DNA of 64,000 bases from a virus, in IMG/VR virus record IMGVR_UViG_3300021963_000067, positions 30,778 through 94,777 of that record. One strand, 5' to 3'. Below, piece after piece: positions 1 to 64,000 of this stretch (positions are counted from its first letter, which is position 1; the number at the start of each line of letters is the position of its first letter). A program made the translations under genes and the position numbers. The notes beneath the pieces are model-generated. The model did not search any database. It was not told the origin of the DNA and saw nothing but the letters and a program-made list of their open reading frames with translations.

Positions 1-143
1 AACCAGTAGCGGAAGTTGTGCTTCATTTGAGCCCGGGTGGTCCACTCATCCCATTCTTCTGCCGTGCCTGCGCCTAGCTTTTTAGTGCCACGAAGCCAGT
101 CTGCAAATGGAGAGCATGACCAATAATTTGAGTGGTGTGCCAT
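1..143 (-). CDS. Conserved phage protein, cut by window edge
   Basis: The frame starts at ATG 143 and reads MAHHSNYWSCSPFADWLRG with no stop before base 1, so the C-terminus is missing. The FADWLRGT segment followed by a Trp-rich stretch (EEWDEWTTRAQ) resembles, from memory, the start of a hypothetical protein common in large T4-like phages. It has its own consensus sigma-70 promoter 30 bases upstream, which suggests early expression. Function unknown. Confidence 0.7.
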   Translation of the reverse strand, partial: MAHHSNYWSCSPFADWLRGTKKLGAGTAEEWDEWTTRAQMKHNFRYW

Positions 144-173
144 AGTAGTATATTTTCTCTGTTGAACACTTTA

Positions 174-202
174 ATTATACTATCTTTCTAGAAACATGTC
201 AA
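174..202 (-). promoter_or_regulatory. Sigma-70 promoter, perfect consensus
   Basis: On the minus strand TTGACA (197-202) and TATAAT (174-179) are separated by exactly 17 bases. It points at the ATG at 143 with a leader of about 24 bases. Both hexamers match the bacterial housekeeping consensus fully, as expected of a strong phage early promoter. Confidence 0.85.
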
Positions 203-219
203 GATGATTCTCTTTTGAC

Positions 220-603
220 TCAAAACTTTTTTTGGTAGCCTGCCAAATTGAGCATGATCGAATACTGTTCGTAAGCCTTTTGGACAGCAACATTAGTATG
301 TCTAAAGTTGGCTTCTTCGCGTTCTTTGTCCATTAGTGTTTGAAACATATCAATCTCTCCGGGTCTATGTTGCTGCCATTTGAAAAATCGCTGTTCCATT
401 TCTACCAATGCACGTAGGCGGCCCTCGGGTATTTCTAGAGTGTAGACTTTTTCCGTTTCGTATTCTACAACATCGTTTCGAATAAGATCAGCACGACTGG
501 GATCTGTGAAAAATTTAGGGGGATGATATCTTGCTCTACGCTTAGAATCGTTTAGTACACGAACTTCGTAGTTGTTGCAAAATTGATCTAATTCTTTAGA
601 CAT
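220..603 (-). CDS. Hypothetical protein with KAYEQY-type tail
   Basis: A 127-residue soluble, charged protein that overlaps the 3' end of thyX by 8 bases, so it is translationally linked to it. I recognise no enzyme motif. Its C-terminus (VQKAYEQYSIMLNLAG) matches a short tail also found at the ends of the proteins at 1825, 46767 and 48090. That tail recurs in T4-like phage proteins and may be a shared interaction element. Function unknown. Confidence 0.8.
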   Translation of the reverse strand: MSKELDQFCNNYEVRVLNDSKRRARYHPPKFFTDPSRADLIRNDVVEYETEKVYTLEIPEGRLRALVEMEQRFFKWQQHRPGEIDMFQTLMDKEREEANFRHTNVAVQKAYEQYSIMLNLAGYQKKF

Positions 604-1267
604 TTTGCAATAGACTTTCTGCTAGAGGAAACACTGTTGCAATTACTTTAGCACAAGCAACTGCAACTTCTTGATGTTCTTTTTGTGTGCCATTTGCAGA
701 ACGTAGTTCAATAAAATGAATCCACGAGCGTAATGTACCGTTCATATATAGGCGACTTTCAATTAGGCCTTCAGGCAGCACCGCACGGGCCTGTTCTTTG
801 GCAATGCCATTTTTGATGGCCCATTCGTATTCTCGTTGTGCGGCATAGATAACTCGTTGTTGAGCACGGAACCATTCATTTTGTAGGTGTTGATCATCGA
901 CTTCGATACTGTTCTGTCTGTTCTTTGGATCTTGCAGACGGGCTTCTCTTGTGATAAAGTTAAGGTCTTTAGTAGGGTCCGCATATCGTTGACTAAATTC
1001 CTGAAAGCTAAAGCTTCTATGTCGCAAGATTTGTCGGGCAATATCTCTTGTTGTGGTAATTTCGATACAGGCAGAGACCATTTCGAGTGGGCTCCAGTGT
1101 TGATGTTTAACCAAGTATCGAATGAGTTTATCTGACGTCTCTGTGTTGAGTTGGTTGCTAGGGTTAGACACACGGGCGCAATACGCAATGAGTTCCTGCG
1201 CATCGTCGATGCCCAAATTTCTAAATTCGTCTGTGGGTTGACTATATGATAAAAGTTTAACATTCAT
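596..1267 (-). CDS. thyX: FAD-dependent thymidylate synthase ThyX
   Basis: 223 residues, the usual ThyX length. It carries the signature RHRxxSxxExSxRY at about residues 82-95 (RHRSFSFQEFSQRY) and the upstream HWSPLE segment near residue 57, both part of the FAD/dUMP site. The enzyme makes dTMP from dUMP using methylenetetrahydrofolate and NADPH, supplying thymidine for viral DNA replication. It is the first gene of a short minus-strand group with the 220-603 gene. Phage ThyX is common in marine and T4-like viruses. Confidence 0.96.
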   Translation of the reverse strand: MNVKLLSYSQPTDEFRNLGIDDAQELIAYCARVSNPSNQLNTETSDKLIRYLVKHQHWSPLEMVSACIEITTTRDIARQILRHRSFSFQEFSQRYADPTKDLNFITREARLQDPKNRQNSIEVDDQHLQNEWFRAQQRVIYAAQREYEWAIKNGIAKEQARAVLPEGLIESRLYMNGTLRSWIHFIELRSANGTQKEHQEVAVACAKVIATVFPLAESLLQNV

Positions 1268-1279
1268 GTTTATTTGCTA

Positions 1280-1828
1280 CTAGGTTAATATATCGAAGTT
1301 GACAACACAGCGTGGTCCCTTTTTAGGAACACCCCCACCGTGATATATTTCTCCATCAAACACAACCACTCGGCCACGTTTGGGAGAAACTGATTTAACA
1401 ATATTATTGTTGTTGTCAAAGAACACAGTATCTCCATCTGCATCGTTAACATAATACAATACTACTGTATGCTTAAAGGGAAAGTCTTGATGTGCCGCAT
1501 AATGTTTTAATTTTGTTTCGTAAGGCAGTATAAGATAAATTCTAGCTACCATTATTTCTTTTAAAACTAAACCAAGATCCTGACAGACTACTTGCGGGAT
1601 TAGTGCAAAGTTATCTAGGTGATTAGATCGATGCGCACTAGATTTTAATACATGAACAAAGGAAAGAGGATTAACACCATCTTCGTTTGCAGTACTTTCA
1701 TACTTACATCGAAGGTCTATAGTAGGATGCATTACTTCATCCTCTATCATTGTTCTTCCTAAAATACTTAATTCAAAATAATCTTGAAGATGTTTAGGAA
1801 TTAAGTCATCATAAATTTTGATATTCAC
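1280..1828 (-). CDS. Prolyl-4-hydroxylase-like 2OG-Fe(II) oxygenase
   Basis: 182 residues. The facial triad is visible as H113-x-D115 (AAHQDF) and H163 (EIYHGGG), with R173 (GPRCVVNF) as the likely 2-oxoglutarate anchor. This is the arrangement of P4H-type 2OG-Fe(II) dioxygenases, which are frequent in marine T4-like phages. The substrate cannot be read from the sequence. The start overlaps the stop of the upstream gene by 4 bases (ATGA-type coupling). Confidence 0.88.
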   Translation of the reverse strand: MNIKIYDDLIPKHLQDYFELSILGRTMIEDEVMHPTIDLRCKYESTANEDGVNPLSFVHVLKSSAHRSNHLDNFALIPQVVCQDLGLVLKEIMVARIYLILPYETKLKHYAAHQDFPFKHTVVLYYVNDADGDTVFFDNNNNIVKSVSPKRGRVVVFDGEIYHGGGVPKKGPRCVVNFDILT

Positions 1829-2355
1829 TTAGATTCTTCTTCAATAGGCTCATCAAAACATAAACTTTCCATAGTCTTGTAATGGTCGTAGGCCTTTTTA
1901 AGTGCTTCAAACTTTTCAAGTTTTGCAGGATCAGGAACTAGGATCGATAATCGCTGTTCCATCTTCTTCATAAATTCTTTTAGACTTGCATTACCAATTT
2001 TAATATCGCCACCTTCGGCTATATCGACACCGTCGGCATTGATATTAACTTTGGCGGTATTATTAAGTGTGTACGGTCCGGAATTAATAGTATATGAAGT
2101 ACCACCAGTTCCTGTAGTCCAAGAGGGGTTAATAGTGTGGCAATTAGAATTTGGATTGTATCCAGCTGTTGCACCAATACCACTGTAGTTAATAGATGGC
2201 AAGGTTATTGTACTAATACCCGAATATTGATCTGATCCAGTGCTAGTGAACGTAATAGTATCTAAAGTATCAATCATGGTGCTGGCTTGAGCAGCACCAT
2301 GATCACTTAGATCAATTTCAATATCATCAAACGTGATACTGTCCTTGTCGTTCAT
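1825..2355 (-). CDS. Conserved T4-like phage protein with beta-rich N-terminus
   Basis: 176 residues counted from ATG 2355, chosen because it lies just past the stop of the upstream gene; a longer in-frame start at 2403 would overlap it. The N-terminal half is low-complexity Gly/Ser/Thr and beta-prone. The C-terminal half has VNINADGVDIAEGGDIKIG, then a coiled segment, then the KAYDHYKTMESL tail. This architecture is familiar, from memory, from T4-like virion-associated hypothetical proteins. Role unknown. Confidence 0.8.
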   Translation of the reverse strand: MNDKDSITFDDIEIDLSDHGAAQASTMIDTLDTITFTSTGSDQYSGISTITLPSINYSGIGATAGYNPNSNCHTINPSWTTGTGGTSYTINSGPYTLNNTAKVNINADGVDIAEGGDIKIGNASLKEFMKKMEQRLSILVPDPAKLEKFEALKKAYDHYKTMESLCFDEPIEEESK

Positions 2356-2356
2356 A

Positions 2357-2548
2357 TTAGGCCTTGGCTTCTTTGCGGGCGTTCTTTTCTGCTGTAATTT
2401 CATTGCGACGAGCTTTTACACCTTTAGCAACTTCTTGTAGAGCTTTGCGAGCACGAGTACCTGCTGCACCATTGCCTGCGGTGAACTTTGCGTCCTCGGC
2501 TAAGAATGCTTCGAAGTCTGCTTTGAGTTGTTCTACTGTTGTTGACAT
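2357..2548 (-). CDS. Histone H1-like Hc1 family DNA-binding protein
   Basis: 63 residues. The core AGTRARKALQEVAKGVKA with an acidic N-terminus and a Lys/Arg-rich C-terminus matches the Hc1/H1-like family (chlamydial Hc1 and bacterial relatives), a helical DNA-condensing protein. A good Shine-Dalgarno (AAGGAAAA) precedes ATG 2548. In a phage it could compact viral DNA or bind the host chromosome. Small size fits the family's core domain without a long basic tail. Confidence 0.75.
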   Translation of the reverse strand: MSTTVEQLKADFEAFLAEDAKFTAGNGAAGTRARKALQEVAKGVKARRNEITAEKNARKEAKA

Positions 2549-2611
2549 AATGTTTTCCTTATAGTTATGTTCTAATACTTATAAGCCACCTTGCTTGCAG
2601 GGGCTTAAAAC

Positions 2612-2722
2612 TGGTATGGTCGGTAGGTTTCGAACCTACAAAGACTCTGTCTACGACTTTGCCCCGTCCCCTTTCTAGCCTATGGGGCTAGCGGGAGGTC
2701 TGCCAATTCCACTCACGACCAC
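2612..2722 (-). tRNA. tRNA-like gene, long variable arm, aberrant anticodon arm
   Basis: The 3' half is a normal tRNA: T-arm GTAGG-TTCGAAA-CCTAC, acceptor strand CGACCAT pairing with 5' GTGGTCG, encoded A-CCA. The D-region (GGAATTGGCAGA) is Leu-like and a long variable arm (CAAAG...CTTTG) follows. The anticodon arm is about 16 bases too long, with competing helices (CTAGC/GCTAG, CCCC/GGGG, CCCG/CGGG), so no anticodon with U33 can be assigned. At 111 bases it may be an interrupted, degenerate or decoy tRNA. Confidence 0.6.
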
Positions 2723-2728
2723 TTATAC

Positions 2729-2757
2729 AGTATATAGTTTATTTTTAGAAAGGTCAA
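2729..2757 (-). promoter_or_regulatory. Sigma-70-type promoter of the tRNA-like gene
   Basis: TTGACC (2752-2757) and TATACT (2729-2734) with a 17-base spacer, placed so that transcription would begin at about the first base of the tRNA-like gene at 2722. A dedicated promoter argues that the odd RNA is really made. Confidence 0.65.
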
Positions 2758-2765
2758 TGCCAATT

Positions 2766-2773
2766 TATAAATA
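2766..2773 (+). promoter_or_regulatory. T4-type late promoter octamer (TATAAATA)
   Basis: Perfect T4 late-promoter octamer 7 bases before ATG 2781 of the DUF3050 gene. Transcription would start at about the start codon, giving a leaderless mRNA. Confidence 0.75.
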
Positions 2774-2780
2774 AGTGATC

Positions 2781-3572
2781 ATGAAACTGCCATTAGGTAA
2801 AATCCAAAATCTACAAACTCAGTTAGAGAATCATCCTCTTCTAAACGACAACGTTATCAAAGACATAGACGGTCTTCGACTGTTTATGGAACATCACGTG
2901 TTTGCAGTTTGGGATTTTATGAGTTTAATTAAAGGACTGCAACATCATGTGTGCCCTAGCACCACATGCTGGACTCCAGGACACCATATACGTAGTGGAT
3001 CGGCAAGATTGGTTAATGAAATTGTGTTAGCCGAGGAAACAGATATTGATCTCGATGGAGTAAGTTCTATAAGCCATCACGATCTCTACTGTCAGGCAAT
3101 GTTAGAAATTGGTGCTGATGCTAATTTAATAGAAGAATGGGTTGAATCAGTAGAAGTAAATGGATTTCATGGAGCTAAAGAATACTGTTCAGTGCCTACT
3201 GCAAGTCTTGAATTTATGGAAAAAACTTTTGAATTTATTGACTCCGGTGAACCACATGTTATTGCAGCCGCATTTTGTTTTGGAAGAGAAACTGTTATTC
3301 CAAAGATGTTTGCCAGTCTATTAACAAAATTAAAATTAAGTAATTTTGATTGCCCTAAGTTTTTTTATTATCTATCTCGGCACATCGAAATCGACAGCGA
3401 AAAACATGGACCAGCAAGTATAGCCCTTGTTGAGGATTTGTGCAATCATGATCCGGTACATATTCATGAAGCAGAGCAAGCGGCTCTGATAGCTCTTAAA
3501 GCAAGAATTAAACTTTGGGACGATCTACACAAACTAATTCAGGAACAATCGCATTTATATACTCATGACTGA
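2781..3572 (+). CDS. DUF3050 family, heme-oxygenase-like fold protein
   Basis: 263 residues from ATG 2781; a GTG at 2775 is in frame but lies too close to the late promoter. Family hallmarks are all visible: FMEHHVFAVWDFMSLIKGLQ near the N-terminus, LVNEIVLAEETD, AAAFCFGRETVIPKMF, YYLSRHIEIDSEKHGP and a final KARIKLWD. The conserved His and Glu residues (MEHH, EIVLAEE, RHIEID, HGP) fit a diiron heme-oxygenase-like oxidase site, a fold used for unusual oxidative cleavages. Substrate unknown. Its end overlaps the convergent radical SAM gene by 10 bases. Confidence 0.85.
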   Translation: MKLPLGKIQNLQTQLENHPLLNDNVIKDIDGLRLFMEHHVFAVWDFMSLIKGLQHHVCPSTTCWTPGHHIRSGSARLVNEIVLAEETDIDLDGVSSISHHDLYCQAMLEIGADANLIEEWVESVEVNGFHGAKEYCSVPTASLEFMEKTFEFIDSGEPHVIAAAFCFGRETVIPKMFASLLTKLKLSNFDCPKFFYYLSRHIEIDSEKHGPASIALVEDLCNHDPVHIHEAEQAALIALKARIKLWDDLHKLIQEQSHLYTHD

Positions 3573-5035
3573 GGATCACCTATTAGTTCATAATAGTATT
3601 TGCGTAAGAAATTATTCCTCATTTGGCCCAATGCATTCCAATCGATGTCCACAACTTTATATTTTTGATATTCCTCTATATCTAAACCAAAGCTACCTAC
3701 TGACATCAATGACCAAACATTAAGTTTTTGATACTCTTTAGCCTCATTGACTAATTGCAAGCGCCATTCTCTGGCGGTAATTGCATCGCAATATTCAGTT
3801 CTCCACACATACCTACCTTCTTTCATTTCCCAGGTGAAGCCGTACTTTTCTGCATCTCGGTCAAATTCGCTACGATGCTCGTCGTGAGCATCTTTATAAA
3901 CTGTAAGATTTTGCCACACCCACGACGGTATTTTATTTTCCATTAGCCATTTGTTTGTATTTTGACAATCTTCAAACGTTTCGGGCGGTATCCCACAGAT
4001 AAATGCCGAAGTGATTGTAATTTTCTCTTTCCATTTATCGTGATACAATTCTACTAGATAATCTTTTGAACTTCTACCAATCCACGATTTACCAATTAAT
4101 TTAGCAGCGTCTGAATTAAAACTTTCTATTCCAAGAAAAGCTCCCTTAAGACCGTTTTCTAATAACATATCAACTGACTCAGGATATGCAGCCAGTAAAT
4201 CTATTCGTAAATATGTTGCGTAATTAATTTTAAAAGGCAATGTTTTGACCATATCGGTGAACGCCCGAAGTCTATCTTGATCAGCATTGAAGGTATCATC
4301 TAGCATATAGTAGTTGGTAACACCCCAATTTTCGTAATTGCTGATAATTTCTTGTTTAACACATTCCATGTTTCGATTGAAATCTCGTTTACTTTTTCCT
4401 ATATACGGATATCGACAAAATTTACATTTAAAAATACAACCCCTCCCTAATTCAAGGGGCAACGTCTCTGTTGGTTGTATGTAATCATTTTTACTCCACT
4501 GATGATCACATGCTTCTATATCAAAAACTTTACCATCAGGCACTGCAAAACTTTCTCTAACAGTTCGATTGCCTTCAATGATTTCGAATTGAGGATGTGA
4601 AGTATTTTTGGACAAATGATCTAACAATGATAAGACATGCTGTTCTGTATGTCCCAAAAAAACATAATCAAACAAAGTTTTGTTTCTATGCAGTCTGCTA
4701 AAATGAGGAGCTGCCGGACTTCCTACAATTCGTTTAATTTGAGGGTATCTTTTTTTAATTGTAAAAAATACACTTTCTATTTTTTTAATTATTTCACCAT
4801 TTGCTGGATCTTTAAGATCCATCATAACGCCTAATCCAATTATTTTAGTTTTTGGAGTAATATGCGATTCTAATATTTTAATAATTTGGTGTTCAGTAAA
4901 AAAGTGAATGAAGTCGACAACCTGTATATCATACCCGTGCTTTCGTAAATACCAAGCAACTTGATAACTACCCAGAGGTCTAAAAATATTTGTTTTATTA
5001 ACAGATACGCAGCAAGTTAGAAATATAGCATCCAC
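3563..5035 (-). CDS. B12-binding-type radical SAM protein
   Basis: 490 residues. An N-terminal cobalamin-binding-like Rossmann half (residues 1-140) is followed by the radical SAM cluster motif C200-x3-C204-x2-C207 (CIFKCKFC) and a TIM-barrel region with GIESFNSDAAKLIGK. This class performs methyl transfer or other radical chemistry. The start is GTG 5035, with a late-promoter octamer 5 bases before it, so a leaderless message is expected. It is convergent with the DUF3050 gene and a distant relative of the 11780 protein. Confidence 0.9.
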   Translation of the reverse strand: MDAIFLTCCVSVNKTNIFRPLGSYQVAWYLRKHGYDIQVVDFIHFFTEHQIIKILESHITPKTKIIGLGVMMDLKDPANGEIIKKIESVFFTIKKRYPQIKRIVGSPAAPHFSRLHRNKTLFDYVFLGHTEQHVLSLLDHLSKNTSHPQFEIIEGNRTVRESFAVPDGKVFDIEACDHQWSKNDYIQPTETLPLELGRGCIFKCKFCRYPYIGKSKRDFNRNMECVKQEIISNYENWGVTNYYMLDDTFNADQDRLRAFTDMVKTLPFKINYATYLRIDLLAAYPESVDMLLENGLKGAFLGIESFNSDAAKLIGKSWIGRSSKDYLVELYHDKWKEKITITSAFICGIPPETFEDCQNTNKWLMENKIPSWVWQNLTVYKDAHDEHRSEFDRDAEKYGFTWEMKEGRYVWRTEYCDAITAREWRLQLVNEAKEYQKLNVWSLMSVGSFGLDIEEYQKYKVVDIDWNALGQMRNNFLRKYYYELIGDPQS

Positions 5036-5040
5036 AGTAA

Positions 5041-5048
5041 TATTTATG
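5041..5048 (-). promoter_or_regulatory. T4-type late promoter octamer (CATAAATA)
   Basis: Lies 5 bases before the GTG start at 5035, placing the predicted +1 on the start codon; no room remains for a ribosome binding site. Confidence 0.6.
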
Positions 5049-5062
5049 AATACTTTTGTTGC

Positions 5063-5070
5063 TATAAATA
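5063..5070 (+). promoter_or_regulatory. T4-type late promoter octamer (TATAAATA)
   Basis: Perfect octamer 7 bases before ATG 5078. It is divergent from the octamer at 5041, so the two promoters share a 30-base intergenic space. Confidence 0.75.
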
Positions 5071-5077
5071 TTCTATC

Positions 5078-5551
5078 ATGTTCATTATCACTTTATTCGA
5101 ATACATATTCTATTTCGGCCTCTGGACGTTTATTCTATACTGGATACATCGTGTAGGACACCAAGTAAAATTTTTATCAAGTCTTCATCGACAGCATCAT
5201 AAGTTTGTTAGAGAAAATACAATCACTTGGCATTGGTCAAATATATTTTTATTCAACGATAACTGGCCTAGTACATTCGACTTCTGGGTCACAGAAGTAA
5301 TCCCTACTGCAATATTTGTAATAATAACACAACAGTGGTGGTTGGGAATTGGATTTTATCTGTATGCAGCCTTTGTTCAAGAATGGCTAGAACACAATGA
5401 TAATTTTAATTTTTACCCTATTTACACCTCGGGAAAGTGGCACCTACTGCATCACACACAGTATCCATGTAATTACGGAATTGGTACACCGTTTTGGGAT
5501 TGGGTATTTAACACTAATAAAATATTAGATAACGCTAGACATTCGATTTAA
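5078..5551 (+). CDS. Fatty acid hydroxylase/sterol desaturase superfamily membrane protein
   Basis: 157 residues with hydrophobic segments at about 5-25 and 75-100. The eight-histidine diiron pattern is visible: HRVGH (24-28), HRQHH (37-41), H106 and HLLHH (122-126). Members hydroxylate or desaturate lipids in the inner membrane using O2. It is shorter than most relatives (200-300 residues), so it is a minimal version. With the desaturase at 17817 it suggests modification of host lipids. The tail overlaps the convergent 5525 gene by 27 bases. Confidence 0.88.
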   Translation: MFIITLFEYIFYFGLWTFILYWIHRVGHQVKFLSSLHRQHHKFVRENTITWHWSNIFLFNDNWPSTFDFWVTEVIPTAIFVIITQQWWLGIGFYLYAAFVQEWLEHNDNFNFYPIYTSGKWHLLHHTQYPCNYGIGTPFWDWVFNTNKILDNARHSI

Positions 5552-5899
5552 TCTATCTCGAACATTTAGGTAGTCATCAACTGGATATATTTCAATAGTT
5601 CTAGTCCATCCTTTTTCTGCAAAAAAATTCCTTGCTCCGATGCTTATAGGATGATTACTAAACTCATTAAGATCGTTAGCAGTCTTAAAAAGAATATAGC
5701 TTTCCAGTACACATCCATCATTCCTTAAGATTAAAAATCTATCGAGAGCTTTTCCCTGGCGGATAAAATCTCCAGCTAACGCTCTAACTCCTGTACCTTT
5801 TTTACCGGCCAACTGCTCTTCCATATCTTTATAATAAAATTCATCTACGGTTTTTGCGTTTCTATCTTTATGTGTAAGAGTTACTTTTTGCATTATCAT
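5525..5899 (-). CDS. Hypothetical protein, paralogue of the 15775 gene
   Basis: 124 residues, no recognised catalytic motif. The C-terminal part (YILFKTANDLNEFSNHPIS) resembles the 104-residue protein at 15775 (ITVFNSQEDFNEWCGNPII). Both have an aromatic-rich ferredoxin-like layout, so they are probably small paralogous alpha-beta proteins. Some stress- and ABM-type monooxygenases look like this, but I cannot support that assignment. It overlaps the sulfotransferase stop by 4 bases and is probably translated with it. Confidence 0.7.
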   Translation of the reverse strand: MIMQKVTLTHKDRNAKTVDEFYYKDMEEQLAGKKGTGVRALAGDFIRQGKALDRFLILRNDGCVLESYILFKTANDLNEFSNHPISIGARNFFAEKGWTRTIEIYPVDDYLNVRDRLNRMSSVI

Positions 5900-6642
5900 A
5901 ATTCTAATTCCTTTAATACGTATTCGGGCAAAGCCGAGTAATGATATTTTGAACAGTGTACTTCTTCTAGAATAAATGTTTTCAATTCGTCAAAATTTGT
6001 AATATATTTCTCGATCGAATCTTCTGTATAATTTACAGAAAAAGATATTTCTTTTTTAAAATAGTCATTAATTTTTTTAAAACTTATATCTTTACCGATC
6101 ATGTCTTCAAGATAAATTTTTTCAATTAAACTAGCATGATGGTGTCCTACATTTTCGCTCCACCAATAATCTCTACAAAGATTTTGAAAAATTACAAAAA
6201 TTCTTCGGCGTTCTCTATTTGATCCATCGTAATAAAACGGCTCAAATCTTTTTGAAGACCCTTGAAAATTTTTGTTATCGATAGCTATCAACATGCTTGT
6301 TAACACTTTCCAGATATTTCTTCTCAACATTAAAAAAATAGATAACTCATTCTCGTTAATAATAGATGATATATCAGTGTGCCACGATAAAAAAGTTTTA
6401 AATCCAAAATATTCGTGCCCATTTTTTTCTTTAAAACTAATCATTTTTTGAGTTATAGCATTATGATCAAACATGTTTGATTTAAATATGTTTGATGTTT
6501 GAGAAATAATCGAAGGATTGAACGGTTCTGAATTTGTAAATTCTGGAATCCAGATATTAGAATAACTATTCAATGTATTACAAAAAAATGTAGTCCCACT
6601 TCTCGGTGTACCTAAAATTATAAAATTTGTTGAGTGTGCCAT
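5896..6642 (-). CDS. Sulfotransferase family protein
   Basis: 248 residues. The N-terminal PAPS-binding loop is clear: FIILGTPRSGTTFF, residues 7-20, as in sulfotransferase family proteins. A downstream helix with LMLRRNIWKVLTS fits the 3'-phosphate-binding region (R-x-P-like). It would move a sulfonate group from PAPS to a sugar, lipid or small molecule in the cytoplasm. A perfect late octamer sits 5 bases before ATG 6642. The kinase domain at 7934, related to APS kinases, may be functionally linked, but this is inference. Confidence 0.82.
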   Translation of the reverse strand: MAHSTNFIILGTPRSGTTFFCNTLNSYSNIWIPEFTNSEPFNPSIISQTSNIFKSNMFDHNAITQKMISFKEKNGHEYFGFKTFLSWHTDISSIINENELSIFLMLRRNIWKVLTSMLIAIDNKNFQGSSKRFEPFYYDGSNRERRRIFVIFQNLCRDYWWSENVGHHHASLIEKIYLEDMIGKDISFKKINDYFKKEISFSVNYTEDSIEKYITNFDELKTFILEEVHCSKYHYSALPEYVLKELEL

Positions 6643-6647
6643 AACTC

Positions 6648-6655
6648 TATTTATA
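6648..6655 (-). promoter_or_regulatory. T4-type late promoter octamer (TATAAATA)
   Basis: Perfect octamer 5 bases before ATG 6642 of the sulfotransferase; predicted leaderless transcript. Confidence 0.75.
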
Positions 6656-6669
6656 GTGGGTTTTAATCT

Positions 6670-6677
6670 GCTAAATA
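6670..6677 (+). promoter_or_regulatory. T4-type late promoter octamer (GCTAAATA)
   Basis: Lies 7 bases before ATG 6685 and heads the plus-strand operon 6685-8802. Confidence 0.65.
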
Positions 6678-6684
6678 TTTTGTT

Positions 6685-7917
6685 ATGAAAATTTTAGTGA
6701 TAGGAAATCGATCAGTGAGCCATCACATGGCGCTACGAATGTCTAAAGAACCCGGAGTCTCAAAAGTTTATCACTACGGAGCCCCTACAAGTTTTCAAAA
6801 AGAAAAATACGTTCCTATTTTAAAAAATAGTGATACATCGGCACTACATTATGCATCCTTGTTAGATTTAGATTTGATTGTACCCTGTAATCCAATCTAT
6901 CAAATGCAAGACGAATATCAATCAACATTTTGTAAATTAAAAATCCCCACTTTGTTTCCGTCAAAACAAAACGGCGAACTAGAGTTTTCAAAAATAAAAT
7001 TTAAAACATTATTGCAAGAACTGGGGATTCCTACTCCTAGTTATCAAGTACTTTCATATGATATACTAATTGATTCTTTTTTTGATATTCCTAGACCATT
7101 TGTTTTTAAATTTGATCAAGATCATCGAGGAGGCTTACAAACAGTTATTGTAAATGATGACAACGTTGTAGACGAATATAGGGTATTAAAAGACTCCGGT
7201 AAACAACGTTTTTTGGAATTCATGTTAGGGGATTTTATAGATCAAAAATTTATAGTAGAAACTTTTATAGATATTGTTCGAGAGTATTCGTACCATGTCT
7301 TATGCAGTAAAGATAATCATGTTTATTTAGGTTCGGCTCGCGACTATAAAAAAAATAATGATGGGGACATTGGAATTAATACTGACGGTATGGGGTCTTA
7401 CGGGTCAGTGGCCGCAGACAAAATTATTGATGAGTATGTAATTAAAATTTTAAATTACCTTAAAAATAACAATAGTGCTTATGTGGGTATAATGTATCTT
7501 GGAGTTGCTCTAGATCATACAGGAATTCCGATGATATTAGAAATTAATACTCGGACAGGTGATACAGAATTTCATAATATACTTCCTCTTATTAACAACA
7601 ATGTATCAGAACTATTCTATAATGCTGCTGTAAATAAACCTTTAGAACCAATAGAGTTTTCTAAAGATAAATCTGTAGCAATTAGAATTGTTAAATCCGA
7701 TGCAGAAAATAAGAATGATTATTTTTTTACAAGATTTAAAAATATTCCGTCGGATATTTGCGCATATCAGAGCGGTATTTTAAATGATAAATTTCAAGGA
7801 GTATTGACCACTACGGCTGCAACTGTAGATCAAGCTAGTGATAGAATTTATTCTTATCTTAATAGTATCAATACATCAAATTTTATTTTTCGATCAGACA
7901 TTGGATATCTTAAATAA
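6685..7917 (+). CDS. PurD-like ATP-grasp protein (GAR synthetase homologue)
   Basis: 410 residues, close to PurD length. The N-terminus MKILVIGNRSVSHHMALRMS aligns with the PurD substrate domain, but the usual GGREHA loop is replaced by RSVSHH. The ATP-grasp core has FVFKFDQDHRGG, INTDGMGSYGSV (PurD NTGGMGAYSP) and MILEINTRTGDTEFHNILPL (PurD EFNVRFGDPETQ). PurD joins phosphoribosylamine to glycine. The altered substrate loop suggests a changed amine substrate or a divergent viral enzyme. The gene after it starts 16 bases downstream. Confidence 0.85.
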   Translation: MKILVIGNRSVSHHMALRMSKEPGVSKVYHYGAPTSFQKEKYVPILKNSDTSALHYASLLDLDLIVPCNPIYQMQDEYQSTFCKLKIPTLFPSKQNGELEFSKIKFKTLLQELGIPTPSYQVLSYDILIDSFFDIPRPFVFKFDQDHRGGLQTVIVNDDNVVDEYRVLKDSGKQRFLEFMLGDFIDQKFIVETFIDIVREYSYHVLCSKDNHVYLGSARDYKKNNDGDIGINTDGMGSYGSVAADKIIDEYVIKILNYLKNNNSAYVGIMYLGVALDHTGIPMILEINTRTGDTEFHNILPLINNNVSELFYNAAVNKPLEPIEFSKDKSVAIRIVKSDAENKNDYFFTRFKNIPSDICAYQSGILNDKFQGVLTTTAATVDQASDRIYSYLNSINTSNFIFRSDIGYLK

Positions 7918-7933
7918 CTAAAAGGAAATAACC

Positions 7934-8728
7934 ATGACACAAAGAATTTTAATAATGGGTTTACCCGGATCAGGCAAAACTTATCTTGCACAACATATTG
8001 TAGATCATCTACAAGCAGAAAAAAAACGGGTAGGATGGCTCAATGCCGACGATGTACGTAAAAAATATAACGACTGGGATTTTAGCCATGAAGGGCGTAT
8101 TCGTCAAAGTTTACGTATGCGTGAACTAGCAGACAGCATGCCAGATGTTGATTATGTTATATGTGATTTTGTTGCACCATTAGTTGAAATGCGTAATAAT
8201 TTTAAAGCAGACTGGACTATATGGGTTGACACTATTCGTGAAGGTCGGTATGCAGACACTAATGCTATGTTCATTGAACCCGAAGTATATGATTTTCGTA
8301 TCACTGAACAACAAGCAGAAAAATGGGGCGAGTTTGTTGCCGCACATATTATAGATAATCGTAGACGTCCTGTATTTGATTGGAAAAAAGAAACTGTACA
8401 AATGCTTGGACGTTGGCAACCATGGCATGACGGACATCGTGCATTGTTTGAAAGATTGTTGGCCAAGACTGGGCAGGTAATTATTCAGGTGCGTGATGTA
8501 CAGGGCTGGCAAGGAAGTAATCCGTTTGAAGTTGCTAAAGTTAAGAGTTTTATTAAACATGATTTAGATCCGTTATATCAAGGACAATATGAAATACAAG
8601 TGGTTCCTAACATTGTTCATATTGGTTGGGGCCGTGGGGTAGGATACACAAGTGGCGAAGAAACATTTGATGAAAAAGTAACTGATATCAGTGCTACAAA
8701 AATTCGTAAAGAATTAGGCTTAAAGTGA
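7934..8728 (+). CDS. Fusion: APS-kinase-like P-loop kinase plus HxGH nucleotidyltransferase
   Basis: 264 residues in two domains. Residues 1-140 are an adenylylsulfate-kinase-like NMP kinase with Walker A GLPGSGKT (9-16) and LNADDVRK. Residues 155-264 are a cytidylyltransferase-fold domain with the HxGH-type motif W164-H165-D-G-H168 and the distal ISATKIRKEL motif. Such kinase/nucleotidyltransferase fusions occur in T4-like phages, where a role in NAD or activated-nucleotide metabolism has been suspected. A Shine-Dalgarno (AAAGGAAATAACC) precedes the ATG. Confidence 0.82.
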   Translation: MTQRILIMGLPGSGKTYLAQHIVDHLQAEKKRVGWLNADDVRKKYNDWDFSHEGRIRQSLRMRELADSMPDVDYVICDFVAPLVEMRNNFKADWTIWVDTIREGRYADTNAMFIEPEVYDFRITEQQAEKWGEFVAAHIIDNRRRPVFDWKKETVQMLGRWQPWHDGHRALFERLLAKTGQVIIQVRDVQGWQGSNPFEVAKVKSFIKHDLDPLYQGQYEIQVVPNIVHIGWGRGVGYTSGEETFDEKVTDISATKIRKELGLK

Positions 8729-8802
8729 ACAAATATCACGTTAGATTCAACACCAAGCATAACGGTAGTTCGTTAGTTTGGAGAATCTTTGACAAAGATT
8801 AA
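8725..8802 (+). pseudogene. Truncated N-terminus of a phage protein
   Basis: A GTG overlapping the previous stop by 4 bases opens a 25-residue frame, VNKYHVRFNTKHNGSSLVWR then IFDKD, ending at TAA 8802. The sequence looks, from memory, like the first 25 residues of a longer conserved T4-like protein rather than a complete one. It stops exactly where the convergent SDR gene ends (8799). I read it as a gene fragment left at the edge of an inserted block, though a real micro-protein is possible. Confidence 0.5.
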
Positions 8803-9563
8803 ATGGTAACTAACTCGCCACCGTCGAGATAGATACAAGATCCGTTTATATAACTTGACCTATCAGAAGCTAAAAACAAAACACTATCTGCTACTTCTTT
8901 AGGTTCTAAAATTCGACCTATAGGAAATCTTGCTTTGGCTTTTTCTAATTCTTCCTCTATTGTTGTATTGTTCATTTTACTATGAACTTCTAATTGACGT
9001 GTTAACATATCTGTATTAGTGGCGACAGGATTTACGCAATTAATTCGAATGCCTTTACCGACATAAACGTTGGCCATTCCCATACTGGAAAGAATTAAAG
9101 CTGCATTAGCAGCGCCGCCTGTTAAGTGCGAAGCTACAGCTACCTTGCCACCGTAGCCAATAACATTTACAATAGATCCGGACTTCATTACTTCAAGGGC
9201 TGCATACATTGAATTAATATAGGTAAAAAATTTTGATTGCATTGCATCAAGATAGTTATGAGAGTCAACTTCTAGTGGAGCCACTTTTTTAGCAGCACCT
9301 GCACAATTTACTAATACATCAATAGGACCATTATTTTCTACTGCGTTCTGTACCATTATCGATGCTTGATCTCGATCTTTGAGATCAACTTGAATAATAT
9401 GAACATTTCCTAACAATTTTTTAGCATTGGAAAGATGTTCAATATTTCTCGAAGCAATAGTAACTTTTGCACCTTCTTCTAAAAAAGATTCAGCGCAGGC
9501 AAATCCAATACCTTGACTTCCGCCTGTAATTAAAACGTGTTTATTTTTGAGGTGTAAGTCCAT
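8799..9563 (-). CDS. SDR-family protein lacking the catalytic Tyr-Lys pair
   Basis: 254 residues with the NAD(P)-binding TGGSQGIG (13-20), LVNCAGAA and the C-terminal LYLDGG-type end, so the Rossmann fold and tetramer tail are intact. Where classical SDRs have YxxxK, this protein reads SHLTGGAANAALI, with neither Tyr nor Lys. It may act by another mechanism or serve as a binding or structural subunit. The start overlaps the upstream oxygenase gene by 34 bases, so the two are co-transcribed. Confidence 0.85.
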   Translation of the reverse strand: MDLHLKNKHVLITGGSQGIGFACAESFLEEGAKVTIASRNIEHLSNAKKLLGNVHIIQVDLKDRDQASIMVQNAVENNGPIDVLVNCAGAAKKVAPLEVDSHNYLDAMQSKFFTYINSMYAALEVMKSGSIVNVIGYGGKVAVASHLTGGAANAALILSSMGMANVYVGKGIRINCVNPVATNTDMLTRQLEVHSKMNNTTIEEELEKAKARFPIGRILEPKEVADSVLFLASDRSSYINGSCIYLDGGELVTI

Positions 9564-10168
9564 GTTATATGTTCCGGTGGAGTATCTCTACTAATTTGAA
9601 TTGCAAGCCTGGGTCCTTTTACATTTTCAACTGAATGTAAAATATTTGCATGTAGGCATCCCCACTTGCGTAGGGGCAATCTAACTCGATCAATTTCTTC
9701 TACACGATCATAACTATCAATGGTGGCGTGTGGGTCAAAATTTGATCTTAGATCTGGACGCACAATGTCTCGTCCTTTTTCTCTGTACCAAACAGTTTCG
9801 ACATTATCACCACCTAAGTCTAAAAGGTATTGCACGGTAAAGTTTCTACTGGCATCAACGTGAGGAGCCAACGCAGGTCCAACATTATCAAATATGGATA
9901 TTCCGCACCCCTTGGGTTCTTGTTGAAAGTATTCCCGTACCCAGTCTTCAAATTCTGTGCTGATCGCATATCTATGTGTGCCTGCGGTAGTAAATGTAGA
10001 TCCATCTTTGGCTGTAATGGTTCTATATTGATAGTCGCTGTATCCAGGCAATTGTTTAAGGGCGTTAACTCTATTTTGTTCTGCACGATCCTCCAAGGCA
10101 GTATAGGCAGCATCTATAATCGATTGCGGGGGATCAGGAAGGTCAAGATAACCGTAGGTAAACATCAC
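9530..10168 (-). CDS. 2OG-Fe(II) oxygenase-like protein, family A copy 1
   Basis: 212 residues. The metal motif is APHVDASRNF (H-x-D), the distal His and Arg are in ANILHSVENVKGPRLAIQIS. Close paralogues lie at 31913 (nearly the same length) and 11126 (more divergent). Family A starts with FTYGYLDLPDPP-type sequence. It sits between the SDR and a periplasmic binding protein, overlapping both. Substrate unknown; hydroxylation of a small molecule or peptide is the family expectation. Confidence 0.78.
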   Translation of the reverse strand: MMFTYGYLDLPDPPQSIIDAAYTALEDRAEQNRVNALKQLPGYSDYQYRTITAKDGSTFTTAGTHRYAISTEFEDWVREYFQQEPKGCGISIFDNVGPALAPHVDASRNFTVQYLLDLGGDNVETVWYREKGRDIVRPDLRSNFDPHATIDSYDRVEEIDRVRLPLRKWGCLHANILHSVENVKGPRLAIQISRDTPPEHITWTYTSKINTF

Positions 10169-11118
10169 TGTTGCGCCTTATAGAATTTCTCAACAACAGG
10201 ATTCCAGATTTTAATTTGACGATCAACATAACGATCACCTTGCTCTGGAGTACCATCGTAGGCCTGTACTGCTCTTGTCTTAAATTGTTCCCGAACTTCT
10301 GGATCCTTAAGAGCATCTCTATATACTTTGTTTAGATAGCTGATAATGTGTCTTGGTGTTCCCGCCGGAGCATAAACTCCGTGAAAGTTAGAAGCGATAA
10401 AATCTGGAACTATGTCTTTGAACAATGGAGTTGTTGGATATTGTTCTAATCTTTGCTCAGTGCTAAATGCAATCGGTTTAACCTTGCCAGCTTGAACCAT
10501 AGACAATGCATCGCTAGAACTTGATCCGATAAAGGCAAGTTGTCCAGAACTTAGATCCATCAAGACTTGTGGAGTACTTTTATATGGAACCGCAGTGGCT
10601 TCAGTTTGTGCATGGGACAATATCTTTGATATAAAAAGATTACACATATTATAAGCACACCCGTATGAAAATTTATTTGGATTTTTCTTAACGTCGGCAA
10701 GTAAATCGGATAACGTGTTGTATTTGCTATCTGCCGCTACGTATATTCCTTGAGGAGTAATAACAGTCAATGACACTGTAGCAAAATTTTCTCTTGGAAT
10801 CCATCCAGTTGGTTTCATCAATGGGTTCATAACCACAGGAGCATTATCTGTTCCTAACAGCGTTAATCCGTCCGGTTTAGCTTCTGCTACTTCTCTTGCT
10901 CCTATAGTGGCAAATGCACCCGGCTTGTTGCTAACCACAATGTTTAATCCTGTATTGGCTCTAACTCTAGCTGCCAACATTCTACTAAATGTATCTGCTC
11001 CGCCTCCCGCACCGTAGGGAACAACCACTGTTATAGTTTGTCCTTTAAGTTCAGCAGGCATTTCTGCAAATGTAATACTACTAAAAAATAGCAAAAATAA
11101 AACAGTTAATTTTTTCAT
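10165..11118 (-). CDS. Tripartite-tricarboxylate-type (TctC/Bug) solute-binding protein 1
   Basis: 317 residues with a clear signal peptide (MKKLTVLFLLFFSSITFAE) and the TctC/Bug hallmarks ITVVVPYGAGGGADTFSR, VVSNKPGAFATIG, PDGLTLLGTDNA and VPYKSTPQVLMDL. These proteins capture carboxylic acids in the periplasm and pass them to TctA/TctB. No membrane subunit is encoded in the window, so it must use host permeases, act as a sensor or scavenger, or do something else. It lies between two family A oxygenase genes. Typical of betaproteobacteria, and unusual in a phage. Confidence 0.93.
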   Translation of the reverse strand: MKKLTVLFLLFFSSITFAEMPAELKGQTITVVVPYGAGGGADTFSRMLAARVRANTGLNIVVSNKPGAFATIGAREVAEAKPDGLTLLGTDNAPVVMNPLMKPTGWIPRENFATVSLTVITPQGIYVAADSKYNTLSDLLADVKKNPNKFSYGCAYNMCNLFISKILSHAQTEATAVPYKSTPQVLMDLSSGQLAFIGSSSSDALSMVQAGKVKPIAFSTEQRLEQYPTTPLFKDIVPDFIASNFHGVYAPAGTPRHIISYLNKVYRDALKDPEVREQFKTRAVQAYDGTPEQGDRYVDRQIKIWNPVVEKFYKAQQ

Positions 11119-11125
11119 AATGATC

Positions 11126-11716
11126 TCATTTAAATTTAAAAGGTAAATCCATAGTTCCGATTTGAATACTGGTTCTAGGACCAGTTACATCAGTTATAGC
11201 ATGAATGATGCTGGTGTTAATAACAAACCACTGGTTCATTGGCCACTTGACTGCATCAAATTCTACAAGTTCGTCCATGTTATTGAACACACGATGTTCT
11301 AACGGCCATTCTGTTGCATGACCTGGTAGCTTGTAAAATCTAGTCCTACTATCTTCACCGCCACGTTCAATCATGTACCAAATTGCCCAGCGTCGGCTGT
11401 TGTCAATATGCGCACCATGTAGGGGACTTTTTCCTTCGCTTCTGCGAACCGTAGCATTAACAAAATCTTCAACGATGTTGTCCTTGACCCATTGGTCAAA
11501 GTCTTCTCCGATTTCGTACCCCACTTGATAACGGCTAGAATATTCTTCGCCTTCCAAAACTACAGTTCGATCTACATGTACTTGGGCACCACCAGGATAG
11601 TATCCTGTGGTAATATTTTTGTGTTTCTCTTTGCCTTCATTGGCAATTGTAATTGCTCGATCTATAAAGTGCTGAGGGGGATGTGGTAATCCCTCGATTG
11701 GCATCCAGGTAAACAT
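11126..11716 (-). CDS. 2OG-Fe(II) oxygenase-like protein, family A copy 2
   Basis: 196 residues from ATG 11716, chosen because a Shine-Dalgarno (AAAGGAATAGC) precedes it; a longer in-frame start at 11932 would run into the divergent gene at 11780. The metal site is GAHIDNSRRW (H-x-D) and the distal region is NTSIIHAITDVTGPRTSIQI. It is the most divergent of the three family A copies and lies just upstream of the binding-protein gene, with an 7-base gap. Confidence 0.78.
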   Translation of the reverse strand: MFTWMPIEGLPHPPQHFIDRAITIANEGKEKHKNITTGYYPGGAQVHVDRTVVLEGEEYSSRYQVGYEIGEDFDQWVKDNIVEDFVNATVRRSEGKSPLHGAHIDNSRRWAIWYMIERGGEDSRTRFYKLPGHATEWPLEHRVFNNMDELVEFDAVKWPMNQWFVINTSIIHAITDVTGPRTSIQIGTMDLPFKFK

Positions 11717-11739
11717 TGCTATTCCTTTTATTGGCCTGT

Positions 11740-11747
11740 TATTTATT
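11740..11747 (-). promoter_or_regulatory. T4-type late promoter octamer (AATAAATA)
   Basis: Lies 23 bases before ATG 11716, leaving room for a normal leader with a ribosome binding site. It would drive the 11716-to-8799 operon (oxygenase, binding protein, oxygenase, SDR). Confidence 0.55.
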
Positions 11748-11763
11748 AGGCTCTGCTGCTGGC

Positions 11764-11771
11764 GATAAATA
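11764..11771 (+). promoter_or_regulatory. T4-type late promoter octamer (GATAAATA)
   Basis: Lies 8 bases before ATG 11780 and heads the five-gene plus-strand operon ending at 15778. Confidence 0.6.
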
Positions 11772-11779
11772 TTTTCCTT

Positions 11780-13426
11780 ATGCATATCCCCCCACAAATT
11801 ATAATTCTTTCGGACCCTTATCAATTGGATACAGTGAGGTACATGGGTCCATACGTTGTTAAAAATCATCTCAAGCAGGCCGGATTTGACGTTGTTGTAA
11901 TTGATTACTTCACTCGTTTTGAAAATGATCAAGAGTTTTTTGATTATTTGGAAAATTTTGTTAGCGATAGACTACAGGCCATAATGGTTAGTACAACATT
12001 TACCTATTCAAGTCCTACTGACTTTGCATGGGCTCGATCCGAAATGAGCAAACATATAACTACTGAAACTGCTGAAACCAAACAAGGTTGGTGGGATTAT
12101 GTAAAAGCCAGTTCCCTATATCTGTGGAAGGGTAATAACGAGGATATGAATTCTTGGTTTTCGGGTGTAAGGAATATTTTATCCAAAAAGAATTCTCAAG
12201 CTAAAATTGTCTTAGGAGGAGAAAGACTAAATTGGATTTATAAATTTGATCCAAGGGCTCTCCCAGATGACTATGCTCTAAAACAAGTAGATCTCTGCAT
12301 CCTAGGCAGAGTTGATTTATTCATAGGTGATCTTATGAAACGATTTACAACAGGATCCCTAGGACAATATGCTCTTAACATTCACAAAAAGAATGATATA
12401 GATTATTACATTCCGCCTCCGCATTTACAGTATAGTCATCACAAGGATGATATTCCGGACAGCACATTTGGTATAGAAGATGCTGTGCTTCCAGGAGAAT
12501 GGTTGCCATTTGAAAATGCTAGAGGTTGTGCATTTAATTGCAAGTATTGTAATTATGATAAAGGGCATAGTCAAAAAAAATCCATGGAACAAACTCGTGC
12601 AGAATTTATGCGTAATTATGAATTGCATGGCACAACAGGCTACAGCTTTACCTGCGAATGTTTCAACGATGACTATCAATATGTCCGAGACTTTCATGCA
12701 ATGGTTAAGACTTTGCCTTTTGTTTTAGAATGGAACGGTTATGCCCGATTTGATCTTAGCCACAAGTATGATGATCTTGCAGAACTTACTGTAGACAGTG
12801 GTGGCCGCAGTTTGATTATAGGCATAGAAACTCTAAATTGGGAAGTAGGAAAGAAAATGGGTCGCGGCCTAAAGCCAGAGAGAGTATTAGAACTTGCTGA
12901 CCAGTATAAACGTGCAGGAGAAAAATACGGAGGTATACATCTCAAGGGCTGTTTCATTATAGGCCTTCCAGGCGAGACTATTGAAAGTCAAACTGCCACA
13001 AACAAATTTATCAGTGAACAAACGTATTTTAATGCTGTTCTAGGCAATGTATTAGAAGTCATGCCCTACGAAGATGACCTATCGGGCGTTTTTGATTTTG
13101 CTGGTATAAATGTCAATCCAAAAAAATATGGATTTGAAGAACTATCATTTGATCCTTATTACTGGAAACATCATACCATGGACGTCTATCAAGCTATAGA
13201 CATGAATTATCAATTTAACGAAGCCAACAAGCTCAACCCGTATACATACAAGTACAACAACGGCAAACGAAATGTCAATCTATTCTTTTATTCTGCCATG
13301 CGAAGTCTAGGATACAACCATGCAGAATCAATGAATAAGTTTAACAACGTTCCCGAAGTCTACGATCAATGCCGTGATAAGATAAAACGTTATCACGATT
13401 TACTTTTAAAAATATGGTGTGAATAA
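11780..13426 (+). CDS. B12-binding-type radical SAM protein
   Basis: 548 residues. An extended N-terminal cobalamin-type Rossmann domain (about 1-210) is followed by the cluster motif C250-x3-C254-x2-C257 (CAFNCKYC) and a barrel with IIGIETLNWEVGKKMGRG. It resembles the radical SAM enzymes of natural-product and phosphonate methylation. It overlaps the next gene by one base (TAATG), so the operon is tightly coupled. The substrate may be the product of the PP-loop or SDR neighbours, but the sequence does not say. Confidence 0.9.
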   Translation: MHIPPQIIILSDPYQLDTVRYMGPYVVKNHLKQAGFDVVVIDYFTRFENDQEFFDYLENFVSDRLQAIMVSTTFTYSSPTDFAWARSEMSKHITTETAETKQGWWDYVKASSLYLWKGNNEDMNSWFSGVRNILSKKNSQAKIVLGGERLNWIYKFDPRALPDDYALKQVDLCILGRVDLFIGDLMKRFTTGSLGQYALNIHKKNDIDYYIPPPHLQYSHHKDDIPDSTFGIEDAVLPGEWLPFENARGCAFNCKYCNYDKGHSQKKSMEQTRAEFMRNYELHGTTGYSFTCECFNDDYQYVRDFHAMVKTLPFVLEWNGYARFDLSHKYDDLAELTVDSGGRSLIIGIETLNWEVGKKMGRGLKPERVLELADQYKRAGEKYGGIHLKGCFIIGLPGETIESQTATNKFISEQTYFNAVLGNVLEVMPYEDDLSGVFDFAGINVNPKKYGFEELSFDPYYWKHHTMDVYQAIDMNYQFNEANKLNPYTYKYNNGKRNVNLFFYSAMRSLGYNHAESMNKFNNVPEVYDQCRDKIKRYHDLLLKIWCE

Positions 13427-13983
13427 TGAAAGTGGCTATAACAGGACATACATACGGAATCGGCAAAGCACTCGAAACAAAGTTTTTTATCGAAGGGTGG
13501 CAAGTTGTTGGGTTTAGCAGATCCAATGGTTATGACATTTCTAAGCCCGAAGATAGAGCAAGAATTATAGAACAATCACAGGATTGTGATTTTTTCATTA
13601 ACAATGCCTATTCAACATATGCACAATGCGAATTATTGTTTGAGCTATGGCAAGCATGGCAAGGAAAACAAAAAAGAATCATCAACATGTCCAGCAGTAT
13701 TGTGGGACGTTGGCAAAATGATTTTAGAGATATCAAATATCGAAATGCTAAAGTAGCTCTAGAAGACGCCTGTGATTTTTTATCCAACAAATCAGAGTGG
13801 CCAAATGTCATGGTAGTGCGCCCCTGTTTAACTGATACTCCTACATCTAAACCAAATACAAAACCCAATAAAGTTGACCCTAATGACTTTGCTGATTATT
13901 TTTACAACAGTATTGATAAAGATTTACTATTCCGAGTGCAGTCTTTTGGGCTAGCTGTAAAAGGCCATAGAGGCTTTATCTAA
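13426..13983 (+). CDS. Short SDR-family oxidoreductase
   Basis: 185 residues, a compact SDR. The cofactor loop is TGHTYGIG (6-13), the catalytic Ser lies in NMSSSIVGRW, and YRNAKVAL supplies the Tyr-x3-Lys pair, so unlike the 8799 protein the active site is complete. It lacks the usual C-terminal lid. The ATG overlaps the previous stop and the next gene starts on its stop codon. Confidence 0.82.
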   Translation: MKVAITGHTYGIGKALETKFFIEGWQVVGFSRSNGYDISKPEDRARIIEQSQDCDFFINNAYSTYAQCELLFELWQAWQGKQKRIINMSSSIVGRWQNDFRDIKYRNAKVALEDACDFLSNKSEWPNVMVVRPCLTDTPTSKPNTKPNKVDPNDFADYFYNSIDKDLLFRVQSFGLAVKGHRGFI

Positions 13984-14690
13984 TGTTAGATGGTATCAAA
14001 CAATACCTATATCTAGTAGTTGATCGAGAAACAAATCTTGTATTGACTAGATGTCAAAATGCTTCTACGGCCAATGCGGTTAGTAGGGGATTTTTAAATT
14101 CGACTATAATGGTTATTAATCGACCTGACTTTTTTAACAATGATAAAATGCAGAAGTATCGTGATAATAATCAAATAACATTTAAACTGACCACAAATGA
14201 CTTTTCTGGTATTTCATCCCTAGAAGCTAATGTTGGCGAAAAAGTAGCCAACAGTAATTATAATTTTAATTTTATAGAACAGACTGTAGTAGAGCAATCG
14301 TGGACCGATAAACGAAAATTAGCTAATGCCCGTTCTAAGATTTTTTCTATAATTGAAGCTAAAATTGAACGATACTTAGCAAGATACACTTTGTTTGTGG
14401 GCGACAGTATTTTATATCAATACCTAGCTCAGGAATTTAGCAAATGTGATGTTAAGAATAATTGTTATTCAGAATCTATCTTAGAATATTCAAATATAAT
14501 GTCGATGTTGCCATCTGAAGCATTTAATGATTTAAAAATGAAATATGATTCTTTTTGTTTAACTAGTGTCAGATACGCAGCTATATGGGAAAAAACTGTT
14601 ATAGCAATTAATGCAATGAAAACATATTCGGATATAAATTATTTTTATGCAGATCTTGAGGCCGAATTAGCAGGGATGAATCGACAATGA
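13983..14690 (+). CDS. Hypothetical protein of the radical SAM operon
   Basis: 235 residues, no signal peptide, no recognised motif. It is Asn/Tyr-rich and mostly helical after residue 110. Its position between the SDR and the PP-loop gene, with one-base and four-base overlaps, indicates a part in the same process. It may be a substrate-binding or scaffold protein, but nothing in the sequence proves this. Confidence 0.75.
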   Translation: MLDGIKQYLYLVVDRETNLVLTRCQNASTANAVSRGFLNSTIMVINRPDFFNNDKMQKYRDNNQITFKLTTNDFSGISSLEANVGEKVANSNYNFNFIEQTVVEQSWTDKRKLANARSKIFSIIEAKIERYLARYTLFVGDSILYQYLAQEFSKCDVKNNCYSESILEYSNIMSMLPSEAFNDLKMKYDSFCLTSVRYAAIWEKTVIAINAMKTYSDINYFYADLEAELAGMNRQ

Positions 14691-15778
14691 ATTCTATCAA
14701 GGTTACAATCGATTATATTAAATCTTTAAACTATTTTAACAACGGCGCTACTAGCGATGATATTAAAATATTTTCTGATATTAAGAATGTTGTATCATCG
14801 TCTTGGATTATTGACAGAACTGACTGTGCTAAGACCCCATTCCGCAGTCATTTGATGCATGAATATAAAATAACTAATAACTCTTTTTTTAATAATAATT
14901 TAACATTAGATGATATCTGTATTGATACAGCTCGAACATTTAAAGATTTATCAAACAAAATATATATATTGTGGAGTGGTGGGTTAGATTCAACTGTTCT
15001 CATAATCAGTATGCTCAAAGCTGGGATTGAAAAAGAAAAGATAACGATAGCCTGTAATCCAGATGGATTAAAAGAGAATTATAATTTTTATCGAAAATTT
15101 ATTTTACCCAATTTTGAAGTTATCGCTTCAGAAAAACTAATGCAACAAGCCAGTATTACAGGAATTAAAGATGGAGTAATACTTAATGGTGATCCTGCTG
15201 ATGCACTGTACGGAATAGACTTATCGTTTAGTCTAGTTGAAAAGTATGGGATTGATTTTTTAAAGCAACCCTGTTCTAGAGAAGCGTTGACTAATTATTT
15301 TGTTTCTAAAAATATGGACATTCGATCAGCTAATTGTTGGTACGATTTCTTCATGCTGTCAACTGATCAGTCTCCAAGAGAAATTAAAACCATGGATGAT
15401 TTCTCTTGGTGGATAACATTTAATCATCGTTGGCAATCGGCCAATGAAAAACTTAAACTTAGAATTTTAGATGATTCCAATTACAAAACATTTTTTGGAA
15501 ATGAACAATTTCAAAATTGGGCTTGTTATCGAAATAACAGTTCTATAGAAACTTTAAAAGATTTTAAATTAGAATTGAAAAAAATTATCTACGAGTACAC
15601 CGGAGATCGAGATTATTTTGATAACAAAATAAAATTACATTCAAATAGTCATGCATTTGGACTAAATTCATATTCTGCGATCTTAAGCAGTAATCAAAAA
15701 TTAATGTCCTCAGAATTTAATATATACGACTTTTATAATAAAAATAATTTTATGACAGATTGGTTATCCATCAATTAG
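14687..15778 (+). CDS. PP-loop ATPase (asparagine-synthase/ExsB-like)
   Basis: 363 residues. The N-type ATP-pyrophosphatase motif IYILWSGGLDSTVLIIS lies near residues 93-109, followed by a GVILNGDPADALYG segment that resembles the second ATP-contact region. Such enzymes adenylylate a carboxylate or carbonyl and then add nitrogen or sulfur. No glutaminase domain is present, so ammonia, a free amine or a partner must supply the nucleophile. Last gene of the 11780 operon; it ends in TAG. Confidence 0.82.
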   Translation: MNSIKVTIDYIKSLNYFNNGATSDDIKIFSDIKNVVSSSWIIDRTDCAKTPFRSHLMHEYKITNNSFFNNNLTLDDICIDTARTFKDLSNKIYILWSGGLDSTVLIISMLKAGIEKEKITIACNPDGLKENYNFYRKFILPNFEVIASEKLMQQASITGIKDGVILNGDPADALYGIDLSFSLVEKYGIDFLKQPCSREALTNYFVSKNMDIRSANCWYDFFMLSTDQSPREIKTMDDFSWWITFNHRWQSANEKLKLRILDDSNYKTFFGNEQFQNWACYRNNSSIETLKDFKLELKKIIYEYTGDRDYFDNKIKLHSNSHAFGLNSYSAILSSNQKLMSSEFNIYDFYNKNNFMTDWLSIN

Positions 15779-16089
15779 GTTTCAGTAAACTCGCTAGATT
15801 TACCTATTCCTTTTAACGTTAAAAATTCATCACGTTGCTTGAAAAAAGCTACGATAATCGGATTGCCGCACCACTCGTTAAAATCTTCTTGAGAGTTAAA
15901 AACTGTAATAGTAGTTCCTGTAAATATATCGGGCGAATAATGACCATCAGTGGATAAAATTTTACCTTGTTGAATAAAAGTTTCTCGCAATTGTCTGACT
16001 TCGTCTGCAATAGGAAATCGCATGTCCTGCTCTGGCGGAAATGGTTTATTTTCTGGATAGGTATAGGTCATTTTTACAATATATGGCAT
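15775..16089 (-). CDS. Hypothetical protein, paralogue of the 5525 gene
   Basis: 104 residues. It shares with the 5525 protein the ITVFNSQEDFNEWCGNPIIV-like C-terminal half. A strong Shine-Dalgarno (GAGGAGATC) precedes ATG 16089, below a late octamer at 16112. No catalytic residues can be named. Tail-to-tail overlap of 4 bases with the PP-loop gene. Confidence 0.7.
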   Translation of the reverse strand: MPYIVKMTYTYPENKPFPPEQDMRFPIADEVRQLRETFIQQGKILSTDGHYSPDIFTGTTITVFNSQEDFNEWCGNPIIVAFFKQRDEFLTLKGIGKSSEFTET

Positions 16090-16111
16090 TTGTTGATCTC
16101 CTCAATATTAG

Positions 16112-16119
16112 TATTTATC
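16112..16119 (-). promoter_or_regulatory. T4-type late promoter octamer (GATAAATA)
   Basis: Lies 22 bases before ATG 16089, with a GAGGAG ribosome binding site between them. It overlaps the end of the upstream gene (stop at 16115). Confidence 0.6.
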
Positions 16120-16984
16120 TTGGGAGAGACATCAAATTAACCAACTGATTGTATTCAACTAGAGTTTTCCCAGAATATATATTTTCTAGGTCTTTTACTG
16201 CCTGAACATTTTCATGTTTAAATAAATCAGTTTCTTCAATATATTCCCACCCTGTATATTTTTCTCTATTGGGCATTGGGAATTTTCTTCCGTAGACAAA
16301 TTTTCTACTGGTCATAGAACCCTTTTTTCCAATTATCCTATTATTTCCTAAATCTTGTATAGTCGGATCAAGCATAAATGCCAATAAAGTTTCTGAACTC
16401 CAAGACAAGAAACAACTGGTTCCCTGTATATATTGTTCTTTATATAAATTAGCCCATGAGCACCAACATTCTTTTTCAACAAAATACCAAGTGTCGTTAA
16501 TTGGAGAAATATAGGGTTCGTCTTGTCCCAGCAATATTTCACCGTCTAAAGATAGTGCTGCCTTCATGGTAGTCAAATATTGATATATTCCCGTTCGTGC
16601 TTTACGGGCAATTTCTAAAATTTCACCACCCTCAATAAATTTTTTAATATCAATGTTTACGACTAAGGGTTTTAGATTTTTCTTGTTGCAGTATTTGTAA
16701 GCCCATTTTAAATCATGCGGATTATAGTCGGGAATTAAATTAACAATTACCGGAGTAATGTCCATACCTTGCGATAAAAAAACCTCCATAACTAATTCAC
16801 TGTCTATTCCACCACTGTACATGCAGTAGAGTTTTCCAGATTTTGTATCGTATATTTCTTTAGCGTTTAAGATTAATTCGTCGCAATAGCTGCCTACTGA
16901 TCTAGATGTCGGGTCAATCGACAATTGAAATGACTCGCCACTGCCCGAAGTTCTGTAAAAGTTATTTTTACGTTGTTCTATCAT
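16115..16984 (-). CDS. PP-loop ATPase, second type
   Basis: 289 residues. KLYCMYSGGIDSELVMEVF carries the SGGxDS P-loop; a second conserved element is EILLGQDEPYISP. A Trp/Cys-rich insertion (KECWCSWANLY) follows. It overlaps the Rieske gene by 4 bases. The enzyme is likely to activate a carboxylate with ATP. Only weakly similar to the other PP-loop proteins here, so it was probably acquired separately. Confidence 0.8.
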   Translation of the reverse strand: MIEQRKNNFYRTSGSGESFQLSIDPTSRSVGSYCDELILNAKEIYDTKSGKLYCMYSGGIDSELVMEVFLSQGMDITPVIVNLIPDYNPHDLKWAYKYCNKKNLKPLVVNIDIKKFIEGGEILEIARKARTGIYQYLTTMKAALSLDGEILLGQDEPYISPINDTWYFVEKECWCSWANLYKEQYIQGTSCFLSWSSETLLAFMLDPTIQDLGNNRIIGKKGSMTSRKFVYGRKFPMPNREKYTGWEYIEETDLFKHENVQAVKDLENIYSGKTLVEYNQLVNLMSLPR

Positions 16985-17820
16985 ATGGTGTTTTCTTTAA
17001 TCCATCGGCCAAAATGTACACAATGCTCCTCGAGCCGGTCTACAGAATTCATCAATGGTCTAAATGCCCCTTTTTGTTTTTCAACTATTTCTACATCTTC
17101 TTTAAAAACATCTTCTAGTGTGATAAATTCGTTTATTTTTTCCTGTGATACAGCTGGATCAAAATAAAACTGAGTAGTCCAATCAAATCCAAATTCGTTA
17201 TCTGATTGTCTCGGCGCTACTGTATTAATTCCCAAACACCCCGGACTCCATTCTATGAATGTCCACGGATAAACAATTAACCACCATCCATCTTTGTGTG
17301 TTTGTACTACCCAATCTTCACCTTGATTCATTTGTATATCACTTAGGTCTACCATAGTAGACAATCTAGGATGAACCCCACCGTGCCTAATATGCAATAG
17401 ATCTGTTTGTATTTCCATCATCCACAGCGCACTCCCTAAACTAGACCCTGTGCAGGTATGACTGTATTTGAGATTTTTTTCATTTGCAAGATCATCTACC
17501 CATTTGTGATCGGGCTCAACAAAATTCTTAAAGACTAGTCCCGATACTCCCACTGTCGCAGTACCACATTTTAATTTTTTATTATTGTTAATCGGCACAC
17601 CGGATTCGGTCCATTTAAATCCATGAAACTTGCAAGTGATATTATTGGTATGTGTTCCTGGATCTGCTAGGGGATACATCCGGTGTGGGCAGAATCTATT
17701 CAACAGATTCACCGAATTCTCTGCCTTGTTTAAAATATATTCAGATACTACAAAGTTATTATTATCTAGTGCAGAAATGTGTGAAAGTACTTTAGGTGAA
17801 TTTTTAAACATTGATGTCAT
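16981..17820 (-). CDS. Rieske-type oxygenase (ring-hydroxylating alpha-subunit-like)
   Basis: 279 residues. The Rieske [2Fe-2S] ligands are C44-P-H46 and C63-x2-H66 (CPHR...CKFHG). Residues near 155 (DLLHIRHGGVHP) look like the mononuclear iron site. The protein is shorter than usual alpha subunits (350-450), similar to compact Rieske oxygenases that hydroxylate or demethylate small molecules. An electron-transfer partner is not encoded nearby. It overlaps genes on both sides by 4 bases. Confidence 0.88.
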   Translation of the reverse strand: MTSMFKNSPKVLSHISALDNNNFVVSEYILNKAENSVNLLNRFCPHRMYPLADPGTHTNNITCKFHGFKWTESGVPINNNKKLKCGTATVGVSGLVFKNFVEPDHKWVDDLANEKNLKYSHTCTGSSLGSALWMMEIQTDLLHIRHGGVHPRLSTMVDLSDIQMNQGEDWVVQTHKDGWWLIVYPWTFIEWSPGCLGINTVAPRQSDNEFGFDWTTQFYFDPAVSQEKINEFITLEDVFKEDVEIVEKQKGAFRPLMNSVDRLEEHCVHFGRWIKENTI

Positions 17821-18620
17821 TGGTTATCGTTTTTAATTAATTTTATTAACCAGTAGGTAGGATCTATTTCCCACCACCTGCGCCCATAATTAGGATTACG
17901 GCCATCACCGTGATGATTGTTATGCCATGCTTCGCCTAGGATAACGGGAAACAACCAGGGACAATTTACACTATCATCTTTAGTGTTATAATTTCTATAG
18001 CCTGCCCAAGGCATATGAGTGATGCTGGTCTGTATTAGAAAACTATGTAGAGTAATAAATGCTGGTAATGCCAATAGATAGATCCATAGGTCTATGCTGA
18101 TTAGTGCGACCAGTAAATTAGTAATCCATAATATTTTTATGTAATGCTTGTGTGCAAATACCATGTCCGGGTCTTGTAATAGGTCTACTACAGATCGAAT
18201 ACTCATAGTGTCTTTCTTAAACATCCACAGGATGTAGCTGTGCCAAAACCCATCTCGAGGACTGTGTGCATCTCCTTCCCGATCAGCATACCTATGATGA
18301 TAACCTCTATGAATACCTATCCAGAATAAAGGACTACCTTGTCCTGCTAGTATTCCGAACCAAAGTAAAATCCTCTTGGTCAATGAGTTAACACTAAACC
18401 CCTTATGTGAGAACAATCTATGATAGCCTGCAGACACACCCAGCATCTTAATGCACACATAACCTATAAGAGTTGCAATCCACCACCATGCAGGTGAAGA
18501 GCCGGCAATGATGCTGTATATTGCATACACTCCTATAAACTGCATAGGGATTATTGACCCCCATAGATTGGTAAAATGGAATGTATTTTTTACAAGTTGT
18601 TTTATTGGTGTTTTTTCCAT
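17817..18620 (-). CDS. Acyl-lipid/acyl-CoA delta-9-type fatty acid desaturase
   Basis: 267 residues, integral membrane. All three histidine boxes are present: HRLFSH (67-72), HRGYHHRYAD (104-113) and EAWHNNHHGDGRN near residue 237. This is the SCD/DesC type that inserts a double bond into saturated acyl chains. A viral desaturase would fluidise host membranes or make a particular lipid; similar genes are known in some marine phages. Same operon as the Rieske protein. Confidence 0.93.
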   Translation of the reverse strand: MEKTPIKQLVKNTFHFTNLWGSIIPMQFIGVYAIYSIIAGSSPAWWWIATLIGYVCIKMLGVSAGYHRLFSHKGFSVNSLTKRILLWFGILAGQGSPLFWIGIHRGYHHRYADREGDAHSPRDGFWHSYILWMFKKDTMSIRSVVDLLQDPDMVFAHKHYIKILWITNLLVALISIDLWIYLLALPAFITLHSFLIQTSITHMPWAGYRNYNTKDDSVNCPWLFPVILGEAWHNNHHGDGRNPNYGRRWWEIDPTYWLIKLIKNDNQ

Positions 18621-19147
18621 TGGGATAAAATCGATTCTTTTCCGTTATATATTATTTTTTGCCAACAAGTATCATCGCACTCATTAGGACATGTTAGATA
18701 CTTATAATTATCTGTTTTAAATTCTAGATTAAACCTATCAAGAAAATTGTTAATGCACCATTGTTCCCAATTATCTGTTTGTCTGCTGATAAAATACAAT
18801 TGATAATCCGCATTATTTTTTAACCAATCTATTTGACTCTGGGCACTGCTTCCAAAGCTATTGCTCATGACTCTAGGATAGGCAATTTTATTGCTGTGTT
18901 TCCATAGCCTGTTTAGTATTCTATAAGCACCACTAGGCCAACACTCCCTACTAGAAATACTAGAACACATTTCTGGTTCGCCTAGATCATTAAAACAGAT
19001 AGTTAAGGCAACAGCACTATTAAAGTTTTCTTTGCTGTAATTTTTCCAAAGACGATGACTACGATCTTGATATTGTTGCTCTCTAAGATTGTCAAACAAT
19101 TGATCTAATGCAACATCAGTTCCGGGCACCCAGGTAGTGGTCTTCAT
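18602..19147 (-). CDS. Hypothetical protein upstream of the desaturase
   Basis: 181 residues from the second of two adjacent ATGs (19147), which leaves 4 bases to the late octamer; the first ATG (19150) would leave only one. Rich in Trp, Cys and Asn, with ALTICFNDLGEPEMCSSIS and a C-terminal CPNECDDTC cysteine cluster that could bind metal. The N-terminus could be GNAT-like but the acetyl-CoA loop is not clear. It overlaps the desaturase by 19 bases and is first in the four-gene operon. Confidence 0.72.
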   Translation of the reverse strand: MKTTTWVPGTDVALDQLFDNLREQQYQDRSHRLWKNYSKENFNSAVALTICFNDLGEPEMCSSISSRECWPSGAYRILNRLWKHSNKIAYPRVMSNSFGSSAQSQIDWLKNNADYQLYFISRQTDNWEQWCINNFLDRFNLEFKTDNYKYLTCPNECDDTCWQKIIYNGKESILSQWKKHQ

Positions 19148-19151
19148 CATA

Positions 19152-19159
19152 TATTTAAC
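19152..19159 (-). promoter_or_regulatory. T4-type late promoter octamer (GTTAAATA)
   Basis: Lies 4 bases before ATG 19147 and heads the desaturase/Rieske/PP-loop operon. Confidence 0.6.
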
Positions 19160-19173
19160 GGTAAAAATGTTTG

Positions 19174-19181
19174 AATAAATA
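19174..19181 (+). promoter_or_regulatory. T4-type late promoter octamer (AATAAATA)
   Basis: Lies 4 bases before ATG 19186, back to back with the octamer at 19152; it heads the first oxygenase run. Confidence 0.55.
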
Positions 19182-19185
19182 TTTC

Positions 19186-19893
19186 ATGAGAAGCCCGACC
19201 CAGATAGAATCAATCAAATTAAAGGTATCTGATCCCTATGCAATTGAGGATTTTTTATCTGTTGACGATGTTAACTATCTTGTTAAATTATTTGATTCTC
19301 AAGAAATTGAATCAAACAAAGTATATAAAAATACAGGTCCTATAACCTTAGATATCAAACCCTATTTAAAAGATCCGGTAGTAGCTAACGTTATAGATAA
19401 ACTGGTTAAAGAACTAGGACCGTTTGAAATAACGGCTGGATTTTTCTTTACAACAAATTATCCTCACATAATACACAATGACGACACATTTGAATTGCCA
19501 GACGGAGTGTATAAAGGCATAACCATTCCCCTAAAAGCCTATGGGGCAGATCGAGTACCTAAGCTATGCTTCTTTGATCAATTTTACTTTCATGGTCCCG
19601 CCAAATTTTTTTACGGTGAGGAAGACATTCCCACGTACTATAATAAGCAGGTCTATGATTATCGAGATGTAGATGGCATAACTGATGCCATGCTCATAGA
19701 TGAATCTACCAGAGTTTCGTATCTAACACATTTAAAGTCAGCCTGGCTCACAGGTCTAACATTATGGGGAACACTAGATTGGCGGCCTACTAGTGCTTTA
19801 ATTTTTGACAGCACAAGATTACATTGTGCCAGCGATTTTAGACAGCAAGGTATTACTCATAAATTGGGTATAAGTATTTTTACAAAAGTATAA
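19186..19893 (+). CDS. 2OG-Fe(II) oxygenase-like protein
   Basis: 235 residues from ATG 19186; an upstream TTG at 19171 would overlap the promoter. The H-x-D site is IIHNDDTF, the distal His/Arg are in RLHCASDFRQQGITHKLGISI. First of six oxygenase-type genes spread over 19186-23330. The middle region is Tyr/Phe-rich (FFDQFYFHGPAKFF). Confidence 0.72.
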   Translation: MRSPTQIESIKLKVSDPYAIEDFLSVDDVNYLVKLFDSQEIESNKVYKNTGPITLDIKPYLKDPVVANVIDKLVKELGPFEITAGFFFTTNYPHIIHNDDTFELPDGVYKGITIPLKAYGADRVPKLCFFDQFYFHGPAKFFYGEEDIPTYYNKQVYDYRDVDGITDAMLIDESTRVSYLTHLKSAWLTGLTLWGTLDWRPTSALIFDSTRLHCASDFRQQGITHKLGISIFTKV

Positions 19894-19894
19894 T

Positions 19895-20395
19895 ATGTTT
19901 CTTTGGAAATACATCGACATACCAAATGAAGAAATTGAATATATAAAAAAATTATATCTAAATAATCTTCCAAATAATAATCATTTTTTTCAACCGATAG
20001 ATATTGATATTTCTAATTTTCTAGGTTTAGAAATTCAACGATTTGTGCTTATACAAGTTGAAGCCAATGCAGTCGGAAGAATACATACTGACTGGCGTCC
20101 AAACAATTACGGAAATCAATTAGCACTCAATATACCATTAATAAATTGCGAAAACAGTACTACTTCTTTATGGTCTAGCAATTACGATCCCCCCACTCAA
20201 TATACAGCCAACGGCCAGCCCTATAATTTTTTCAATCCCGACAGATGTATTAAACTTTCAGAATTTAAATTGACAGCTCCTGTAATATTTAGAACTGACG
20301 TTCCCCATAGCGTAGATAACCCCACATCGGAGATTCGAAAAGCAATCAGTATTAGATTTAAAACAGATCCTTGGCATTTAGTAAATACACCATGA
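19895..20395 (+). CDS. 2OG-Fe(II) oxygenase-like protein
   Basis: 166 residues, a compact jelly roll. Metal ligands are probably H and D of GRIHTDWRP and the His of DVPHSVDNP, with RKAISIRF as the 2OG-binding strand. Starts one base after the previous stop; the next ATG overlaps its TGA. Confidence 0.72.
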   Translation: MFLWKYIDIPNEEIEYIKKLYLNNLPNNNHFFQPIDIDISNFLGLEIQRFVLIQVEANAVGRIHTDWRPNNYGNQLALNIPLINCENSTTSLWSSNYDPPTQYTANGQPYNFFNPDRCIKLSEFKLTAPVIFRTDVPHSVDNPTSEIRKAISIRFKTDPWHLVNTP

Positions 20396-21009
20396 ACAAC
20401 TATAGATATATAACAACTCCTAAAAATTCTATAAACGAACAAGAGTTCTTTACTGATACAGCTATTATAAAAGAACGATGCGCATGTGGGTCGGGGTTCT
20501 GGCCGGGAAAATGGCAACACCACTCAACTATTTTTACAGAAGAGTTTAAATTATGGCTATTACAATTTAATTGTAAAATTCTTAAAGCTGAGGCCTTTAG
20601 AGTATTTCCACATACTGCATTAGCATGGCATAATGATACCAACGACGATCCTAATGCAGATGATCTAACTCTTAATTTTACCGCTAAAATAAATTTTATG
20701 TGGGGAGATTTACAGAACTGCTTTATGGAATACGGCGAATTATCTAATTCCAAAACTACTGATCGAAAAATTTTTACAAATCAAAGAGGTCGAAGAGCCT
20801 ATGTCTACAATCCAGCCGCAATGAAAATTGTTGAAAGATTTTCTCTTGAGAATACGGTACTAATCAATCGCGGCCCAACTCATCGTGTTAGCAATGAATC
20901 TGATCAGGATTGGTTATGTTTAAGTTGTATTATTGTCGACAATGACACTGATAAACCGTTATTATATAGCAAGGCTATAGATTTATTCAAGTCATCTACT
21001 ATTCTTTAA
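20392..21009 (+). CDS. 2OG-Fe(II) oxygenase-like protein
   Basis: 205 residues from ATG 20392 (ATGA overlap with the gene before); the in-frame TTG at 20371 is less likely. The H-x-D pair is LAWHNDTND, the distal site RGPTHRVSNES. A CACGSGFWPGKW segment near the N-terminus gives extra Cys residues. It is probably the third oxygenase of the run. Confidence 0.7.
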   Translation: MNNYRYITTPKNSINEQEFFTDTAIIKERCACGSGFWPGKWQHHSTIFTEEFKLWLLQFNCKILKAEAFRVFPHTALAWHNDTNDDPNADDLTLNFTAKINFMWGDLQNCFMEYGELSNSKTTDRKIFTNQRGRRAYVYNPAAMKIVERFSLENTVLINRGPTHRVSNESDQDWLCLSCIIVDNDTDKPLLYSKAIDLFKSSTIL

Positions 21010-21010
21010 C

Positions 21011-21526
21011 ATGATTAACAAAAAATATATTTTTAAACCTAATATGGAATTAGATATTCCCAGATTAAAAGAAATTGTTTTTAGAAATTTAAATATTGTT
21101 GAACCAGATCTAGCTACACATCAACGATATGTAGAGAAAGAACCTTATCTAATCGAACTAAAAGAACGTTATCCTTTCTTATCTAGATTATACAATATCT
21201 ATCCTTCGATGCCCGGAATGACTATTCCTATACATATTTGTCCAAATAGGGGTTGCGCATTAAATATACCTATTCAATACACAGAAGATTCTTATACAGT
21301 ATTCTATGAGCCCAAAGATAAGTTAGAAATGACCTATAATGTTCCTAGAATTTATCATATCATAGATTCCGAAATGTTAGAAGTATATAGATACACCTTA
21401 ACAGAACCAGTTATAATGAATACCAAGCTACCTCACGGAGTGTTTGGTGGACCAAAAATGACTAGAATAATTATGAGTTGGAGCATCCACGACGACTATG
21501 AAATTATGTTAAGTTGTATAACCTAA
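21011..21526 (+). CDS. Degenerate oxygenase-like jelly-roll protein
   Basis: 171 residues. It resembles its neighbours in length and layout (IPIHICPNRGCALNIPI, then LPHGVFGGPKMTRIIMSW), but the H-x-D aspartate is replaced by Cys (H-I-C). It may be inactive, may use a different metal set, or may be a partner of the other oxygenases. It starts one base after the previous stop and ends tail-to-tail with the QueC-like gene. Confidence 0.68.
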   Translation: MINKKYIFKPNMELDIPRLKEIVFRNLNIVEPDLATHQRYVEKEPYLIELKERYPFLSRLYNIYPSMPGMTIPIHICPNRGCALNIPIQYTEDSYTVFYEPKDKLEMTYNVPRIYHIIDSEMLEVYRYTLTEPVIMNTKLPHGVFGGPKMTRIIMSWSIHDDYEIMLSCIT

Positions 21527-22075
21527 TTGACTAAAGGCCCATGCTCGCTCTGTACATTGCCAACACACATCACACCTCCCAATTTTTTGTTCTGTACAAC
21601 TATGAGTAATATGTATTAAGTCATCCTGTTTTTCTTTAAACATAATTTTTAAAATATCAGTTTTTAAAAGATTGACAAAGGGAAAAATTATTCTAGCATC
21701 TTTTGATTCTTTATCTCGCTTTGGAGCACCGGGTAAATCATTCAACTCTAGCGGATTTTGATTAATCCCATTAAACAGATAATCAACAGAATAATTGTTA
21801 AAAATATCAATCACTGCTGTGGTACTTTGAAGTCTATGATGTGCTGTGGGATCTCCTACATAAATTGTATACGGTATAGACGTATTGAATTTTTTATTAA
21901 AATGATCAATTATTTTATTCACATACAAAGACGACCCGTCAGTTTTATCTATAGTGAATGGTTGTAGTTTTACACTCGGTTGTTGATTTATAATTAGATA
22001 TAATAATACTGCGCTATCGAGACCCCCGGAGAGCATGATTCCGTACGACTTATCTGGATTTAAGTTAAGTTCCAT
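21509..22075 (-). CDS. QueC-like PP-loop protein
   Basis: 188 residues. IMLSGGLDSAVLLYL gives the PP-loop; the C-terminus has HSCTEQKIGRCDVCWQCTERAWAF, reproducing the zinc-binding cysteine end of QueC (7-cyano-7-deazaguanine synthase). QueC makes the nitrile precursor of queuosine and of deazaguanine DNA modifications. The other pathway genes (folE, queD, queE, dpdA/arcTGT) are not in this window, so the product is open. It is the only minus-strand gene inside the oxygenase run. Confidence 0.78.
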   Translation of the reverse strand: MELNLNPDKSYGIMLSGGLDSAVLLYLIINQQPSVKLQPFTIDKTDGSSLYVNKIIDHFNKKFNTSIPYTIYVGDPTAHHRLQSTTAVIDIFNNYSVDYLFNGINQNPLELNDLPGAPKRDKESKDARIIFPFVNLLKTDILKIMFKEKQDDLIHITHSCTEQKIGRCDVCWQCTERAWAFSQLGYTT

Positions 22076-22094
22076 AATTTATTATTTGTAAAAA

Positions 22095-22102
22095 TATTTA
22101 TC
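22095..22102 (-). promoter_or_regulatory. T4-type late promoter octamer (GATAAATA)
   Basis: Lies 19 bases before ATG 22075 of the QueC-like gene. Confidence 0.5.
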
Positions 22103-22116
22103 TGCCAAAATTATTG

Positions 22117-22124
22117 TGTAAATA
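22117..22124 (+). promoter_or_regulatory. T4-type late promoter octamer (TGTAAATA)
   Basis: Lies 5 bases before ATG 22130; drives the second oxygenase pair. Confidence 0.55.
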
Positions 22125-22129
22125 TAATC

Positions 22130-22633
22130 ATGTTAGTTTATCCTTTAGAAAATATCAATAACTTCGATGTTCTTGCAAATGAAGTACAAACTTTGATTGA
22201 GGAAGTAGGGTTGAACAACAACCAAATAATTTGTCAACAACTTACACCTAATAGTGTAGACTGGACTACCGGGATAGGACGTATAGCTGAATTAGATCAT
22301 AAAGATGAACATCTTTATAAATTTGTTAATGAAAATCTTAAAGGGTCAAAATTAGAAGAGTTAATTTTAAAATATGATGCTTTTCGAACTAGGGTAATGA
22401 TCATGCCTCCCAAGCAGTGTTATAGTGTGCATTCAGATCCAACTCCAAGAATACACATACCGATAATTACTAATAGCCAATCATGGATGGTATGGCCCTA
22501 TTTAAAGGTATGCGAACAAATGCGACCTGGAAAAGTATATTGGGCAGATACTACTAAACATCACAGTTTTTTCAATGGCGGCGATACTGCTCGTATACAT
22601 ATTGTCATGGGTATAGAGAATAGCGATGTCTAA
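22130..22633 (+). CDS. 2OG-Fe(II) oxygenase, aspartyl-hydroxylase-like
   Basis: 167 residues. CYSVHSDPTPRIHIPI gives H-x-D with the following Arg and the distal HHSFFNGGDTARIHIVMG the second His and Arg. The pattern (HxD, then an R-x-H-x-P strand, then a His before a final Arg) is that of aspartyl/asparaginyl beta-hydroxylase-like proteins. Overlaps the next gene by 8 bases. Confidence 0.75.
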   Translation: MLVYPLENINNFDVLANEVQTLIEEVGLNNNQIICQQLTPNSVDWTTGIGRIAELDHKDEHLYKFVNENLKGSKLEELILKYDAFRTRVMIMPPKQCYSVHSDPTPRIHIPIITNSQSWMVWPYLKVCEQMRPGKVYWADTTKHHSFFNGGDTARIHIVMGIENSDV

Positions 22634-23330
22634 TGTTATAGTCCCCCCAGGTATAAGTGGACAGTCGGCTATGTATGATTCGGCTAATACTGATCTCGTA
22701 AATTTGTCTAATGAATTAGTTTTGTCAAATTTAGGAAATGTTGTTCCTCTCAATATTAAAATTAATTGTGAACAATTTATGAATGAGATTAAGCCCTTTG
22801 ATCAGGACTGGGTTGACTATTTGCCAAGAACCGATAGACCGAATAATAGGCAGGCACTAGCTCTGACAAACTTGCCAGGAACTGATCATAAAACAAATAT
22901 CAGTCTTGCACAGGCATCTTATGCAGCCAAAAGAAAATTAAGTGAATTAGATTTTAGTCAACCTACCGACGTCTACAAGAACTGCACTAGTCTTAGTGGT
23001 TTTTTAGATCAGTGGAATCCTCTTGGTAGAACATTTTTAGTTAAATCGAATATAGGCGGATACTTTGTACCTCACAGAGATCACCCAAGCATGCCTAGAG
23101 ATGTTTTTAGATTAATCGTATTTTTAAACAATTGTAATCCTTTAGATTATGATTGGTTAATGGACGATAAAAAACTACAAATAGAAATAGGTAGAGTATA
23201 TTACATTAATACTCGACTAGCTCATAGAACTATTTCTTGGGTAGACAACAGCATTCATCTTATTCTCAATGTGCCGTTTAACACAGAAAACATAAGCAAG
23301 GTAGTAGGTAAACTTTACCACACTCACTGA
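22626..23330 (+). CDS. 2OG-Fe(II) oxygenase, aspartyl-hydroxylase-like
   Basis: 234 residues. The site is YFVPHRDHPSMPRDVFRLIV (H-x-D) with RLAHRTISWVDNSIHLILNV downstream. The first 90 residues are an extra domain without recognised motifs. It ends the oxygenase run and converges on the tail-fibre gene, leaving a 22-base gap. Confidence 0.74.
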   Translation: MSNVIVPPGISGQSAMYDSANTDLVNLSNELVLSNLGNVVPLNIKINCEQFMNEIKPFDQDWVDYLPRTDRPNNRQALALTNLPGTDHKTNISLAQASYAAKRKLSELDFSQPTDVYKNCTSLSGFLDQWNPLGRTFLVKSNIGGYFVPHRDHPSMPRDVFRLIVFLNNCNPLDYDWLMDDKKLQIEIGRVYYINTRLAHRTISWVDNSIHLILNVPFNTENISKVVGKLYHTH

Positions 23331-23352
23331 TCAAAATAACAGTTTAATCTAG

Positions 23353-24933
23353 TTAGTTAAGATCAACCCAAGCAGCCCCAGTATATCCTTGAAACTTGGT
23401 ACCAGTAGTATTAAACACCATCATGCCCGCAGTGGGTGCTGTAATAGCTGCATCTCTTGCAGTATCATTTGCATAGACTGCTAATTTAACAGCACCATTA
23501 AATGTTGTCTGCCTATTCGAACCAATCGAAACAGCAACACCAGTAGCTGTAGTTCCTGTTAAGAAATCTATCTTTGTAGGAACAACGCCTGCAGATACTG
23601 CACCATCGACTACAGCAGCAATAGCTGCTCTAACTTGAAAGTTGGCACCGTCGTAGGCTGAAAAAGCAATGTCCACAATGTCATCACCGTTATTTACAAC
23701 TAGTGGGATTGCGGTAGTTCCTCTAGATCTAGAGAATTGAAAATTCCTTGCATCGGCAGTGCTGTGCGCTTGTCTACCATTAAAAAATGGTGTTGAGGCA
23801 TATGTGTTATTAACTAAGTTTAGTCTTCCATCTTGAACATCATTGCCAATGGTAATTAAGTTTGCAGTAGCAGATCCGTCATCTAATCCAGAAACAAGAG
23901 TCAATACATCAACAGGATTAGAAATTATCGAAGTGTCAATTGATGTGACTTCTAACGTATTCGTATTTGCAAAATATCGCAATGCAGTATCAACACCAAT
24001 GTAGCTAGGTGCAGATGTATTGCCAACAAACGTAATATATGCAGGAGTAGCGTCATCTCGTATGCTAGGACGTAATTCGGTGATATCGGCTGATACATAG
24101 ACCACTCCTCCCGGAGCAGATCTAACCTGACATCCTTGATCGCCACGGATTTCTAAGGTGCCACCGTTGGCTATTGTAGTACTAGTAGAATCTTCGGTTG
24201 CTACAATGAAGCCAAAGGCTGTGCCGTTTAGAGTAGATCCTGCTGGTAAACTGACTGGGTTAACAACTGACAAACTAGCAGCACTAATTGATTTTGTACG
24301 TGCATTAATAATAAGAGTACTATCATCGCCCACAATATTAATATTGTAGTTCATTCCGGCTTCAACACCAGCACCCGATCCTGTTCCAATAGCAACACCG
24401 TTAATTGTAGATCCTGCTGGCAAATTAACAGCTGATCCTGTAGCTGTAATAGTAGCAGAGCCAAGCTCAATGCTAGAACCACTTAGGTATAGATCTCTAA
24501 ATCTATTTGATACACTGCCTAAATCATATGCTTCATTGGCATTTGGAACAACATTGCCTTTAACTGTTCCGTCCAAATTAACTGCACCTGTTAGTGCATT
24601 CAATAATAGTGTAGAATCAGACGCATAAACTGATCCTTTGAATCCTGGAGCTTCTATAGTACCATCGTAAACGGATAAGTCTATTTGTGAATTTATTCTA
24701 CCTGTTGTATCGTTGTAGGTAAATGCAATGTTATTGTGCGTACCGCTGACTAGCATTGTAGAAGCAATGTCTTGGACGTCTTCTGTGACTAGTGTTCCTG
24801 CGGGTAAACCGCCGGCTGTGGTTCCGTTTCCGATATATAACGAATTTGTTGATGTATCCCAAATAAGCTCACCCACAACTGGGGTATAACTCATTCGATC
24901 TGCGGTTGGACCACGTCTGATTTGTAAGGCCAT
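23353..24933 (-). CDS. Phage tail-fibre/virion structural protein
   Basis: 526 residues. The N-terminus LQIRRGPTADRMSYTPVVGEL plus IWDTSTNSLYIGNGTTAGG is the typical opening of phage receptor-binding and tail-fibre-type proteins. The body is Gly/Ala/Ser/Thr-rich beta structure with internally repeated LPAGSTINGVAIGTG-like and STLIINARTKS-like units, and the end (GMMVFNTTGTKFQGYTGAAW) is a common fibre tip sequence. A late promoter and a CGGAG ribosome site precede it. It is the only clear structural gene in the window. Confidence 0.88.
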   Translation of the reverse strand: MALQIRRGPTADRMSYTPVVGELIWDTSTNSLYIGNGTTAGGLPAGTLVTEDVQDIASTMLVSGTHNNIAFTYNDTTGRINSQIDLSVYDGTIEAPGFKGSVYASDSTLLLNALTGAVNLDGTVKGNVVPNANEAYDLGSVSNRFRDLYLSGSSIELGSATITATGSAVNLPAGSTINGVAIGTGSGAGVEAGMNYNINIVGDDSTLIINARTKSISAASLSVVNPVSLPAGSTLNGTAFGFIVATEDSTSTTIANGGTLEIRGDQGCQVRSAPGGVVYVSADITELRPSIRDDATPAYITFVGNTSAPSYIGVDTALRYFANTNTLEVTSIDTSIISNPVDVLTLVSGLDDGSATANLITIGNDVQDGRLNLVNNTYASTPFFNGRQAHSTADARNFQFSRSRGTTAIPLVVNNGDDIVDIAFSAYDGANFQVRAAIAAVVDGAVSAGVVPTKIDFLTGTTATGVAVSIGSNRQTTFNGAVKLAVYANDTARDAAITAPTAGMMVFNTTGTKFQGYTGAAWVDLN

Positions 24934-24963
24934 ATTAATAACTCCGAGGCAATGTTAGTCTAG

Positions 24964-24971
24964 TATTTATG
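24964..24971 (-). promoter_or_regulatory. T4-type late promoter octamer (CATAAATA)
   Basis: Lies 30 bases before ATG 24933 with a ribosome site between: a conventional late promoter for a structural gene. Confidence 0.65.
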
Positions 24972-25000
24972 CTTTTGTCTATAGATCCTAGAGCCAAAAA

Positions 25001-25024
25001 AATAGGGCTCCGAAGAGCCCTATT
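25001..25024. terminator. Bidirectional rho-independent terminator
   Basis: AATAGGGCTC-CGAA-GAGCCCTATT, a 10-base perfect stem with a CGAA loop. On the minus strand it is followed by TTTTTTT and on the plus strand by TTTAT. It separates the phosphoesterase operon from the tail-fibre transcript. Confidence 0.92.
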
Positions 25025-25037
25025 TTATGCTACGTTA

Positions 25038-25640
25038 TTACATGGTAGGCCCGTTTCCGTTCCTAAACCCCACTGCACCGCCTTCTGCTTCAATACGCTT
25101 TAACACATCTTCAAACAATATGGGCGCAAAGTCTGGTGTTTGTTCTACGCATACACAATGATATCTAGGATCGATTTCATCGCCGTATAAAACATCACCG
25201 GTTTTAGCATCAACTCCACGGGCCTTACGCACTCGATTTGAGTGTAAATGTCCATGAATGTTAACTCCAAAGCGTCCTAAACTATCGCTATGTACAGGAA
25301 TGTGACTTAAGATCATTCCGTTCATAACATGATAAGCACGTAATTCACGAAAGTGAGCACGATAGTCCTCGTCCTTAAAGATATCGTGGTTACCACGGAT
25401 CAACACCTTGTCCCCGTTTAATCTGCGCATAATCGCCAACGCTTTACGGTTAATAACAACATCACCTAAATGGTAGACTTTGTCAGTGGGTTTAACTCGT
25501 TCGTTCCACGCTTTAACCATTGCTTCGTCCATTTCGTCTGGATCTGTCCACGGCCTTAATTTTTCACCGTCATTACGAGTAAACTTACATACGCCCGTGT
25601 GACCAAAGTGAGTATCGCTTACTAAAAATACACTAGGCAT
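25038..25640 (-). CDS. Calcineurin-like metallophosphoesterase
   Basis: 200 residues with the metal-binding series D9-x-H11 (SDTHFGH), HLGDVV, RGNHDIF, LSHIPVH and NIHGHLH. This is the small YfcE/ICC-like type found in many phages; the substrate may be a cyclic nucleotide or a phosphoprotein. A second, longer member lies at 51914. It is last in a three-gene early operon that ends in the terminator at 25001. Confidence 0.93.
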   Translation of the reverse strand: MPSVFLVSDTHFGHTGVCKFTRNDGEKLRPWTDPDEMDEAMVKAWNERVKPTDKVYHLGDVVINRKALAIMRRLNGDKVLIRGNHDIFKDEDYRAHFRELRAYHVMNGMILSHIPVHSDSLGRFGVNIHGHLHSNRVRKARGVDAKTGDVLYGDEIDPRYHCVCVEQTPDFAPILFEDVLKRIEAEGGAVGFRNGNGPTM

Positions 25641-25651
25641 ACTATTCTCCT

Positions 25652-26119
25652 TTATTCAATAGATTTAAATGTTCGCCAATCATCAATGTTTGGCTTTTCG
25701 TTTTCATCGTATGTCCAACCCAATGCTTTCATCATGCGATGCTTGACTAGTAGGTTAGGACTACGGAATCTTTCTGTATCCTGAAATCCCATCATCACAC
25801 CTACTTCACATACTGCACCCGATCTGCAAATTCCAGCAAAACAGTGAACAACCACATTCATACGATTGTCCAAGGCATGTTGCAGTAAACGAACTAACTC
25901 TGCGGCCTGCTCATGACTGCACTTCATAGCTTCTTCAAGAACATGGTCCTTTTCTTCTACATCCAAAAACTCAAAGTCATGACGCTCTTTGAATTGGTGC
26001 TTGGCGTCCGGCCGCCAACTTGCTGGATCAACAATGCTGATCAGCATACTGTTAGGGCCGGCATCGTGATGAAATCCTGTTGGAATATCACTTGCAGCTA
26101 CGTTTTCAATCCACGGCAT
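25652..26119 (-). CDS. Dual-specificity/tyrosine phosphatase-like protein
   Basis: 155 residues. VVVHCFAGICRSGA contains the CX5R catalytic loop (C93, R99) with the preceding His and following Ser, as in cysteine-based phosphatases. An acid candidate (SIVDP, about D31) lies upstream. Phage members may dephosphorylate host proteins or capped RNA ends. Its ATG overlaps the stop of the small upstream gene by one base. Confidence 0.85.
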   Translation of the reverse strand: MPWIENVAASDIPTGFHHDAGPNSMLISIVDPASWRPDAKHQFKERHDFEFLDVEEKDHVLEEAMKCSHEQAAELVRLLQHALDNRMNVVVHCFAGICRSGAVCEVGVMMGFQDTERFRSPNLLVKHRMMKALGWTYDENEKPNIDDWRTFKSIE

Positions 26120-26346
26120 TATACACGCTCCTTTTTCATTCGGCCAATTCTACTGGCTTTGTTCCAATCGTAGATAACGCCATCTGGACATTTGCCATCG
26201 ATCACCGAGTCAACTCCAAACTTACCTACAATTTCAAATTCGCCGCCTTGTATGGAAACGAACACATTCAATTCTTTGGCGAATGCCATAGCCAAATCTA
26301 AGTTGGCAAATTCTGTTTCTTTATTTTTGTCTATTACTTTATACAT
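26119..26346 (-). CDS. Hypothetical early protein, leaderless
   Basis: 75 residues from ATG 26346. An in-frame TTG at 26361 lies inside the promoter spacer and cannot be the start. The ATG is 7 bases below the -10 box, at the expected +1, so the mRNA should have no leader. The protein is small and alpha-beta (FEIVGKFGVDSVIDGKCPDG) and ends basic (RIGRMKKERV). Function unknown; first gene of the phosphatase/phosphoesterase operon. Confidence 0.75.
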   Translation of the reverse strand: MYKVIDKNKETEFANLDLAMAFAKELNVFVSIQGGEFEIVGKFGVDSVIDGKCPDGVIYDWNKASRIGRMKKERV

Positions 26347-26352
26347 GCTGTT

Positions 26353-26381
26353 ATTATACAACCTTTAGCCCAATTTGTCAA
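26353..26381 (-). promoter_or_regulatory. Sigma-70 promoter, perfect consensus, leaderless start
   Basis: TTGACA (26376-26381), 17-base spacer, TATAAT (26353-26358). The predicted +1 coincides with ATG 26346. A 9-base-stem hairpin (26388-26407) lies just upstream. Confidence 0.85.
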
Positions 26382-26423
26382 GCATGATCTGTTGTAATTT
26401 TACAACAGTTAAAATTTAATTTA

Positions 26424-27653
26424 TCAATAGTATTCGACAACTATTCCGGAAACAAAGTTTCGATATTTTTCTTCTACATCGTCCGGTGTACTGCCTGTGA
26501 AAATAGCCCAACCGTTATTAAAAACTGAGAGATCATTTCTTACCATTTGTATCTTTCCTTTTGGAAGACTTACTACATCTGCAAGGTTGTTTTCTTTAAT
26601 TTCTATATGTTGAATTTCTTTCTTTTCAAAGGGCAATTGTCTGAATAAAACAGATTTATTAATTGATAGAGTATAGTCAATTCCATGCAACAACTTGTTA
26701 ATTAATTTATATCCGTAATCTTTTTCCCCGGCATGCCACATTAGTGTATGAGATACAGATAACCTTGGAGAAAAATCAATAAAGTGTATCTTATTATTTT
26801 TGTCCACTATTATGTCAAGCATAAATGGACTGTTATCAAATTTTATTTTGTCAAAGAATTTTTTTAGATACTGTGTTGTTTTATCTTGTAATAATCTACT
26901 GGAATATTTTGAAGGATATTTCAATCCAGTTTCCGCCGCATAAGGATAAGATGTTGATTCGATATCGAAAATAAAATCAAAATATATTTGCTCTTTATAA
27001 ACATGCCCAATAAAAGAAACAACATCGCCCTCGACATATGTCTGAATCATATACTCATGCATACCTGAGCAGTATTGTAATTTTTTATAATTGACTCCAT
27101 GCGTTTCCTGATACTTATGGAGTTGTTCTTCGGTATCAGCAAAAAAATCTATTAGCGATTGCTGATCCTCAATAATTTGTATTCCTACACTAGCGGTGCC
27201 AACGCTAGGCTTTACTATGCAAGGATATTTTATGTTTTTAGGAGGAGTAGATAATGTCTCGCAAGATTCTAAAGTATCATATAACACAGGAAACGGTATT
27301 TGTAGTTCATGCCATAAGTTATAATAACCTATTTTACTATTAATTAATTTTGCAGTATCTGGAGAAATTCCGTGTAAGTTAAATTTTTTATTAAGTTCAG
27401 CAACAACTAATATTGACCGGTCGCCAAATGCTGGAAAAATACAAGCATAATTATTTTTTTCAAATAAGTGTTCTACAGTTTTTGCAATGCTATTAGTAAT
27501 GTGTCGATTGGGATATAAACTTGTAAGTTTATTTAATATTTCAAATTGCATAGCACTTTCCGGAAGTATTACATCAACTTCAACTCCGTGTTGCAACAAA
27601 TTATCTAAAATAATTAAATTATTGTAATTAACCAATAAAAATAAAAGTTTCAA
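26424..27653 (-). CDS. ATP-grasp ligase (carbamoyl-phosphate-synthase-like)
   Basis: 409 residues. An N-terminal Rossmann-like pre-domain (LLFLLVNYNN) leads into the ATP-grasp core: YPCIVKPSVGTASVGIQII (ATP-binding lysine and glycine loop), then a catalytic metal region IHFIDFSPRLSVSHTLMWHAG. ATP-grasp enzymes couple a carboxylate to an amine or thiol through an acyl phosphate. Substrates unknown. It lies 36 bases downstream of the binding-protein gene at 27690, in the same direction. Confidence 0.85.
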   Translation of the reverse strand: MKLLFLLVNYNNLIILDNLLQHGVEVDVILPESAMQFEILNKLTSLYPNRHITNSIAKTVEHLFEKNNYACIFPAFGDRSILVVAELNKKFNLHGISPDTAKLINSKIGYYNLWHELQIPFPVLYDTLESCETLSTPPKNIKYPCIVKPSVGTASVGIQIIEDQQSLIDFFADTEEQLHKYQETHGVNYKKLQYCSGMHEYMIQTYVEGDVVSFIGHVYKEQIYFDFIFDIESTSYPYAAETGLKYPSKYSSRLLQDKTTQYLKKFFDKIKFDNSPFMLDIIVDKNNKIHFIDFSPRLSVSHTLMWHAGEKDYGYKLINKLLHGIDYTLSINKSVLFRQLPFEKKEIQHIEIKENNLADVVSLPKGKIQMVRNDLSVFNNGWAIFTGSTPDDVEEKYRNFVSGIVVEYY

Positions 27654-27689
27654 GAAAGCACCATTAGTAAAACATAATTTAATATTTCA

Positions 27690-28580
27690 TCAATTTGATA
27701 GAGCGATGACTGCATTTTTAATTAATTGTTCTACAGGTTTACGACCAAATTCATTTAACTCGTTAAATTCTCGTATAAAGTCCGCTTGTACAGATCGATC
27801 ACTCATATATTCTTTTAAAAATTGTGACCAAAATTTTTCTGCTGCCGGATCGGTATTTTTTGGAAGAATGAATGTAAATGCGTCAACGTCTTGCCAGCCT
27901 GGAAGAATACTATTTACAGTAGGTACATCGGGATATTCTTGTAGACGCTGATTACTGCCAACAGCAATTAATTTAATTTTTCCCGAGTCAATCATTGCCT
28001 TAGAAATTAATAATGGTGGGGCTCCAAATTGAACGTGTCCTCCAGCTATATCTTGTACTAACGGTGCACCGCCTTTATACGGTACCCAGACAAAATCAGG
28101 TTTTTTCTTAGACAGTTCTATAAACTTTTCTAACAACATTCTTTGTCCGGGTGCACCGAAACCCACTGTTACAGTACCTTTGTACAAGTCTTGAATAGAA
28201 TTGATCCCGCTATTTTTATGAGTAATATAGGCCGAAACACTATTTCTAACAGCAGTTACAGTATCTAATTCTGCAGTTGGATTTTTTATTCGTTGTGTTG
28301 CAATTGTCCCAACAGTGCCAAATGATATATGATACCCGTCTTTAGGCATACCGGCAATTTCATTCATACCAATAAGCCCTTCAGCACCTGGCCTATATAA
28401 TGGTGTAAAATTTAAACCTTTCTTGGTTGCATATTTTTCAAAGTGTCTAAATGTTTGATCTACACCTCCACCTGGAGCAAACGGTATAACAACTGTTATA
28501 GGTTTAGATGTAGGGTCGAATGCATATGCATTTGTAATTGTTAAAATTAACAGTGATACAAAATATTTTAAAATTCTCAT
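27690..28580 (-). CDS. Tripartite-tricarboxylate-type (TctC/Bug) solute-binding protein 2
   Basis: 296 residues with a signal peptide (MRILKYFVSLLILTITNAYA) and family motifs ITVVIPFAPGGGVDQTFRHF, YRPGAEGLIGMNEIA, VGFGAPGQRML, FVWVPYKGGAPLVQDIAGG and DVPTVNSILPG. Sequence differs strongly from the copy at 10165, so this is an independent acquisition or an old split. Again there is no TctA/TctB partner. GAGG ribosome site and a late octamer upstream. Confidence 0.93.
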   Translation of the reverse strand: MRILKYFVSLLILTITNAYAFDPTSKPITVVIPFAPGGGVDQTFRHFEKYATKKGLNFTPLYRPGAEGLIGMNEIAGMPKDGYHISFGTVGTIATQRIKNPTAELDTVTAVRNSVSAYITHKNSGINSIQDLYKGTVTVGFGAPGQRMLLEKFIELSKKKPDFVWVPYKGGAPLVQDIAGGHVQFGAPPLLISKAMIDSGKIKLIAVGSNQRLQEYPDVPTVNSILPGWQDVDAFTFILPKNTDPAAEKFWSQFLKEYMSDRSVQADFIREFNELNEFGRKPVEQLIKNAVIALSN

Positions 28581-28608
28581 TTCGAGATTGCCTCTTTGTT
28601 TAATAGGG

Positions 28609-28616
28609 TATTTATT
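28609..28616 (-). promoter_or_regulatory. T4-type late promoter octamer (AATAAATA)
   Basis: Lies 28 bases before ATG 28580 with a ribosome site between; would serve the binding protein and the ATP-grasp gene. Confidence 0.5.
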
Positions 28617-28648
28617 TTTGCTAATTGATATCTTTAATGAAGCTGGTA

Positions 28649-29806
28649 TTAGAGATCACCTAGATAGTAAGGAGGAGACATGATCCATTTATAGGCATTC
28701 GGTTGACCGTTTGGATCTAAGAACAAAAAATCTTTATCAATATTGTCTAATTGATTTTGATAATAGTACTGCCAGCGATCTACTAGAGAGCTAAATTCGG
28801 AATTGTCATAAAACCAAAAATCTTTGTCCTTTCTAAATCCGCCAGGCTTTGCAGCTTGGAATCGATTAAAGTTCCAATACGGATAGCAAACATCTTTGAT
28901 AATTTCACTGCAAATTCCATAGTGCTGACTGGTGTTGATAAACTGTATTTTGTCAGGATTAGACTTAAACCATAAAAATAGTTGGTGGGCCATTTCGTAG
29001 GCAAGCAACGGCATGTCCGGAGTCCAATAAAAATACTCTACATTATTTGAATCGCTGTTTACCGGAACAGCATTTTGTATAAGATCATCTCGAAAATAAA
29101 AAAATACCTGATTACCTTCAGAATTTTTTCTAAGATAGGGTTTATCAGTACCCCAAATTGCGGCCACACGTTTTCCTTGATCTAACAAATTAATTTCTGT
29201 ATCTGAGTAAGACTGCATTCTTAAAAAATTTACAGCACTATGCATGTGATTCTGTGTAGTAAACAAATCATCGTTATACAAATTTGAGTTTGCACGTTCT
29301 AACCAATCAGCAGTTATGATTTTTATTTCAGGATGATGAGTTCTTAAATATTCTAAATCTGGCTTAATAACATAATCCCATTCACTGACAAAATTGTTTG
29401 CTCCTGTATCTGTAGAATTAGGTTTATAAATTCCGTTATCTAAAATTTTATAAGGCCACCTAACAAATACATAATCTAATTTAATATTGTTTTGCAAAAA
29501 AGTATGTAAAATGTTGTGGCTATCAGATCCACCACTGTAATATAAAATTAATTCATCGTAATTGTCTCTAAGTTGTTGCGCTCGTTCTTTATATAATGTT
29601 TTTAATGGAATTTTCCCTAATAAATCTTTATTAAAGTTTTTAAAGGTGTCATGATACCACAGGTACCAAACTACACACAGCAATCCTTGTTTACGTAGTC
29701 GAGTGGCTTCTAATAGAGCTTGAACTTTATTTTTATGGGATGAAATTATTTTGTTTGTATCGGAATGGCAAACACAATACATTCCTTGATGATCTGATCT
29801 AGTCAT
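28649..29806 (-). CDS. PP-loop ATPase, paralogue pair copy 1
   Basis: 385 residues. LILYYSGGSDSHNILHTFLQ is the PP-loop; the same block with ERAQQLRDNYD before it recurs in the 30736 protein (LILYFSGGSDSYNILRTF), and the two align along their whole length, including VRWPYK/VKWPML and FYWTPDMP/FYWTPKMP. The pair flanks the PLP enzyme at 29835. Catalysis is probably ATP-dependent carboxyl activation. Confidence 0.83.
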   Translation of the reverse strand: MTRSDHQGMYCVCHSDTNKIISSHKNKVQALLEATRLRKQGLLCVVWYLWYHDTFKNFNKDLLGKIPLKTLYKERAQQLRDNYDELILYYSGGSDSHNILHTFLQNNIKLDYVFVRWPYKILDNGIYKPNSTDTGANNFVSEWDYVIKPDLEYLRTHHPEIKIITADWLERANSNLYNDDLFTTQNHMHSAVNFLRMQSYSDTEINLLDQGKRVAAIWGTDKPYLRKNSEGNQVFFYFRDDLIQNAVPVNSDSNNVEYFYWTPDMPLLAYEMAHQLFLWFKSNPDKIQFINTSQHYGICSEIIKDVCYPYWNFNRFQAAKPGGFRKDKDFWFYDNSEFSSLVDRWQYYYQNQLDNIDKDFLFLDPNGQPNAYKWIMSPPYYLGDL

Positions 29807-29811
29807 AAAAC

Positions 29812-29819
29812 TATTTATA
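29812..29819 (-). promoter_or_regulatory. T4-type late promoter octamer (TATAAATA)
   Basis: Perfect octamer 5 bases before ATG 29806. Confidence 0.7.
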
Positions 29820-29822
29820 GTT

Positions 29823-29830
29823 CATAAATA
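29823..29830 (+). promoter_or_regulatory. T4-type late promoter octamer (CATAAATA)
   Basis: Lies 4 bases before ATG 29835, back to back with the octamer at 29812. Confidence 0.65.
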
Positions 29831-29834
29831 CCCT

Positions 29835-30764
29835 ATGACATATAATACTGAAAATATTTGGAACAAGCTGTTAAATTTAAAAAATCTTCCGTTTGGAAGT
29901 GCATTAAGTATCTATGATCCAACTCTTGAGACGGAGGTATCTGATATTATTTCTAAAGTATCTGCTCAGAGATGTCTAACTGATATTAACGTACAAGAAA
30001 AATTTCTTAACAGATATTATAACTGGATACAGGAAACTCAACTCAATACTTTCAACGGATTGGAGAATTTTAAAGTTCGAGCATTTTCCAATGGAACTAC
30101 TGAATCGTTTGATAAATTCTATCTTAAAAATAAACAACGTCGAATAAGATATTTTCGAGGTGAATATCTATATCACTTGGCATCGGCTAGTAGTTATTTC
30201 GATCAATCGGCATATCTTGATGACGAACCGCTATCTAAGAATGATGTTGTCATATTCAGTTTGCCATTTGCAGATACTGGAAATGAACATCCGGAAATGA
30301 AAAAAGTATTAACTATTTGCGAAAAGTTAGATATTCCGGTCATGATCGATTGTTGTTATTTTGGAGTATGCAAAAATATTCATTTTGATTTTTCTTACAA
30401 ATGCATATATGGAATAACTTTTAGTTTGAGTAAAATTTTCTCAGTACAACACTTAAGAATTGGTATGAGACTTACTAGAGAAGACGACGATGATCCGTTA
30501 TTGGTCTACAATAGAAATAGATATACTAATCGATTAGGAGCGGCTGTTGGATTTGAGTTGCTCGAACGATATGGTCCGGATTATAATCAACACACATACA
30601 GTTCTACTCAGCAGGAATTTTGTGAACAATTATCAGTGCATGCCAGCAATTGTGTGTTTTTTGCTAATAGTTCGGATAAATTTTTAGAATATAGCAGAGG
30701 AACAGCAAACAATAGATTATGTTTTTCTAGGTACCTTAAATTTGGGGAACTGCCACAGGTTTAA
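29835..30764 (+). CDS. Fold-type I PLP enzyme (aminotransferase-like)
   Basis: 309 residues, shorter than class I/II aminotransferases (about 390). VIFSLPFADTGN and PVMIDCCYFGVC match the aspartate and Tyr contacts of the cofactor ring, and GITFSLSKIFSVQHLRIGMRL contains the Schiff-base lysine (SLSK) and the phosphate-binding Arg. It could transaminate or decarboxylate an amino acid to supply an amine to the neighbouring PP-loop ATPases; that link is inference from position. It overlaps the convergent 30736 gene by 29 bases. Confidence 0.83.
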   Translation: MTYNTENIWNKLLNLKNLPFGSALSIYDPTLETEVSDIISKVSAQRCLTDINVQEKFLNRYYNWIQETQLNTFNGLENFKVRAFSNGTTESFDKFYLKNKQRRIRYFRGEYLYHLASASSYFDQSAYLDDEPLSKNDVVIFSLPFADTGNEHPEMKKVLTICEKLDIPVMIDCCYFGVCKNIHFDFSYKCIYGITFSLSKIFSVQHLRIGMRLTREDDDDPLLVYNRNRYTNRLGAAVGFELLERYGPDYNQHTYSSTQQEFCEQLSVHASNCVFFANSSDKFLEYSRGTANNRLCFSRYLKFGELPQV

Positions 30765-31923
30765 CGTAATGCCATTTAGTTTTACAAGTATTAAACAATC
30801 CTCTAACTTTTCCAGGAAGTTGATATCCGTTAGATTCTGTTATAATAAATTTTTCATTTATCTGAGAAAGAAATTCTGAATTAACATTTATAAAAGTATT
30901 TCTTTCTAATTCAAATTCTGGATGATTAAAAATCCAAGATTGTTTATCTGCTCGATCTGCTTGCATCGGTTTATCTGATTGAAAATTTCCGTTCCATGTA
31001 GTATATATTACTGATTTAGTAATATTACTTTGAATAGATATCAGAACGTTTTTTTCTTGTGGCGTTAAGTTGACGGAATCATTGTTAAAAAAGAACTGTT
31101 TTATTTCAGGATGTTGGTCTACATAACTGCACAACACGTGAGCCTGCTCTAACGGAATATTCGGCATTTTTGGAGTCCAATAAAAATATTCGATAGAATT
31201 TCTATTATAATCCATTGCATTTCCTACTCCAACTGCTGTGTCTAAAAAACAACATAACCAGTTTCCGTTTATAGAAGCAACAATAGGTTTATCTATTCCG
31301 TAAATACATGCAACACGTTTGCCTTTATCCAACAATAACATTTCATTTTTTGATGAGGAAAGAGTGAATCCTATCTCTACATCATTCCATACATTAGCTT
31401 TTCTAAAATTATCCTCAACATAAATTTTAGAAGTGAAATTTTCAGACCAGTCTACGATTTCTATTTTAATTTCTGGACGAGTTTGATTTAACCAATCGAG
31501 AACTGGTTTTATAGCATAGTCCCATTCGCTGAGATAGTTAAAGGCACTAGTGTCTATGGTGTTGGGAGTATATAGTTTTTTATCAACAGTCAACATGGGC
31601 CACTTAACACATACTTCATCTAGTTTGATATTGTTATCTATAAATGTTCTTAATATATTATAACTGTCAGAACCTCCTGAAAAATACAATATTAAATAAT
31701 CATATTCATCTCTTAACTGTTGAGCTCGTTGTTTATATAAATCATTTAAATTTTGCTTGCCCAACAACGCTTTGTTATATTGTTCAAATACATTGTCATA
31801 GAAATGAAATGATATATCAGCATTAAGCTGTGTTGCACTTGTTAAAGCATCAAACTTATTATAAAATTTGGTTCCTAATACTTTCCAAAATACATGATCA
31901 TTAAATTCAAAATTATTCAACAT
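30736..31923 (-). CDS. PP-loop ATPase, paralogue pair copy 2
   Basis: 395 residues, paralogous to the 28649 protein, with YDYLILYFSGGSDSYNILRT as the ATP site. Divergence between copies suggests an old duplication or different substrates. It overlaps the oxygenase stop at 31913 by 11 bases and is translated after it. Confidence 0.83.
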   Translation of the reverse strand: MLNNFEFNDHVFWKVLGTKFYNKFDALTSATQLNADISFHFYDNVFEQYNKALLGKQNLNDLYKQRAQQLRDEYDYLILYFSGGSDSYNILRTFIDNNIKLDEVCVKWPMLTVDKKLYTPNTIDTSAFNYLSEWDYAIKPVLDWLNQTRPEIKIEIVDWSENFTSKIYVEDNFRKANVWNDVEIGFTLSSSKNEMLLLDKGKRVACIYGIDKPIVASINGNWLCCFLDTAVGVGNAMDYNRNSIEYFYWTPKMPNIPLEQAHVLCSYVDQHPEIKQFFFNNDSVNLTPQEKNVLISIQSNITKSVIYTTWNGNFQSDKPMQADRADKQSWIFNHPEFELERNTFINVNSEFLSQINEKFIITESNGYQLPGKVRGLFNTCKTKWHYVKPVAVPQI

Positions 31924-32551
31924 ACTTGGATTCTAATACGTTAATATGATCGGGAAAGGTATTTCTGCTTATTTGAATAGAAATCCTTGGGGAGATTATA
32001 TTCTCAACGCTATGTAATATATTGGTATTTAGACAGATCCAGCGATGCTCAGGAACACGCACTCTGGCAACTTCTTGCAGTGTTGAATAATCAGTTATTG
32101 CATCAGTTAGGTTAAAATTATTTTTAAGTTCTAGTCTTTCTAACGGTTTGTTTTTTTCTTGCCACCAAACGGTATCTGCATCAGTGCCGCCAGCCTCTAA
32201 AAGATAATGAATAGAAAAGTTTCGATTTGCATCAACGTGTGGTGCAACAACATAGTCGACAGATGCTTCAAATATATTAATTCCGCATCCGATAGGATCT
32301 TGTTTAAAGTGAAGCTTTACCCATTCTTCAAACTCTTCACTAATCCAATATCGATAACTACCTGCATTTTTTAGTTGCTTTCCTTCGTCTGTAATAACCG
32401 TTCGATTACTATATTCATTGTATCCAGGTTGTTCTAATAATTTTGGATTCACTCTGCTTTCTCGTTGACGAGAGACTAATGCGGTGTTAGCTGCATTGAT
32501 AACAGAGGCCGGTAGCTGTGGAAGATCTAAGAAGGAATAGATAAAAGTCAT
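31913..32551 (-). CDS. 2OG-Fe(II) oxygenase-like protein, family A copy 3
   Basis: 212 residues. The metal motif APHVDANRNFSIHYLLEAGG and the distal NTNILHSVENIISPRISIQI match family A copy 1 (9530) almost position by position. It lies upstream of the PP-loop/PLP group, whereas copies 1 and 2 flank the first binding protein, so the same oxygenase type serves two islands. AGGA ribosome site and late octamer upstream. Confidence 0.78.
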   Translation of the reverse strand: MTFIYSFLDLPQLPASVINAANTALVSRQRESRVNPKLLEQPGYNEYSNRTVITDEGKQLKNAGSYRYWISEEFEEWVKLHFKQDPIGCGINIFEASVDYVVAPHVDANRNFSIHYLLEAGGTDADTVWWQEKNKPLERLELKNNFNLTDAITDYSTLQEVARVRVPEHRWICLNTNILHSVENIISPRISIQISRNTFPDHINVLESKYVE

Positions 32552-32570
32552 GTGTAAATCCTATGATTCA

Positions 32571-32578
32571 TATTTATT
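32571..32578 (-). promoter_or_regulatory. T4-type late promoter octamer (AATAAATA)
   Basis: Lies 19 bases before ATG 32551. Confidence 0.5.
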
Positions 32579-32598
32579 CGATATTTTTACATCAACAA

Positions 32599-33420
32599 CT
32601 ATTTTTTTAGATTTTGTTTTAAAAACATAGATACTGCATCACGAGCGTTTATGTCATCGTACGTATTGGCATGACCCGTACCACTAAGTTCAACGGTTGT
32701 TAGCGATCCATCAACTCTCCCGTTCGAACATCTCGATTTTGATTGTCCAAACCACGGATCGATACTGTATGAGATTGTAAGGCTCTTTACGCCTTGTTCA
32801 AATCCGATGCCTGTAAAACAAAAACCGCTTGACAAAACTATCCCACGGATGCCTTTTATTCGAGTTCGAGCAAGAGCCTCTGCTCCTTCACTGTGCCCCA
32901 TAAAAAATATGTTATCAACGTCCACCCATGACAATTTTTTAAGCTCAAGCATTGCATACGCAATCTCTTGTTCTCGATATGGAATTGCCATTGGGAACCT
33001 ATGAGACACTGTATTGGTTGTAGAGTTGCAATTAGAAACTCTTTTCGGCCTTGCAAAGCTATCAGGTAGTATCACAACAAATCCAAGATTGGCTAAATGT
33101 CGTCCCCACTGTTGATCATGATAAGACTGTATGCCTGCGCAACCATGTAGATATATAACTACAGGATATTTTTGGTCTAATTTTATATTTTTAATTCTTT
33201 TTGAAAAATTACTTTCCGGAATAAAAATCACAGCTTTATTCCAACTCTCTTCTATGCCAGGATCCATATAAATTATGCCCCTAGCTTGTTCAGCTTTGAG
33301 TTGTTGCCAATAGATTTCAGATTCTTCGATTGACTGTGATCCAGGTGGCTCTTCAAGAGCATATGAATTAACAGCAATAAACATCAAGAGCACAAGTGTT
33401 AACTTAGCGATGAGTTTCAT
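32599..33420 (-). CDS. Exported dienelactone-hydrolase-like alpha/beta hydrolase
   Basis: 273 residues with a signal peptide (MKLIAKLTLVLLMFIAVNSYA). The oxyanion region is VVIYLHGCAGIQ, the nucleophile elbow FMGHSEGAEALA (Ser of GHSEG) and the late His GTGHANTYDD, so the Ser-His triad is intact. Periplasmic or secreted esterase/lactonase; it could trim a surface polymer or a small ester. Its promoter is of the sigma-70 type (33451), unlike most of the cargo. Confidence 0.85.
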   Translation of the reverse strand: MKLIAKLTLVLLMFIAVNSYALEEPPGSQSIEESEIYWQQLKAEQARGIIYMDPGIEESWNKAVIFIPESNFSKRIKNIKLDQKYPVVIYLHGCAGIQSYHDQQWGRHLANLGFVVILPDSFARPKRVSNCNSTTNTVSHRFPMAIPYREQEIAYAMLELKKLSWVDVDNIFFMGHSEGAEALARTRIKGIRGIVLSSGFCFTGIGFEQGVKSLTISYSIDPWFGQSKSRCSNGRVDGSLTTVELSGTGHANTYDDINARDAVSMFLKQNLKK

Positions 33421-33450
33421 AACTTTCTTATATAATATATAACAACTATT

Positions 33451-33479
33451 ATTTTAACATCATTTTAATAGTTTGTCAA
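33451..33479 (-). promoter_or_regulatory. Sigma-70-type promoter
   Basis: TTGACA (33474-33479), 17-base spacer, TAAAAT (33451-33456, 5 of 6), 30 bases before ATG 33420 and inside the end of the SGNH gene. Confidence 0.6.
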
Positions 33480-34257
33480 GGAATTTTTTGTGTAATTTCT
33501 TTGCTAGTTCTATATGGGATTCTAATGGAGGGTGTCCAAATGTGCATTTTCTTGCAACACCGTTTACAATCAGTGGTTGTAAGTATTCTTTTGGCAAAAG
33601 CATATTATCAACACTATTTTTCCAAACTGTGTTGGCAAACGATCTAGTATGCGGGATGTTGAGTTTATCCAATTGCTCTGACATCATGTCGTTGGACATG
33701 GGCTGCATCATTAACTGTATCTTTGTGGTAAGACCGTTGAATAGCTCCAGAATTTTAAAATAGTGAAATACTATATAATCGTCGTTATACATGTCTAGGT
33801 AAAGTTTGCTACCCATATCGTTGGGAATATTCTTAGAAATCAGTGTAGTGATTTTCTCTTTTAATCGAAAATCTATCATGCGATTCATAGAAGTCAATCC
33901 AACTAATACTAGATCGCTATCTAAAATTCGTCCTTGATCATAGTCCATATAGATTTTAAGATACTGTTCATCTAAACCACTACCGTTCATGGCTCTATTT
34001 TCAAAAGGTACATTTAACAGTTTAGCTAATTGTGCTGCCCACGAACTGTTTCTATGCAAAGGATCATCCCACCTTATGTTAAAATCTTTTTTAAAATTAG
34101 CAGTATGTGCCAAAGACGCTGTTTTATTATTTAGGTAATCTTGTTTCCATTGATTGCATTCTTCGAACGACACACCCATAACAATATGGTCCATAATTTC
34201 GTCGCCGGCTGTATAACTGCAACCATAGGCGATAATGCGATTAAAATTTTTATTCAT
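33460..34257 (-). CDS. SGNH/GDSL-like hydrolase
   Basis: 265 residues. Block I is IIAYGCSYTAGDE (nucleophile Ser in GCSYTAG), block III NGSGLDEQYL, and the C-terminal GHPPLESHIELAKKL supplies the His. These enzymes are esterases or acetyl-removers acting on glycans and lipids. No signal peptide, so it acts in the cytoplasm or on virion components. It follows the Arg and Gly tRNAs on the same strand. Confidence 0.78.
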   Translation of the reverse strand: MNKNFNRIIAYGCSYTAGDEIMDHIVMGVSFEECNQWKQDYLNNKTASLAHTANFKKDFNIRWDDPLHRNSSWAAQLAKLLNVPFENRAMNGSGLDEQYLKIYMDYDQGRILDSDLVLVGLTSMNRMIDFRLKEKITTLISKNIPNDMGSKLYLDMYNDDYIVFHYFKILELFNGLTTKIQLMMQPMSNDMMSEQLDKLNIPHTRSFANTVWKNSVDNMLLPKEYLQPLIVNGVARKCTFGHPPLESHIELAKKLHKKFLDKLLK

Positions 34258-34270
34258 ACTATTACTTATC

Positions 34271-34345
34271 TGGTCCGGCCAGCAGGAATCGAACCCACAT
34301 TCTAGAGGTAGAAGCTCTATGTACTATCCATTGTACTATGGCCGG
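34271..34345 (-). tRNA. tRNA-Arg(TCT)
   Basis: Full cloverleaf: acceptor CCGGCCA/TGGCCGG, D-stem GTAC/GTAC, anticodon stem TAGAG/CTCTA with loop CTTCTAC, encoded CCA. The T-stem has two G-T pairs. Confidence 0.93.
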
Positions 34346-34350
34346 AAATC

Positions 34351-34424
34351 TGGAGCGGGATAGGAGAATCGAACCCCTAACTAAACCTTGGCAAGGTTTC
34401 GTTTGACCATTAAACTAATCCCGC
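34351..34424 (-). tRNA. tRNA-Gly(GCC)
   Basis: Acceptor GCGGGAT/ATCCCGC, anticodon stem AAACC/GGTTT with loop TTGCCAA, T-arm AGGGG-TTCGATT-CTCCT, encoded CCA. Confidence 0.94.
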
Positions 34425-34425
34425 A

Positions 34426-35001
34426 TTATTGATATTCTATATCTACTGCTAGTATAAATCTGTACTGTTCACTTTGAACTATTCCGGGTCTGTGCCATTG
34501 GTCTCCGGGGTAAATTAACCAGCTGCCGTCTTTGGGCCTTACAAAAAACTTACCTTCAGCTTCGGGACCATTGGGAGCCATCTCTGTACCACAGTAGTCT
34601 CTATCCTGCACATCTTCTGGGATGTGTAGGTAAAATATACCGCTTAACATTTTTCCATTAGGCGACTGTGGATGCCAATGGTGGTGCCAAAGATTATCAC
34701 GATTTTCGGCACCCTGCAAATTAGTCATAAATGACCAGGCCATCATGTTAGATACTTTTACTTCACGCCCCAGGTACATAAACACACTAAACAGAAAACT
34801 CATACGATATTTTAACCAAACAGATTCTGGTCTAGCAAATATATTTTCTTTAGTCTGGTATTTTGGACTGTTAGTAAAATAATTACCATCAGCAATGATT
34901 GATTTAATAATGCCTATGGCTTCTTGATTGTCAGCTTGCGTAATTATAGAGCTGAAGTCAAATTTTCTAAAAGTATCGTTATGATCTATTACTGTATGCA
35001 T
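34426..35001 (-). CDS. 2OG-Fe(II) oxygenase-like protein (TIGR02466-type)
   Basis: 191 residues from ATG 35001; a longer frame to 35061 would overlap the divergent gene and both promoters. Iron ligands are likely in WHHHWHPQSPNGKMLSGIFY and the distal PGDQWHRPGIVQSEQYRFIL. The layout (His-rich site followed by GIFYLHIP and a late WHRPG) matches the phage/proteobacterial TIGR02466 type, also seen here at 39544 and 42618. Its stop abuts the Gly tRNA. Confidence 0.75.
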   Translation of the reverse strand: MHTVIDHNDTFRKFDFSSIITQADNQEAIGIIKSIIADGNYFTNSPKYQTKENIFARPESVWLKYRMSFLFSVFMYLGREVKVSNMMAWSFMTNLQGAENRDNLWHHHWHPQSPNGKMLSGIFYLHIPEDVQDRDYCGTEMAPNGPEAEGKFFVRPKDGSWLIYPGDQWHRPGIVQSEQYRFILAVDIEYQ

Positions 35002-35008
35002 AGTGAAA

Positions 35009-35016
35009 TATTTAGT
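35009..35016 (-). promoter_or_regulatory. T4-type late promoter octamer (ACTAAATA)
   Basis: Lies 7 bases before ATG 35001. Confidence 0.6.
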
Positions 35017-35017
35017 G

Positions 35018-35025
35018 CGTAAATA
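35018..35025 (+). promoter_or_regulatory. T4-type late promoter octamer (CGTAAATA)
   Basis: Lies 4 bases before ATG 35030; only one base separates it from the opposing octamer, so both transcripts start within a 28-base space. Confidence 0.6.
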
Positions 35026-35029
35026 CAGT

Positions 35030-35947
35030 ATGAAAATATTTGTGCAGTCAAATGATACCATCTCTCGAATACAAATTGATATTCTAAATATTCCTCCAAT
35101 AGTCCGGTGGTTTGATCAGTGCATGAAATTACAAGAAACTCATCCTATTACCGGTCAGCTTTTTTTCAACGACTCTGCCACATTGATATACAATCCTGTA
35201 GGCGATGAAGATGAACTCTATTCTGAATTATTGTCAACTGTTTTCAAACTGAAAATTTTACTACTAGAAAAACAAATAACTAAATTTGCCTTGCCCGAAT
35301 TACCCAAAGTGTTTAATCGTGATCAACACTGGTGTAATGACATACACAATCTGTTTGTTGCAGTAAGCGTTTTCCTAGAAAACAACGGAGTTGAATATTG
35401 GAAATTATCAAGCTCGTGGGACAGTAGAATGTTCGAAGCTGCGAAAAAAGTAAATGTGCTAATTCATAAATTAGAAAAATGGGCCTATCCAACTGCTAAC
35501 AGTCGGTATATTAAATCATACGGCCATAAATATCTACAGACAAGATTTGATCTTTCTTATCATGGCCTAGGCCTATGGTTTGAACTTAGTCAAGAAGAAC
35601 AAGAAATCTATCACAGCACATTAAAAAATAATGTGTTTTACGATGTAGTATTCTCAAATGAAATACTGGGCAAAACCTATTATAGAAGTTTCATTGATGA
35701 GGAGAGTGCTAATAGCCCTGCAATATCTGGTATAGATAAAACTTGGGGAAATCTAGATATTAAGCTAGATCACCAACGCGAAGCAATTTTTCGAGATCCT
35801 CAATTTCAAACTTGGACTGAATTAATTAAACAAGATGTTGACATAGCACCTTTAGAGTTTCCCGTAGGATCAATTAATCCTAATAGCGATTTAGATTATT
35901 TTGTAAAAAGAAAAACTACCGAAGTAGTTTTTCATTTTGTAGATTAG
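35030..35947 (+). CDS. Hypothetical protein
   Basis: 305 residues from ATG 35030 (an upstream in-frame start at 35003 falls before the promoter). No motif I recognise. Mostly helical with many aromatic residues; the central RYIKSYGHKYLQTRFDLSYHG block and the His-rich C-terminus look conserved in style. The isolated late promoter suggests a cargo gene. The stop abuts a Gly tRNA on the other strand. Confidence 0.72.
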   Translation: MKIFVQSNDTISRIQIDILNIPPIVRWFDQCMKLQETHPITGQLFFNDSATLIYNPVGDEDELYSELLSTVFKLKILLLEKQITKFALPELPKVFNRDQHWCNDIHNLFVAVSVFLENNGVEYWKLSSSWDSRMFEAAKKVNVLIHKLEKWAYPTANSRYIKSYGHKYLQTRFDLSYHGLGLWFELSQEEQEIYHSTLKNNVFYDVVFSNEILGKTYYRSFIDEESANSPAISGIDKTWGNLDIKLDHQREAIFRDPQFQTWTELIKQDVDIAPLEFPVGSINPNSDLDYFVKRKTTEVVFHFVD

Positions 35948-36021
35948 TGGAGCGGGGTAAGAGAATCGAACTCTCCGCTTTAGCTTGGAAGGCTAAGGTA
36001 TTACCACTATACGAACCCCGC
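35948..36021 (-). tRNA. tRNA-Gly(TCC)
   Basis: Acceptor GCGGGGT paired to its 3' strand, anticodon stem TTAGC/GCTAA with loop CTTCCAA, T-arm GAGAG-TTCGATT-CTCTT, encoded CCA. Second Gly isoacceptor. Confidence 0.92.
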
Positions 36022-36038
36022 ATACTGTTATTTAACAA

Positions 36039-36245
36039 TCAAGTTTCATGATCCTCTGGAGTACTGGCTAAAGGACTAGTTGACGGTTTTTTCTTTGACC
36101 AGGATGAATAACTAGATCCTTCTTCTCTACTGCTAACATTCCTGCCAATCTTTTGAATGACTCCACCGCGGGCAAGGAACTCTAGGATAGCCGGATCAGT
36201 TTCTACTCTTTCTTCTTCTTTAACTTCTTTGATTTTTTTAAACAT
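36039..36245 (-). CDS. Small hypothetical phage protein
   Basis: 68 residues. A charged N-terminus (FKKIKEVKEEERVE) is followed by DPAILEFLARGGVIQKIG, a short helix-turn seen in small phage proteins, and a Ser/Lys/Pro-rich disordered tail. Sits between two tRNA genes. Function unknown. Confidence 0.65.
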   Translation of the reverse strand: MFKKIKEVKEEERVETDPAILEFLARGGVIQKIGRNVSSREEGSSYSSWSKKKPSTSPLASTPEDHET

Positions 36246-36264
36246 TATGGCCTTTTATAAAAAT

Positions 36265-36341
<77 letters not shown>

Positions 36342-36343
36342 AA

Positions 36344-36493
36344 TTAACTTGGTATTATATGAGGAACGTAAGGAACCGCTCTTGGACCGTGTCGTTGCTG
36401 TAATAGCATACGTGCTTCTTCTGCTGAATTGGCACCCACTCGATCTTTAAATTCTCGACCGTCTATTCTAATTGTTGCTTCATATAATTTCAT
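36344..36493 (-). CDS. Small hypothetical protein
   Basis: 49 residues: MKLYEATIRIDGREFKDRVG, then ANSAEEARMLLQQRHGPRAV and a Pro-rich end. Starts at ATG 36493 just past the stop of the upstream gene (36497) and ends 3 bases before the Pro tRNA. The beta-strand then ANSAEEAR helix pattern resembles the 44163 protein. Function unknown. Confidence 0.65.
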   Translation of the reverse strand: MKLYEATIRIDGREFKDRVGANSAEEARMLLQQRHGPRAVPYVPHIIPS

Positions 36494-36496
36494 ATT

Positions 36497-37252
36497 TTAT
36501 TTAAATCCAAACGGACATTTAGATTCTGTTTTTTGATTGTAAAGAGCTTTATGTTGTCCGCCCCACATTGACTTCTTGGTGAAGTTGTTGGCCATGTTGT
36601 TATATTCTTGTTCCGAGACAACATGACTGCGCAATTCAACATCGTTCTCGGATAACGGAATAATCTGTATCAACGGGTCGCCAGCATTTACTGTCAGTGT
36701 TGTTCCTTTTTTAATGAACATGTTTACGTGAGTATTATACTGTGCCTTAAAATCAATTACAGCACTTAGTGCATGAAAATTTGCATGTTGTTCTGTATTG
36801 TGATAGGTACATTGATTCCATGCAAATTTAACACCAGTCTTTTCTTTTACCAACCACGGACTAGAAATCTTTACATGTTGAAACCCTTTATACAAATCTT
36901 CCCAATACATAAAAGGAGGGTGCGGATTAGCATCTAGGCTATTCATAGGATCATGCTTGTAAAACAAACCTTCTCTAGTCATTTCAATTTTAAAGTCTGT
37001 CCAACTAGGAAGAACAAATCCTGTAGTAAACAAGTTAACCATCCCTACACATCTTTTCGATGTGGGAATTGGAATAGTTTCTTTGCTCTTTGGATCCTGT
37101 AAAGACTTTACGTCTATCATAGGTGGTAGTTGTTTCCAACCTTTTGGTACAAACTTATGTGCATGATCGATATTAAACAAATCATGTATAACTTGATTGT
37201 CTATAAAACAATCTACAACTAACTTTTTTCTACGAAAGAAAAACATAATCAC
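36497..37252 (-). CDS. Hypothetical phage protein
   Basis: 251 residues. Conserved-looking blocks: FVPKGWKQLPPM, TSKRCVGMVNLFTTGFVLPSW, SPWLVKEKTGVKF and a Lys/Cys-rich end. Beta-rich, no signal peptide after the basic start (FFFRRKK). I suspect membership of a marine T4-like hypothetical family but cannot name it. The in-frame ATG at 37246 is an alternative start. Confidence 0.75.
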   Translation of the reverse strand: MIMFFFRRKKLVVDCFIDNQVIHDLFNIDHAHKFVPKGWKQLPPMIDVKSLQDPKSKETIPIPTSKRCVGMVNLFTTGFVLPSWTDFKIEMTREGLFYKHDPMNSLDANPHPPFMYWEDLYKGFQHVKISSPWLVKEKTGVKFAWNQCTYHNTEQHANFHALSAVIDFKAQYNTHVNMFIKKGTTLTVNAGDPLIQIIPLSENDVELRSHVVSEQEYNNMANNFTKKSMWGGQHKALYNQKTESKCPFGFK

Positions 37253-37257
37253 CTCAT

Positions 37258-37331
37258 TGGTTGCGGGACCAGGAATCGAACCTGGGACTCGAGCTTATGA
37301 GACTCGTGTTTTACCGCTTCACTATCCCGCG
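37258..37331 (-). tRNA. tRNA-Met(CAT), initiator-like C1-A72 mismatch
   Basis: The acceptor is CGCGGGA opposite TCCCGCA, giving a C1-A72 mismatch, the hallmark of bacterial initiator tRNA. Anticodon stem CGAGT/GCTCG with loop CTCATAA. It lacks the three G-C pairs (GGG/CCC) next to the loop that initiators use for P-site binding, so its role (initiator, elongator or Ile2) is uncertain. Confidence 0.88.
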
Positions 37332-37337
37332 ATAACT

Positions 37338-37475
37338 TTATAGGTGCTCTCTGCGGCGCTTGAATCCACGGTAGCCCTTCTCTTCATGGCCGGTCCTTGC
37401 TTTGGTCAACATTGGCAAGTTTCTCGGTGTTCCATTGTAGCTACTACAGAAAGCATTTATAAAGTGTCTAGCCAC
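37338..37475 (-). CDS. Possible small basic protein
   Basis: A GTG-started frame of 45 residues (VARHFINAFCSSYNG, then TPRNLPMLTKARTGHEEKGY and RGFKRRREHL). No ribosome site is visible and a stop lies just upstream in frame, so it may be chance inside a structured RNA region; the very basic end is the only argument for it. Low confidence. Confidence 0.2.
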   Translation of the reverse strand: MARHFINAFCSSYNGTPRNLPMLTKARTGHEEKGYRGFKRRREHL

Positions 37476-37668
37476 TCACACCACATGAGCCCTAGACCGG
37501 GTGGTTACCCCGTCCACACGTTGTTTCTATTTAGACGACTAGTGTTCTCGCCTTTGTGATTTCTCAAGTCGTTCCTAAGTAGAACCTTGCGGTAGATCCA
37601 ATGCACCGTGCCTATTATGGATAAGACAATTAACCCCCATTTACTAACGGCTATGGGATGCCGGGTTA
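37340..37668 (-). other. Gene-poor stretch, possibly structured RNA
   Basis: About 330 bases between the Met tRNA and the 37669 gene without a convincing protein gene. Short inverted repeats are present: GTCTAG/CTAGAC (near 37466 and 37491), GGGT/ACCC around 37500 and ACGACT/AGTCGT (37534-37575). Local GC is higher than in the cargo genes. Could be a stable phage RNA or a long untranslated leader. Confidence 0.4.
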
Positions 37669-38241
37669 TTAAATAAGACCTTCTGCTGTCAACGTAGCAA
37701 CAACATCGTCGCTCAGTGGCACTTCAGTCTTGATGTTCAACTCCAACACTTCGTCGTTGATCTTCTGTTTTTGCTTCTTGAGATTTTGAATCTCAGTTTT
37801 GGCTTGATCAATCTGCGCCTTGCTAACCACACTGGTACTCACTGTGTCATCACGACCGTACAGACTGGCTCGACTTTCTTCCTTGCGGTTGCGGATCTTG
37901 TCCAACTTGCCGTTGATCACTGCAAGATCACCCACAGGGCTCAGAGTCGACAATTCTGTCAACTGTGCAATACGTTTATCAATGAACGCAGCCTTGGCCA
38001 AAGACAGATCAATTCCACAATTAGAATTAGCTGTGCCCACAAGCCCACGGATGTTGTACAATGCCAACAAGAGTTTTTGTCGACGACTGTCGTTAACGAT
38101 CAACTGATCGTTAGCCTTTTGCATTTCTGCTTGAGCATCTTGAAACTCGTTGATCTCAATGCTGGTTTCAACTTTAATGCCTTTGATGGCTTCGTTGATG
38201 CTGTTCTGGACAGCATTTGCTTTACGTAGGGAAATATTCAT
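37669..38241 (-). CDS. Coiled-coil hypothetical protein
   Basis: 190 residues with two long helical stretches: about 20-65 (INEFQDAQAEMQKANDQL) and 145-170 (AQIDQAKTEIQNLKKQKQ), separated by a globular part with a Cys. No enzyme motif. It overlaps the omega-like gene by 20 bases, so the two are coupled. Confidence 0.75.
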   Translation of the reverse strand: MNISLRKANAVQNSINEAIKGIKVETSIEINEFQDAQAEMQKANDQLIVNDSRRQKLLLALYNIRGLVGTANSNCGIDLSLAKAAFIDKRIAQLTELSTLSPVGDLAVINGKLDKIRNRKEESRASLYGRDDTVSTSVVSKAQIDQAKTEIQNLKKQKQKINDEVLELNIKTEVPLSDDVVATLTAEGLI

Positions 38242-38467
38242 CTCGTTGTCCTTTTTTCTTTGTCTTAACAGTTTTTAGAAAATCTAATCTAGTATACTTG
38301 CCTTGTTCAATTTCATTCAAGGCCGTTACAATAAATCCATGTTTACCGACTACTCGAGGCGCATGACCATTTTTCAACTCTCTCGCTCGTTGACTTGCGG
38401 CTAATACCATTTCGAATCTATCGCCATATGCTAACACTGCGTCTTCTGATGAAAGTTGATTGTTCAT
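38222..38467 (-). CDS. RNA polymerase omega subunit (RpoZ) homologue
   Basis: 81 residues. SEDAVLAYGDRFEMVLAASQ with RARELKNGHAPRVV and VTALNEIEQGKYTRLDFL aligns with E. coli omega ([21 protein letters not shown], then VIALREIEEG). The RFxxVLxAxxRAR and ALxEIxxG elements are the family core. It may replace or supplement host omega to steer transcription. It is expressed from a consensus promoter through a long folded leader (38487-38743). Good AAGGAAA ribosome site. Confidence 0.82.
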   Translation of the reverse strand: MNNQLSSEDAVLAYGDRFEMVLAASQRARELKNGHAPRVVGKHGFIVTALNEIEQGKYTRLDFLKTVKTKKKGQRDEYFPT

Positions 38468-38486
38468 AATTTCCTTAGGTTAAAAA

Positions 38487-38743
38487 TAACGGGTCAGCGA
38501 AAGGTCAAGCAATAGACCGGACAATATACAATGAAGAGTTGTAGTCTTCTTTGACAATGTGCAAAATACAATACACAGAGGTCTATATATTTCCGATTAA
38601 CAAATGACAGTCGTTGGGGTCGGATCACATAAACACGTTCCAATTTCAAGTTGGATTGTAAGTTCGGAGTAAGCGTGAAGCTCATTCCTGTGTGTCTATC
38701 CTCATCTACCTTTCACTTTACCGGTTGTGTATTGCTACACAAC
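38487..38743 (-). promoter_or_regulatory. Long structured 5' leader of the omega-like operon
   Basis: Transcript from the promoter at 38750 would carry about 270 bases before ATG 38467. At its 5' end GTTGTGTA-GCAA-TACACAAC forms an 8-base stem with a GNRA tetraloop (38724-38743). The strand CAATACACA near 38569 can also pair with TGTGTATTG of that hairpin, so two alternative folds exist. Further stems: GAAGA/TCTTC, GGTC/GACC. A 63-codon frame inside lacks a properly spaced ribosome site. Could be a riboregulator. Confidence 0.5.
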
Positions 38744-38749
38744 AAAACT

Positions 38750-38778
38750 ATTATAGCACTCTTTGTGAGTGTTGTCAA
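38750..38778 (-). promoter_or_regulatory. Sigma-70 promoter with dyad in spacer
   Basis: TTGACA (38773-38778), 17 bases, TATAAT (38750-38755) with the extended -10 TGCTATAAT. The spacer is itself an inverted repeat, CACTC-ACAAA-GAGTG, a likely operator between the two boxes. Confidence 0.85.
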
Positions 38779-38793
38779 TGCATTTTGGTAATA

Positions 38794-39540
38794 TTACTTT
38801 GAAAATACCATAATGTTATACAGCGAATTGTTGTTGATATATCGTGTCTCGTCGCCTAATAAGCAATCGAACAGTATGCCCGACTCATCTATATCCGCCA
38901 TAATGTACTTGCTTATTGCGCAAGCCATTCTAACATTTTTTGTTATGTTTTGAACGTAGTTCAATTTAAACCCTTGATCGGCATAAAGATTAATATTAAC
39001 AGGATCAGGACTAGCCTGTATTAGAAGTCCGCCTGGCTCTAACAACCGATAGGCTTCTTTAATATAATTTTCAAACGGATCATAATAGGCTGTTGCTTCT
39101 ACTGTTATAATTGCATCTACACTATTGTTTGCCAGTGGTACAGCCAATGCTGATCCTGTTAAAAATTCTACATCCTTAATAGCATTTTGGCAAAGACTTA
39201 TGTGATTGGGATTTAAATCAACACCTATTAGTTTATTAAACTTATAGTGTTCTTTGATAAATGCCAGTCCACCGCCTTTACCGCAACTTAAATCTAGTAA
39301 AGTTCCTTGATCAGCATGCCGATCAATACGTGCAACGTCAAGACATTTCTTGTAAAGTTGAGCTTGGTATCGCCAAGGTTGAAATTGTTCAGCAAGTTCA
39401 TTATCAGTAGAGACTGTTGGGAATCCGTGTTGATCCAATTCAACATATCCATCATTCATAAAACCGAATCCAGGAATAGACGAAAAGAATCGATTGTACT
39501 TTTCTACTGTATCTAGTTCAAACTGGTTGTAGTTATCCAT
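38794..39540 (-). CDS. Class I SAM-dependent methyltransferase
   Basis: 248 residues. Motif I is LLDLSCGKGGGLAFI, motif II LIGVDLNPNH, then VEFLTGSALAVPLANNSVDAII and YRLLEPGGLLIQAS, the Methyltransf_11/UbiE layout. A Cys replaces the usual second residue of the GxGxG loop (SCGKGGG), as in sterol and polyketide methyltransferases. Substrate unknown. Three bases separate it from the oxygenase gene upstream. Confidence 0.88.
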   Translation of the reverse strand: MDNYNQFELDTVEKYNRFFSSIPGFGFMNDGYVELDQHGFPTVSTDNELAEQFQPWRYQAQLYKKCLDVARIDRHADQGTLLDLSCGKGGGLAFIKEHYKFNKLIGVDLNPNHISLCQNAIKDVEFLTGSALAVPLANNSVDAIITVEATAYYDPFENYIKEAYRLLEPGGLLIQASPDPVNINLYADQGFKLNYVQNITKNVRMACAISKYIMADIDESGILFDCLLGDETRYINNNSLYNIMVFSK

Positions 39541-39543
39541 ACT

Positions 39544-40161
39544 TTAGATCTTTTTAGCTGCCAATTTAACATCCCAAGCAAGGATAGTTCTTGATCCTCG
39601 ACCTTTCCACGGATACACTGTATGAGGAATGTAGCTAGGGAAGATAATCATCTTCATAGGATTGGGGGTGAACCGCCATTGGTCAACAAAGATAAAATGT
39701 CCAGGATTGCGGATAACAGGAAGCCTGAACTCGATCACAGCATCTGATATATTGTCAGTTAAATCCAGCTCTGGAACATCGATATAGATGTTGCCGCTGA
39801 TATGTGCTTCATGACTATGCAGAGCTTGATAATCGCCTGCTGTCTGTCGGATAGTCCAAGCAGACACAAGTACTGGCTGAAAAGCAGCGAGATCATTTCT
39901 GCCACTTTGTTTTGCCTGCGCATCTAGATATTCTTGACATTGTGCCTCAACGTATCGTTTGATATGTCCAATATCTAGATTAAATTCATTTGGTAATAGC
40001 TGAATTTGCTGTCCTCCACGAATGCTAATAGCAGGATTGCCTGCATCATTAAGTTCTGACTTAGTGTGTGCAGTATCTACTATGTTTTTTAAATTAGTGA
40101 ATACATCTGCTGGTACATCAGCAACTGCCATTACCGTGGGATTAAAATATGCAAATTTCAT
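39544..40161 (-). CDS. 2OG-Fe(II) oxygenase, TIGR02466-type
   Basis: 205 residues. The metal site is DYQALHSHEAHISGNIYID and the distal part FPSYIPHTVYPWKGRGSRTI with the arginine for 2-oxoglutarate. SxHEAHISGxIY is the TIGR02466 signature region. Partner gene of the methyltransferase; together they resemble an oxidise-and-methylate pair. Confidence 0.8.
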   Translation of the reverse strand: MKFAYFNPTVMAVADVPADVFTNLKNIVDTAHTKSELNDAGNPAISIRGGQQIQLLPNEFNLDIGHIKRYVEAQCQEYLDAQAKQSGRNDLAAFQPVLVSAWTIRQTAGDYQALHSHEAHISGNIYIDVPELDLTDNISDAVIEFRLPVIRNPGHFIFVDQWRFTPNPMKMIIFPSYIPHTVYPWKGRGSRTILAWDVKLAAKKI

Positions 40162-40175
40162 CTATTACCTATATA

Positions 40176-40249
40176 TGGTGCCCCTACACAGAATCGAACT
40201 GCAAATTACGGATTACAAAACCGTCGTTATACCATTTAACTATAAGGGC
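40176..40249 (-). tRNA. tRNA-Thr(TGT)
   Basis: Acceptor GCCCTTA/TAGGGGC, anticodon arm ACGGT-TTTGTAA-TCCGT with a T-T mismatch closing the loop, T-arm GCAG-type with TTCGATT, encoded CCA. Confidence 0.88.
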
Positions 40250-40259
40250 TTAAAAACTG

Positions 40260-40335
40260 TGGTGGAAGTGGTCGGGATCGAACCGACTACCTACTGCTTG
40301 CAAAGCAGCCGCTCTCCCAAATGAGCTACACCCCC
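40260..40335 (-). tRNA. tRNA-Ala(TGC)
   Basis: Acceptor GGGGGTG/CACTTCC (two G-T pairs, one at position 3), anticodon arm GCTGC-TTTGCAA-GCAGT, encoded CCA. Confidence 0.93.
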
Positions 40336-40341
40336 AACTTA

Positions 40342-40593
40342 TTACTTATTATCTAATTGCTGAGCCTGATACTTTTCTTGAGCTTCTTTTAACTGTTGCT
40401 CATTTAGCCCATGCCATCCAATACAATCACCTGTCGGCGAACGACCGCATCCGCATGTACCAATTTTACCTTCTAGATTTGCTCTAACCTGCATGTCCTT
40501 GTCCTTTTTAAAAATTGTGTCCCAGTTATTGTCAAAAGTTTTTAGAGGAACACTAAATGGTCTTGCTCTAGAACCCTTTCCACCGTCTGCCAT
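40342..40593 (-). CDS. Small protein with CDGSH-like iron-sulfur motif
   Basis: 83 residues. The C-terminal half has CGCGRSPTGDCIGWHGL, spaced like the C-x-C-x2-(S/T)-x3-x-C-x-G-x-H ligand set of CDGSH [2Fe-2S] proteins, though the aspartate of CDG is replaced by Ile. The N-terminus (ADGGKGSRARPFSVPLKTF) matches a type of small marine-phage protein. It starts directly after the stop of the 40594 gene. Confidence 0.7.
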   Translation of the reverse strand: MADGGKGSRARPFSVPLKTFDNNWDTIFKKDKDMQVRANLEGKIGTCGCGRSPTGDCIGWHGLNEQQLKEAQEKYQAQQLDNK

Positions 40594-40770
40594 TTAATTC
40601 CCCTGCGGACCTGATGGACGTTTTTCACGCTTAGGCTGTACAGCCGCACACAGTTCTGCATCGATCATTGCACGTTTCCATGCATTGCGATCTTCTACAT
40701 TTCGAAATCCTGTAGACGCTAACATCATTTTAGTTAGGCTACTCATTTTATAAGTCTTAGTGGGTTTCAT
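40594..40770 (-). CDS. Small hypothetical protein
   Basis: 58 residues: KPTKTYKMSSLTKMMLASTG, then FRNVEDRNAWKRAMIDAE and a basic PKREKRPSGPQGN tail. Probably a single helical domain that could bind nucleic acid. Starts at ATG 40770 with an AAGGTAAAA ribosome site and its stop touches the next ATG. Confidence 0.7.
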   Translation of the reverse strand: MKPTKTYKMSSLTKMMLASTGFRNVEDRNAWKRAMIDAELCAAVQPKREKRPSGPQGN

Positions 40771-40790
40771 ATTTTACCTTTTTAATTAAC

Positions 40791-40880
40791 TGGTGGAGAG
40801 CCAGGGAGTCGAACCCTGTGAGCGTATTACTACACTCTACAGATTAGCAATCTGCTGCATTACCATCCTGCCCGCTCTCC
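40791..40880 (-). tRNA. tRNA-Ser(GCT)
   Basis: Acceptor GGAGAGC/GCTCTCC, anticodon arm GCAGA-TTGCTAA-TCTGT, long variable arm (GAGTGTAGTAATACGCTC), T-arm CAGGG-TTCGACT-CCCTG, encoded CCA. Confidence 0.95.
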
Positions 40881-40887
40881 TAACTTC

Positions 40888-40963
40888 TGGTGGGTCCTGA
40901 CAGTCTCGAACTGCCGACATTCTGCGTGTAAGGCAGACGCTCTACCAACTGAGCTAAGGACCC
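40888..40963 (-). tRNA. tRNA-Val(TAC)
   Basis: Acceptor GGGTCCT/AGGACCC, anticodon arm TCTGC-CTTACAC-GCAGA, T-arm with loop TTCGAGA, encoded CCA. Confidence 0.95.
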
Positions 40964-40975
40964 TTCCTTTTATTC

Positions 40976-41058
40976 TGGTGCCCCAAGAGAGACTCGAACT
41001 CTCACGCACTAGGCACTGGCTTCTAAGACCAGCGTGTCTACCATTCCACCATCGGGGC
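40976..41058 (-). tRNA. tRNA-Leu(TAG)
   Basis: Acceptor GCCCCGA/TTGGGGC, anticodon arm CTGGT-CTTAGAA-GCCAG, medium-long variable arm, T-arm GAGAG-TTCGAGT-CTCTC, encoded CCA. Confidence 0.94.
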
Positions 41059-41080
41059 AAATTTCTAACTAACAATATAC

Positions 41081-41109
41081 ATTATATAGTCTAACTACAG
41101 AGTTGTCAA
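41081..41109 (-). promoter_or_regulatory. Sigma-70 promoter, perfect consensus, inside the tRNA array
   Basis: TTGACA (41104-41109), 17 bases, TATAAT (41081-41086), 23 bases before the Leu(TAG) tRNA. It would transcribe the Leu, Val and Ser tRNAs and the small genes beyond. A dyad GTTG/CAAC surrounds the -35. Confidence 0.85.
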
Positions 41110-41138
41110 CAACTTTGTGAAAAATATATAAAATAATT

Positions 41139-41230
41139 TGGTACCAGCGGAGGGAATCGAACCCTCTCAAGAACGCTAATCTGGCGCTAAAAGTCTTATA
41201 AGGACTCTCTGACTACCAAGTCTCGCTGGC
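41139..41230 (-). tRNA. Class II tRNA with anticodon TAT (Ile codon ATA), unusual structure
   Basis: Acceptor GCCAGCG/CGCTGGT with encoded A-CCA and T-arm GAGGG-TTCGATT-CCCTC. The anticodon loop CTTATAA gives TAT, but there is a long variable arm (AGCGC-CAGATTA-GCGTT), normal only for Leu, Ser, Tyr and Sec. The D-arm has a 4-base stem and a 4-base loop (GACT-TGGT-AGTC) and the anticodon stem can extend to 7 pairs. Identity therefore unclear: Ile by anticodon, Ser-like by shape. Confidence 0.8.
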
Positions 41231-41238
41231 ATTAATTT

Positions 41239-41322
41239 TGGTACGACTGGAGAGACTCGAACCCTCAATCCCGAAGGCGGCAGATTTTAAGTCTGCTGTG
41301 TATACCATTCCACCACAGTCGC
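41239..41322 (-). tRNA. tRNA-Leu(TAA)
   Basis: Acceptor GCGACTG/CAGTCGT, anticodon arm GCAGA-CTTAAAA-TCTGC, long variable arm CGCCTTCGGGATTGA, T-loop TTCGAGT, encoded CCA. Confidence 0.95.
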
Positions 41323-41326
41323 ATTT

Positions 41327-41402
41327 TGGTACCAACTTGAGGGATCGAACCTCATTCCACGGTGCTTCAAACCGTTGCTATGACCACATCAGCTAAGTTG
41401 GC
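41327..41402 (-). tRNA. tRNA-Phe(GAA)
   Basis: Acceptor GCCAACT/AGTTGGT, anticodon arm ACGGT-TTGAAGC-ACCGT, T-arm TGAGG-TTCGATC-CCTCA, encoded CCA. Confidence 0.95.
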
Positions 41403-41406
41403 AAAT

Positions 41407-41480
41407 TGGGGTGAAGGGGAGAATCGAACTCTCTCTTACTGTTTCACAGACAGCCGTGCAGCCATTACACTACCAACACC
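41407..41480 (-). tRNA. tRNA-His(GTG), imperfect acceptor
   Basis: The anticodon arm GCTGT-CTGTGAA-ACAGT and the extra G-1 opposite C73 identify tRNA-His. The acceptor GTGTTGG/CCTTCAC has two adjacent T-T mismatches and the 3' T-stem strand is one base short. The 5' half is shared with the end of the 41436 coding sequence, which may constrain it. Possibly degenerate. Confidence 0.75.
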
Positions 41481-41642
41481 ATTGACCTTTTCCAACACAT
41501 CCTTACGCATAAGGAACTGTCGTTGATTGTCAGGACGATGAACTAAAAGATATTCAACGCCATCTATATTATGAAGTTGACGAGAGTCTTCGCAGACTAC
41601 TCGTTCGTTGTTTAAACGATTTTTAAAAGTAATAGGTTTCAT
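41436..41642 (-). CDS. Small conserved phage protein overlapping a tRNA
   Basis: 68 residues from ATG 41642, which has an AAGGAGAT ribosome site; a longer frame to 41720 would cross the Arg tRNA. The core VVCEDSRQLHNIDGVEYLLV and RQFLMRKDVLEKV is familiar, from memory, from T4-like phages. The last 15 codons run into the His tRNA gene, so one sequence codes for protein and tRNA. Function unknown. Confidence 0.75.
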   Translation of the reverse strand: MKPITFKNRLNNERVVCEDSRQLHNIDGVEYLLVHRPDNQRQFLMRKDVLEKVNGVGSVMAARLSVKQ

Positions 41643-41659
41643 TTTATATCTCCTTGTAA

Positions 41660-41734
41660 TGGCCGGTCCGGAGAGATTCGAACTCCCGACAGCTGGTTTC
41701 GAAGACCAGAACTCTTCCACTGAGCTACGGACCG
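41660..41734 (-). tRNA. tRNA-Arg(TCG)
   Basis: Acceptor CGGTCCG/CGGACCG, anticodon arm CTGGT-CTTCGAA-ACCAG, T-loop TTCGAAT, discriminator G, encoded CCA. Second Arg isoacceptor. Confidence 0.94.
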
Positions 41735-41739
41735 ATGTA

Positions 41740-41813
41740 TGGCAGAGGGTGAAGGAATCGAACCTTCAATGACGGAATCAAAATCCGTAGTTATACCATT
41801 TAACTAACCCCCA
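41740..41813 (-). tRNA. tRNA-Gln(TTG)
   Basis: Anticodon arm ACGGA-TTTTGAT-TCCGT, T-arm GAAGG-TTCGATT-CCTTC, discriminator G and weak first pair (T1 opposite T72) as expected of Gln tRNAs; encoded CCA. Confidence 0.92.
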
Positions 41814-41819
41814 ACAATT

Positions 41820-41894
41820 TGGTGGTAATGGAAAGAGTTGAACTTTCACTGGGCACCGTATGAAGGTGTTGCACTACCGTTATGCTACATTACC
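41820..41894 (-). tRNA. tRNA-Met(CAT), elongator-type
   Basis: Acceptor GGTAATG/CATTACC with a G1-C72 pair, anticodon arm ACACC-TTCATAC-GGTGC (outermost pair A-C mismatched), T-loop TTCAACT, encoded CCA. Could also be an Ile2-type tRNA whose CAT is modified to read ATA. Confidence 0.9.
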
Positions 41895-41990
41895 ATAAGT
41901 AAACACACTAGCCGCCGCAGATCCGCAACGCCGCAGGCTAGGCCCTAAGGAACTATGTCCGTTCTTTCACTAATGTGTTTGCTTATGGTA
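41891..41990 (-). ncRNA. Long hairpin between Met and Lys tRNAs
   Basis: Bases 41891-41911 and 41970-41990 form an inverted repeat of 21 bases with only two non-Watson-Crick positions. The loop (about 58 bases) holds GC-rich GCCGCCGCAG and GCCGCAGGC stretches that can pair. The stem includes the last bases of both flanking tRNA genes. Probably a stable RNA or processing element; no coding potential seen. Confidence 0.55.
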
Positions 41991-42060
41991 GGGGCACAGA
42001 GAATCGAACTCTGATTAATAGGTTAAAAGCCTACTACTTTAGCCGTTAAGTTATACCCCC
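41986..42060 (-). tRNA. tRNA-Lys(TTT)
   Basis: Acceptor GGGGGTA/TGCCCCT, anticodon arm GTAGG-CTTTTAA-CCTAT, T-arm CAGAG-TTCGATT-CTCTG, encoded CCA. Confidence 0.94.
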
Positions 42061-42111
42061 GTCATCTTATCACTCTTGTCACTAGTCATGACAGATCTCC
42101 TTTAAAAAAAT

Positions 42112-42186
42112 TGGTAGCCTATCTTGGGAACGATCCAAGGACCACCGCCTTATCAAGACGGTGCTCTACCACTGAGCTAATAGGCT
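42112..42186 (-). tRNA. tRNA-Ile(GAT)
   Basis: Acceptor AGCCTAT/ATAGGCT, anticodon arm CCGTC-TTGATAA-GGCGG. The T-loop reads ATCGTTC rather than TTCGANN, so T54 is missing. Encoded CCA. Confidence 0.9.
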
Positions 42187-42195
42187 GTATTAGGC

Positions 42196-42303
42196 GGACG
42201 AATCATTATCACTGCCACGCCCAGGTCATTCGGCAGGGGTACGCCACTTGGCGGTTAGGAAAGGTAACCCGTGTGCATTTAACACTGCTCAAATGATTCG
42301 TCC
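42196..42303 (-). ncRNA. Folded RNA between Ile and Ser tRNAs
   Basis: Closed by a perfect 12-base inverted repeat (GGACGAATCATT at 42196-42207 against AATGATTCGTCC at 42292-42303). Inside are CGCCA-CTT-GGCG, GGTTA/TAACC and CTGCC/GGCAG stems, giving a multi-branched fold of about 108 bases on either strand. No open frame and no tRNA signature. A candidate stable phage RNA, comparable in position to the unassigned RNAs of the T4 tRNA cluster. Confidence 0.6.
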
Positions 42304-42308
42304 ATGGT

Positions 42309-42398
42309 TGGTGGAAGCGGTGAGATTCGAACTCACGGACCCTTTCGGATCGTCTGTTTTCAAGACAGGTGCAATAAACCGGACTCTGCCACACTTCC
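42309..42398 (-). tRNA. tRNA-Ser(TGA)
   Basis: Acceptor GGAAGTG/CGCTTCC, anticodon arm CCTGT-CTTGAAA-ACAGA, long variable arm GATCCGAAAGGGTC, T-loop TTCGAAT, encoded CCA. Confidence 0.95.
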
Positions 42399-42403
42399 GT
42401 AAT

Positions 42404-42483
42404 TGGTACCCCAGGCGGGAGTTGAACCCGCAGTAAATTTCTCCTTTTGAGAGAGACGACTTTGCCAATTTGTCCACTGGGGC
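42404..42483 (-). tRNA. tRNA-Leu(CAA), short variable loop
   Basis: Acceptor GCCCCAG/CTGGGGT, anticodon arm TCTCT-CTCAAAA-GGAGA, T-arm GCGGG-TTCAACT-CCCGC, encoded CCA. The variable region is only 8 bases (AATTTACT), whereas Leu tRNAs normally have a long arm. Confidence 0.86.
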
Positions 42484-42484
42484 G

Positions 42485-42530
42485 AAAAAGAAAAACTCCT
42501 GCGTAATGACTATGTCTTAGAAGCAGGAGC
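42485..42530 (-). terminator. Rho-independent terminator after the Cys tRNA
   Basis: On the minus strand GCTCCTGC pairs with GCAGGAG(T) around a 20-base loop, followed by TTTTTCTTTTTC. It lies just downstream of the Cys tRNA and would end that transcript before the Leu(CAA) tRNA. Confidence 0.75.
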
Positions 42531-42538
42531 CGTGTTGT

Positions 42539-42616
42539 TGGAGTGGCGGGTCAGATTTGAACTGACGGTTTTACGGATTTGCAATCCGTTGCAATGGGCC
42601 TCTCTGCCACCGCCAC
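42539..42616 (-). tRNA. tRNA-Cys(GCA)
   Basis: Acceptor GTGGCGG/CCGCCAC, anticodon arm ACGGA-TTGCAAA-TCCGT, T-arm GTCAG-TTCAAAT-CTGAC, discriminator T, encoded CCA. Confidence 0.95.
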
Positions 42617-42617
42617 A

Positions 42618-43271
42618 TTAAATTTTAGATATTTTAAAACCGTAGAGTTTGCTTTGTATAACCTCTGGCAAAAAATTCATGCTCATTGTAATTCTAGGAA
42701 CATCAACCGGAGGTTGATAATACCCGTGCATAATTTCGCTAGGCCATATTAACAAATCCCCTTGCTCTACCTGTGCAGAACGATAGGGATCAGTATACGG
42801 AGTGCTAACATCGGGCTCAATTTCTATCATTGCCTTACGCAAAGAAGCAGGAGTCCTAGGGTTATGAAAATCTAATCCCACGTGTTTACTAGGATCTACT
42901 TGCACATAGTAAGTCGCACTGATTAACGAGTTATTATGTACATGAGGATTTTGTCTACCGCCTAGATTAGAATTAACCCAGACATTAAGATCTACAAATT
43001 CTCTGTGGGAAATTCCCAAAAATTTTTCAGCATAATCGCTTACACAAGATCTCACCCAGGCCATAAACTCTGGAAGCTCTTGTGTAGGAAATTTACCGTC
43101 ATTGTAATAGTGAAGAAATCCGTCTTCTGTGTGCTCCTGATTGTCATCGGGGCACTTGTCAACTATGTCTAAAATCTGTTGACGTAAAAGTACATGATCA
43201 TCTCTCCTGTATTTGGCAACTGCCACAGGGAAAAGATCTAGATGTCCTGCAAAATTTTCATTCATACTCAT
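42618..43271 (-). CDS. 2OG-Fe(II) oxygenase, TIGR02466-type
   Basis: 217 residues. NPHVHNNSLISATYYVQV is the family's metal region (HxHxxS..SxxYY) and the distal site is WPSEIMHGYYQPPVDVPRITMSMNF. The N-terminus LDLFPVAVAKYRR also fits TIGR02466. It lies between the Cys and Glu tRNAs, with its stop two bases from the Cys tRNA. Substrate unknown. Confidence 0.85.
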   Translation of the reverse strand: MSMNENFAGHLDLFPVAVAKYRRDDHVLLRQQILDIVDKCPDDNQEHTEDGFLHYYNDGKFPTQELPEFMAWVRSCVSDYAEKFLGISHREFVDLNVWVNSNLGGRQNPHVHNNSLISATYYVQVDPSKHVGLDFHNPRTPASLRKAMIEIEPDVSTPYTDPYRSAQVEQGDLLIWPSEIMHGYYQPPVDVPRITMSMNFLPEVIQSKLYGFKISKI

Positions 43272-43286
43272 ACTTATTATTCTATT

Positions 43287-43361
43287 TGGTACACCGTAGG
43301 AGAATCGAACTCCTCTTGCCGGGATGAAAACCCGGAGTCCTGACCGATAGACGAACGGTGC
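43287..43361 (-). tRNA. tRNA-Glu(TTC)
   Basis: Acceptor GCACCGT/ACGGTGT, anticodon arm CCGGG-TTTTCAT-CCCGG, T-arm AGGAG-TTCGATT-CTCCT, encoded CCA. Confidence 0.95.
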
Positions 43362-43367
43362 ATAAAT

Positions 43368-43441
43368 TGGCGTACCCCCAGAGACTCGAACTCCGACGAA
43401 CAGTTTTGGAGACTGCTATGCTGCCATTACATTAGGGATAC
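43368..43441 (-). tRNA. tRNA-Trp(CCA)
   Basis: Acceptor GTATCCC/GGGGTAC, anticodon arm GCAGT-CTCCAAA-ACTGT, T-loop TTCGAGT, discriminator G, encoded CCA. Confidence 0.93.
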
Positions 43442-43447
43442 ATTGTT

Positions 43448-43523
43448 TGGCTGGCAAACCTGGGCTCGAACCAGGGACATTTCGGTTAACAGCCGAACGC
43501 TCTACCAACTGAGCTATATGCCA
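43448..43523 (-). tRNA. tRNA-Asn(GTT)
   Basis: Anticodon arm TTCGG-CTGTTAA-CCGAA, T-arm CCTGG-TTCGAGC-CCAGG, discriminator G. The acceptor TGGCATA/TTTGCCA has one T-T mismatch. The HNH gene ends 10 bases inside its 5' end. Encoded CCA. Confidence 0.92.
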
Positions 43524-44023
43524 ATATTTCTTTTCGCTAGATTTTTCAATCTAACATTTCTACCTCTAAAGGTGGGCGTTTGACTATGACAGTTTGGACA
43601 CAAGATTTTTAAATTTTCAATCTTGTTGTTATCTCTAACACCATCAATATGCTCCAGTTCTAAGCTCAACGGTTTTCCGTTGTACTCATTCCCGCAACCA
43701 CACCCTTCACAGGTATAATCTCTTTCATGTAGCAATCGCTTACGTAATGCACCATGATGCATTTCTTCATACGGTCTGTTCCATGATGTTTTTAAATTAG
43801 CTTCTTGGACTTTTTTCTGATGGGCATCAAAATCATATTTTAACATTTTTTCTTTGTTAAAATCTTTTCTGCCTTGTTCATCAAATTGAGACCAGAAATC
43901 TAAAGATTTTGTTCTTTTCTTTTCTATAGCAGACTCGCTAAACACTCTACTGTTAGCACACGTTCTACTACAAAATTTTCCATTGAGCTCATGCTCTTTG
44001 CTACACTTAGGACATATTTTCAT
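43514..44023 (-). CDS. HNH endonuclease (putative homing endonuclease)
   Basis: 169 residues. An N-terminal zinc ribbon (CPKCSKEHELNGKFCSRTC) is followed by a helical linker and the HNH core YTCEGCGCG, LELEHIDGVRDNNKIENLKI and LCPNCHSQ. Free-standing HNH genes in phages spread by cutting intron- or gene-lacking relatives. It sits inside the tRNA array and its stop overlaps the Asn tRNA, a typical insertion position. Late octamer and GGAGG ribosome site upstream. Confidence 0.92.
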   Translation of the reverse strand: MKICPKCSKEHELNGKFCSRTCANSRVFSESAIEKKRTKSLDFWSQFDEQGRKDFNKEKMLKYDFDAHQKKVQEANLKTSWNRPYEEMHHGALRKRLLHERDYTCEGCGCGNEYNGKPLSLELEHIDGVRDNNKIENLKILCPNCHSQTPTFRGRNVRLKNLAKRNIGI

Positions 44024-44042
44024 AATATCGAACCTCCGATAC

Positions 44043-44050
44043 TATTTAGC
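44043..44050 (-). promoter_or_regulatory. T4-type late promoter octamer (GCTAAATA)
   Basis: Lies 19 bases before ATG 44023 of the HNH gene, with GGAGG between. Confidence 0.55.
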
Positions 44051-44078
44051 AAGTATGTCCTTGGTTCAAGAATAAACT

Positions 44079-44153
44079 TGGCGACTCGACGGGGAATCGA
44101 ACCCCGATAATCGGATAGACAATCCGAAGTAATGACCTTTATACGATCGAGCC
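44079..44153 (-). tRNA. tRNA-Asp(GTC)
   Basis: Acceptor GGCTCGA/TCGAGTC, anticodon arm TCGGA-TTGTCTA-TCCGA, T-arm CGGGG-TTCGATT-CCCCG, discriminator G, encoded CCA. Confidence 0.94.
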
Positions 44154-44162
44154 AAAAAATTG

Positions 44163-44357
44163 TTAAGCAACGCCACGAAGGGTGATACGACACCTTTCCT
44201 GGCCACCATATTGTGCTTCTGCAATACGAACAGCATCGCCTGATGTCTGAGCAGTAATTACAGTTTCAAATTGGCGAAGACTCTCAGTTTGGAAAGCACC
44301 ACTGGTACCTTCACCGGTATAAGAACCTACTTCAACATAAACACGATACGATTGCAT
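44163..44357 (-). CDS. Small hypothetical protein
   Basis: 64 residues from ATG 44357 (ribosome site AAGGAAACC); a longer frame to 44420 would cross the promoter. QSYRVYVEVGSYTGEGTSGA, then TVITAQTSGDAVRIAEAQYG: a beta-strand pair followed by a helix, ending ITLRGVA. Similar in plan to the 36344 protein. Function unknown. Confidence 0.72.
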   Translation of the reverse strand: MQSYRVYVEVGSYTGEGTSGAFQTESLRQFETVITAQTSGDAVRIAEAQYGGQERCRITLRGVA

Positions 44358-44387
44358 TTGGTTTCCTTTTAAGTTCACAGTATTAAT

Positions 44388-44416
44388 AGTATAACACCAA
44401 TCTAGAAAAAAGTCAA
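44388..44416 (-). promoter_or_regulatory. Sigma-70-type promoter
   Basis: TTGACT (44411-44416), 17 bases, TATACT (44388-44393), 30 bases before ATG 44357; it would also transcribe the Asp tRNA. Confidence 0.75.
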
Positions 44417-44425
44417 CCATTATTT

Positions 44426-44514
44426 TGGTGGAAGTGGTAGGATTCGAACCTACAATGTTTCTTATGTGGCGGATTTACAGTCCGTTGCCTTCAACCAATT
44501 CAGCGCACACTTCC
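44426..44514 (-). tRNA. tRNA-Tyr(GTA)
   Basis: Acceptor GGAAGTG/CACTTCC, anticodon arm ACGGA-CTGTAAA-TCCGC, long variable arm, T-arm GTAGG-TTCGAAT-CCTAC, encoded CCA. First tRNA of the array in the direction of transcription. Confidence 0.95.
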
Positions 44515-44522
44515 AATTTGTT

Positions 44523-44640
44523 CACACTCTCCGCTATGCTTTTAGACACCGTTCAAAGGTGAATGGAGAGTGTGTATTAAAGCATACTCGGCTTGTGGCC
44601 TTATCCCCTAAACATTCTAGTTTCGGAATATGCTTTAATA
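44523..44640 (-). ncRNA. Double-hairpin RNA upstream of the Tyr tRNA
   Basis: Two adjacent perfect inverted repeats: CACACTCTCC/GGAGAGTGTG (10 pairs, 44523-44532 and 44565-44574) and TATTAAAGCATA/TATGCTTTAATA (12 pairs, 44575-44586 and 44629-44640), directly abutting. The rest up to 44745 shows no convincing gene; a 67-codon frame here lacks a ribosome site. Likely a structured RNA or processing signal. Confidence 0.55.
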
Positions 44641-44745
44641 CGCTACCATTTTTCTCTCCACAAAAGGAGTTCCATCCGGTAGGCCGCCCGTTTGTCCATG
44701 TTTTAAGTGCAGACTGGGACCTCGTTTCCCTTAACACTTTTGCTA

Positions 44746-44919
44746 TTAATTTACGCTAAACGTTGGTAATTTTGCCAACGATTCGCGATATATTCTAGCA
44801 CGTTCAAACTTATCTTGAATAAGTTTTTGAAGTTGTTCTTGAGTCATTTCCCCAAAAGCAGTTTCATAAGCCTGTTCAACAATTCGTTCGTTTAATTTTT
44901 CGTAATTTATATCTATCAT
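44746..44919 (-). CDS. Small helical hypothetical protein
   Basis: 57 residues: IDINYEKLNERIVEQAYETA then FGEMTQEQLQKLIQDKFERA. Entirely helical and acidic-basic mixed. Starts at ATG 44919 with a GCAAAGGAAAA ribosome site below a terminator, so it relies on read-through or on an unseen promoter. Function unknown. Confidence 0.7.
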   Translation of the reverse strand: MIDINYEKLNERIVEQAYETAFGEMTQEQLQKLIQDKFERARIYRESLAKLPTFSVN

Positions 44920-44931
44920 TTTTCCTTTGCT

Positions 44932-44966
44932 AAAAACAAAAAACCCCAGGGTTTTAATCCTAGGGT
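44932..44966 (-). terminator. Rho-independent terminator
   Basis: ACCCTAGG pairs with CCTGGGGT (44943-44950 and 44959-44966, one G-T) around ATTAAAAC, followed by TTTTTTGTTTTT. It ends the short transcript of the 44995 gene. Confidence 0.8.
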
Positions 44967-44994
44967 CCTTGAAGTTTGCGGTGTATGTTTTACT

Positions 44995-45141
44995 TTACAC
45001 TACGGTCTCCCGGACCCTGCGAATCTCTGGTGTGCGATCATATGATAGACTTCCACACTCAATAGATAACCAATTGGAGGCTATAAAGCCTGCCTGTTTG
45101 GGCATCGTATTAAATTGTTGATGTCTAACGTTTGATTGCAT
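44995..45141 (-). CDS. Small hypothetical protein
   Basis: 48 residues from ATG 45141 with an AAAAGGAAAAAG ribosome site: QSNVRHQQFNTMPKQAGFIA, then SNWLSIECGSLSYDRTPEIR. Two consensus promoters lie upstream and a terminator lies just downstream, so it looks like a dedicated, strongly expressed early monocistron. Function unknown. Confidence 0.65.
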   Translation of the reverse strand: MQSNVRHQQFNTMPKQAGFIASNWLSIECGSLSYDRTPEIRRVRETVV

Positions 45142-45190
45142 TTTGCTTTCTTTTTCCTTTTATAGGCAGCACCTTGCTGTCTATGTTTTA

Positions 45191-45219
45191 ATTATACAGT
45201 TATTTAGTCTCTGTGTCAA
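45191..45219 (-). promoter_or_regulatory. Sigma-70 promoter, perfect consensus
   Basis: TTGACA (45214-45219), 17 bases, TATAAT (45191-45196), about 50 bases before ATG 45141. Downstream member of a tandem pair. Confidence 0.85.
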
Positions 45220-45275
45220 CCCCTATTTGCATTTCTGGCAAAAAAGTTTTGACGCCTTCCTAATCAACTGTGTGT

Positions 45276-45304
45276 ATTATATTGTCTTTTTATTTATGTG
45301 TCAA
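45276..45304 (-). promoter_or_regulatory. Sigma-70 promoter, perfect consensus
   Basis: TTGACA (45299-45304), 17 bases, TATAAT (45276-45281). Upstream member of the tandem pair, 85 bases from the other. Doubling of consensus promoters points to very strong early transcription of the 44995 gene. Confidence 0.85.
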
Positions 45305-45314
45305 CTAAAATATG

Positions 45315-45335
45315 GCCACATAATGTGGCTTTTTT
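45315..45335. terminator. Rho-independent terminator hairpin
   Basis: GCCACA-TAA-TGTGGC followed by TTTTTT on the plus strand; on the minus strand the stem is followed by a weaker ATATTTT. It separates the 45343 operon end from the tandem promoters. Confidence 0.7.
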
Positions 45336-45342
45336 ACAACAT

Positions 45343-45597
45343 TTAATCAATCGGGGTCTCGCCACTGATTAAAATATGTTTGCCAATTTCAAAAAGACCA
45401 ACACTACCTGGCAGGTCCATTGCTGCCACATGTATTTGGCAAATGCCATCATTGTCAATGCTTGCGGCTACAAATTCTTTTATGCTACCATCTTCAACTT
45501 CTTTTTTAATAAACTCAAGAACTTCAAGCATGGCCTTCTTTTGTTCTTCTTCTTGAATCTGTTCTTTGCGTCTAGTATTAATGCTAACGACTTCCAT
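45343..45597 (-). CDS. Hypothetical phage protein
   Basis: 84 residues. A Lys/Glu/Gln-rich helix (about 8-40) precedes EFVAASIDNDGICQIHVAAM, which looks like a small alpha-beta domain with a C-terminal hydrophobic strand. This type of protein is common, from memory, in T4-like phages. It lies 9 bases downstream of clpP and ends an early-type operon. Confidence 0.72.
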   Translation of the reverse strand: MEVVSINTRRKEQIQEEEQKKAMLEVLEFIKKEVEDGSIKEFVAASIDNDGICQIHVAAMDLPGSVGLFEIGKHILISGETPID

Positions 45598-45606
45598 GTT
45601 TAACCT

Positions 45607-46194
45607 TTATAGTAAATGATCTGCAATGCCAAGATCGATAACTTCTTGTGGTGTTAGATAGACATCACTAGCGGGCAAGAGTTTTTTCTTGATCACACTA
45701 GGAGCAAGTCCAGTGGCTTCTTTCAATACCGCTACCATCATTTCATTGCTGATCTCATTGCCCTTCATAGATGCTTTGAGATCGTGATACTTGCCTTCTG
45801 AATTATCTGTAAATTGATGGCACATAAATGTAGCATTTTTTCCAGCGTATCTTTGACCGTGTGTTCCAGAAGCCGCAATTAAAAATGCCGCACTCATCGC
45901 CGATCCAATTGTAATAGTGCGAATAGGATGTTCGCTGGATTTCATAACATCAACTAGGGCAAGTGCAGAATACAAATCTCCACCAGTTGAGTTGATATAT
46001 AGAGTTAGAATTTTTTCACGGACATCAAAGTTTTCATAGATAATCCATTTAATACACTCGTTGACGTTTTCGTCAGTAATTTCACCTGATAGGAAATGAA
46101 CTGAATTTTCCAGTAATTTTAGGTCAACGCGATCGCTGGCATTGAACTCATCAATTTTTTTCACGGCTGCTCCTTGGACATTATTACTTATCAT
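45607..46194 (-). CDS. clpP: ClpP-like serine protease
   Basis: 195 residues. YINSTGGDLYSALAL is the oxyanion segment, S101 lies in TIGSAMSAAFLIAASG and H126 in ATFMCHQFTD; SDVYLTPQEVIDLGIAD supplies the Asp region. The triad is complete. Lacks the long N-terminal propeptide. Phage ClpP-like proteins can act in head maturation or regulate host ClpX/ClpA; the position among small early genes favours the second. Confidence 0.9.
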   Translation of the reverse strand: MISNNVQGAAVKKIDEFNASDRVDLKLLENSVHFLSGEITDENVNECIKWIIYENFDVREKILTLYINSTGGDLYSALALVDVMKSSEHPIRTITIGSAMSAAFLIAASGTHGQRYAGKNATFMCHQFTDNSEGKYHDLKASMKGNEISNEMMVAVLKEATGLAPSVIKKKLLPASDVYLTPQEVIDLGIADHLL

Positions 46195-46211
46195 CGTTAA
46201 TAATTATACTA

Positions 46212-46592
46212 TCAGTTAATAGTAAAAGCACCTACAGCCCAGCCAATAATAGCGATATATGTCAAATAATGGAGGGCTTGATCTAGTCCAAACCAAACCC
46301 AAAAAGATCGATCAGCAGGAGTTAGTCCTTTATTCAGCTGTTGCTTTGCCCAATCGATATGATAGTGTGCTGCCATATCGAATAATGCGGCAAAGACAGC
46401 CATTGATCCTAAAAAAGGTACCAGTATTAGCCATGTAAACATAGCATGAAACAGAGCATGGTCTACACCACCGCGAGCACCATATAGACCTTTCTGCTCA
46501 ATCATGTAGGAAAACTGCAATACAAAATCACATATAAAATGCTTGACGCCAAAGAGTGCCAAAAGCAGAAGAATCAGCTGAAATTCTGTCAT
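46212..46592 (-). CDS. DUF3307 family membrane protein
   Basis: 126 residues with about four hydrophobic segments. KHFICDFVLQFSYMIEQKG near the N-terminus and GLDQALHYLTYIAI near the C-terminus are DUF3307 hallmarks, along with DHALFHAMFTW. Inner-membrane protein of unknown function, seen in bacteria and several phages. Overlaps the upstream small gene by 4 bases. Confidence 0.85.
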   Translation of the reverse strand: MTEFQLILLLLALFGVKHFICDFVLQFSYMIEQKGLYGARGGVDHALFHAMFTWLILVPFLGSMAVFAALFDMAAHYHIDWAKQQLNKGLTPADRSFWVWFGLDQALHYLTYIAIIGWAVGAFTIN

Positions 46593-46774
46593 ACGTAATC
46601 TCGAAACATCTGCTTACGGCCATCTTCACCAATATGGAGATCAAATATATCCTTAACCGTGGTCATCATAGCACAGGCCAACATCAGTTGATCTTGCCTA
46701 TCGTCGCACATCATGATCTGTCGATCAATAGGTTCCATTAGTTCTATCATTCGTTTTTTTATAGGATCATTCAT
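46589..46774 (-). CDS. Small conserved phage protein
   Basis: 61 residues. NDPIKKRMIELMEPIDRQIM and MCDDRQDQLMLACAMMTTVK look like a two-helix regulatory-type protein; very similar sequences occur, from memory, in large T4-like phages. Overlaps neighbours on both sides. Function unknown. Confidence 0.75.
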   Translation of the reverse strand: MNDPIKKRMIELMEPIDRQIMMCDDRQDQLMLACAMMTTVKDIFDLHIGEDGRKQMFRDYV

Positions 46775-47231
46775 TTTGTTCCTTGGTTAATTCACACATT
46801 AACTGAAAATGATCGTAGGCTTTACGAACACTGTCGTGCTTCATCAGTTTGTCTGCTTCTGCTTGCATAGCCTTTACAGCTTCTTCGCAGGCTTCTCTAG
46901 CACTAGGCCACTCTAGCTGACGTGCTTCTTCACCAAACTCTTTGACTAGGTTTTCCCAGGCTTTTTTCTGACCGGGAGTAAGTGGTTTTGATTTTGTACG
47001 AAGATCGCTAGCCTTCCGGATAGCTTCACTAATCTTATCTTCGGCTACACGCCCTGCGGCAATCATCGGAGCATAATCTGGATTGATATTAAATCGTCGA
47101 CTGCTACCACCTGGGTAAACTTGCACTAGATGTGTGCCTTTTGGAAAACTATCACAGAACTCAGCAGAGTATGTGCTATGCGGAACATAGCGCCGACCCT
47201 TCTTAACGTAAAAGATAGTTTCGTTGCTCAT
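46767..47231 (-). CDS. Hypothetical phage protein with KAYDHF tail
   Basis: 154 residues from ATG 47231; a longer frame to 47306 overlaps the upstream gene. N-terminal beta part (IFYVKKGRRYVPHSTYSAEF), a GTHLVQVYPGGSSRR strand, then a helical Lys/Glu/Ala region and the SVRKAYDHFQLMCELTKE end, which matches the C-terminal tail of the 220, 1825 and 48090 proteins. Function unknown. Confidence 0.78.
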   Translation of the reverse strand: MSNETIFYVKKGRRYVPHSTYSAEFCDSFPKGTHLVQVYPGGSSRRFNINPDYAPMIAAGRVAEDKISEAIRKASDLRTKSKPLTPGQKKAWENLVKEFGEEARQLEWPSAREACEEAVKAMQAEADKLMKHDSVRKAYDHFQLMCELTKEQNE

Positions 47232-47238
47232 TTTATAC

Positions 47239-47460
47239 TCATACAAAATCGTAGGTTTTTTCAAAGATAGGACCATCACAGATGTAAAGCTCGCCATCGA
47301 TGCCACGCATTAGGTAGTCTCCAGCTTTGCCTTGTTTGTAATTCCCTTCGAGCGTGTTAACTCGAAATTCTTCGCCAATCTTTTTAGCATGAACAATGAT
47401 AGGACGCTTCATACATTCCTGCATGCCTACTACAGCTTCAAATGTATCATATGTTTTCAT
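47239..47460 (-). CDS. Hypothetical protein with GDYLMRGIDGELY motif
   Basis: 73 residues. KAGDYLMRGIDGELYICDGP and IFEKTYDF is a recurring module in phage and bacterial hypothetical proteins (PGDYL-type). Predicted small beta-barrel. Its stop lies 7 bases before the next ATG. Confidence 0.78.
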   Translation of the reverse strand: MKTYDTFEAVVGMQECMKRPIIVHAKKIGEEFRVNTLEGNYKQGKAGDYLMRGIDGELYICDGPIFEKTYDFV

Positions 47461-47462
47461 AA

Positions 47463-47630
47463 TTAATGTACCGCCTCTTTTACGTCCACTTCACACTCAA
47501 CTACCCAATTGTTAAATTCTGTAAACTTGTTTACATTAACGCCAAGCCCCACAGCTTCATTTACAAAATGTTGTAAGAGTGCATTATACAATTCGTCGGG
47601 CATGGTATCTTTATCAAATCGAATCTTCAT
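47463..47630 (-). CDS. Small hypothetical protein
   Basis: 55 residues from ATG 47630 (TTGGAAGAAAT ribosome site); a longer frame to 47675 overlaps the upstream gene. KIRFDKDTMPDELYNALLQH followed by VNKFTEFNNWVVECEVDV: a small alpha-beta protein, acidic. Function unknown. Confidence 0.68.
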   Translation of the reverse strand: MKIRFDKDTMPDELYNALLQHFVNEAVGLGVNVNKFTEFNNWVVECEVDVKEAVH

Positions 47631-47898
47631 ATTTCTTCCAAGAGTTAGTGTCTGTGTTCCAATGTCTACGATCATACAAATTGAAGTGTATATTATAGCC
47701 TAGTAGGCCTAATGACAATTCGCATCCTGCATGATCTTGTCTAATAGTAAAGTTAAATTCAAACTCAACTATGCCGCCCGAAAGATACTGTTCTATCTCC
47801 CAGGCTTTGTTTTCAGTAAGCTGTCCGTTGATGTTGCCAAGATAATAAAATCTTGATCGTTTCCACGGATTGTCTATACTAAAATTTAAGTGTATCAT
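47614..47898 (-). CDS. Hypothetical phage protein
   Basis: 94 residues. FSIDNPWKRSRFYYLGNING at the start and YNIHFNLYDRRHWNTDTNSW at the end are the conserved-looking blocks; the LYDxRHWN element is one I associate with small T4-like proteins. Overlaps both neighbours. Confidence 0.73.
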   Translation of the reverse strand: MIHLNFSIDNPWKRSRFYYLGNINGQLTENKAWEIEQYLSGGIVEFEFNFTIRQDHAGCELSLGLLGYNIHFNLYDRRHWNTDTNSWKKYEDSI

Positions 47899-48086
47899 TC
47901 TGGTAATGGTCTAAATCTAGAAAGAAAACTTTCTTGATAACAACTATATTCTCGATTTTCGTTTTCCGGCAAACGATCGTTGATATAATGAATCCAAGTA
48001 TGGCCTTCTACTTCTACAACCTGAATAACTCTAAAAATCTTACCGTTGCCCCCATCCCATTTACTGCCTTCTTTGATTATTGTCAT
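47895..48086 (-). CDS. Small hypothetical protein
   Basis: 63 residues with KWDGGNGKIFRVIQVVEVEG then HTWIHYINDRL and a C-terminal FLSRFRPLPE. Looks like a small SH3-like barrel of the sort that binds nucleic acid or protein in phages. ATGA overlap with the next gene. Confidence 0.7.
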   Translation of the reverse strand: MTIIKEGSKWDGGNGKIFRVIQVVEVEGHTWIHYINDRLPENENREYSCYQESFLSRFRPLPE

Positions 48087-48089
48087 GTT

Positions 48090-48494
48090 TTATCCTTTCC
48101 AATTTTCTTTTACATCCTCTGGCACCTGTGCTGTCATATGTAGCATGAATCTGTAGGCTTCCCATGCTGTTTTGGCCGCATGATTATTGGCCATATTGGT
48201 AGGAAACATATCTGCCCAAATTGCGCCTTCGGGAATACGAAACGCACGAATGCTCTGTAAACGAGGTTGAAAGACCTTGCCTTCGTTGAACAATCGCATG
48301 CCTACTTCCATACATTTTTCTTCGTCTAGGCCTTCTAGGTAATCATGCCGATACATGTAATCTTGAATACAGAATTTGACATTTTCTTCATCGCGAAGTG
48401 CAGTACCTGAAATGATCCAAGCAACATCGTCGTAGGCTACTTCACCGTTAACAATGTCTCGAACACAACGTCCAAAACTGAATCCAATTTTCAT
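48090..48494 (-). CDS. Conserved phage hypothetical protein with AYRFM tail
   Basis: 134 residues. KIGFSFGRCVRDIVNGEVAY is a distinctive opening known to me from large myophages. The middle holds SIRAFRIPEGAIWADMFPTN and the end AAKTAWEAYRFMLHMTAQ, a version of the AYxxYxxM tail shared with the 220, 1825 and 46767 proteins. Overlaps the upstream stop by 4 bases. Confidence 0.78.
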   Translation of the reverse strand: MKIGFSFGRCVRDIVNGEVAYDDVAWIISGTALRDEENVKFCIQDYMYRHDYLEGLDEEKCMEVGMRLFNEGKVFQPRLQSIRAFRIPEGAIWADMFPTNMANNHAAKTAWEAYRFMLHMTAQVPEDVKENWKG

Positions 48495-48718
48495 TTTACA
48501 CTCTTCTGTAATTCTTGCAAAATTTCAGTCATTGTTTTTAACTGTGCCTGAACTTGTTTTTTAACTTCTTCCGGGTTTTGAGTAGGCAAACACTCTGCAG
48601 AGTATTGCGCCGTTTTGGCTATCATGGCACGTTCTTTAAGGCAACTGACTTGATCATTAAACACTACCAATGGGGTGATCATTCCTAGATTAGTGATTAG
48701 TACCAATTGATAAAGCAT
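48491..48718 (-). CDS. Small hypothetical protein
   Basis: 75 residues. The N-terminus is hydrophobic (LYQLVLITNLGMITPLVVFN), possibly a membrane segment or signal peptide; the C-terminus is a coiled coil (KKQVQAQLKTMTEILQELQK). Two Cys residues. First gene after the promoter at 48748. Confidence 0.7.
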   Translation of the reverse strand: MLYQLVLITNLGMITPLVVFNDQVSCLKERAMIAKTAQYSAECLPTQNPEEVKKQVQAQLKTMTEILQELQKSVK

Positions 48719-48747
48719 TTCAACTCCTAATAGTAGATGATATAGAT

Positions 48748-48776
48748 ATTATAGCATCAATCAGCAATTAAGTCAA
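48748..48776 (-). promoter_or_regulatory. Sigma-70 promoter, extended -10
   Basis: TTGACT (48771-48776), 17 bases, TATAAT (48748-48753) in the context TGCTATAAT. Lies 30 bases before ATG 48718 and overlaps the end of the 48773 gene. Confidence 0.8.
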
Positions 48777-49030
48777 GCCCATTTTAGAATAAACATCAAT
48801 TTATCTTGTTCATTGACAAAATGAAATATGTATTTGTTATGATAATTTGGTCCTGCCCAAAACATTGTCCACGTACCGTCAGTGCCATACACAGCTTCCC
48901 ATCTTTTACCAAAATTTTCTAAACACCATTCACTAGCATCTCTATGTGTTTTAGAATCGATTAAAATACTATGTTCTAGTTTTCTAAATTCTCTACGTCC
49001 GCGGCGTCGTTGTGATGAGTTCATTTCCAT
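48773..49030 (-). CDS. Tandem-family small protein (MFxLKW type) 1
   Basis: 85 residues. DASEWCLENFGKRWEAVYGT, then IFHFVNEQDKLMFILKWA. The end matches the family signature F-x-(N/D/E)-E-x-D-x-x-M-F-x-(L/M)-(K/R)-(W/Y) shared by the genes from here to 51914, and the WCLENF helix recurs too. Last in the array by transcription order. Function unknown. Confidence 0.76.
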   Translation of the reverse strand: MEMNSSQRRRGRREFRKLEHSILIDSKTHRDASEWCLENFGKRWEAVYGTDGTWTMFWAGPNYHNKYIFHFVNEQDKLMFILKWA

Positions 49031-49284
49031 CTTAGAATAAAATTCACAGCATCACTAGAATCTTCAAATATGACTTCGCTACCTTTACGCTGGTAATGAT
49101 TTTTACAATTGGTTTCTAACCAATCTACTAACTCAACAGCATGTTCTCGTCTATCGAATCTTGGTAATAATACTCGTTTCCATCCAGCACCTACTAGCAT
49201 ACCCCAAAGTATTTCTTTATCAATTTCGCTTTGCATCTGTGTGCCGAGTTCGTCTAAAATTTCTTGTTCTAAGTTCATCGCCAT
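49021..49284 (-). CDS. Tandem-family small protein (MFxLKW type) 2
   Basis: 87 residues. The helix WKRVLLPRFDRREHAVELVD replaces the usual WC element with VDWLETNCKNHYQ; the end is IFEDSSDAVNFILRWK. Overlaps both neighbours by 10 bases. Confidence 0.75.
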   Translation of the reverse strand: MAMNLEQEILDELGTQMQSEIDKEILWGMLVGAGWKRVLLPRFDRREHAVELVDWLETNCKNHYQRKGSEVIFEDSSDAVNFILRWK

Positions 49285-49661
49285 CTCATTATAAACATCA
49301 ATTGATCTGCTTCTTCACGAAACCAAAATTTTCTATTGTTCATATACCATCGCTTCAGCGGCTCCGGCGTTAGATTTTTAGTTTCATGCCAAATACTACT
49401 TGTATCACCGAATGTTTTGTGGCACCATAGTTCCATATCGGCCCAACTGCCTCCTACAGGCTCTACTGTATGGTACCGACTGCCGTAGACTGTGCCTTCA
49501 CTGAGTTTTAATTCTTCAACCGGGCGTTGGTGTATGTCGTTCCATAGACGCATATAAGCATTTATAACACTCTTGCCAGCCTGTCTGCCTGTAATCTGAG
49601 TCATACCTCGACCTTTAAATTTTGTCATATTATCTAGTAAATCTTGTTGCCAAGTTTGCAT
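49275..49661 (-). CDS. Tandem-family protein (MFxLKW type) 3, extended
   Basis: 128 residues from ATG 49661, which overlaps the stop of the upstream gene (TAATG). It adds an N-terminal region (MTQITGRQAGKSVINAYMRL) whose GRQAGKS resembles a degenerate phosphate-binding loop, then MELWCHKTFGDTS and the family end FREEADQLMFIMRWR. Confidence 0.76.
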   Translation of the reverse strand: MQTWQQDLLDNMTKFKGRGMTQITGRQAGKSVINAYMRLWNDIHQRPVEELKLSEGTVYGSRYHTVEPVGGSWADMELWCHKTFGDTSSIWHETKNLTPEPLKRWYMNNRKFWFREEADQLMFIMRWR

Positions 49662-49921
49662 TAGGCCCACTTCATTGCAAACATAGTTGCATCCTGTTCG
49701 TTTTGAAAATACCAAGCACGACCGTTTGGGTGCGCAAGATCACGGAACTTGTTTTGACAATTCTCCAAACACCATGTAAGTTTTTCGGCAAAATCATCAT
49801 CTTGAAATACTATGGCATGATAGGTGCCTAATAATGCCATTAGCTTATCATCTACCTTGAGATGCTCTTCTGCTCGTTGAGCTCTTAGAATAGTGGTAGT
49901 TGGGTTAGGATCGTGAACCAT
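49661..49921 (-). CDS. Tandem-family small protein (MFxLKW type) 4
   Basis: 86 residues. KLTWCLENCQNKFRDLAHPN and FQNEQDATMFAMKWA: both the WCLEN helix and the terminal signature are intact, making this a good reference member. Overlaps its neighbours. Confidence 0.77.
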   Translation of the reverse strand: MVHDPNPTTTILRAQRAEEHLKVDDKLMALLGTYHAIVFQDDDFAEKLTWCLENCQNKFRDLAHPNGRAWYFQNEQDATMFAMKWA

Positions 49922-50273
49922 ATTTCAATAACCATTCCGTTAGTCTGGCACCTTGCAGTTTAGCAGTAATAGTATACCGATAACCGTAGCTAAATGTATC
50001 AGCCATCCTATGCCACACCGGAGTTTCAACGGCATGCTCCATTACCCATTTACCTTGTTCGGTCTCCTGCCAATTCCATAATGGCTCAGCGGCATATAGG
50101 TCCGGATCTTCTACATCGCCCATAGTGAACGTATGGACCACAACTTCTTTGGTTTCTTCCACGCTGTCTCCTACTAGCATATACTGATATATAGTCTTAG
50201 TAGGCTTGGGTCCAAGAAAAATGTATTCACGTCCCCATTGATCAGTTTCCCATTTGATCCGTATTTTAGACAT
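49905..50273 (-). CDS. Hypothetical protein in the tandem array
   Basis: 122 residues from ATG 50273, which follows a strong GGAGG site; ATG 50288 is in frame but the site lies inside its codons. N-terminal IRIKWETDQWGREYIFLGPK is beta-rich. The end (ITAKLQGARLTEWLLKYGS) is only a weak match to the array signature, so it may be a derailed member. Confidence 0.72.
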   Translation of the reverse strand: MSKIRIKWETDQWGREYIFLGPKPTKTIYQYMLVGDSVEETKEVVVHTFTMGDVEDPDLYAAEPLWNWQETEQGKWVMEHAVETPVWHRMADTFSYGYRYTITAKLQGARLTEWLLKYGSRS

Positions 50274-50517
50274 TACCCCTGCCTCCAAATTTCAGCATGA
50301 ACATCATAGCATCATAGTCATCTTCAAATTGAAAATATAAGGCATGATAATGTTCTTCACGCCAAAGCCCTCGACAGTTGTTTATACACCACGAAGCCAT
50401 TTCTTCAATTTGATTACGTGTAATGTTGTTAAAGTTTACTCTGTAGGGAAACACAGCCCTAGCTCTAGTGGCTAGTAGCTCATTTAGTGAGGCTACTTTA
50501 GTCTTGGCCATTACCAT
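50266..50517 (-). CDS. Tandem-family small protein (MFxLKW type) 5
   Basis: 83 residues. EEMASWCINNCRGLWREEHY and LYFQFEDDYDAMMFMLKFGG give both family elements. A second ATG at 50511 is an alternative start. Overlaps the upstream gene by 20 bases. Confidence 0.75.
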   Translation of the reverse strand: MVMAKTKVASLNELLATRARAVFPYRVNFNNITRNQIEEMASWCINNCRGLWREEHYHALYFQFEDDYDAMMFMLKFGGRGNV

Positions 50518-50809
50518 ATTTTAACAAGAACATTGTGCGTTTTTGATCATCGTAAAAATCTAATCGAACGGTATGATGTGATTTTTTGCCTTCGTACCAT
50601 CCTAGCTCTACCACTGGCCACCATTCGCCGCCCTCTGGAGGTCTAACATAGTCAGTATCCTTTACATATTCTCTATGATCACGAACTGTAAATCCTAAAA
50701 CCGTTTTCATCTTTGATCTTGAAAGATAAACACTAGGCTTTTCTCGTTGCTTAATACGCTCTAGAACCCCACTCCATTGACTGGGCGTCATTACAATTGG
50801 CTTACTCAT
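50498..50809 (-). CDS. Tandem-family small protein (MFxLKW type) 6
   Basis: 103 residues. A longer N-terminal part (MTPSQWSGVLERIKQREKPS) without the WC helix, then LDFYDDQKRTMFLLKYGNG. The conserved end with a different front suggests the C-terminal element is the common functional unit. Confidence 0.75.
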   Translation of the reverse strand: MSKPIVMTPSQWSGVLERIKQREKPSVYLSRSKMKTVLGFTVRDHREYVKDTDYVRPPEGGEWWPVVELGWYEGKKSHHTVRLDFYDDQKRTMFLLKYGNGQD

Positions 50810-51032
50810 TTAACCACTTTTGTATAATAGTGTTAGCTTCTTTTAGGTCTTTGGTATTCCAAAGCCTGTATTCCTCGCTTGCTCCGTGATCACCGCCATT
50901 GAGATAGATTTTACCAATTTCTGGAAAATAATTCAAGAACGCCTGCCCACGTCGATAGTCAGGATTGCGTATGAATTGCATAATCCAATACTGTTCAAAT
51001 TCCTTGTACTGTTCTTTTGAAATCACATCCAC
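50802..51032 (-). CDS. Small hypothetical protein in the tandem array
   Basis: 76 residues, DVISKEQYKEFEQYWIMQFI at the start and LWNTKDLKEANTIIQKWLNE at the end, a loose form of the array signature (DxxEAxxxxxKW). Helical. Overlaps both neighbours by 8-10 bases. Confidence 0.7.
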   Translation of the reverse strand: MDVISKEQYKEFEQYWIMQFIRNPDYRRGQAFLNYFPEIGKIYLNGGDHGASEEYRLWNTKDLKEANTIIQKWLNE

Positions 51033-51322
51033 CTCAACTGAAATAGTGTTGCTTCTTTTTCGTCTTTGATATAGACTGTATACATCGGATCACCGCCGTT
51101 AAAACGATGTGTACAATCAGCTGTAGGGCACATCCTAGTCATCCATTCTTCAAACGTGTAATTATCTTGAGGATACACCCAACAGGTCCATCCACGCGGC
51201 AAGACAATTTCTCCAAATTGATTACCTGGATTGATTGGGTCAACACCATTATGAAATTCCCAATGATTAATTATAGTTTTTCTCACTTTAACCCATCCGC
51301 CTTTTACGGCTTGTAATGTCAT
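51023..51322 (-). CDS. Tandem-family small protein (MFxLKW type) 7
   Basis: 99 residues. FEEWMTRMCPTADCTHRFNG holds the WM-Cys helix and YTVYIKDEKEATLFQLRWM the terminal signature. The N-terminus TLQAVKGGWVKVRKTIINHW is a beta hairpin. Confidence 0.74.
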   Translation of the reverse strand: MTLQAVKGGWVKVRKTIINHWEFHNGVDPINPGNQFGEIVLPRGWTCWVYPQDNYTFEEWMTRMCPTADCTHRFNGGDPMYTVYIKDEKEATLFQLRWM

Positions 51323-51639
51323 CGCCAGGTCCTATGCTTTTCAGCGACCCATTCATTACCATCATATTCTTCAATTTCCCATTCTACATCTGCAGGAATT
51401 TCTACAATTTTAAGTTCAGCGTATCTGCCGTTGGCGTCTGCTTTTAGATCTCGCACGATTTTCACAAGATAGGGATCATCTCGGGCAACCTCTTTATCAT
51501 GCCAATCGAGATCAGTAATACCTGCCATCTCTTTATAAAGAGTTTCGGCCTTTTCAGATAAACTAAATCCACCATAGCAGTTATTGATCACAATGTACTG
51601 AATACCTTTAAGAGTTTTAATTAGTTGTTCGTGTGTCAT
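51319..51639 (-). CDS. Hypothetical phage protein
   Basis: 106 residues. LKGIQYIVINNCYGGFSLSE near the start is a module widespread in phages (INxCYGGFxLS), followed by helices and EIPADVEWEIEEYDGNEWVA at the end. The EYDGNEWV end is recognisable from T4-like genomes. Lies inside the array but is not a member. Confidence 0.78.
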   Translation of the reverse strand: MTHEQLIKTLKGIQYIVINNCYGGFSLSEKAETLYKEMAGITDLDWHDKEVARDDPYLVKIVRDLKADANGRYAELKIVEIPADVEWEIEEYDGNEWVAEKHRTWR

Positions 51640-51914
51640 TTTCCGCTCTTGTATTTTAAACTAAACATTAGAACATCTTTTTCATCGTGAAAATAGAAGG
51701 CTGCAATTTCATCCCAGTGATAACTAGCATCGCTGACATCTGTGATGTCAAACCATACATAGCTTCGACAGTTAGCAAGGCACCACTTCTTAATTTTCCA
51801 GAAGGGTTCGCCTGCTGCCTTAGCATCGTTATCTGTAATAAGCACCTGATGACATTGTTGCAGAACATCATCAGGCGGCTTAAACTGCTTCCATTCGTCG
51901 CTGTAAGAGTACAT
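51636..51914 (-). CDS. Tandem-family small protein (MFxLKW type) 8
   Basis: 92 residues. IKKWCLANCRSYVWFDITDV and FYFHDEKDVLMFSLKYKSG carry both family elements. First member by transcription order, directly after the phosphoesterase gene (one-base overlap). Confidence 0.77.
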   Translation of the reverse strand: MYSYSDEWKQFKPPDDVLQQCHQVLITDNDAKAAGEPFWKIKKWCLANCRSYVWFDITDVSDASYHWDEIAAFYFHDEKDVLMFSLKYKSGK

Positions 51915-52777
51915 TAGACTTCCAGCAAAATATTAGGATTCCAGCCAGTCTCTTCACTGTATCCTTCGTTTTCATAACCTCTAGGATTACATACAACTCG
52001 AGTACTACCAATGACATAGTCAAAAGGATGATGAGTATGTCCATGAGTCCACAATTTGATCTGTGGATGATCAAGAATAAAATCACTTAGGTCGCTATGA
52101 TAGCCACCGTTCATGATGTAGTCATGTGCATACTGCGGATGGCAACTCATATGGCTAGGAGTATGATGTCCTACTACCACAAACTTCTGCTCCTGTGGAT
52201 AGCCGTCCATTACCGTCCTAAAGTATTGCAGTGTTTTGCGATGACGATCTGCAATATCAGCAGGCTTGAGAGATCGATAGCCCGCTTGATCATGTCGAAT
52301 AATTCTAAAATCGTTCATCATGTCCGCAAGTGCATGAAGTGTAAATGGATCATGTTTGTTGCAGTCAGTCCAAAGTGTTGCACCCATGAACACAATGTCG
52401 TTAATCACTTTGACATCATTTTCTAAGAAATAGATGTTAGGATATTTGGCACATTCTTCACGCAGATGATCAATGCTGGCAAAAAACTTGCCGTTATAAA
52501 ATTCGTGATTGCCAGCAACGTAGATAACGTGTGGGAATTGAAAGCTACAACGTTTTAGGAAGTCGCGGAAACGCTGTGCATTTGCCTGTCTACGGCCTAG
52601 ACCTGTATGATTAGCAATGGCTGTTTGATCCGCTGTATTCGCAGGCTCCGGATGATCGTGAAGATCCTGTGCAACCATAATGTCGCCGGAGAGAATTAGT
52701 AGATCATATTCAGCATCGTTGGGAATCATAACGTCTGAGAACTCTAGGTGCAGATCTGAAACCAATTTAATTTTCAT
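51914..52777 (-). CDS. Calcineurin-like metallophosphoesterase
   Basis: 287 residues. SDLHLEF (D8, H10), LILSGDIM, YVAGNHEFYNG, VVGHHTPS and LWTHGHTHHPFD are the full set of metal ligands. Longer than the 25038 enzyme and of the UDP-2,3-diacylglucosamine-hydrolase/ICC-like kind common in phages. First gene of the long early operon, 24 bases below the -10 box. Substrate unknown. Confidence 0.93.
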   Translation of the reverse strand: MKIKLVSDLHLEFSDVMIPNDAEYDLLILSGDIMVAQDLHDHPEPANTADQTAIANHTGLGRRQANAQRFRDFLKRCSFQFPHVIYVAGNHEFYNGKFFASIDHLREECAKYPNIYFLENDVKVINDIVFMGATLWTDCNKHDPFTLHALADMMNDFRIIRHDQAGYRSLKPADIADRHRKTLQYFRTVMDGYPQEQKFVVVGHHTPSHMSCHPQYAHDYIMNGGYHSDLSDFILDHPQIKLWTHGHTHHPFDYVIGSTRVVCNPRGYENEGYSEETGWNPNILLEV

Positions 52778-52801
52778 GGTAATTTCCGGTAATGTACGTA
52801 T

Positions 52802-52830
52802 ATTATAGCACCAGTTTATTTAATTGTCAA
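52802..52830 (-). promoter_or_regulatory. Sigma-70 promoter, perfect consensus, extended -10
   Basis: TTGACA (52825-52830), 17 bases, TATAAT (52802-52807) with TGCTATAAT. Heads the operon running from 52777 down the minus strand. Confidence 0.87.
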
Positions 52831-52833
52831 ACG

Positions 52834-52841
52834 GTTAAATA
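52834..52841 (+). promoter_or_regulatory. T4-type late promoter octamer (GTTAAATA)
   Basis: Lies 29 bases before ATG 52871, with the leader element CCGGGAGCGAA that also precedes csgF. It abuts the opposing early promoter. Confidence 0.6.
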
Positions 52842-52870
52842 CTCATATTACATAACCCGGGAGCGAAACA

Positions 52871-53152
52871 ATGGGCGATATTTTCAAAATCATAGGCGAT
52901 TTAGGTATGCCTGTAGCCGCAGCACTAGCAGGCGGGTATTTTGTATACTTAACTATTAAACTATTATTACAAGGTGTACTAGGGTCGATTAACGGCATGA
53001 AGGGCATTATTATTGCTCTAGACAATCGTGTAAAAACCATGAATCACGATGTTATCCGTATTGACACAATTGTGTCCAATGCGCTAGGCCTACGTCCAGA
53101 TGCAGATCGTATTGCTCGTGCAGATGGTAAAAATGATGCAAGGCGTGATTAA
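52871..53152 (+). CDS. Small membrane protein, paralogue of the 53907 protein
   Basis: 93 residues. One membrane helix (MPVAAALAGGYFVYLTIKLL), an amphipathic stretch (IIIALDNRVKTMNHDVIRID) and a charged tail. The 53907 protein has the same plan (LIALIDRIRMLDNDLIRLNQ). The plan (N-terminal TM, cytoplasmic coil) is holin- or accessory-like, but lysis function is not shown. First of the plus-strand membrane set. Confidence 0.75.
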   Translation: MGDIFKIIGDLGMPVAAALAGGYFVYLTIKLLLQGVLGSINGMKGIIIALDNRVKTMNHDVIRIDTIVSNALGLRPDADRIARADGKNDARRD

Positions 53153-53361
53153 TGGCCTATACTTTTACCATTAACATACTCTATCTATTTTGGCTAGTCT
53201 TAATTGTTGCGACCGTTTATATCTACATAAAAGATGACCTCGATGACCGGTTGACTCAAATACGACATGATGTCGAAATGCGGAAAGAATGGTTTAGAAT
53301 GTTGGCCGAACAAAAGAAGTCAAATCCAAAATGGCCATCAGAGTGGACAAGGAGAGATTAA
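53152..53361 (+). CDS. Small membrane protein
   Basis: 69 residues: a single membrane helix (INILYLFWLVLIVATVYIYI) then a charged coil with RHDVEMRKEWFRMLAEQ. One-base overlaps (TAATG) with both neighbours. Possible lysis or envelope protein. Confidence 0.72.
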   Translation: MAYTFTINILYLFWLVLIVATVYIYIKDDLDDRLTQIRHDVEMRKEWFRMLAEQKKSNPKWPSEWTRRD

Positions 53362-53558
53362 TGTTACATTTTGACTATTCATGGGATTTAAGTCCGAATG
53401 GGATAATATTAGATAACGAACTTAATATAGATAGACTAGGATGGAAAGGCGGAGACTATTTTCAGTTAGTCAACATTGACGGAAGATGCTATCTTAAAAA
53501 AGTGGATCCGCTGGTAAAATTTTTAAAGGATGGTAAACGCAATGAACAAATGGACTAA
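53361..53558 (+). CDS. Small hypothetical protein
   Basis: 65 residues from ATG 53361, which has AAGGAGAG upstream and overlaps the previous stop. YSWDLSPNGIILDNELNIDR followed by LGWKGGDYFQLVNIDGRCYL, a small beta domain. The LGWKxGDYFQ segment is common in T4-like phage proteins. Soluble, unlike its neighbours. Confidence 0.73.
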   Translation: MLHFDYSWDLSPNGIILDNELNIDRLGWKGGDYFQLVNIDGRCYLKKVDPLVKFLKDGKRNEQMD

Positions 53559-53691
53559 ATGGTATGACAGTTTGCCTGAGCATACTAAACAGTATTTGAA
53601 AGGTCAACCACTCTGGCATGATAAGGATGTTGCATTCTTTTGTAGCATAGCAATGGCAGTAGGGGTTTTCTTCGGATATCTAGTGAGATAA
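53542..53691 (+). CDS. Small membrane protein
   Basis: 49 residues: NKWTKWYDSLPEHTKQYLKG, then DVAFFCSIAMAVGVFFGYLV, one membrane helix near the C-terminus. Overlaps the previous gene by 17 bases; two bases separate it from the next ATG. The W-Y-x-S-L-P-x-H-T opening recurs, from memory, in other phages. Confidence 0.68.
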   Translation: MNKWTKWYDSLPEHTKQYLKGQPLWHDKDVAFFCSIAMAVGVFFGYLVR

Positions 53692-53693
53692 TA

Positions 53694-53897
53694 ATGTATG
53701 TAGATGGATACATGTTGTTTGCAATTTATTTTATCGCTGTGTTGGCCTTGGCGGTCAGTGTCTATGCTCTTTGGAGTTTGGAAGAGATTAGAAAATTTTA
53801 TGAAACAAAATATAAGACAACAAACACAGCTACCAGATATTATAATGAAGGCTCTGCAATAAAAACAAAGTCTACAGCAAAGGGACATTGGGATTAA
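53694..53897 (+). CDS. Small membrane protein
   Basis: 67 residues: membrane helix LFAIYFIAVLALAVSVYALW followed by a charged, Thr/Lys-rich tail (TKYKTTNTATRYYNEGS in part). No motif. Part of the same plus-strand set. Confidence 0.7.
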   Translation: MYVDGYMLFAIYFIAVLALAVSVYALWSLEEIRKFYETKYKTTNTATRYYNEGSAIKTKSTAKGHWD

Positions 53898-53906
53898 GGA
53901 AAAATT

Positions 53907-54230
53907 ATGGACGTCGTAGAATTAGTAAACAAGTATGGATTTCCAATTGTCATGGCTGTTGGAATGGGCTTCATTATTAAGTATGTTTGGGAATGGGCCA
54001 CTAAAGAAGTTAAGCCAGTTATCGGAGAAGCAAACACTGTGTTGATTGCTCTCATTGACCGCATCCGCATGTTGGACAACGATTTGATTCGATTGAATCA
54101 AAAGGTCAATACTGTCTTGCACCTACGTGGTAAGACAATCGAGTTTGAACGAGTGGAAGCAGAAGCACAGATTAACATGCAAACCAAGAAGACCGAAGAC
54201 GAGAAATCAGCATCAGCCGGCGAAAGTTAA
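53907..54230 (+). CDS. Membrane protein, paralogue of the 52871 protein
   Basis: 107 residues. Membrane helix FPIVMAVGMGFIIKYVWEWA, then ANTVLIALIDRIRMLDNDLI and RLNQKVNTVL, and a long acidic-basic tail ending SASAGES. Paralogy with 52871 extends over about 60 residues. AAGGAAAAATT ribosome site. Confidence 0.75.
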   Translation: MDVVELVNKYGFPIVMAVGMGFIIKYVWEWATKEVKPVIGEANTVLIALIDRIRMLDNDLIRLNQKVNTVLHLRGKTIEFERVEAEAQINMQTKKTEDEKSASAGES

Positions 54231-54248
54231 TTAGTAGGAGGGGCGATT

Positions 54249-54407
54249 ATGGTAAATGCAGTTGCTTCGCTATTATTAGCGGGCATGTTATCAAATGAGC
54301 CTCGGTGTATCAAATGGACCTGGACCGGCGATGTCTACAATCGCAAAGTGGTATGTGTAGAATGGACAAAGCCACAGCCCAAAGATAAGGATCCTAAGAA
54401 AACATGA
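54249..54407 (+). CDS. Small exported-type protein with paired cysteines
   Basis: 52 residues with a hydrophobic N-terminus (VNAVASLLLAGMLS) and EPRCIKWTWTGDVYNRKVVC followed by VEWTKP; the WTWxGDVYNRKVVCxxW block is one I recall from T4-like marine phages. The two Cys could form a periplasmic disulfide. Very strong AGGAGGGG ribosome site; ATGA overlap with the next gene. Confidence 0.72.
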   Translation: MVNAVASLLLAGMLSNEPRCIKWTWTGDVYNRKVVCVEWTKPQPKDKDPKKT

Positions 54408-54889
54408 TTGATCCTATTACACTTGGCATTGCTTTCACTGCCGCACAACAATCAGTGGGTTATATTAAAAAGGCCATCGCTCTAGGCAAAGACGTTAACA
54501 GCCTTTACGGACAATTTGCCAAGTTCTTTGAAAACAGCGATAAGATTCATAGTGCTAATGTGGCAGCACAAAACAGCAAAAAGATTCTCACTGATGGACA
54601 GATTAGAGCATTGTCAATACAGATTGCCATGCAGAGTAAAGCTCTACGTGATGCTGAAAAAGATCTAAAAGAAATGTTGATATATTCAGGCAACAAAGAT
54701 GTTTGGGATCAAATGATGGCCGAACGTGTACGCATGTACAAAGAACGGGCCAAGCTAGAAGCGGACATAAAAAATGCTAGGATTCAAGCACAGTCCGACA
54801 TGATAGATAGACTACTTATAGGTACAAGTTTCATGGCAATAGCTATTCCTACTGTGCTTTTCACTTTTGCTATGATAACAAGAAGTTAA
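54404..54889 (+). CDS. Coiled-coil protein with C-terminal membrane helix
   Basis: 161 residues. DPITLGIAFTAAQQSVGYIK at the start, a long coiled region with KALRDAEKDLKEMLIYSGNK and KLEADIKNARIQAQSDMIDR, and a terminal membrane helix (LIGTSFMAIAIPTVLFTFAM). Type-II or tail-anchored topology. The family is known to me from marine T4-like phages without an assigned role. It ends one base before the cyclase gene (tail to tail). Confidence 0.77.
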   Translation: MIDPITLGIAFTAAQQSVGYIKKAIALGKDVNSLYGQFAKFFENSDKIHSANVAAQNSKKILTDGQIRALSIQIAMQSKALRDAEKDLKEMLIYSGNKDVWDQMMAERVRMYKERAKLEADIKNARIQAQSDMIDRLLIGTSFMAIAIPTVLFTFAMITRS

Positions 54890-56944
54890 TTACTTTTCGT
54901 GAGCTACAAACTCACCGTTCCAGTTATCCGGTAATTTTTGTTCTTTCATAAACGCACAGCGTTCAATCCACATTTCGTAATACGTGTCCATTTGTCCGCC
55001 AAAGGTGCCTGTCATCTTAGCACAAATTGCCGCAGCCTCGTCAAACTTTTTCTGTTTGTACAAGTCGTGCATTACATCATGTGTTATCTTATCTCTAGTG
55101 TAATCTTCACCGCGAGTACGTAATGCTGTATAGATCAAATCTGCTACTGTCTTACCTTTTGGTTGTAAATTGTCCAATAGCAAGTAAAAGAAATCATCTT
55201 TAGTCCTGTTGTATGTTTCAGCGCCGATAATACATAACACACCGTATGCTTTACAACGTGCTTCTAAACGTGCGGCTGTTGAAACCATGTCGCCTAAAAT
55301 GTCATACCCGTGTCTTGCTGTACTACCCATTTCACCGATGTAGCCATCGCCGGTATTACAACCCCACCCCATTGCAGCTGGCGGTAAACCTTGTGCTTCT
55401 TTTTCTTTGGTAAAGGCAGCTACAGCATCTAACATCTTTAGACCCACTTCAACAATAGTGCGAGCATGATTAGGATCATCTAGTGGAGCACCGTGCATGT
55501 GCATACTTGCATCACCTACATACTTGATAACCATACCGTTGGCATCGATGATTGGAATAGTAATAGCATCCATATATCCGTTCATATACTGTGCCAATCC
55601 TTCTGGACCACCGTTGCCTGGCCTGTCAAAGTATTCGCCGATAGGAGTAAAGCCGCGTAAGTCTGAGAACATGACTGATACATCTTTCTTAACGCCTTTC
55701 TTGATTAAGTCTGGATTCTCCTGCAACAGTCTAACAACTTCGGGAGAGCAGTAGCCAGCAAACTGTTTCTTGATTGCCTGTTTCTGCAAGAACTCACTTA
55801 CAAACTTAACGCCATAAGCATGAAGCAGAACAAGAGTGAGGCCAACAGCAAGAGCAGTGATGTCAACGAGCCAAAGATTATTCGTATACAGATATTGAGA
55901 AACAGGATACAAAACACCAAGAGCGATAACGCCACTAGCAAGTCCAACATAAGTCCACCTCGTTAAGAAAAGTAAAGCTATGCCCAATGCTGCTAGGGCT
56001 ATGAGTTCAGCACCATCGGCCCAATCGGGTCTCTGGATAGTAATGCCGTTAACCATTGTGCCAATTACTGCGGCCTGCACGTCTTGTGGAAATACAGCGC
56101 CTTTGCTTGTAGGTAAAGGATTGGCAATGCCTGCTGCCGTTGGACCTACAATAACAATAGCGCCGTGAAAGTCTTTTGGCAGGTTCATTAGACTTGCTTG
56201 TTTATTCTCTTGACTCCAATCGATCCACACACGACCCAATGGATCTGTAGTAATAGGGCCAAACTTTGGAATACGCATTTTCTCAACACCGCCTTCGTTG
56301 AGTTTAACTTGGAAAGTAGAATCCCCAGCAGCCACACGTAGAGCTTCCATCGATATACTAGGATATAGTTTTCCGTCTACTGATACTACTAACGGCAATC
56401 TTCGATTAACACCGTCTACTTCAGGAAGTGTACTAACAATACCAATGCCTGCGGCAGCGTTTTCTAATGAAGGAATATTAGCAATTAATCCGGGATACTG
56501 TACGATTTGATCTAGATGTTCTGGCCCTAGTACCGCTGATCCAGGATTGCGAGGTTTATTTTTTGTTCGATCACTAGGAACTGATCCTAATACAACTGGA
56601 TATTGTTTTAGGGCATTTGCGAGAACAGCATCGCCACCAGTGCGATCAGACTCAGCCATGATAACATTGAGCACAACAAGGCCAGCGCCACGATCATAAA
56701 GATCTTTAATAATTTTTGCATACTCTGCCCTCGGTAAAGGCCATTGACCGTATTTGTCCAATGCTGCTTCATCTATGTTTACTGCATAGATGTTGTTAGC
56801 TGTAGGAGCTTTTTGTGTAATTAGTGTGTCAAAGTAGCGTAGTCTTACACTTTCTACAAAGACAGGATCAGCAATTCTTATACTTAAAATAAGTGCCAAT
56901 GTTAAAAGGGCAGTCCAAGGACTAGTTAGGATTTTTTTCAGCAT
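54890..56944 (-). CDS. CHASE2-domain class III adenylate/guanylate cyclase
   Basis: 684 residues. An N-terminal membrane helix leads into a periplasmic CHASE2 sensor (RYFDTLI, YAVNIDEAALDKYGQWPLPR, GSAVLGPEHLDQ), three membrane helices (about 315-390) and a cytoplasmic cyclase: VSVMFSDLRGFTPIGE (metal Asp), IKYVGDASMHMHG and GYDILGDMVSTAARLEA. It should turn an outside signal into cAMP or cGMP. The late octamer ends 4 bases before its ATG, and the gene directly follows the curli genes, suggesting a joint role. Confidence 0.95.
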   Translation of the reverse strand: MLKKILTSPWTALLTLALILSIRIADPVFVESVRLRYFDTLITQKAPTANNIYAVNIDEAALDKYGQWPLPRAEYAKIIKDLYDRGAGLVVLNVIMAESDRTGGDAVLANALKQYPVVLGSVPSDRTKNKPRNPGSAVLGPEHLDQIVQYPGLIANIPSLENAAAGIGIVSTLPEVDGVNRRLPLVVSVDGKLYPSISMEALRVAAGDSTFQVKLNEGGVEKMRIPKFGPITTDPLGRVWIDWSQENKQASLMNLPKDFHGAIVIVGPTAAGIANPLPTSKGAVFPQDVQAAVIGTMVNGITIQRPDWADGAELIALAALGIALLFLTRWTYVGLASGVIALGVLYPVSQYLYTNNLWLVDITALAVGLTLVLLHAYGVKFVSEFLQKQAIKKQFAGYCSPEVVRLLQENPDLIKKGVKKDVSVMFSDLRGFTPIGEYFDRPGNGGPEGLAQYMNGYMDAITIPIIDANGMVIKYVGDASMHMHGAPLDDPNHARTIVEVGLKMLDAVAAFTKEKEAQGLPPAAMGWGCNTGDGYIGEMGSTARHGYDILGDMVSTAARLEARCKAYGVLCIIGAETYNRTKDDFFYLLLDNLQPKGKTVADLIYTALRTRGEDYTRDKITHDVMHDLYKQKKFDEAAAICAKMTGTFGGQMDTYYEMWIERCAFMKEQKLPDNWNGEFVAHEK

Positions 56945-56948
56945 GAAA

Positions 56949-56956
56949 TATTTATG
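56949..56956 (-). promoter_or_regulatory. T4-type late promoter octamer (CATAAATA)
   Basis: Lies 4 bases before ATG 56944, so the cyclase can be transcribed separately from the curli genes as a leaderless mRNA. Confidence 0.65.
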
Positions 56957-56961
56957 CTGAT

Positions 56962-58356
56962 TTACTGTCCTTGATTTACTGTAATTTTAGCACATCCGCC
57001 TGCTGTAGTACAATTATGCGTAATTGAATAATAATTTTGAGTGCTGCCGCTTTGTGTTAGACTTAGATCAGTAGGTAGTCCGCTTAGATTAACTTTGGCC
57101 ATATGACCAGCACTACCTTGCTGCGTAATATCAACGTTCTTGTTGCCTCCGCTGAGTACAACTTCGGCATAATGACTGCCACTGTCTTTCTGTGTTATTA
57201 TCAAACTATTGTTGTTTCCACTAACATCGGCAAACACTGCTTTAGCACCGGCTGTGCTAGTTTGTTGTAGTGTTGCAGTATTAAAATTACCCACTACTTT
57301 TAAATCGACATAGTTTACTTCAGTGGTAGCATTACCATGTTGTGTAACGTTGATATCATTACTTAGACCATTACCGTAATAGTTTACATAATTGTTTCTA
57401 GTGCCTGTTTGTTGTACTGCAATTGTATTTTGATTGCCAATCTGTTCAATGAAAACTTTTGAGTCTGCGGTAGTTCTATTAATAAATGAAACTACTTGTG
57501 CGTGTTTTACGGCATCGGCATTAAATGGAGTTGCGCTACCCCCGCAACATAAAGGAGGAGGTCCAGTAGGAGTAGTAGAAGTAGTAGGTGCAGTTGATCC
57601 TGCGTTAGGTGCAATTGGACCAAACGACTGTCCGTTAAGCTCAGTTGTTCCTTGTATTTCATCTATAAACAACAAGGGGCTCAACGCAGTATCACCTAGA
57701 TTGAAAGTGGCAAATCCTAGCACGTATGTTCCAGTTTCAGAAACAGTAAACGTTGCCAATTGCCAACCTGTTGATCCATATGAACCTGTAGCATAGTTGC
57801 CTGTTCCTGGATTAGTGAATCCTAATAGCGCATATCGCTGTTGACTGTTGTTTAGTGTTGGTACAATACTGGCATTAGTAGAATGTGTTAGAGTCATCAT
57901 ACTACCATCGTTGTATGGTGTGTAGTCTGTTGACAAATAGTTCCATGCGAACGAATAAGTGGTGCCTGCTTGCAAAGTTATTGTTCTTTTGATCCAAGAT
58001 GCTGTTGTTGGGGTTGGATCGCCACTGCCGCCGTTTTGGCTTTGATAAGTCAAATAATTTCTAATGGCGGTGTTTTCTGATGACGTTAATCCTAGGCTAG
58101 TTGTAGCGGCGTCGAATTGTGTAGCACCCCCTGGATATAGTTGTCCCATGTAAGTTCCGTAAGGTTTGATCGTCCATGTTTTACCACCACCATAGGTAAT
58201 ATTTTGTATACCTGTGCTAATACTTACATCACCACTAGAAGATGTCCATCCTGATAAATTGCCTGTTTCAAATCCTGTTCCTTGTGCAGATAAATCTTGA
58301 CTAAGTGCAATACTGGTCGTAAAAGCGAAAAATAAAAACTGTAGTAGTCGTTTCAT
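56962..58356 (-). CDS. Exported curlin-repeat protein with lectin-like N-terminal domain
   Basis: 464 residues with a signal peptide (MKRLLQFLFFAFTTSIALSQ). Residues 28-240 form a beta-sandwich-like domain (GTGFETGNLSGWTSSSGDV, TYVLGFATFNLGDTALSPLL), as in PEP-CTERM/lectin-type proteins. A Pro/Thr linker with PPLCCGG follows. Residues 290-464 hold curlin-type units spaced 20-25 residues apart (VFIEQIGNQNTIAVQQTG, INVTQHGN, VDITQQGS, LSLTQSGS). Probably a nucleator or adhesin of the amyloid fibre. Confidence 0.85.
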   Translation of the reverse strand: MKRLLQFLFFAFTTSIALSQDLSAQGTGFETGNLSGWTSSSGDVSISTGIQNITYGGGKTWTIKPYGTYMGQLYPGGATQFDAATTSLGLTSSENTAIRNYLTYQSQNGGSGDPTPTTASWIKRTITLQAGTTYSFAWNYLSTDYTPYNDGSMMTLTHSTNASIVPTLNNSQQRYALLGFTNPGTGNYATGSYGSTGWQLATFTVSETGTYVLGFATFNLGDTALSPLLFIDEIQGTTELNGQSFGPIAPNAGSTAPTTSTTPTGPPPLCCGGSATPFNADAVKHAQVVSFINRTTADSKVFIEQIGNQNTIAVQQTGTRNNYVNYYGNGLSNDINVTQHGNATTEVNYVDLKVVGNFNTATLQQTSTAGAKAVFADVSGNNNSLIITQKDSGSHYAEVVLSGGNKNVDITQQGSAGHMAKVNLSGLPTDLSLTQSGSTQNYYSITHNCTTAGGCAKITVNQGQ

Positions 58357-59447
58357 GGTCTTCTTAACACCCCTGTCTTTTGCACGATGTTTACTACATT
58401 ACCACCCGGATCGCCACTACCTACTATGGTAAACGCATATTGATCGTTGTGGCTAATCGCAACAAATGTATTTGAATCGTAGCCTGTAGTTTTAACTTCC
58501 GCATAGTGATCTATGTTGCTACGATAGGCTGTACCTTTACCCTTACTTTGAATATCAGCATTATCATTTTTCTCCCAGGCTACGCAAACACTAGTACTCG
58601 AATTGCATCCTTTCTTACCATCGGAAAATGTATCAGGTAGTAATGTTGCTGCTGGTTGTTCTTTGGCTTTTTCAATTCTCTGTGCCATTTGGCGTTGCGC
58701 ATCAGCTTCCATTTCTTCCATTTCTTGATCACGTTTTGATTTACCCGCTTCTTTGATAGCGTTGACAATTTCAAGAGGTTTAACAATAATAAGATTATTG
58801 CCAATTTTACTCTCAACGGTATTAACAATAACTGGAGGAGTTGGTATTATCGAACTACTCATTACATAGGTTGCTTCGAATGCCTTATCTAGAATTACGG
58901 TACCTGCATCATTGCTGACAATAATCTTGCCTACCTTACAACGATTTTCTTCAAGCTCGTAGGTCTTTACATCTTTCTCATCTTTACAACTAGGAACTAG
59001 CATAACAAGACTTTGTCCCGCTTCATCTACAGTCATGGTGAAATCAGTACCACGTACAGCCACTGTGGCCGTAGGAGTTTTGATGTTTACCTGTTGCGGA
59101 TTATTTTTAGCAATTTGTCCGCTAGCATATCGGACAGTGCCCATCCCCACTTTGAGCGCAAGTTTGCCTGCATCTGACTTCTTAGGATCGAATACAAAAT
59201 CGTCAATAAGCAATCTGCTGTTTTCTGTAATCTTAACTTTAGTATCATCTTTAAAAGTTATATTACTTGAACATGCGCCGGTAACATAGGTATCCATGCT
59301 TTCAATATCGGCACCCTTGGCCCCGGACATTTTCTTTTTGTTGCGCTCAACTTCACAGGCAGTGCCTTTGGTTTCTGAGACCGTGCCAATGCCAGCCCAA
59401 GAAGGGCTGGCAACTGTTAGCAGTAGGGCTAACAATAAGACACGCAT
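58353..59447 (-). CDS. Exported FecR-domain protein
   Basis: 364 residues with a signal peptide (MRVLLLALLLTVASPSWA). FecR-type core: SNITFKDDTKVKITENSRLL, then KVGMGTVRYASGQIA and IKTPTATVAVRGTDFTMTVD, the most conserved FecR line. A charged Glu/Met/Gln helix (DQEMEEMEADAQRQMAQRIE) follows, then a C-terminal beta part resembling single curlin units. Could anchor or sense the fibre in the periplasm. Overlaps the 56962 gene by 4 bases. Confidence 0.85.
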   Translation of the reverse strand: MRVLLLALLLTVASPSWAGIGTVSETKGTACEVERNKKKMSGAKGADIESMDTYVTGACSSNITFKDDTKVKITENSRLLIDDFVFDPKKSDAGKLALKVGMGTVRYASGQIAKNNPQQVNIKTPTATVAVRGTDFTMTVDEAGQSLVMLVPSCKDEKDVKTYELEENRCKVGKIIVSNDAGTVILDKAFEATYVMSSSIIPTPPVIVNTVESKIGNNLIIVKPLEIVNAIKEAGKSKRDQEMEEMEADAQRQMAQRIEKAKEQPAATLLPDTFSDGKKGCNSSTSVCVAWEKNDNADIQSKGKGTAYRSNIDHYAEVKTTGYDSNTFVAISHNDQYAFTIVGSGDPGGNVVNIVQKTGVLRRP

Positions 59448-59449
59448 AA

Positions 59450-60265
59450 TTATCTCGCAATCGCTGTAGCAGGTGATACAATAGTTGAACTACTTGTACG
59501 AACTGTGATAGTGTTGTTGCTACCTTGTGTTTGGATATTAACTGTAGTATCGTTAGTACCCTGTTGCTGTGTAGTAATGCTGTTGTAATCGCCTGATGTA
59601 TTCATAGCAAGAACGTGGCCGTTAGCACCGGCTGCATCTGTTTGTTGGATATTGAATACGTTAGCATTACCTAAAACAGTATTGGTTACAGTTCCTCGGC
59701 TACTTAGCAAACTGCTAGTAACTTGGTTATTGTCGCCATCTAATGATGTAGTAGTATTGATATTGCTACCGACCAAATCTTGAATGATCATATTATTGTT
59801 TCCAATAATTTGTTCGGTGATAACATTAAGATTATTGGTTGCATTGTTAGCATTACCAACAGTCAATCTAGTTTGGTTATTGTTTCCTAACATATTAGTA
59901 GTATATTGGTTATTTGTACCTCTAATATTATATTGACTACTATTAGCATTACCAGTTTGAGTAATATTCACAGTGTTTGTACTACCAGTGATAGTACCGT
60001 AGTTTGTAGCACTGGGTGCATCCGGCGTAAGTGTGGTAATACCAGTGCCGGCAACTGCTGTTGCTACGGTAGTTGTAACGCCACCAACGTTGTTGGTTCC
60101 ACCAACCTGTTCGATAGTAATAGTATTGCTACTACCGACCTGCTCGATATAGACCTTATTAGGTCCAGTAGCGGCTTGTGCCCAAATTGTACTAGAGCCA
60201 ACAACCATTGCTACTGCGAGTAATTTTCTCGACAACTCGCCAACGCCTGTCTTTCTATATTTCAT
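59450..60265 (-). CDS. Curlin (CsgA/CsgB-like) amyloid subunit
   Basis: 271 residues. A signal region (LLAVAMVVGSSTIWAQA) and at least eight curlin units: VYIEQVGSSNTITIEQVG, VNITQTGNANSSQYNI, RGTNNQYTTNMLGNNNQ, FNIQQTDAAG, ITTQQQGTNDTTVNIQTQ, with the spaced Gln/Asn/Gly ladder typical of CsgA (SxxxxxQxGxxNxAxxxQ). Expected to be secreted through CsgG and to polymerise outside. Longer than E. coli CsgA (151), with a Thr/Ala insertion at about 65-90. Confidence 0.88.
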   Translation of the reverse strand: MKYRKTGVGELSRKLLAVAMVVGSSTIWAQAATGPNKVYIEQVGSSNTITIEQVGGTNNVGGVTTTVATAVAGTGITTLTPDAPSATNYGTITGSTNTVNITQTGNANSSQYNIRGTNNQYTTNMLGNNNQTRLTVGNANNATNNLNVITEQIIGNNNMIIQDLVGSNINTTTSLDGDNNQVTSSLLSSRGTVTNTVLGNANVFNIQQTDAAGANGHVLAMNTSGDYNSITTQQQGTNDTTVNIQTQGSNNTITVRTSSSTIVSPATAIAR

Positions 60266-60458
60266 TTTTCTTTAATGTCGGTTTATTATTCGCCGACAAG
60301 TTCCTTGGTCTTTGACCTGTAATTATACTGTTTCTCGTATCTACTCCTCTCTGTAGATGTATTTCATATAAATTTATTTAATTGCTACTGTCTATAAATT
60401 AAATGCCGCTGTTAAAATTTCAACATGTAAATTTTTCAACATGTAAAAATATCAACAC
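60266..60458 (-). other. Intergenic region between csgG and the curlin gene
   Basis: 193 bases without a gene. It holds the hairpin TGTCGG/CCGACA near 60277-60299, a TATAAT-like box (60322-60327) without a -35, an ATTAAATA octamer near 60373 and a direct repeat (60418-60447). Probably carries a separate promoter for the abundant curlin subunit. Confidence 0.5.
60418..60447. repeat. Direct repeat, two copies of a 14-base unit
   Basis: TTTCAACATGTAAA occurs at 60418-60431 and again at 60434-60447, about 16 bases apart, and contains the palindrome ACATGT. The spacing of about one and a half helical turns suits a cooperative regulator site, but no protein can be named. Confidence 0.55.
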
Positions 60459-61730
60459 TTATGGTTTAATTGGACTTAACTTGTCAACAAGAACAAATCC
60501 TTTCTTACCATCTCGAGTCTGTACTTTAACCCAATTATTATCAACTTCAATTATCTTTACTTCTGTACCCTTCAAAAATAACCATTGCTTTGTGCTATCT
60601 TCGGTGGCCTTAACTCTAACATAAAACGGCTCTTTAAAAAATTTCACATCGCCTATTTTATATTCTTCTGTTGGCTTTGCTGGGTTTTCTGCTGTTGGCG
60701 CTGCTGCTGGCGCTGGCGGAACAACTGCTGTAGTAGGCTTGACATCATTTTTAGGTTCCTCCTTCTTTACTTCTTGTTTGACTTCTGGTGCGGGCTCAGG
60801 AGCTTTGCTTGCTCTAGGGCTTTCTGTGTTGCTGGGCTGTAATGGTGCGGGTGCAACTTCTGGGGCTCTTTGGGCCGGGGCTTGTGATTGAACCAACTCA
60901 TTTCTTTCCTCCTTGAAACTCCAGTGTCCTTTGCGGGCGCCTTCATTAATGGTTTGAATTACCGCAGCCTGCACAGCTACATCGATGGCACGGTTGATAC
61001 TTTCATTGATACTTCCACCGACTTCACCTTCTAGTGCATTTGCTCCAGCACCGAACTGTGTACCGTCATCAACAAATCTCAATAATGTCATCTTGTCCAT
61101 GTAGCTTAGGACTGTTTTAGTTATTGTAACTGTGGTCAAGATTTCGCCTGTACTTACAGAAACTGTACGCAAGGTAATGGTTACAGTATCACTTTGATAT
61201 TGTGTGCTTGCACCGATGCCAAAAATTCTTATACCACTACCACCAGTTAGTGTATTGCTATCATAGCCAACAATACCGCCTTCCATGATAATACCAGCGA
61301 ACATCATTGGGGGCAACATTTTGGCATCGCGGCCTTGATACTGCTCACGCATCTGACGAATCATCTGACGTTCTTTAATTAGGTTTTCTAGGCCTACACG
61401 TTCTAGCACTGTGAACCAACGAGCTTCGCCTACATCTTGTAGGGCTTTGATCAAATAGTTTTCAGCACCCTGTGTAACTGCTGAACTTAGTGAAGCAATT
61501 AGGGGTTGGCTTTTTCGCTGTCCAGTTAAATCACGGAAACCGTAAACAGCAACAGGTAAAGGGCCGCCTTGCGGTGGACGTAGTTTATTCTGATCCTTTT
61601 TTAGGAACTTGCTGGCTTCGACTTTAGGCTCGTCAAATTGATTGCCTGTTATTTTTTCTCTTAGTGCTGAACTACTAGCACAGCCAGATAAGACCGCTAT
61701 TACTGCTAGGGATATTATTGTCTGTTTCAT
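60459..61730 (-). CDS. csgG: CsgG outer-membrane curli secretion channel with C-terminal SH3 extension
   Basis: 423 residues. Lipoprotein signal with lipobox LSGCASS. The CsgG core (about 50-275) has LPVAVYGFRDLTGQRK, ARWFTVLERVGLENLIKERQ, MMFAGIIMEGGIVGYDSNT, GIRIFGIGASTQYQSDTVTI and LRTVSVSTGEI, as in E. coli CsgG (277 residues). A Pro/Ala/Lys linker of about 80 residues and an SH3-like domain (WLFLKGTEVKIIEVDNNWVK) are added at the end. The core forms the nonameric secretion pore; the tail may bind peptidoglycan. Two bases after csgF. Confidence 0.95.
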   Translation of the reverse strand: MKQTIISLAVIAVLSGCASSSALREKITGNQFDEPKVEASKFLKKDQNKLRPPQGGPLPVAVYGFRDLTGQRKSQPLIASLSSAVTQGAENYLIKALQDVGEARWFTVLERVGLENLIKERQMIRQMREQYQGRDAKMLPPMMFAGIIMEGGIVGYDSNTLTGGSGIRIFGIGASTQYQSDTVTITLRTVSVSTGEILTTVTITKTVLSYMDKMTLLRFVDDGTQFGAGANALEGEVGGSINESINRAIDVAVQAAVIQTINEGARKGHWSFKEERNELVQSQAPAQRAPEVAPAPLQPSNTESPRASKAPEPAPEVKQEVKKEEPKNDVKPTTAVVPPAPAAAPTAENPAKPTEEYKIGDVKFFKEPFYVRVKATEDSTKQWLFLKGTEVKIIEVDNNWVKVQTRDGKKGFVLVDKLSPIKP

Positions 61731-61732
61731 AA

Positions 61733-62215
61733 TTATCCGCCAAATCCAAACGTACCACTTGGTACAATCATTTCTGTATACTGTCTCGGGTCAAGTACGT
61801 TTTCAATTCTAACAACAATATTAGTACCAACTACTTTCCAAGTTATATTATTTCCAGCAACTTCCATTTGGCCACAATTTCCAGCACTATTCACGGTGCA
61901 TACAGGAACACCGTTAACGCCAAATAAACTATCTGTAATCTGCTTGGCTAACTGTGAATAGATACGGCTTTCTAAGTTTGCTTGAAACTTAGCTTGAGGA
62001 GTGTTTAATGCATCGCTCTCTGCTTTTGCTTTTAAGGCGTCTGCCGCAGCCTTGTTTTTGTCTTTAGCTTGTGTTTCTAATTGATAAAGTGTTAAGACGT
62101 GTGAACTGTAGCCGATACCTGAAAAGGACGGACTACTAAAACTATGTTGTAATTCTGCACCACTGGCAGTCAACGCTATTGTTGCCAATAAGGTGGCTGT
62201 TATATACTTAACCAT
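61733..62215 (-). CDS. csgF: CsgF curli assembly protein
   Basis: 160 residues with a signal peptide (VKYITATLLATIALTASG). The mature start ELQHSFSSPSFSGIGYSSHV corresponds to the CsgF constriction peptide that inserts in the CsgG pore, followed by an ESRIYSQLAKQITDSLFG helix and a C-terminal beta domain. CsgF couples secretion to fibre nucleation at the cell surface. First gene of the curli operon, below a late octamer and the CCGGGAGCGAA leader element. Confidence 0.92.
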   Translation of the reverse strand: MVKYITATLLATIALTASGAELQHSFSSPSFSGIGYSSHVLTLYQLETQAKDKNKAAADALKAKAESDALNTPQAKFQANLESRIYSQLAKQITDSLFGVNGVPVCTVNSAGNCGQMEVAGNNITWKVVGTNIVVRIENVLDPRQYTEMIVPSGTFGFGG

Positions 62216-62245
62216 CGATTCGCTCCCGGTTATACATGTTATATG

Positions 62246-62253
62246 TATTTAGA
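62246..62253 (-). promoter_or_regulatory. T4-type late promoter octamer (TCTAAATA)
   Basis: Lies 30 bases before ATG 62215; the leader shares CATATAACAT and CCGGGAGCGAA with that of the 52871 gene on the other strand. Confidence 0.6.
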
Positions 62254-62282
62254 GAGAATTTGCTCTAGATTAAAACAACAGT

Positions 62283-63716
62283 TTACGTAGTGGGAAGGCT
62301 GAAACTAAACTTACCTTTACTTCCAGTACCACTATAGCCGTTAGATTCTATTTTGGCTTTTTCTTTGAAGTTAGGCGGATAGACAATATTGACAGATTTT
62401 AAAACTGCATCTTGACCTTTAGCAGAAACTATGCTTTTAGCCTGTACCATGGCAGAACTATTAAGGAAACTACGAATAGCTTCACCAAAATCTATCTTGG
62501 TATCTGAATTAATGTGTCTTGCTACTAGATGCGCAGTTTGAGCCAAACACAAAAAGCTAATATAGCTTCCAGATTTGTATCCACCTAGTTTAAACAATCT
62601 CATTAATGCAGGCGGAACCTTGGACAAATCATTAGGCAACGGATTTTTAACTACAGCATTAGGACTAGCAGGATCGCCCATAAGTTGATACTTAGGATCT
62701 CTAGGTTGTTGTATTACTTCTCGAAGAGCGTTGGCTTCGTCAGCATTTATCAGTTTGTATTTTTCAGCTAATATAATAGGCTGATCCAAACCAGATTCGA
62801 CTTTACAAATGTCTAGAATGTTAACAGCTTCTGGATACATTTTGATGTATTTCTGACCGGTTGTGTTCTGAGATGCTTCTTCTTTGGCCTTCCATATATT
62901 TGTAATAGTGGCCTTAGCGCCTTGTTTACCTTTTGAGCTTACGCCTAAGGATATACCATTCTTAATAATATAACTGTCAACCAACGGATTATTTTGGTCT
63001 ACTGGAAAACTAATACTTGCTCCAGACAGATCGCCGCCTTTAAAAACGTCTGCGATAGCCTGTGTAAGTTGGCCTGTTATCTGTTGATGTCCTGCTATCA
63101 TAGCTACAGGAGCAAGTGTTTCGCAGAAGTCATCTTGTAATGCACTAACTATCGCCCCGCCGCCGAGAAATTGAATTGGCTCACCCGTAGATGCTTGATT
63201 AAGAGATTGTGTTAGCATAGTGCCTTGTGGATGAGTGCTCACCGCTTTCACAATAGATGGAACAGTTCTAGCTCTCCCGTCAGCAATCTTAAGCTGTCCA
63301 GGCTTTAGAGCTGTTTCTGTTTTAATAGTAGAGCTTTTCTTTTTGTCTTTTCCGCCTGCACTAAGTCCCAATACTGCTGTTACTTCACCGTCTGTAATGG
63401 TATTATTTGGATTTTTTGATCGATAAAATTTACCAATGATAAGTTCTTTGCCGTCGTCTGTAGCGAATACTGCAAAGGCAAAACTTTTAGATCCTGTTGG
63501 AGAATTTATCCAAGCAATCTTATTTTTATCCCCCCCAGCCGCATCTAAAACACCTTGTTCTAAACTTTGTTGGTCTGGGTATTTGTCTGCATCAACAGGA
63601 AACTGCCAGTTCCAACTTTGGAACTTAAACTCATTTCCATCGGAATCTACGTAAGTTTCGCCGGGACGTGCCGCACGAAGACCGCTAGCTTCTAAAATTA
63701 GTTCAAAAAATCTCAT
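62283..63716 (-). CDS. Large hypothetical phage protein
   Basis: 477 residues, soluble. The opening RFFELILEASGLRAARPGET is of a kind seen in T4-like marine phages. Beta-rich first 150 residues (SWNWQFPVDADKYPDQQSL), then a helical region with GKQGAKATITNIWKAKEEAS. The pattern ISFPVDQNNPLVDSYII and SSKGKQGAKAT hints at a nucleic-acid-associated enzyme or virion protein, but no catalytic set can be named. Late octamer 5 bases before its ATG. Confidence 0.78.
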   Translation of the reverse strand: MRFFELILEASGLRAARPGETYVDSDGNEFKFQSWNWQFPVDADKYPDQQSLEQGVLDAAGGDKNKIAWINSPTGSKSFAFAVFATDDGKELIIGKFYRSKNPNNTITDGEVTAVLGLSAGGKDKKKSSTIKTETALKPGQLKIADGRARTVPSIVKAVSTHPQGTMLTQSLNQASTGEPIQFLGGGAIVSALQDDFCETLAPVAMIAGHQQITGQLTQAIADVFKGGDLSGASISFPVDQNNPLVDSYIIKNGISLGVSSKGKQGAKATITNIWKAKEEASQNTTGQKYIKMYPEAVNILDICKVESGLDQPIILAEKYKLINADEANALREVIQQPRDPKYQLMGDPASPNAVVKNPLPNDLSKVPPALMRLFKLGGYKSGSYISFLCLAQTAHLVARHINSDTKIDFGEAIRSFLNSSAMVQAKSIVSAKGQDAVLKSVNIVYPPNFKEKAKIESNGYSGTGSKGKFSFSLPTT

Positions 63717-63721
63717 ACTAA

Positions 63722-63729
63722 TATTTAGC
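63722..63729 (-). promoter_or_regulatory. T4-type late promoter octamer (GCTAAATA)
   Basis: Lies 5 bases before ATG 63716 and overlaps the stop region of the upstream gene. Confidence 0.6.
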
Positions 63730-64000
63730 TGATTTCAGGAAACAGGCATTCTTGGATAAAAATCCTAACATCCTCTTCGCTTAGACCCAAACTAACCATT
63801 ACTTTAGGTGTGTGCGGATTTTGTTTCTGATTTTGTGCATAGTAATTCTGATTATATGTAGTATCTTCCGCGGTATTATTAGTTTCACCTACTGTGCTTA
63901 GATAGTGTTCTACACCGTTTCTAGCCATAGCAACAATTTGTTCTAGTTCTTGCTCATCGCTGACATTGGCTGCGGCCACCATACTCTTACTGAAAATACG
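63725..64000 (-). CDS. Hypothetical protein, 5' end beyond the window
   Basis: The frame is open from the window edge to a stop at 63725. An internal ATG at 63982 would give 85 residues (VAAANVSDEQELEQIVAMAR, then a Gln/Asn-rich middle and GLSEEDVRIFIQECLFPE). The six codons before it are also open (RIFSKS), so the true start may lie outside. No motif recognised. Confidence 0.6.
   Translation of the reverse strand, partial: RIFSKSMVAAANVSDEQELEQIVAMARNGVEHYLSTVGETNNTAEDTTYNQNYYAQNQKQNPHTPKVMVSLGLSEEDVRIFIQECLFPEIS

Follow-up and report, generated by a model that had tools for sequence, protein, structure and literature searches.

Why phages carry curli genes has been debated since 2020, with amyloid clumping, a pore and superinfection among the ideas put forward. 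The question is raised again by a locus in a 64,000-nucleotide stretch of a virus record (IMGVR_UViG_3300021963_000067, positions 30,778 to 94,777; hereafter the window). Six genes, csgF, csgG, curlin-1, a FecR-domain gene, curlin-2 and a CHASE2 cyclase gene, lie on the minus strand within 54890-62215 with operon-like spacing: 2 bases separate csgF from csgG, 193 csgG from curlin-1, 2 curlin-1 from FecR and 17 curlin-2 from the cyclase, and the FecR and curlin-2 genes overlap by 4 bases. A first-pass annotation of the sequence had named these genes in this order on one strand, and we found all six there, the Pfam matches to CsgF, CsgG, FecR, CHASE2 and Guanylate_cyc all exceeding their curated cut-offs. 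Beyond that annotation, we observed that CsgG has an SH3 domain, that curlin-2 bears a head that is not curlin and that two genes for small membrane proteins are linked to the operon. Promoter and terminator scans performed no better than on shuffled sequences.

The gene set had been taken to be undescribed, which proved wrong. Annotations of two phages, Pelagibacter phage HTVC008M and Methylophilales phage Melnitz, show the identical six-gene order, and Wittmers et al. (2022) described curli regions of pelagiphages with curlin subunits, FecR and adenylate cyclase (PMC9599517), which rules out novelty. The HTVC008M cassette (gp14-19) includes FecR and adenylate cyclase just as the window does, and CsgE, CsgC and CsgD are missing from both. 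Unlike HTVC008M, the window has an SH3 domain in its CsgG, a Ser at the Asn position of its cyclase and a different head family, and its type of cassette occurs in T4-like jumbo phages, not in pelagiphage lineages, extending the cassette's range from pelagiphages to jumbo phages. Melnitz shares both the gene order and the Asn-to-Ser change with the window; two curlin-repeat genes stand in its GenBank record, and its describers stated that csgA and csgB were lacking (Buchholz et al., 2022; PMC9004378). The E. coli csg system has the CsgG pore, CsgF and curlin repeats in common with the window, whereas in the window CsgE was not found, FecR and the cyclase lie within the operon and a curlin carries a large non-curlin head.

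The possibility that the contig is a bacterial chromosome segment, which the first-pass annotation had raised against itself, was ruled out by its 27 tRNAs, its virus record of 94,777 bases, its matches to phage PHROGs and its synteny with 280- and 353-kb contigs encoding a gp23-type capsid protein. The gp23 of the 353-kb relative is 65-70% identical to those of Phosso, PA5oct, GAP32 and CBB, and by their sequences the carriers of the window-type cassette are T4-like jumbo phages with relatives of up to 372 kb. A lineage marker accompanies the cassette in these phages: a protein of 161 aa that has a hydrophobic segment at its C-terminus (54404..54889, plus strand). The end of its gene lies 1 base from the stop of the cyclase, and the protein is found beside the operon at 88-94% identity in the 280-, 353- and a 56-kb contig. 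A search of other phages, as had been suggested, recovered the gene order across 137 viral loci. Counting at each step only loci with room for the next gene, csgF preceded csgG in 137/137, curlin-1 followed in 117/117 and FecR in 104/104, a second curlin was present in 86/90, and a cyclase lay downstream in 61/73. This order was held, with intact frames, across unrelated phages (T4-like jumbo phages, Kyanoviridae and podoviruses).

The first two genes encode the parts of an export pore. CsgF (61733..62215, minus strand; 160 aa), the secreted partner of the CsgG pore, matched PF10614 (8e-9; 36.2 bits, cut-off 25.8) and phrog_35372 (1.9e-28). CsgG (60459..61730, minus strand; 423 aa) is a lipoprotein (LSGC) whose lipobox Cys17 is invariant, with an outer-membrane pore domain at aa 57-272 (PF03783, 2.3e-45; 154.9 bits, cut-off 20.8) that is recognizable against solved E. 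coli CsgG structures in the PDB (4.3e-45). A long Pro/Ala/Lys linker leads from this domain to the C-terminal SH3 domain (60486..60623, minus strand; aa 370-415; SH3_3, PF08239, 6.9e-9), a tail that is present at 31 loci and absent from the 280-aa CsgG of HTVC008M and Melnitz. CsgG and CsgF would form an outer-membrane pore, which the SH3 tail probably ties to peptidoglycan. The claimed absence of CsgE was borne out, as PF10627 matched nothing in 15 related phage records, some of them fragments, but did match the E. coli control; CsgE is not universal in bacterial curli systems (PMC9599517).

Curlin-1 (59450..60265, minus strand; 271 aa) is a secreted curlin-repeat protein and likely the main fibre subunit. 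Its Curlin_rpt match (7.1e-4; 19.9 bits) falls slightly below the cut-off of 20.7, and its repeat pattern exceeds that of shuffled sequences; NCBIfam CsgA/CsgB matches to the curlins were weak and below cut-off. The FecR-domain protein (58353..59447, minus strand; 364 aa) matched PF04773 (2.2e-10; 41.3 bits, cut-off 24) and phrog_37870 (3.6e-73). It has a signal peptide, no apparent membrane helix past it and a conserved C-terminus of 95 aa, for which a profile comparison with the curlin repeat gave a probability of 3.9% (P 0.011). No FecI-type sigma gene was present among the neighbouring ORFs scanned, which were a subset of all ORFs.

Curlin-2 (56962..58356, minus strand; 464 aa) consists of a signal peptide, a head (57571..58290, minus strand; about aa 23-262), a CCGG linker and a curlin-repeat core (56962..57501, minus strand; aa 286-464). 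By itself the protein is a weak match to Curlin_rpt (0.079), and its relatives exceed the cut-off. Within the core, a loose repeat pattern matched 12 times against a shuffle mean of 0.81, a count reached by 0/1000 shuffles, and the model has short alternating strands with a pLDDT of about 70-88 beyond aa 310. The AlphaFold model of the head (pLDDT 70, pTM 0.77) had as its top PDB fold matches CBM61 (9.7e-5), a Kgp adhesin domain and CBM16, with a TM-score of 0.40 by query length and 0.64 by target. We therefore predict, with medium confidence, a jelly roll of the carbohydrate-binding type. We identified no binding site in the model, a fold search with the low-confidence model of full-length curlin-2 gave no useful matches, and tblastn found no match to the head among 50,697 phage records.

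The core is conserved under any head, and the heads are exchanged between phages. They fell into 10 clusters, one of which comprises curlin repeats only; PA14 (2.3e-11), which HTVC008M has as well, and F5/8C (9.1e-12; in 19/35 proteins scanned) are among the head domains. Heads differ even among phages whose CsgG, CsgF and FecR are 94-98% identical, and 26 head switches were counted over 66 distinct CsgG+FecR backbones, as compared to 29-35 with shuffled labels. In one pair (L042 and L033), CsgF, CsgG, curlin-1 and FecR are 94-97% identical and the heads are unrelated; their DNA matches at 86% until about 50 bases inside curlin-2 and then at 78% from the core on. Similarity in head-swapped phages is thus lost at the signal peptide and regained at the curlin core. 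Curlin-2 is a fusion of a conserved C-terminal curlin-repeat core with an exchangeable N-terminal head, and this appears to be new; the text of PMC9599517, as searched, makes no mention of heads or of PA14, adhesin or lectin domains. In Melnitz, only curlin repeats precede the core (cluster H4), where the window has its non-curlin head. Clumping was not seen in Melnitz in culture, by cytometry or by TEM (PMC9004378), an observation that speaks against a display reading, yet comes from a phage whose curlin-2 has repeats and no head.

The same heads are also found on other anchors. The window's head family occurs on outer-membrane barrel-type C-termini (12 ORFs) and with LPxTG anchors (9 ORFs), and two further head families were found on barrel-type C-termini as well. 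At one locus (L314), the barrel version fills the curlin-2 slot behind csgF-csgG-curlin-FecR. The outer-membrane C-terminal signature was present in 24/24 barrel-type ORFs and 26/1368 control ORFs, a comparison that is partly circular because most of the tested ORFs had been chosen for a terminal F or W. Six PDB profile matches to the barrel domain were mostly to known or designed beta-barrels (best NalP, 0.0016), and Pfam, its autotransporter domain included, had no match in these proteins. The LPxTG loci contain phage genes, one of them for an endolysin. Four scans, of which the best 80, 65, 49 and 80 loci were considered, turned up no head on a tail fibre, and the head copies without curlin or LPxTG were barrel-type, apart from a few truncated or unclassified ORFs. 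The presence of head families on beta-barrel-type C-termini and, for the window's family, with LPxTG likewise appears to be new. A comparable case is NF038132 of NCBIfam, a PEP-CTERM family of anchor-switching bacterial surface domains; the window's head family resembles it in using more than one kind of anchor. Heads of the window (3.7e-7, 30 bits), L313, L316 and L317 matched it at E-values of 1.5e-5 to 6.5e-9, with scores of 24.8-35.7 bits that all lie below the curated cut-off of 90 bits; the window-type heads differ in sitting in phages, anchored by a curlin-repeat tail.

Swapped heads, and the same heads on different anchors, suggest that display of the head is the purpose of the cassette. 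We give an even chance to the reading that it is a phage-encoded system by which the infected cell comes to display adhesin or glycan-binding domains, curli being one of several anchors. Curlin-1 and curlin-2 would be exported through the CsgG-CsgF pore; the C-terminal repeats of curlin-2 would enter the fibre and keep its head outside. The head is the variable business end, a cassette that sits between the signal peptide and the core and is swapped among phages. Other phages mount the same head families on anchors of the beta-barrel or sortase type. The head would most likely bind glycans of neighbouring host cells or particles and so keep new hosts near the bursting cell. The first-pass annotation had proposed that amyloid is displayed late in infection; mosaic heads and alternative anchors support surface display, and the late timing we infer.

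If this is true, phage curli would be one solution within a wider practice of surface display and not a stray biofilm operon, the alternative anchors being curli amyloid that leaves through a pore encoded by the phage, a beta-barrel in the outer membrane and sortase (LPxTG). Phages of Gram-negative and of Gram-positive bacteria might then have in common that they cover the infected cell with an exchangeable glycan-binding domain on whichever anchor each host permits, a generalization that we think could fall either way. Phages would be diversifying a surface protein of the infected cell much as they do tail fibres, and the curlin-2 heads would be natural counterparts of the binding domains engineered onto curli for display. 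Exchangeable heads that recur on other anchors suggest that selection acts on the displayed head, which makes the question of phage curli testable.

After capture of new hosts, the next best role for a displayed head would be covering receptors against competing phages. Wittmers et al. suggested superinfection defence, along with clumping, for pelagiphage curli (PMC9599517). Fibres and heads would here mask or occupy host glycans against competitors or the phage's own progeny, and head swaps would track host surface glycans or competing phages. Rapid head exchange over near-constant backbones would fit such an arms race, and three kinds of anchor put the window's head family on the host surface. 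However, a phage could mask the surface without pumping out an amyloid fibre, and in the loci retained no heads were found on tail fibres that would point to a shared receptor specificity. We consider a superinfection block possible but rather unlikely.

The pore itself might matter more than what passes through it. For Melnitz, a pinholin-like pore was proposed (PMC9004378); a gated CsgG-CsgF pore would time lysis or pass molecules, with the curlins secondary. The missing CsgE gate agrees with this, as do two holin-like small membrane genes that travel with the operon: one encodes 93 aa (52871..53152, plus strand; homologues in 126 fetched loci) and the other its 107-aa paralogue (53907..54230, plus strand; phrog_18771, 5e-29; homologues in 138 fetched loci). 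In the window they lie past the cyclase, convergent to the operon; in HTVC008M, where there are two, as in Melnitz and L313, such genes are directly upstream of csgF. Histidine kinases have been placed before csgF in pelagiphage curli regions (PMC9599517), an assignment that is doubtful for these small proteins because they have about 100 aa and the 107-aa window protein has no Pfam match. The holin resemblance is itself weak (phrog_4898, 0.005), and a bare pore would need neither the two curlin genes kept in nearly all loci with room nor curlin signal peptides, repeats and exchanged heads. A lysis or exchange pore thus seems improbable to us as the main function.

The cassette might instead serve its cyclase, which in the first-pass annotation's conjecture signals outside conditions into the cell. 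The CHASE2 sensor and class III nucleotide cyclase (54890..56944, minus strand; 684 aa; PF05226, 8.1e-38; PF00211, Guanylate_cyc, 2.8e-14) and the periplasmic FecR protein probably form an inner-membrane sensor pair, which probably signals the state of the fibre or envelope as cAMP to host effectors. With this as the main output, the pair would raise cAMP and reprogramme host metabolism late, the fibre being a sensor. FecR and the cyclase accompany curli in most loci, and the metal (D428, D478), substrate (K474, D548) and transition-state (R559) residues are kept. Against this, Ser555 stands where the catalytic (transition-state) Asn is expected, so output of the window cyclase may be weak; this position is Ser in 46/72 readable cyclases and Asn in 26/72. 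Furthermore, 12 loci with room have no downstream cyclase. No cNMP-binding domain was found in the 15 phage records, which speaks against a phage-encoded cAMP effector, and a cyclic-nucleotide signal would therefore need host effectors. A cassette built mainly for cAMP output has, in our estimation, a slim chance.

That the operon is ordinary cargo, acquired from bacteria and passed around with no infection-specific function, we regard as very improbable: a related bacterial operon does exist in Hyphomonas sp. TMED17, but order and frames are kept across unrelated phages at a coding cost of about 7.3 kb, and pelagiphage versions are reported to be expressed in metatranscriptomes (PMC9599517). 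A CsgG search of genomes yielded this one secure bacterial operon (L081). The neighbours of two other loci (L132 and L145) look phage-like, resembling gp41 and a clamp loader on inspection by eye. A third locus (L144) is ambiguous: an alternative oxidase and an SdhB-like gene flank it, and it also has the small membrane genes known from the phages. When 385 genomes of one class were scanned with a FecR profile, 75 gave matches, none as close as Hyphomonas, and among the 30 loci fetched with flanks of about 1.5 kb the others held no further curli genes. The Hyphomonas operon, on a 705-kb contig, reads csgF-csgG-curlin-FecR-cyclase; FecR and a cyclase in a curli operon are therefore not confined to phages.

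As the first-pass annotation had read them, the six genes lie in order on the minus strand: csgF (61733-62215), csgG (60459-61730), curlin-1 (59450-60265), a FecR-domain gene (58353-59447), curlin-2 (56962-58356) and a CHASE2 cyclase gene (54890-56944). This reading is borne out by the gene positions and by Pfam, in which the CsgF, CsgG, FecR, CHASE2 and cyclase domains all exceeded the cut-offs. Curlin-1 scored slightly below the Curlin_rpt cut-off, and the identity of curlin-2 rests on its relatives, its repeat pattern (12 matches vs 0.81 in shuffles, with 0 of 1000 shuffles equalling it) and a predicted model of short strands in alternation. The annotation's further claim, that such a gene set was undescribed, did not hold. 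Gene order is identical in the Pelagibacter phage HTVC008M (gp14-19) and the Methylophilales phage Melnitz (gp99-104), four of the six proteins already have PHROGs families, and CsgF, CsgG, CsgA/B, FecR, a second CsgA/B and an adenylate cyclase have been described in podo- and myo-type pelagiphages, together with metatranscriptomic expression and proposed roles in superinfection defence and capture (Wittmers et al., 2022, PMC9599517). Earlier, csgF/csgG had been noted by Zaragoza-Solas et al. (2020, PMC7029224), who put forward 'sibling capture', and Buchholz et al. (2022, PMC9004378) proposed a pinholin-like pore in Melnitz, where clumping was not seen. The latter paper describes Melnitz as lacking csgA and csgB; contrary to this, its GenBank record annotates two curlin-repeat proteins beside csgG (9857-12651). 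The HTVC008M 'hypothetical proteins' at 9560-10663 and 10638-11963 are a FecR-domain protein and a PA14-headed curlin-2.

The gene order in other phages, which the first-pass annotation had proposed as a check, was compared across the 137 viral loci of two IMG/VR scans. csgF preceded csgG in 137/137; among loci with room downstream of csgG, curlin-1 followed in 117/117, FecR in 104/104, a second curlin in 86/90 and the cyclase in 61/73. Two small membrane paralogues (~100 aa; window 52871-53152 and 53907-54230) accompany the cassette in unrelated phages, directly upstream of csgF in HTVC008M, Melnitz and locus L313; in the window's lineage they lie past the cyclase in convergent orientation. 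Wittmers et al. reported histidine kinases in the pelagiphage cassette at the site upstream of csgF, for which proteins of this length are doubtful candidates. Variable inserts of 3-4.5 kb separate curlin-2 from the cyclase in L028, L032, L042, L059, L158 and L179. CsgG ends in an SH3 domain (60486-60623) on a Pro/Ala/Lys linker perhaps long enough to reach peptidoglycan, and this tail recurs in 31 fetched loci. A conserved 95-aa C-terminal segment of the FecR protein (58353-58640), with weak curlin-like repeats, may dock on the fibre.

Within curlin-2, the final ~165 residues are conserved and the N-terminal head is family-specific. Heads clustered into ten groups, one consisting of curlin repeats only; others matched PA14 (up to 2.3e-11 in Pfam, HTVC008M included) or F5/8 type C domains (up to 9.1e-12; 19/35 scanned proteins). 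On the CsgG+FecR tree, head type changed 38 times over 83 distinct rows vs 45-51 in shuffles, a count in which some of the 'none' labels may be due to broken ORFs, and 26 times vs 29-35 for headed rows only (n=66). L042 and L033 share 94-97% identity in CsgF, CsgG, curlin-1 and FecR and carry unrelated heads, their DNA similarity ending ~50 bases into curlin-2 and returning at the core. Heads were likewise swapped in the pairs L158/L159 and L057/L066, one member of the pair L047/L032 has lost its head, and F5/8C modules of 83-93% identity occur behind unrelated first modules.

The window's own head, modelled in isolation from 11 sequences (pLDDT 70, pTM 0.77), is predicted to resemble carbohydrate-binding modules and adhesin jelly rolls (CBM61, 9.7e-5; gingipain K1 adhesin domain; a porphyran-binding CBM; CBM16), with modest TM-scores of 0.40 by query and 0.64 by target. 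It matched the PEP-CTERM surface family NF038132 weakly (3.7e-7, 30 bits vs a cut-off of 90). Four IMG/VR head scans were kept to their best 80, 65, 49 and 80 loci. The best 80 for the window head comprised 56 curlin fusions adjoining csg genes, 12 large ORFs with outer-membrane beta-barrel-like ends and 9 ending in LPxTG and a hydrophobic stretch, mostly with a basic tail. Among the loci kept for other heads, 'QIADSQW' gave 61 curlin and 3 barrel-type, 'YNAIATAY' 28 and 14, and F5/8C 79 curlin; tail-fibre copies were not seen among the loci kept. In L314, a head+barrel gene follows csgF-csgG-curlin-FecR where curlin-2 would stand, and in L313 one sits between csgF and csgG. An outer-membrane C-terminal signature was present in 24/24 barrel-type ORFs vs 26/1368 control ORFs, a partly circular test because most of the barrel-type ORFs were picked for an F or W end. 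Barrel-type proteins had no Pfam match; their C-termini matched profiles of NalP (0.0016), two designed transmembrane barrels and EstA. TerL was present in two barrel contigs, and LPxTG loci contain phage endolysin, tape-measure and DNA-polymerase families. The best explanation, whose chances we put at roughly even, is that the cassette displays a glycan-binding head on the surface of the infected cell; such display may serve capture or superinfection block. As far as the literature was searched, the modular heads, their alternative anchors and the jumbo-phage carriers are new.

The source record is viral (94,777 bases, with 27 tRNAs and phage genes). The gene abutting the cyclase (54404-54889, plus strand) occurs at 91-94% identity and in equivalent position in 280- and 353-kb contigs, both encoding a gp23-type capsid protein; the capsid protein from the 353-kb contig shares 65-70% identity with its counterparts in the jumbo phages Phosso, PA5oct, GAP32, CBB and XaC1. 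From this shared gene and capsid type, the window most probably represents part of a T4-like jumbo phage genome rather than of a pelagimyophage. A 705-kb Hyphomonas contig carries csgF-csgG-curlin-FecR-CHASE2-cyclase without a recognised second curlin, and thus FecR and cyclase are not unique to phage curli. MAG contigs with the whole or partial phage cassette (L079, L085, L132, L139, L145) resemble phage sequences that were placed in bacterial bins, most clearly L132 and L145. The unannotated 1,499-base record OR851715.1 (Salmonella phage S.Kent 1-2-1), possibly host DNA, encodes a CsgG relative.

The window cyclase retains the metal-binding Asp428 and Asp478, the substrate pair Lys474/Asp548, which presumably indicates ATP, and Arg559. 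Ser555 replaces the catalytic Asn, as in 46/72 readable relatives including Melnitz; Asn is kept in the HTVC008M and Hyphomonas cyclases and 24 others. In class III cyclases, loss of this Asn reduces activity without necessarily eliminating it. A search of 15 phage records detected no cNMP-binding domain, so any cyclic-nucleotide signal would act on host proteins. A ~106-aa ORF upstream of csgF (L066:8107-8433; similar in L057, L063, L179 and L206) resembles the cyclase C-terminal tail, and several loci with it have no cyclase downstream of the operon. Adjoining the window cassette is a calcineurin-like phosphoesterase (51914-52777; phrog_1649), which could be a cAMP phosphodiesterase.
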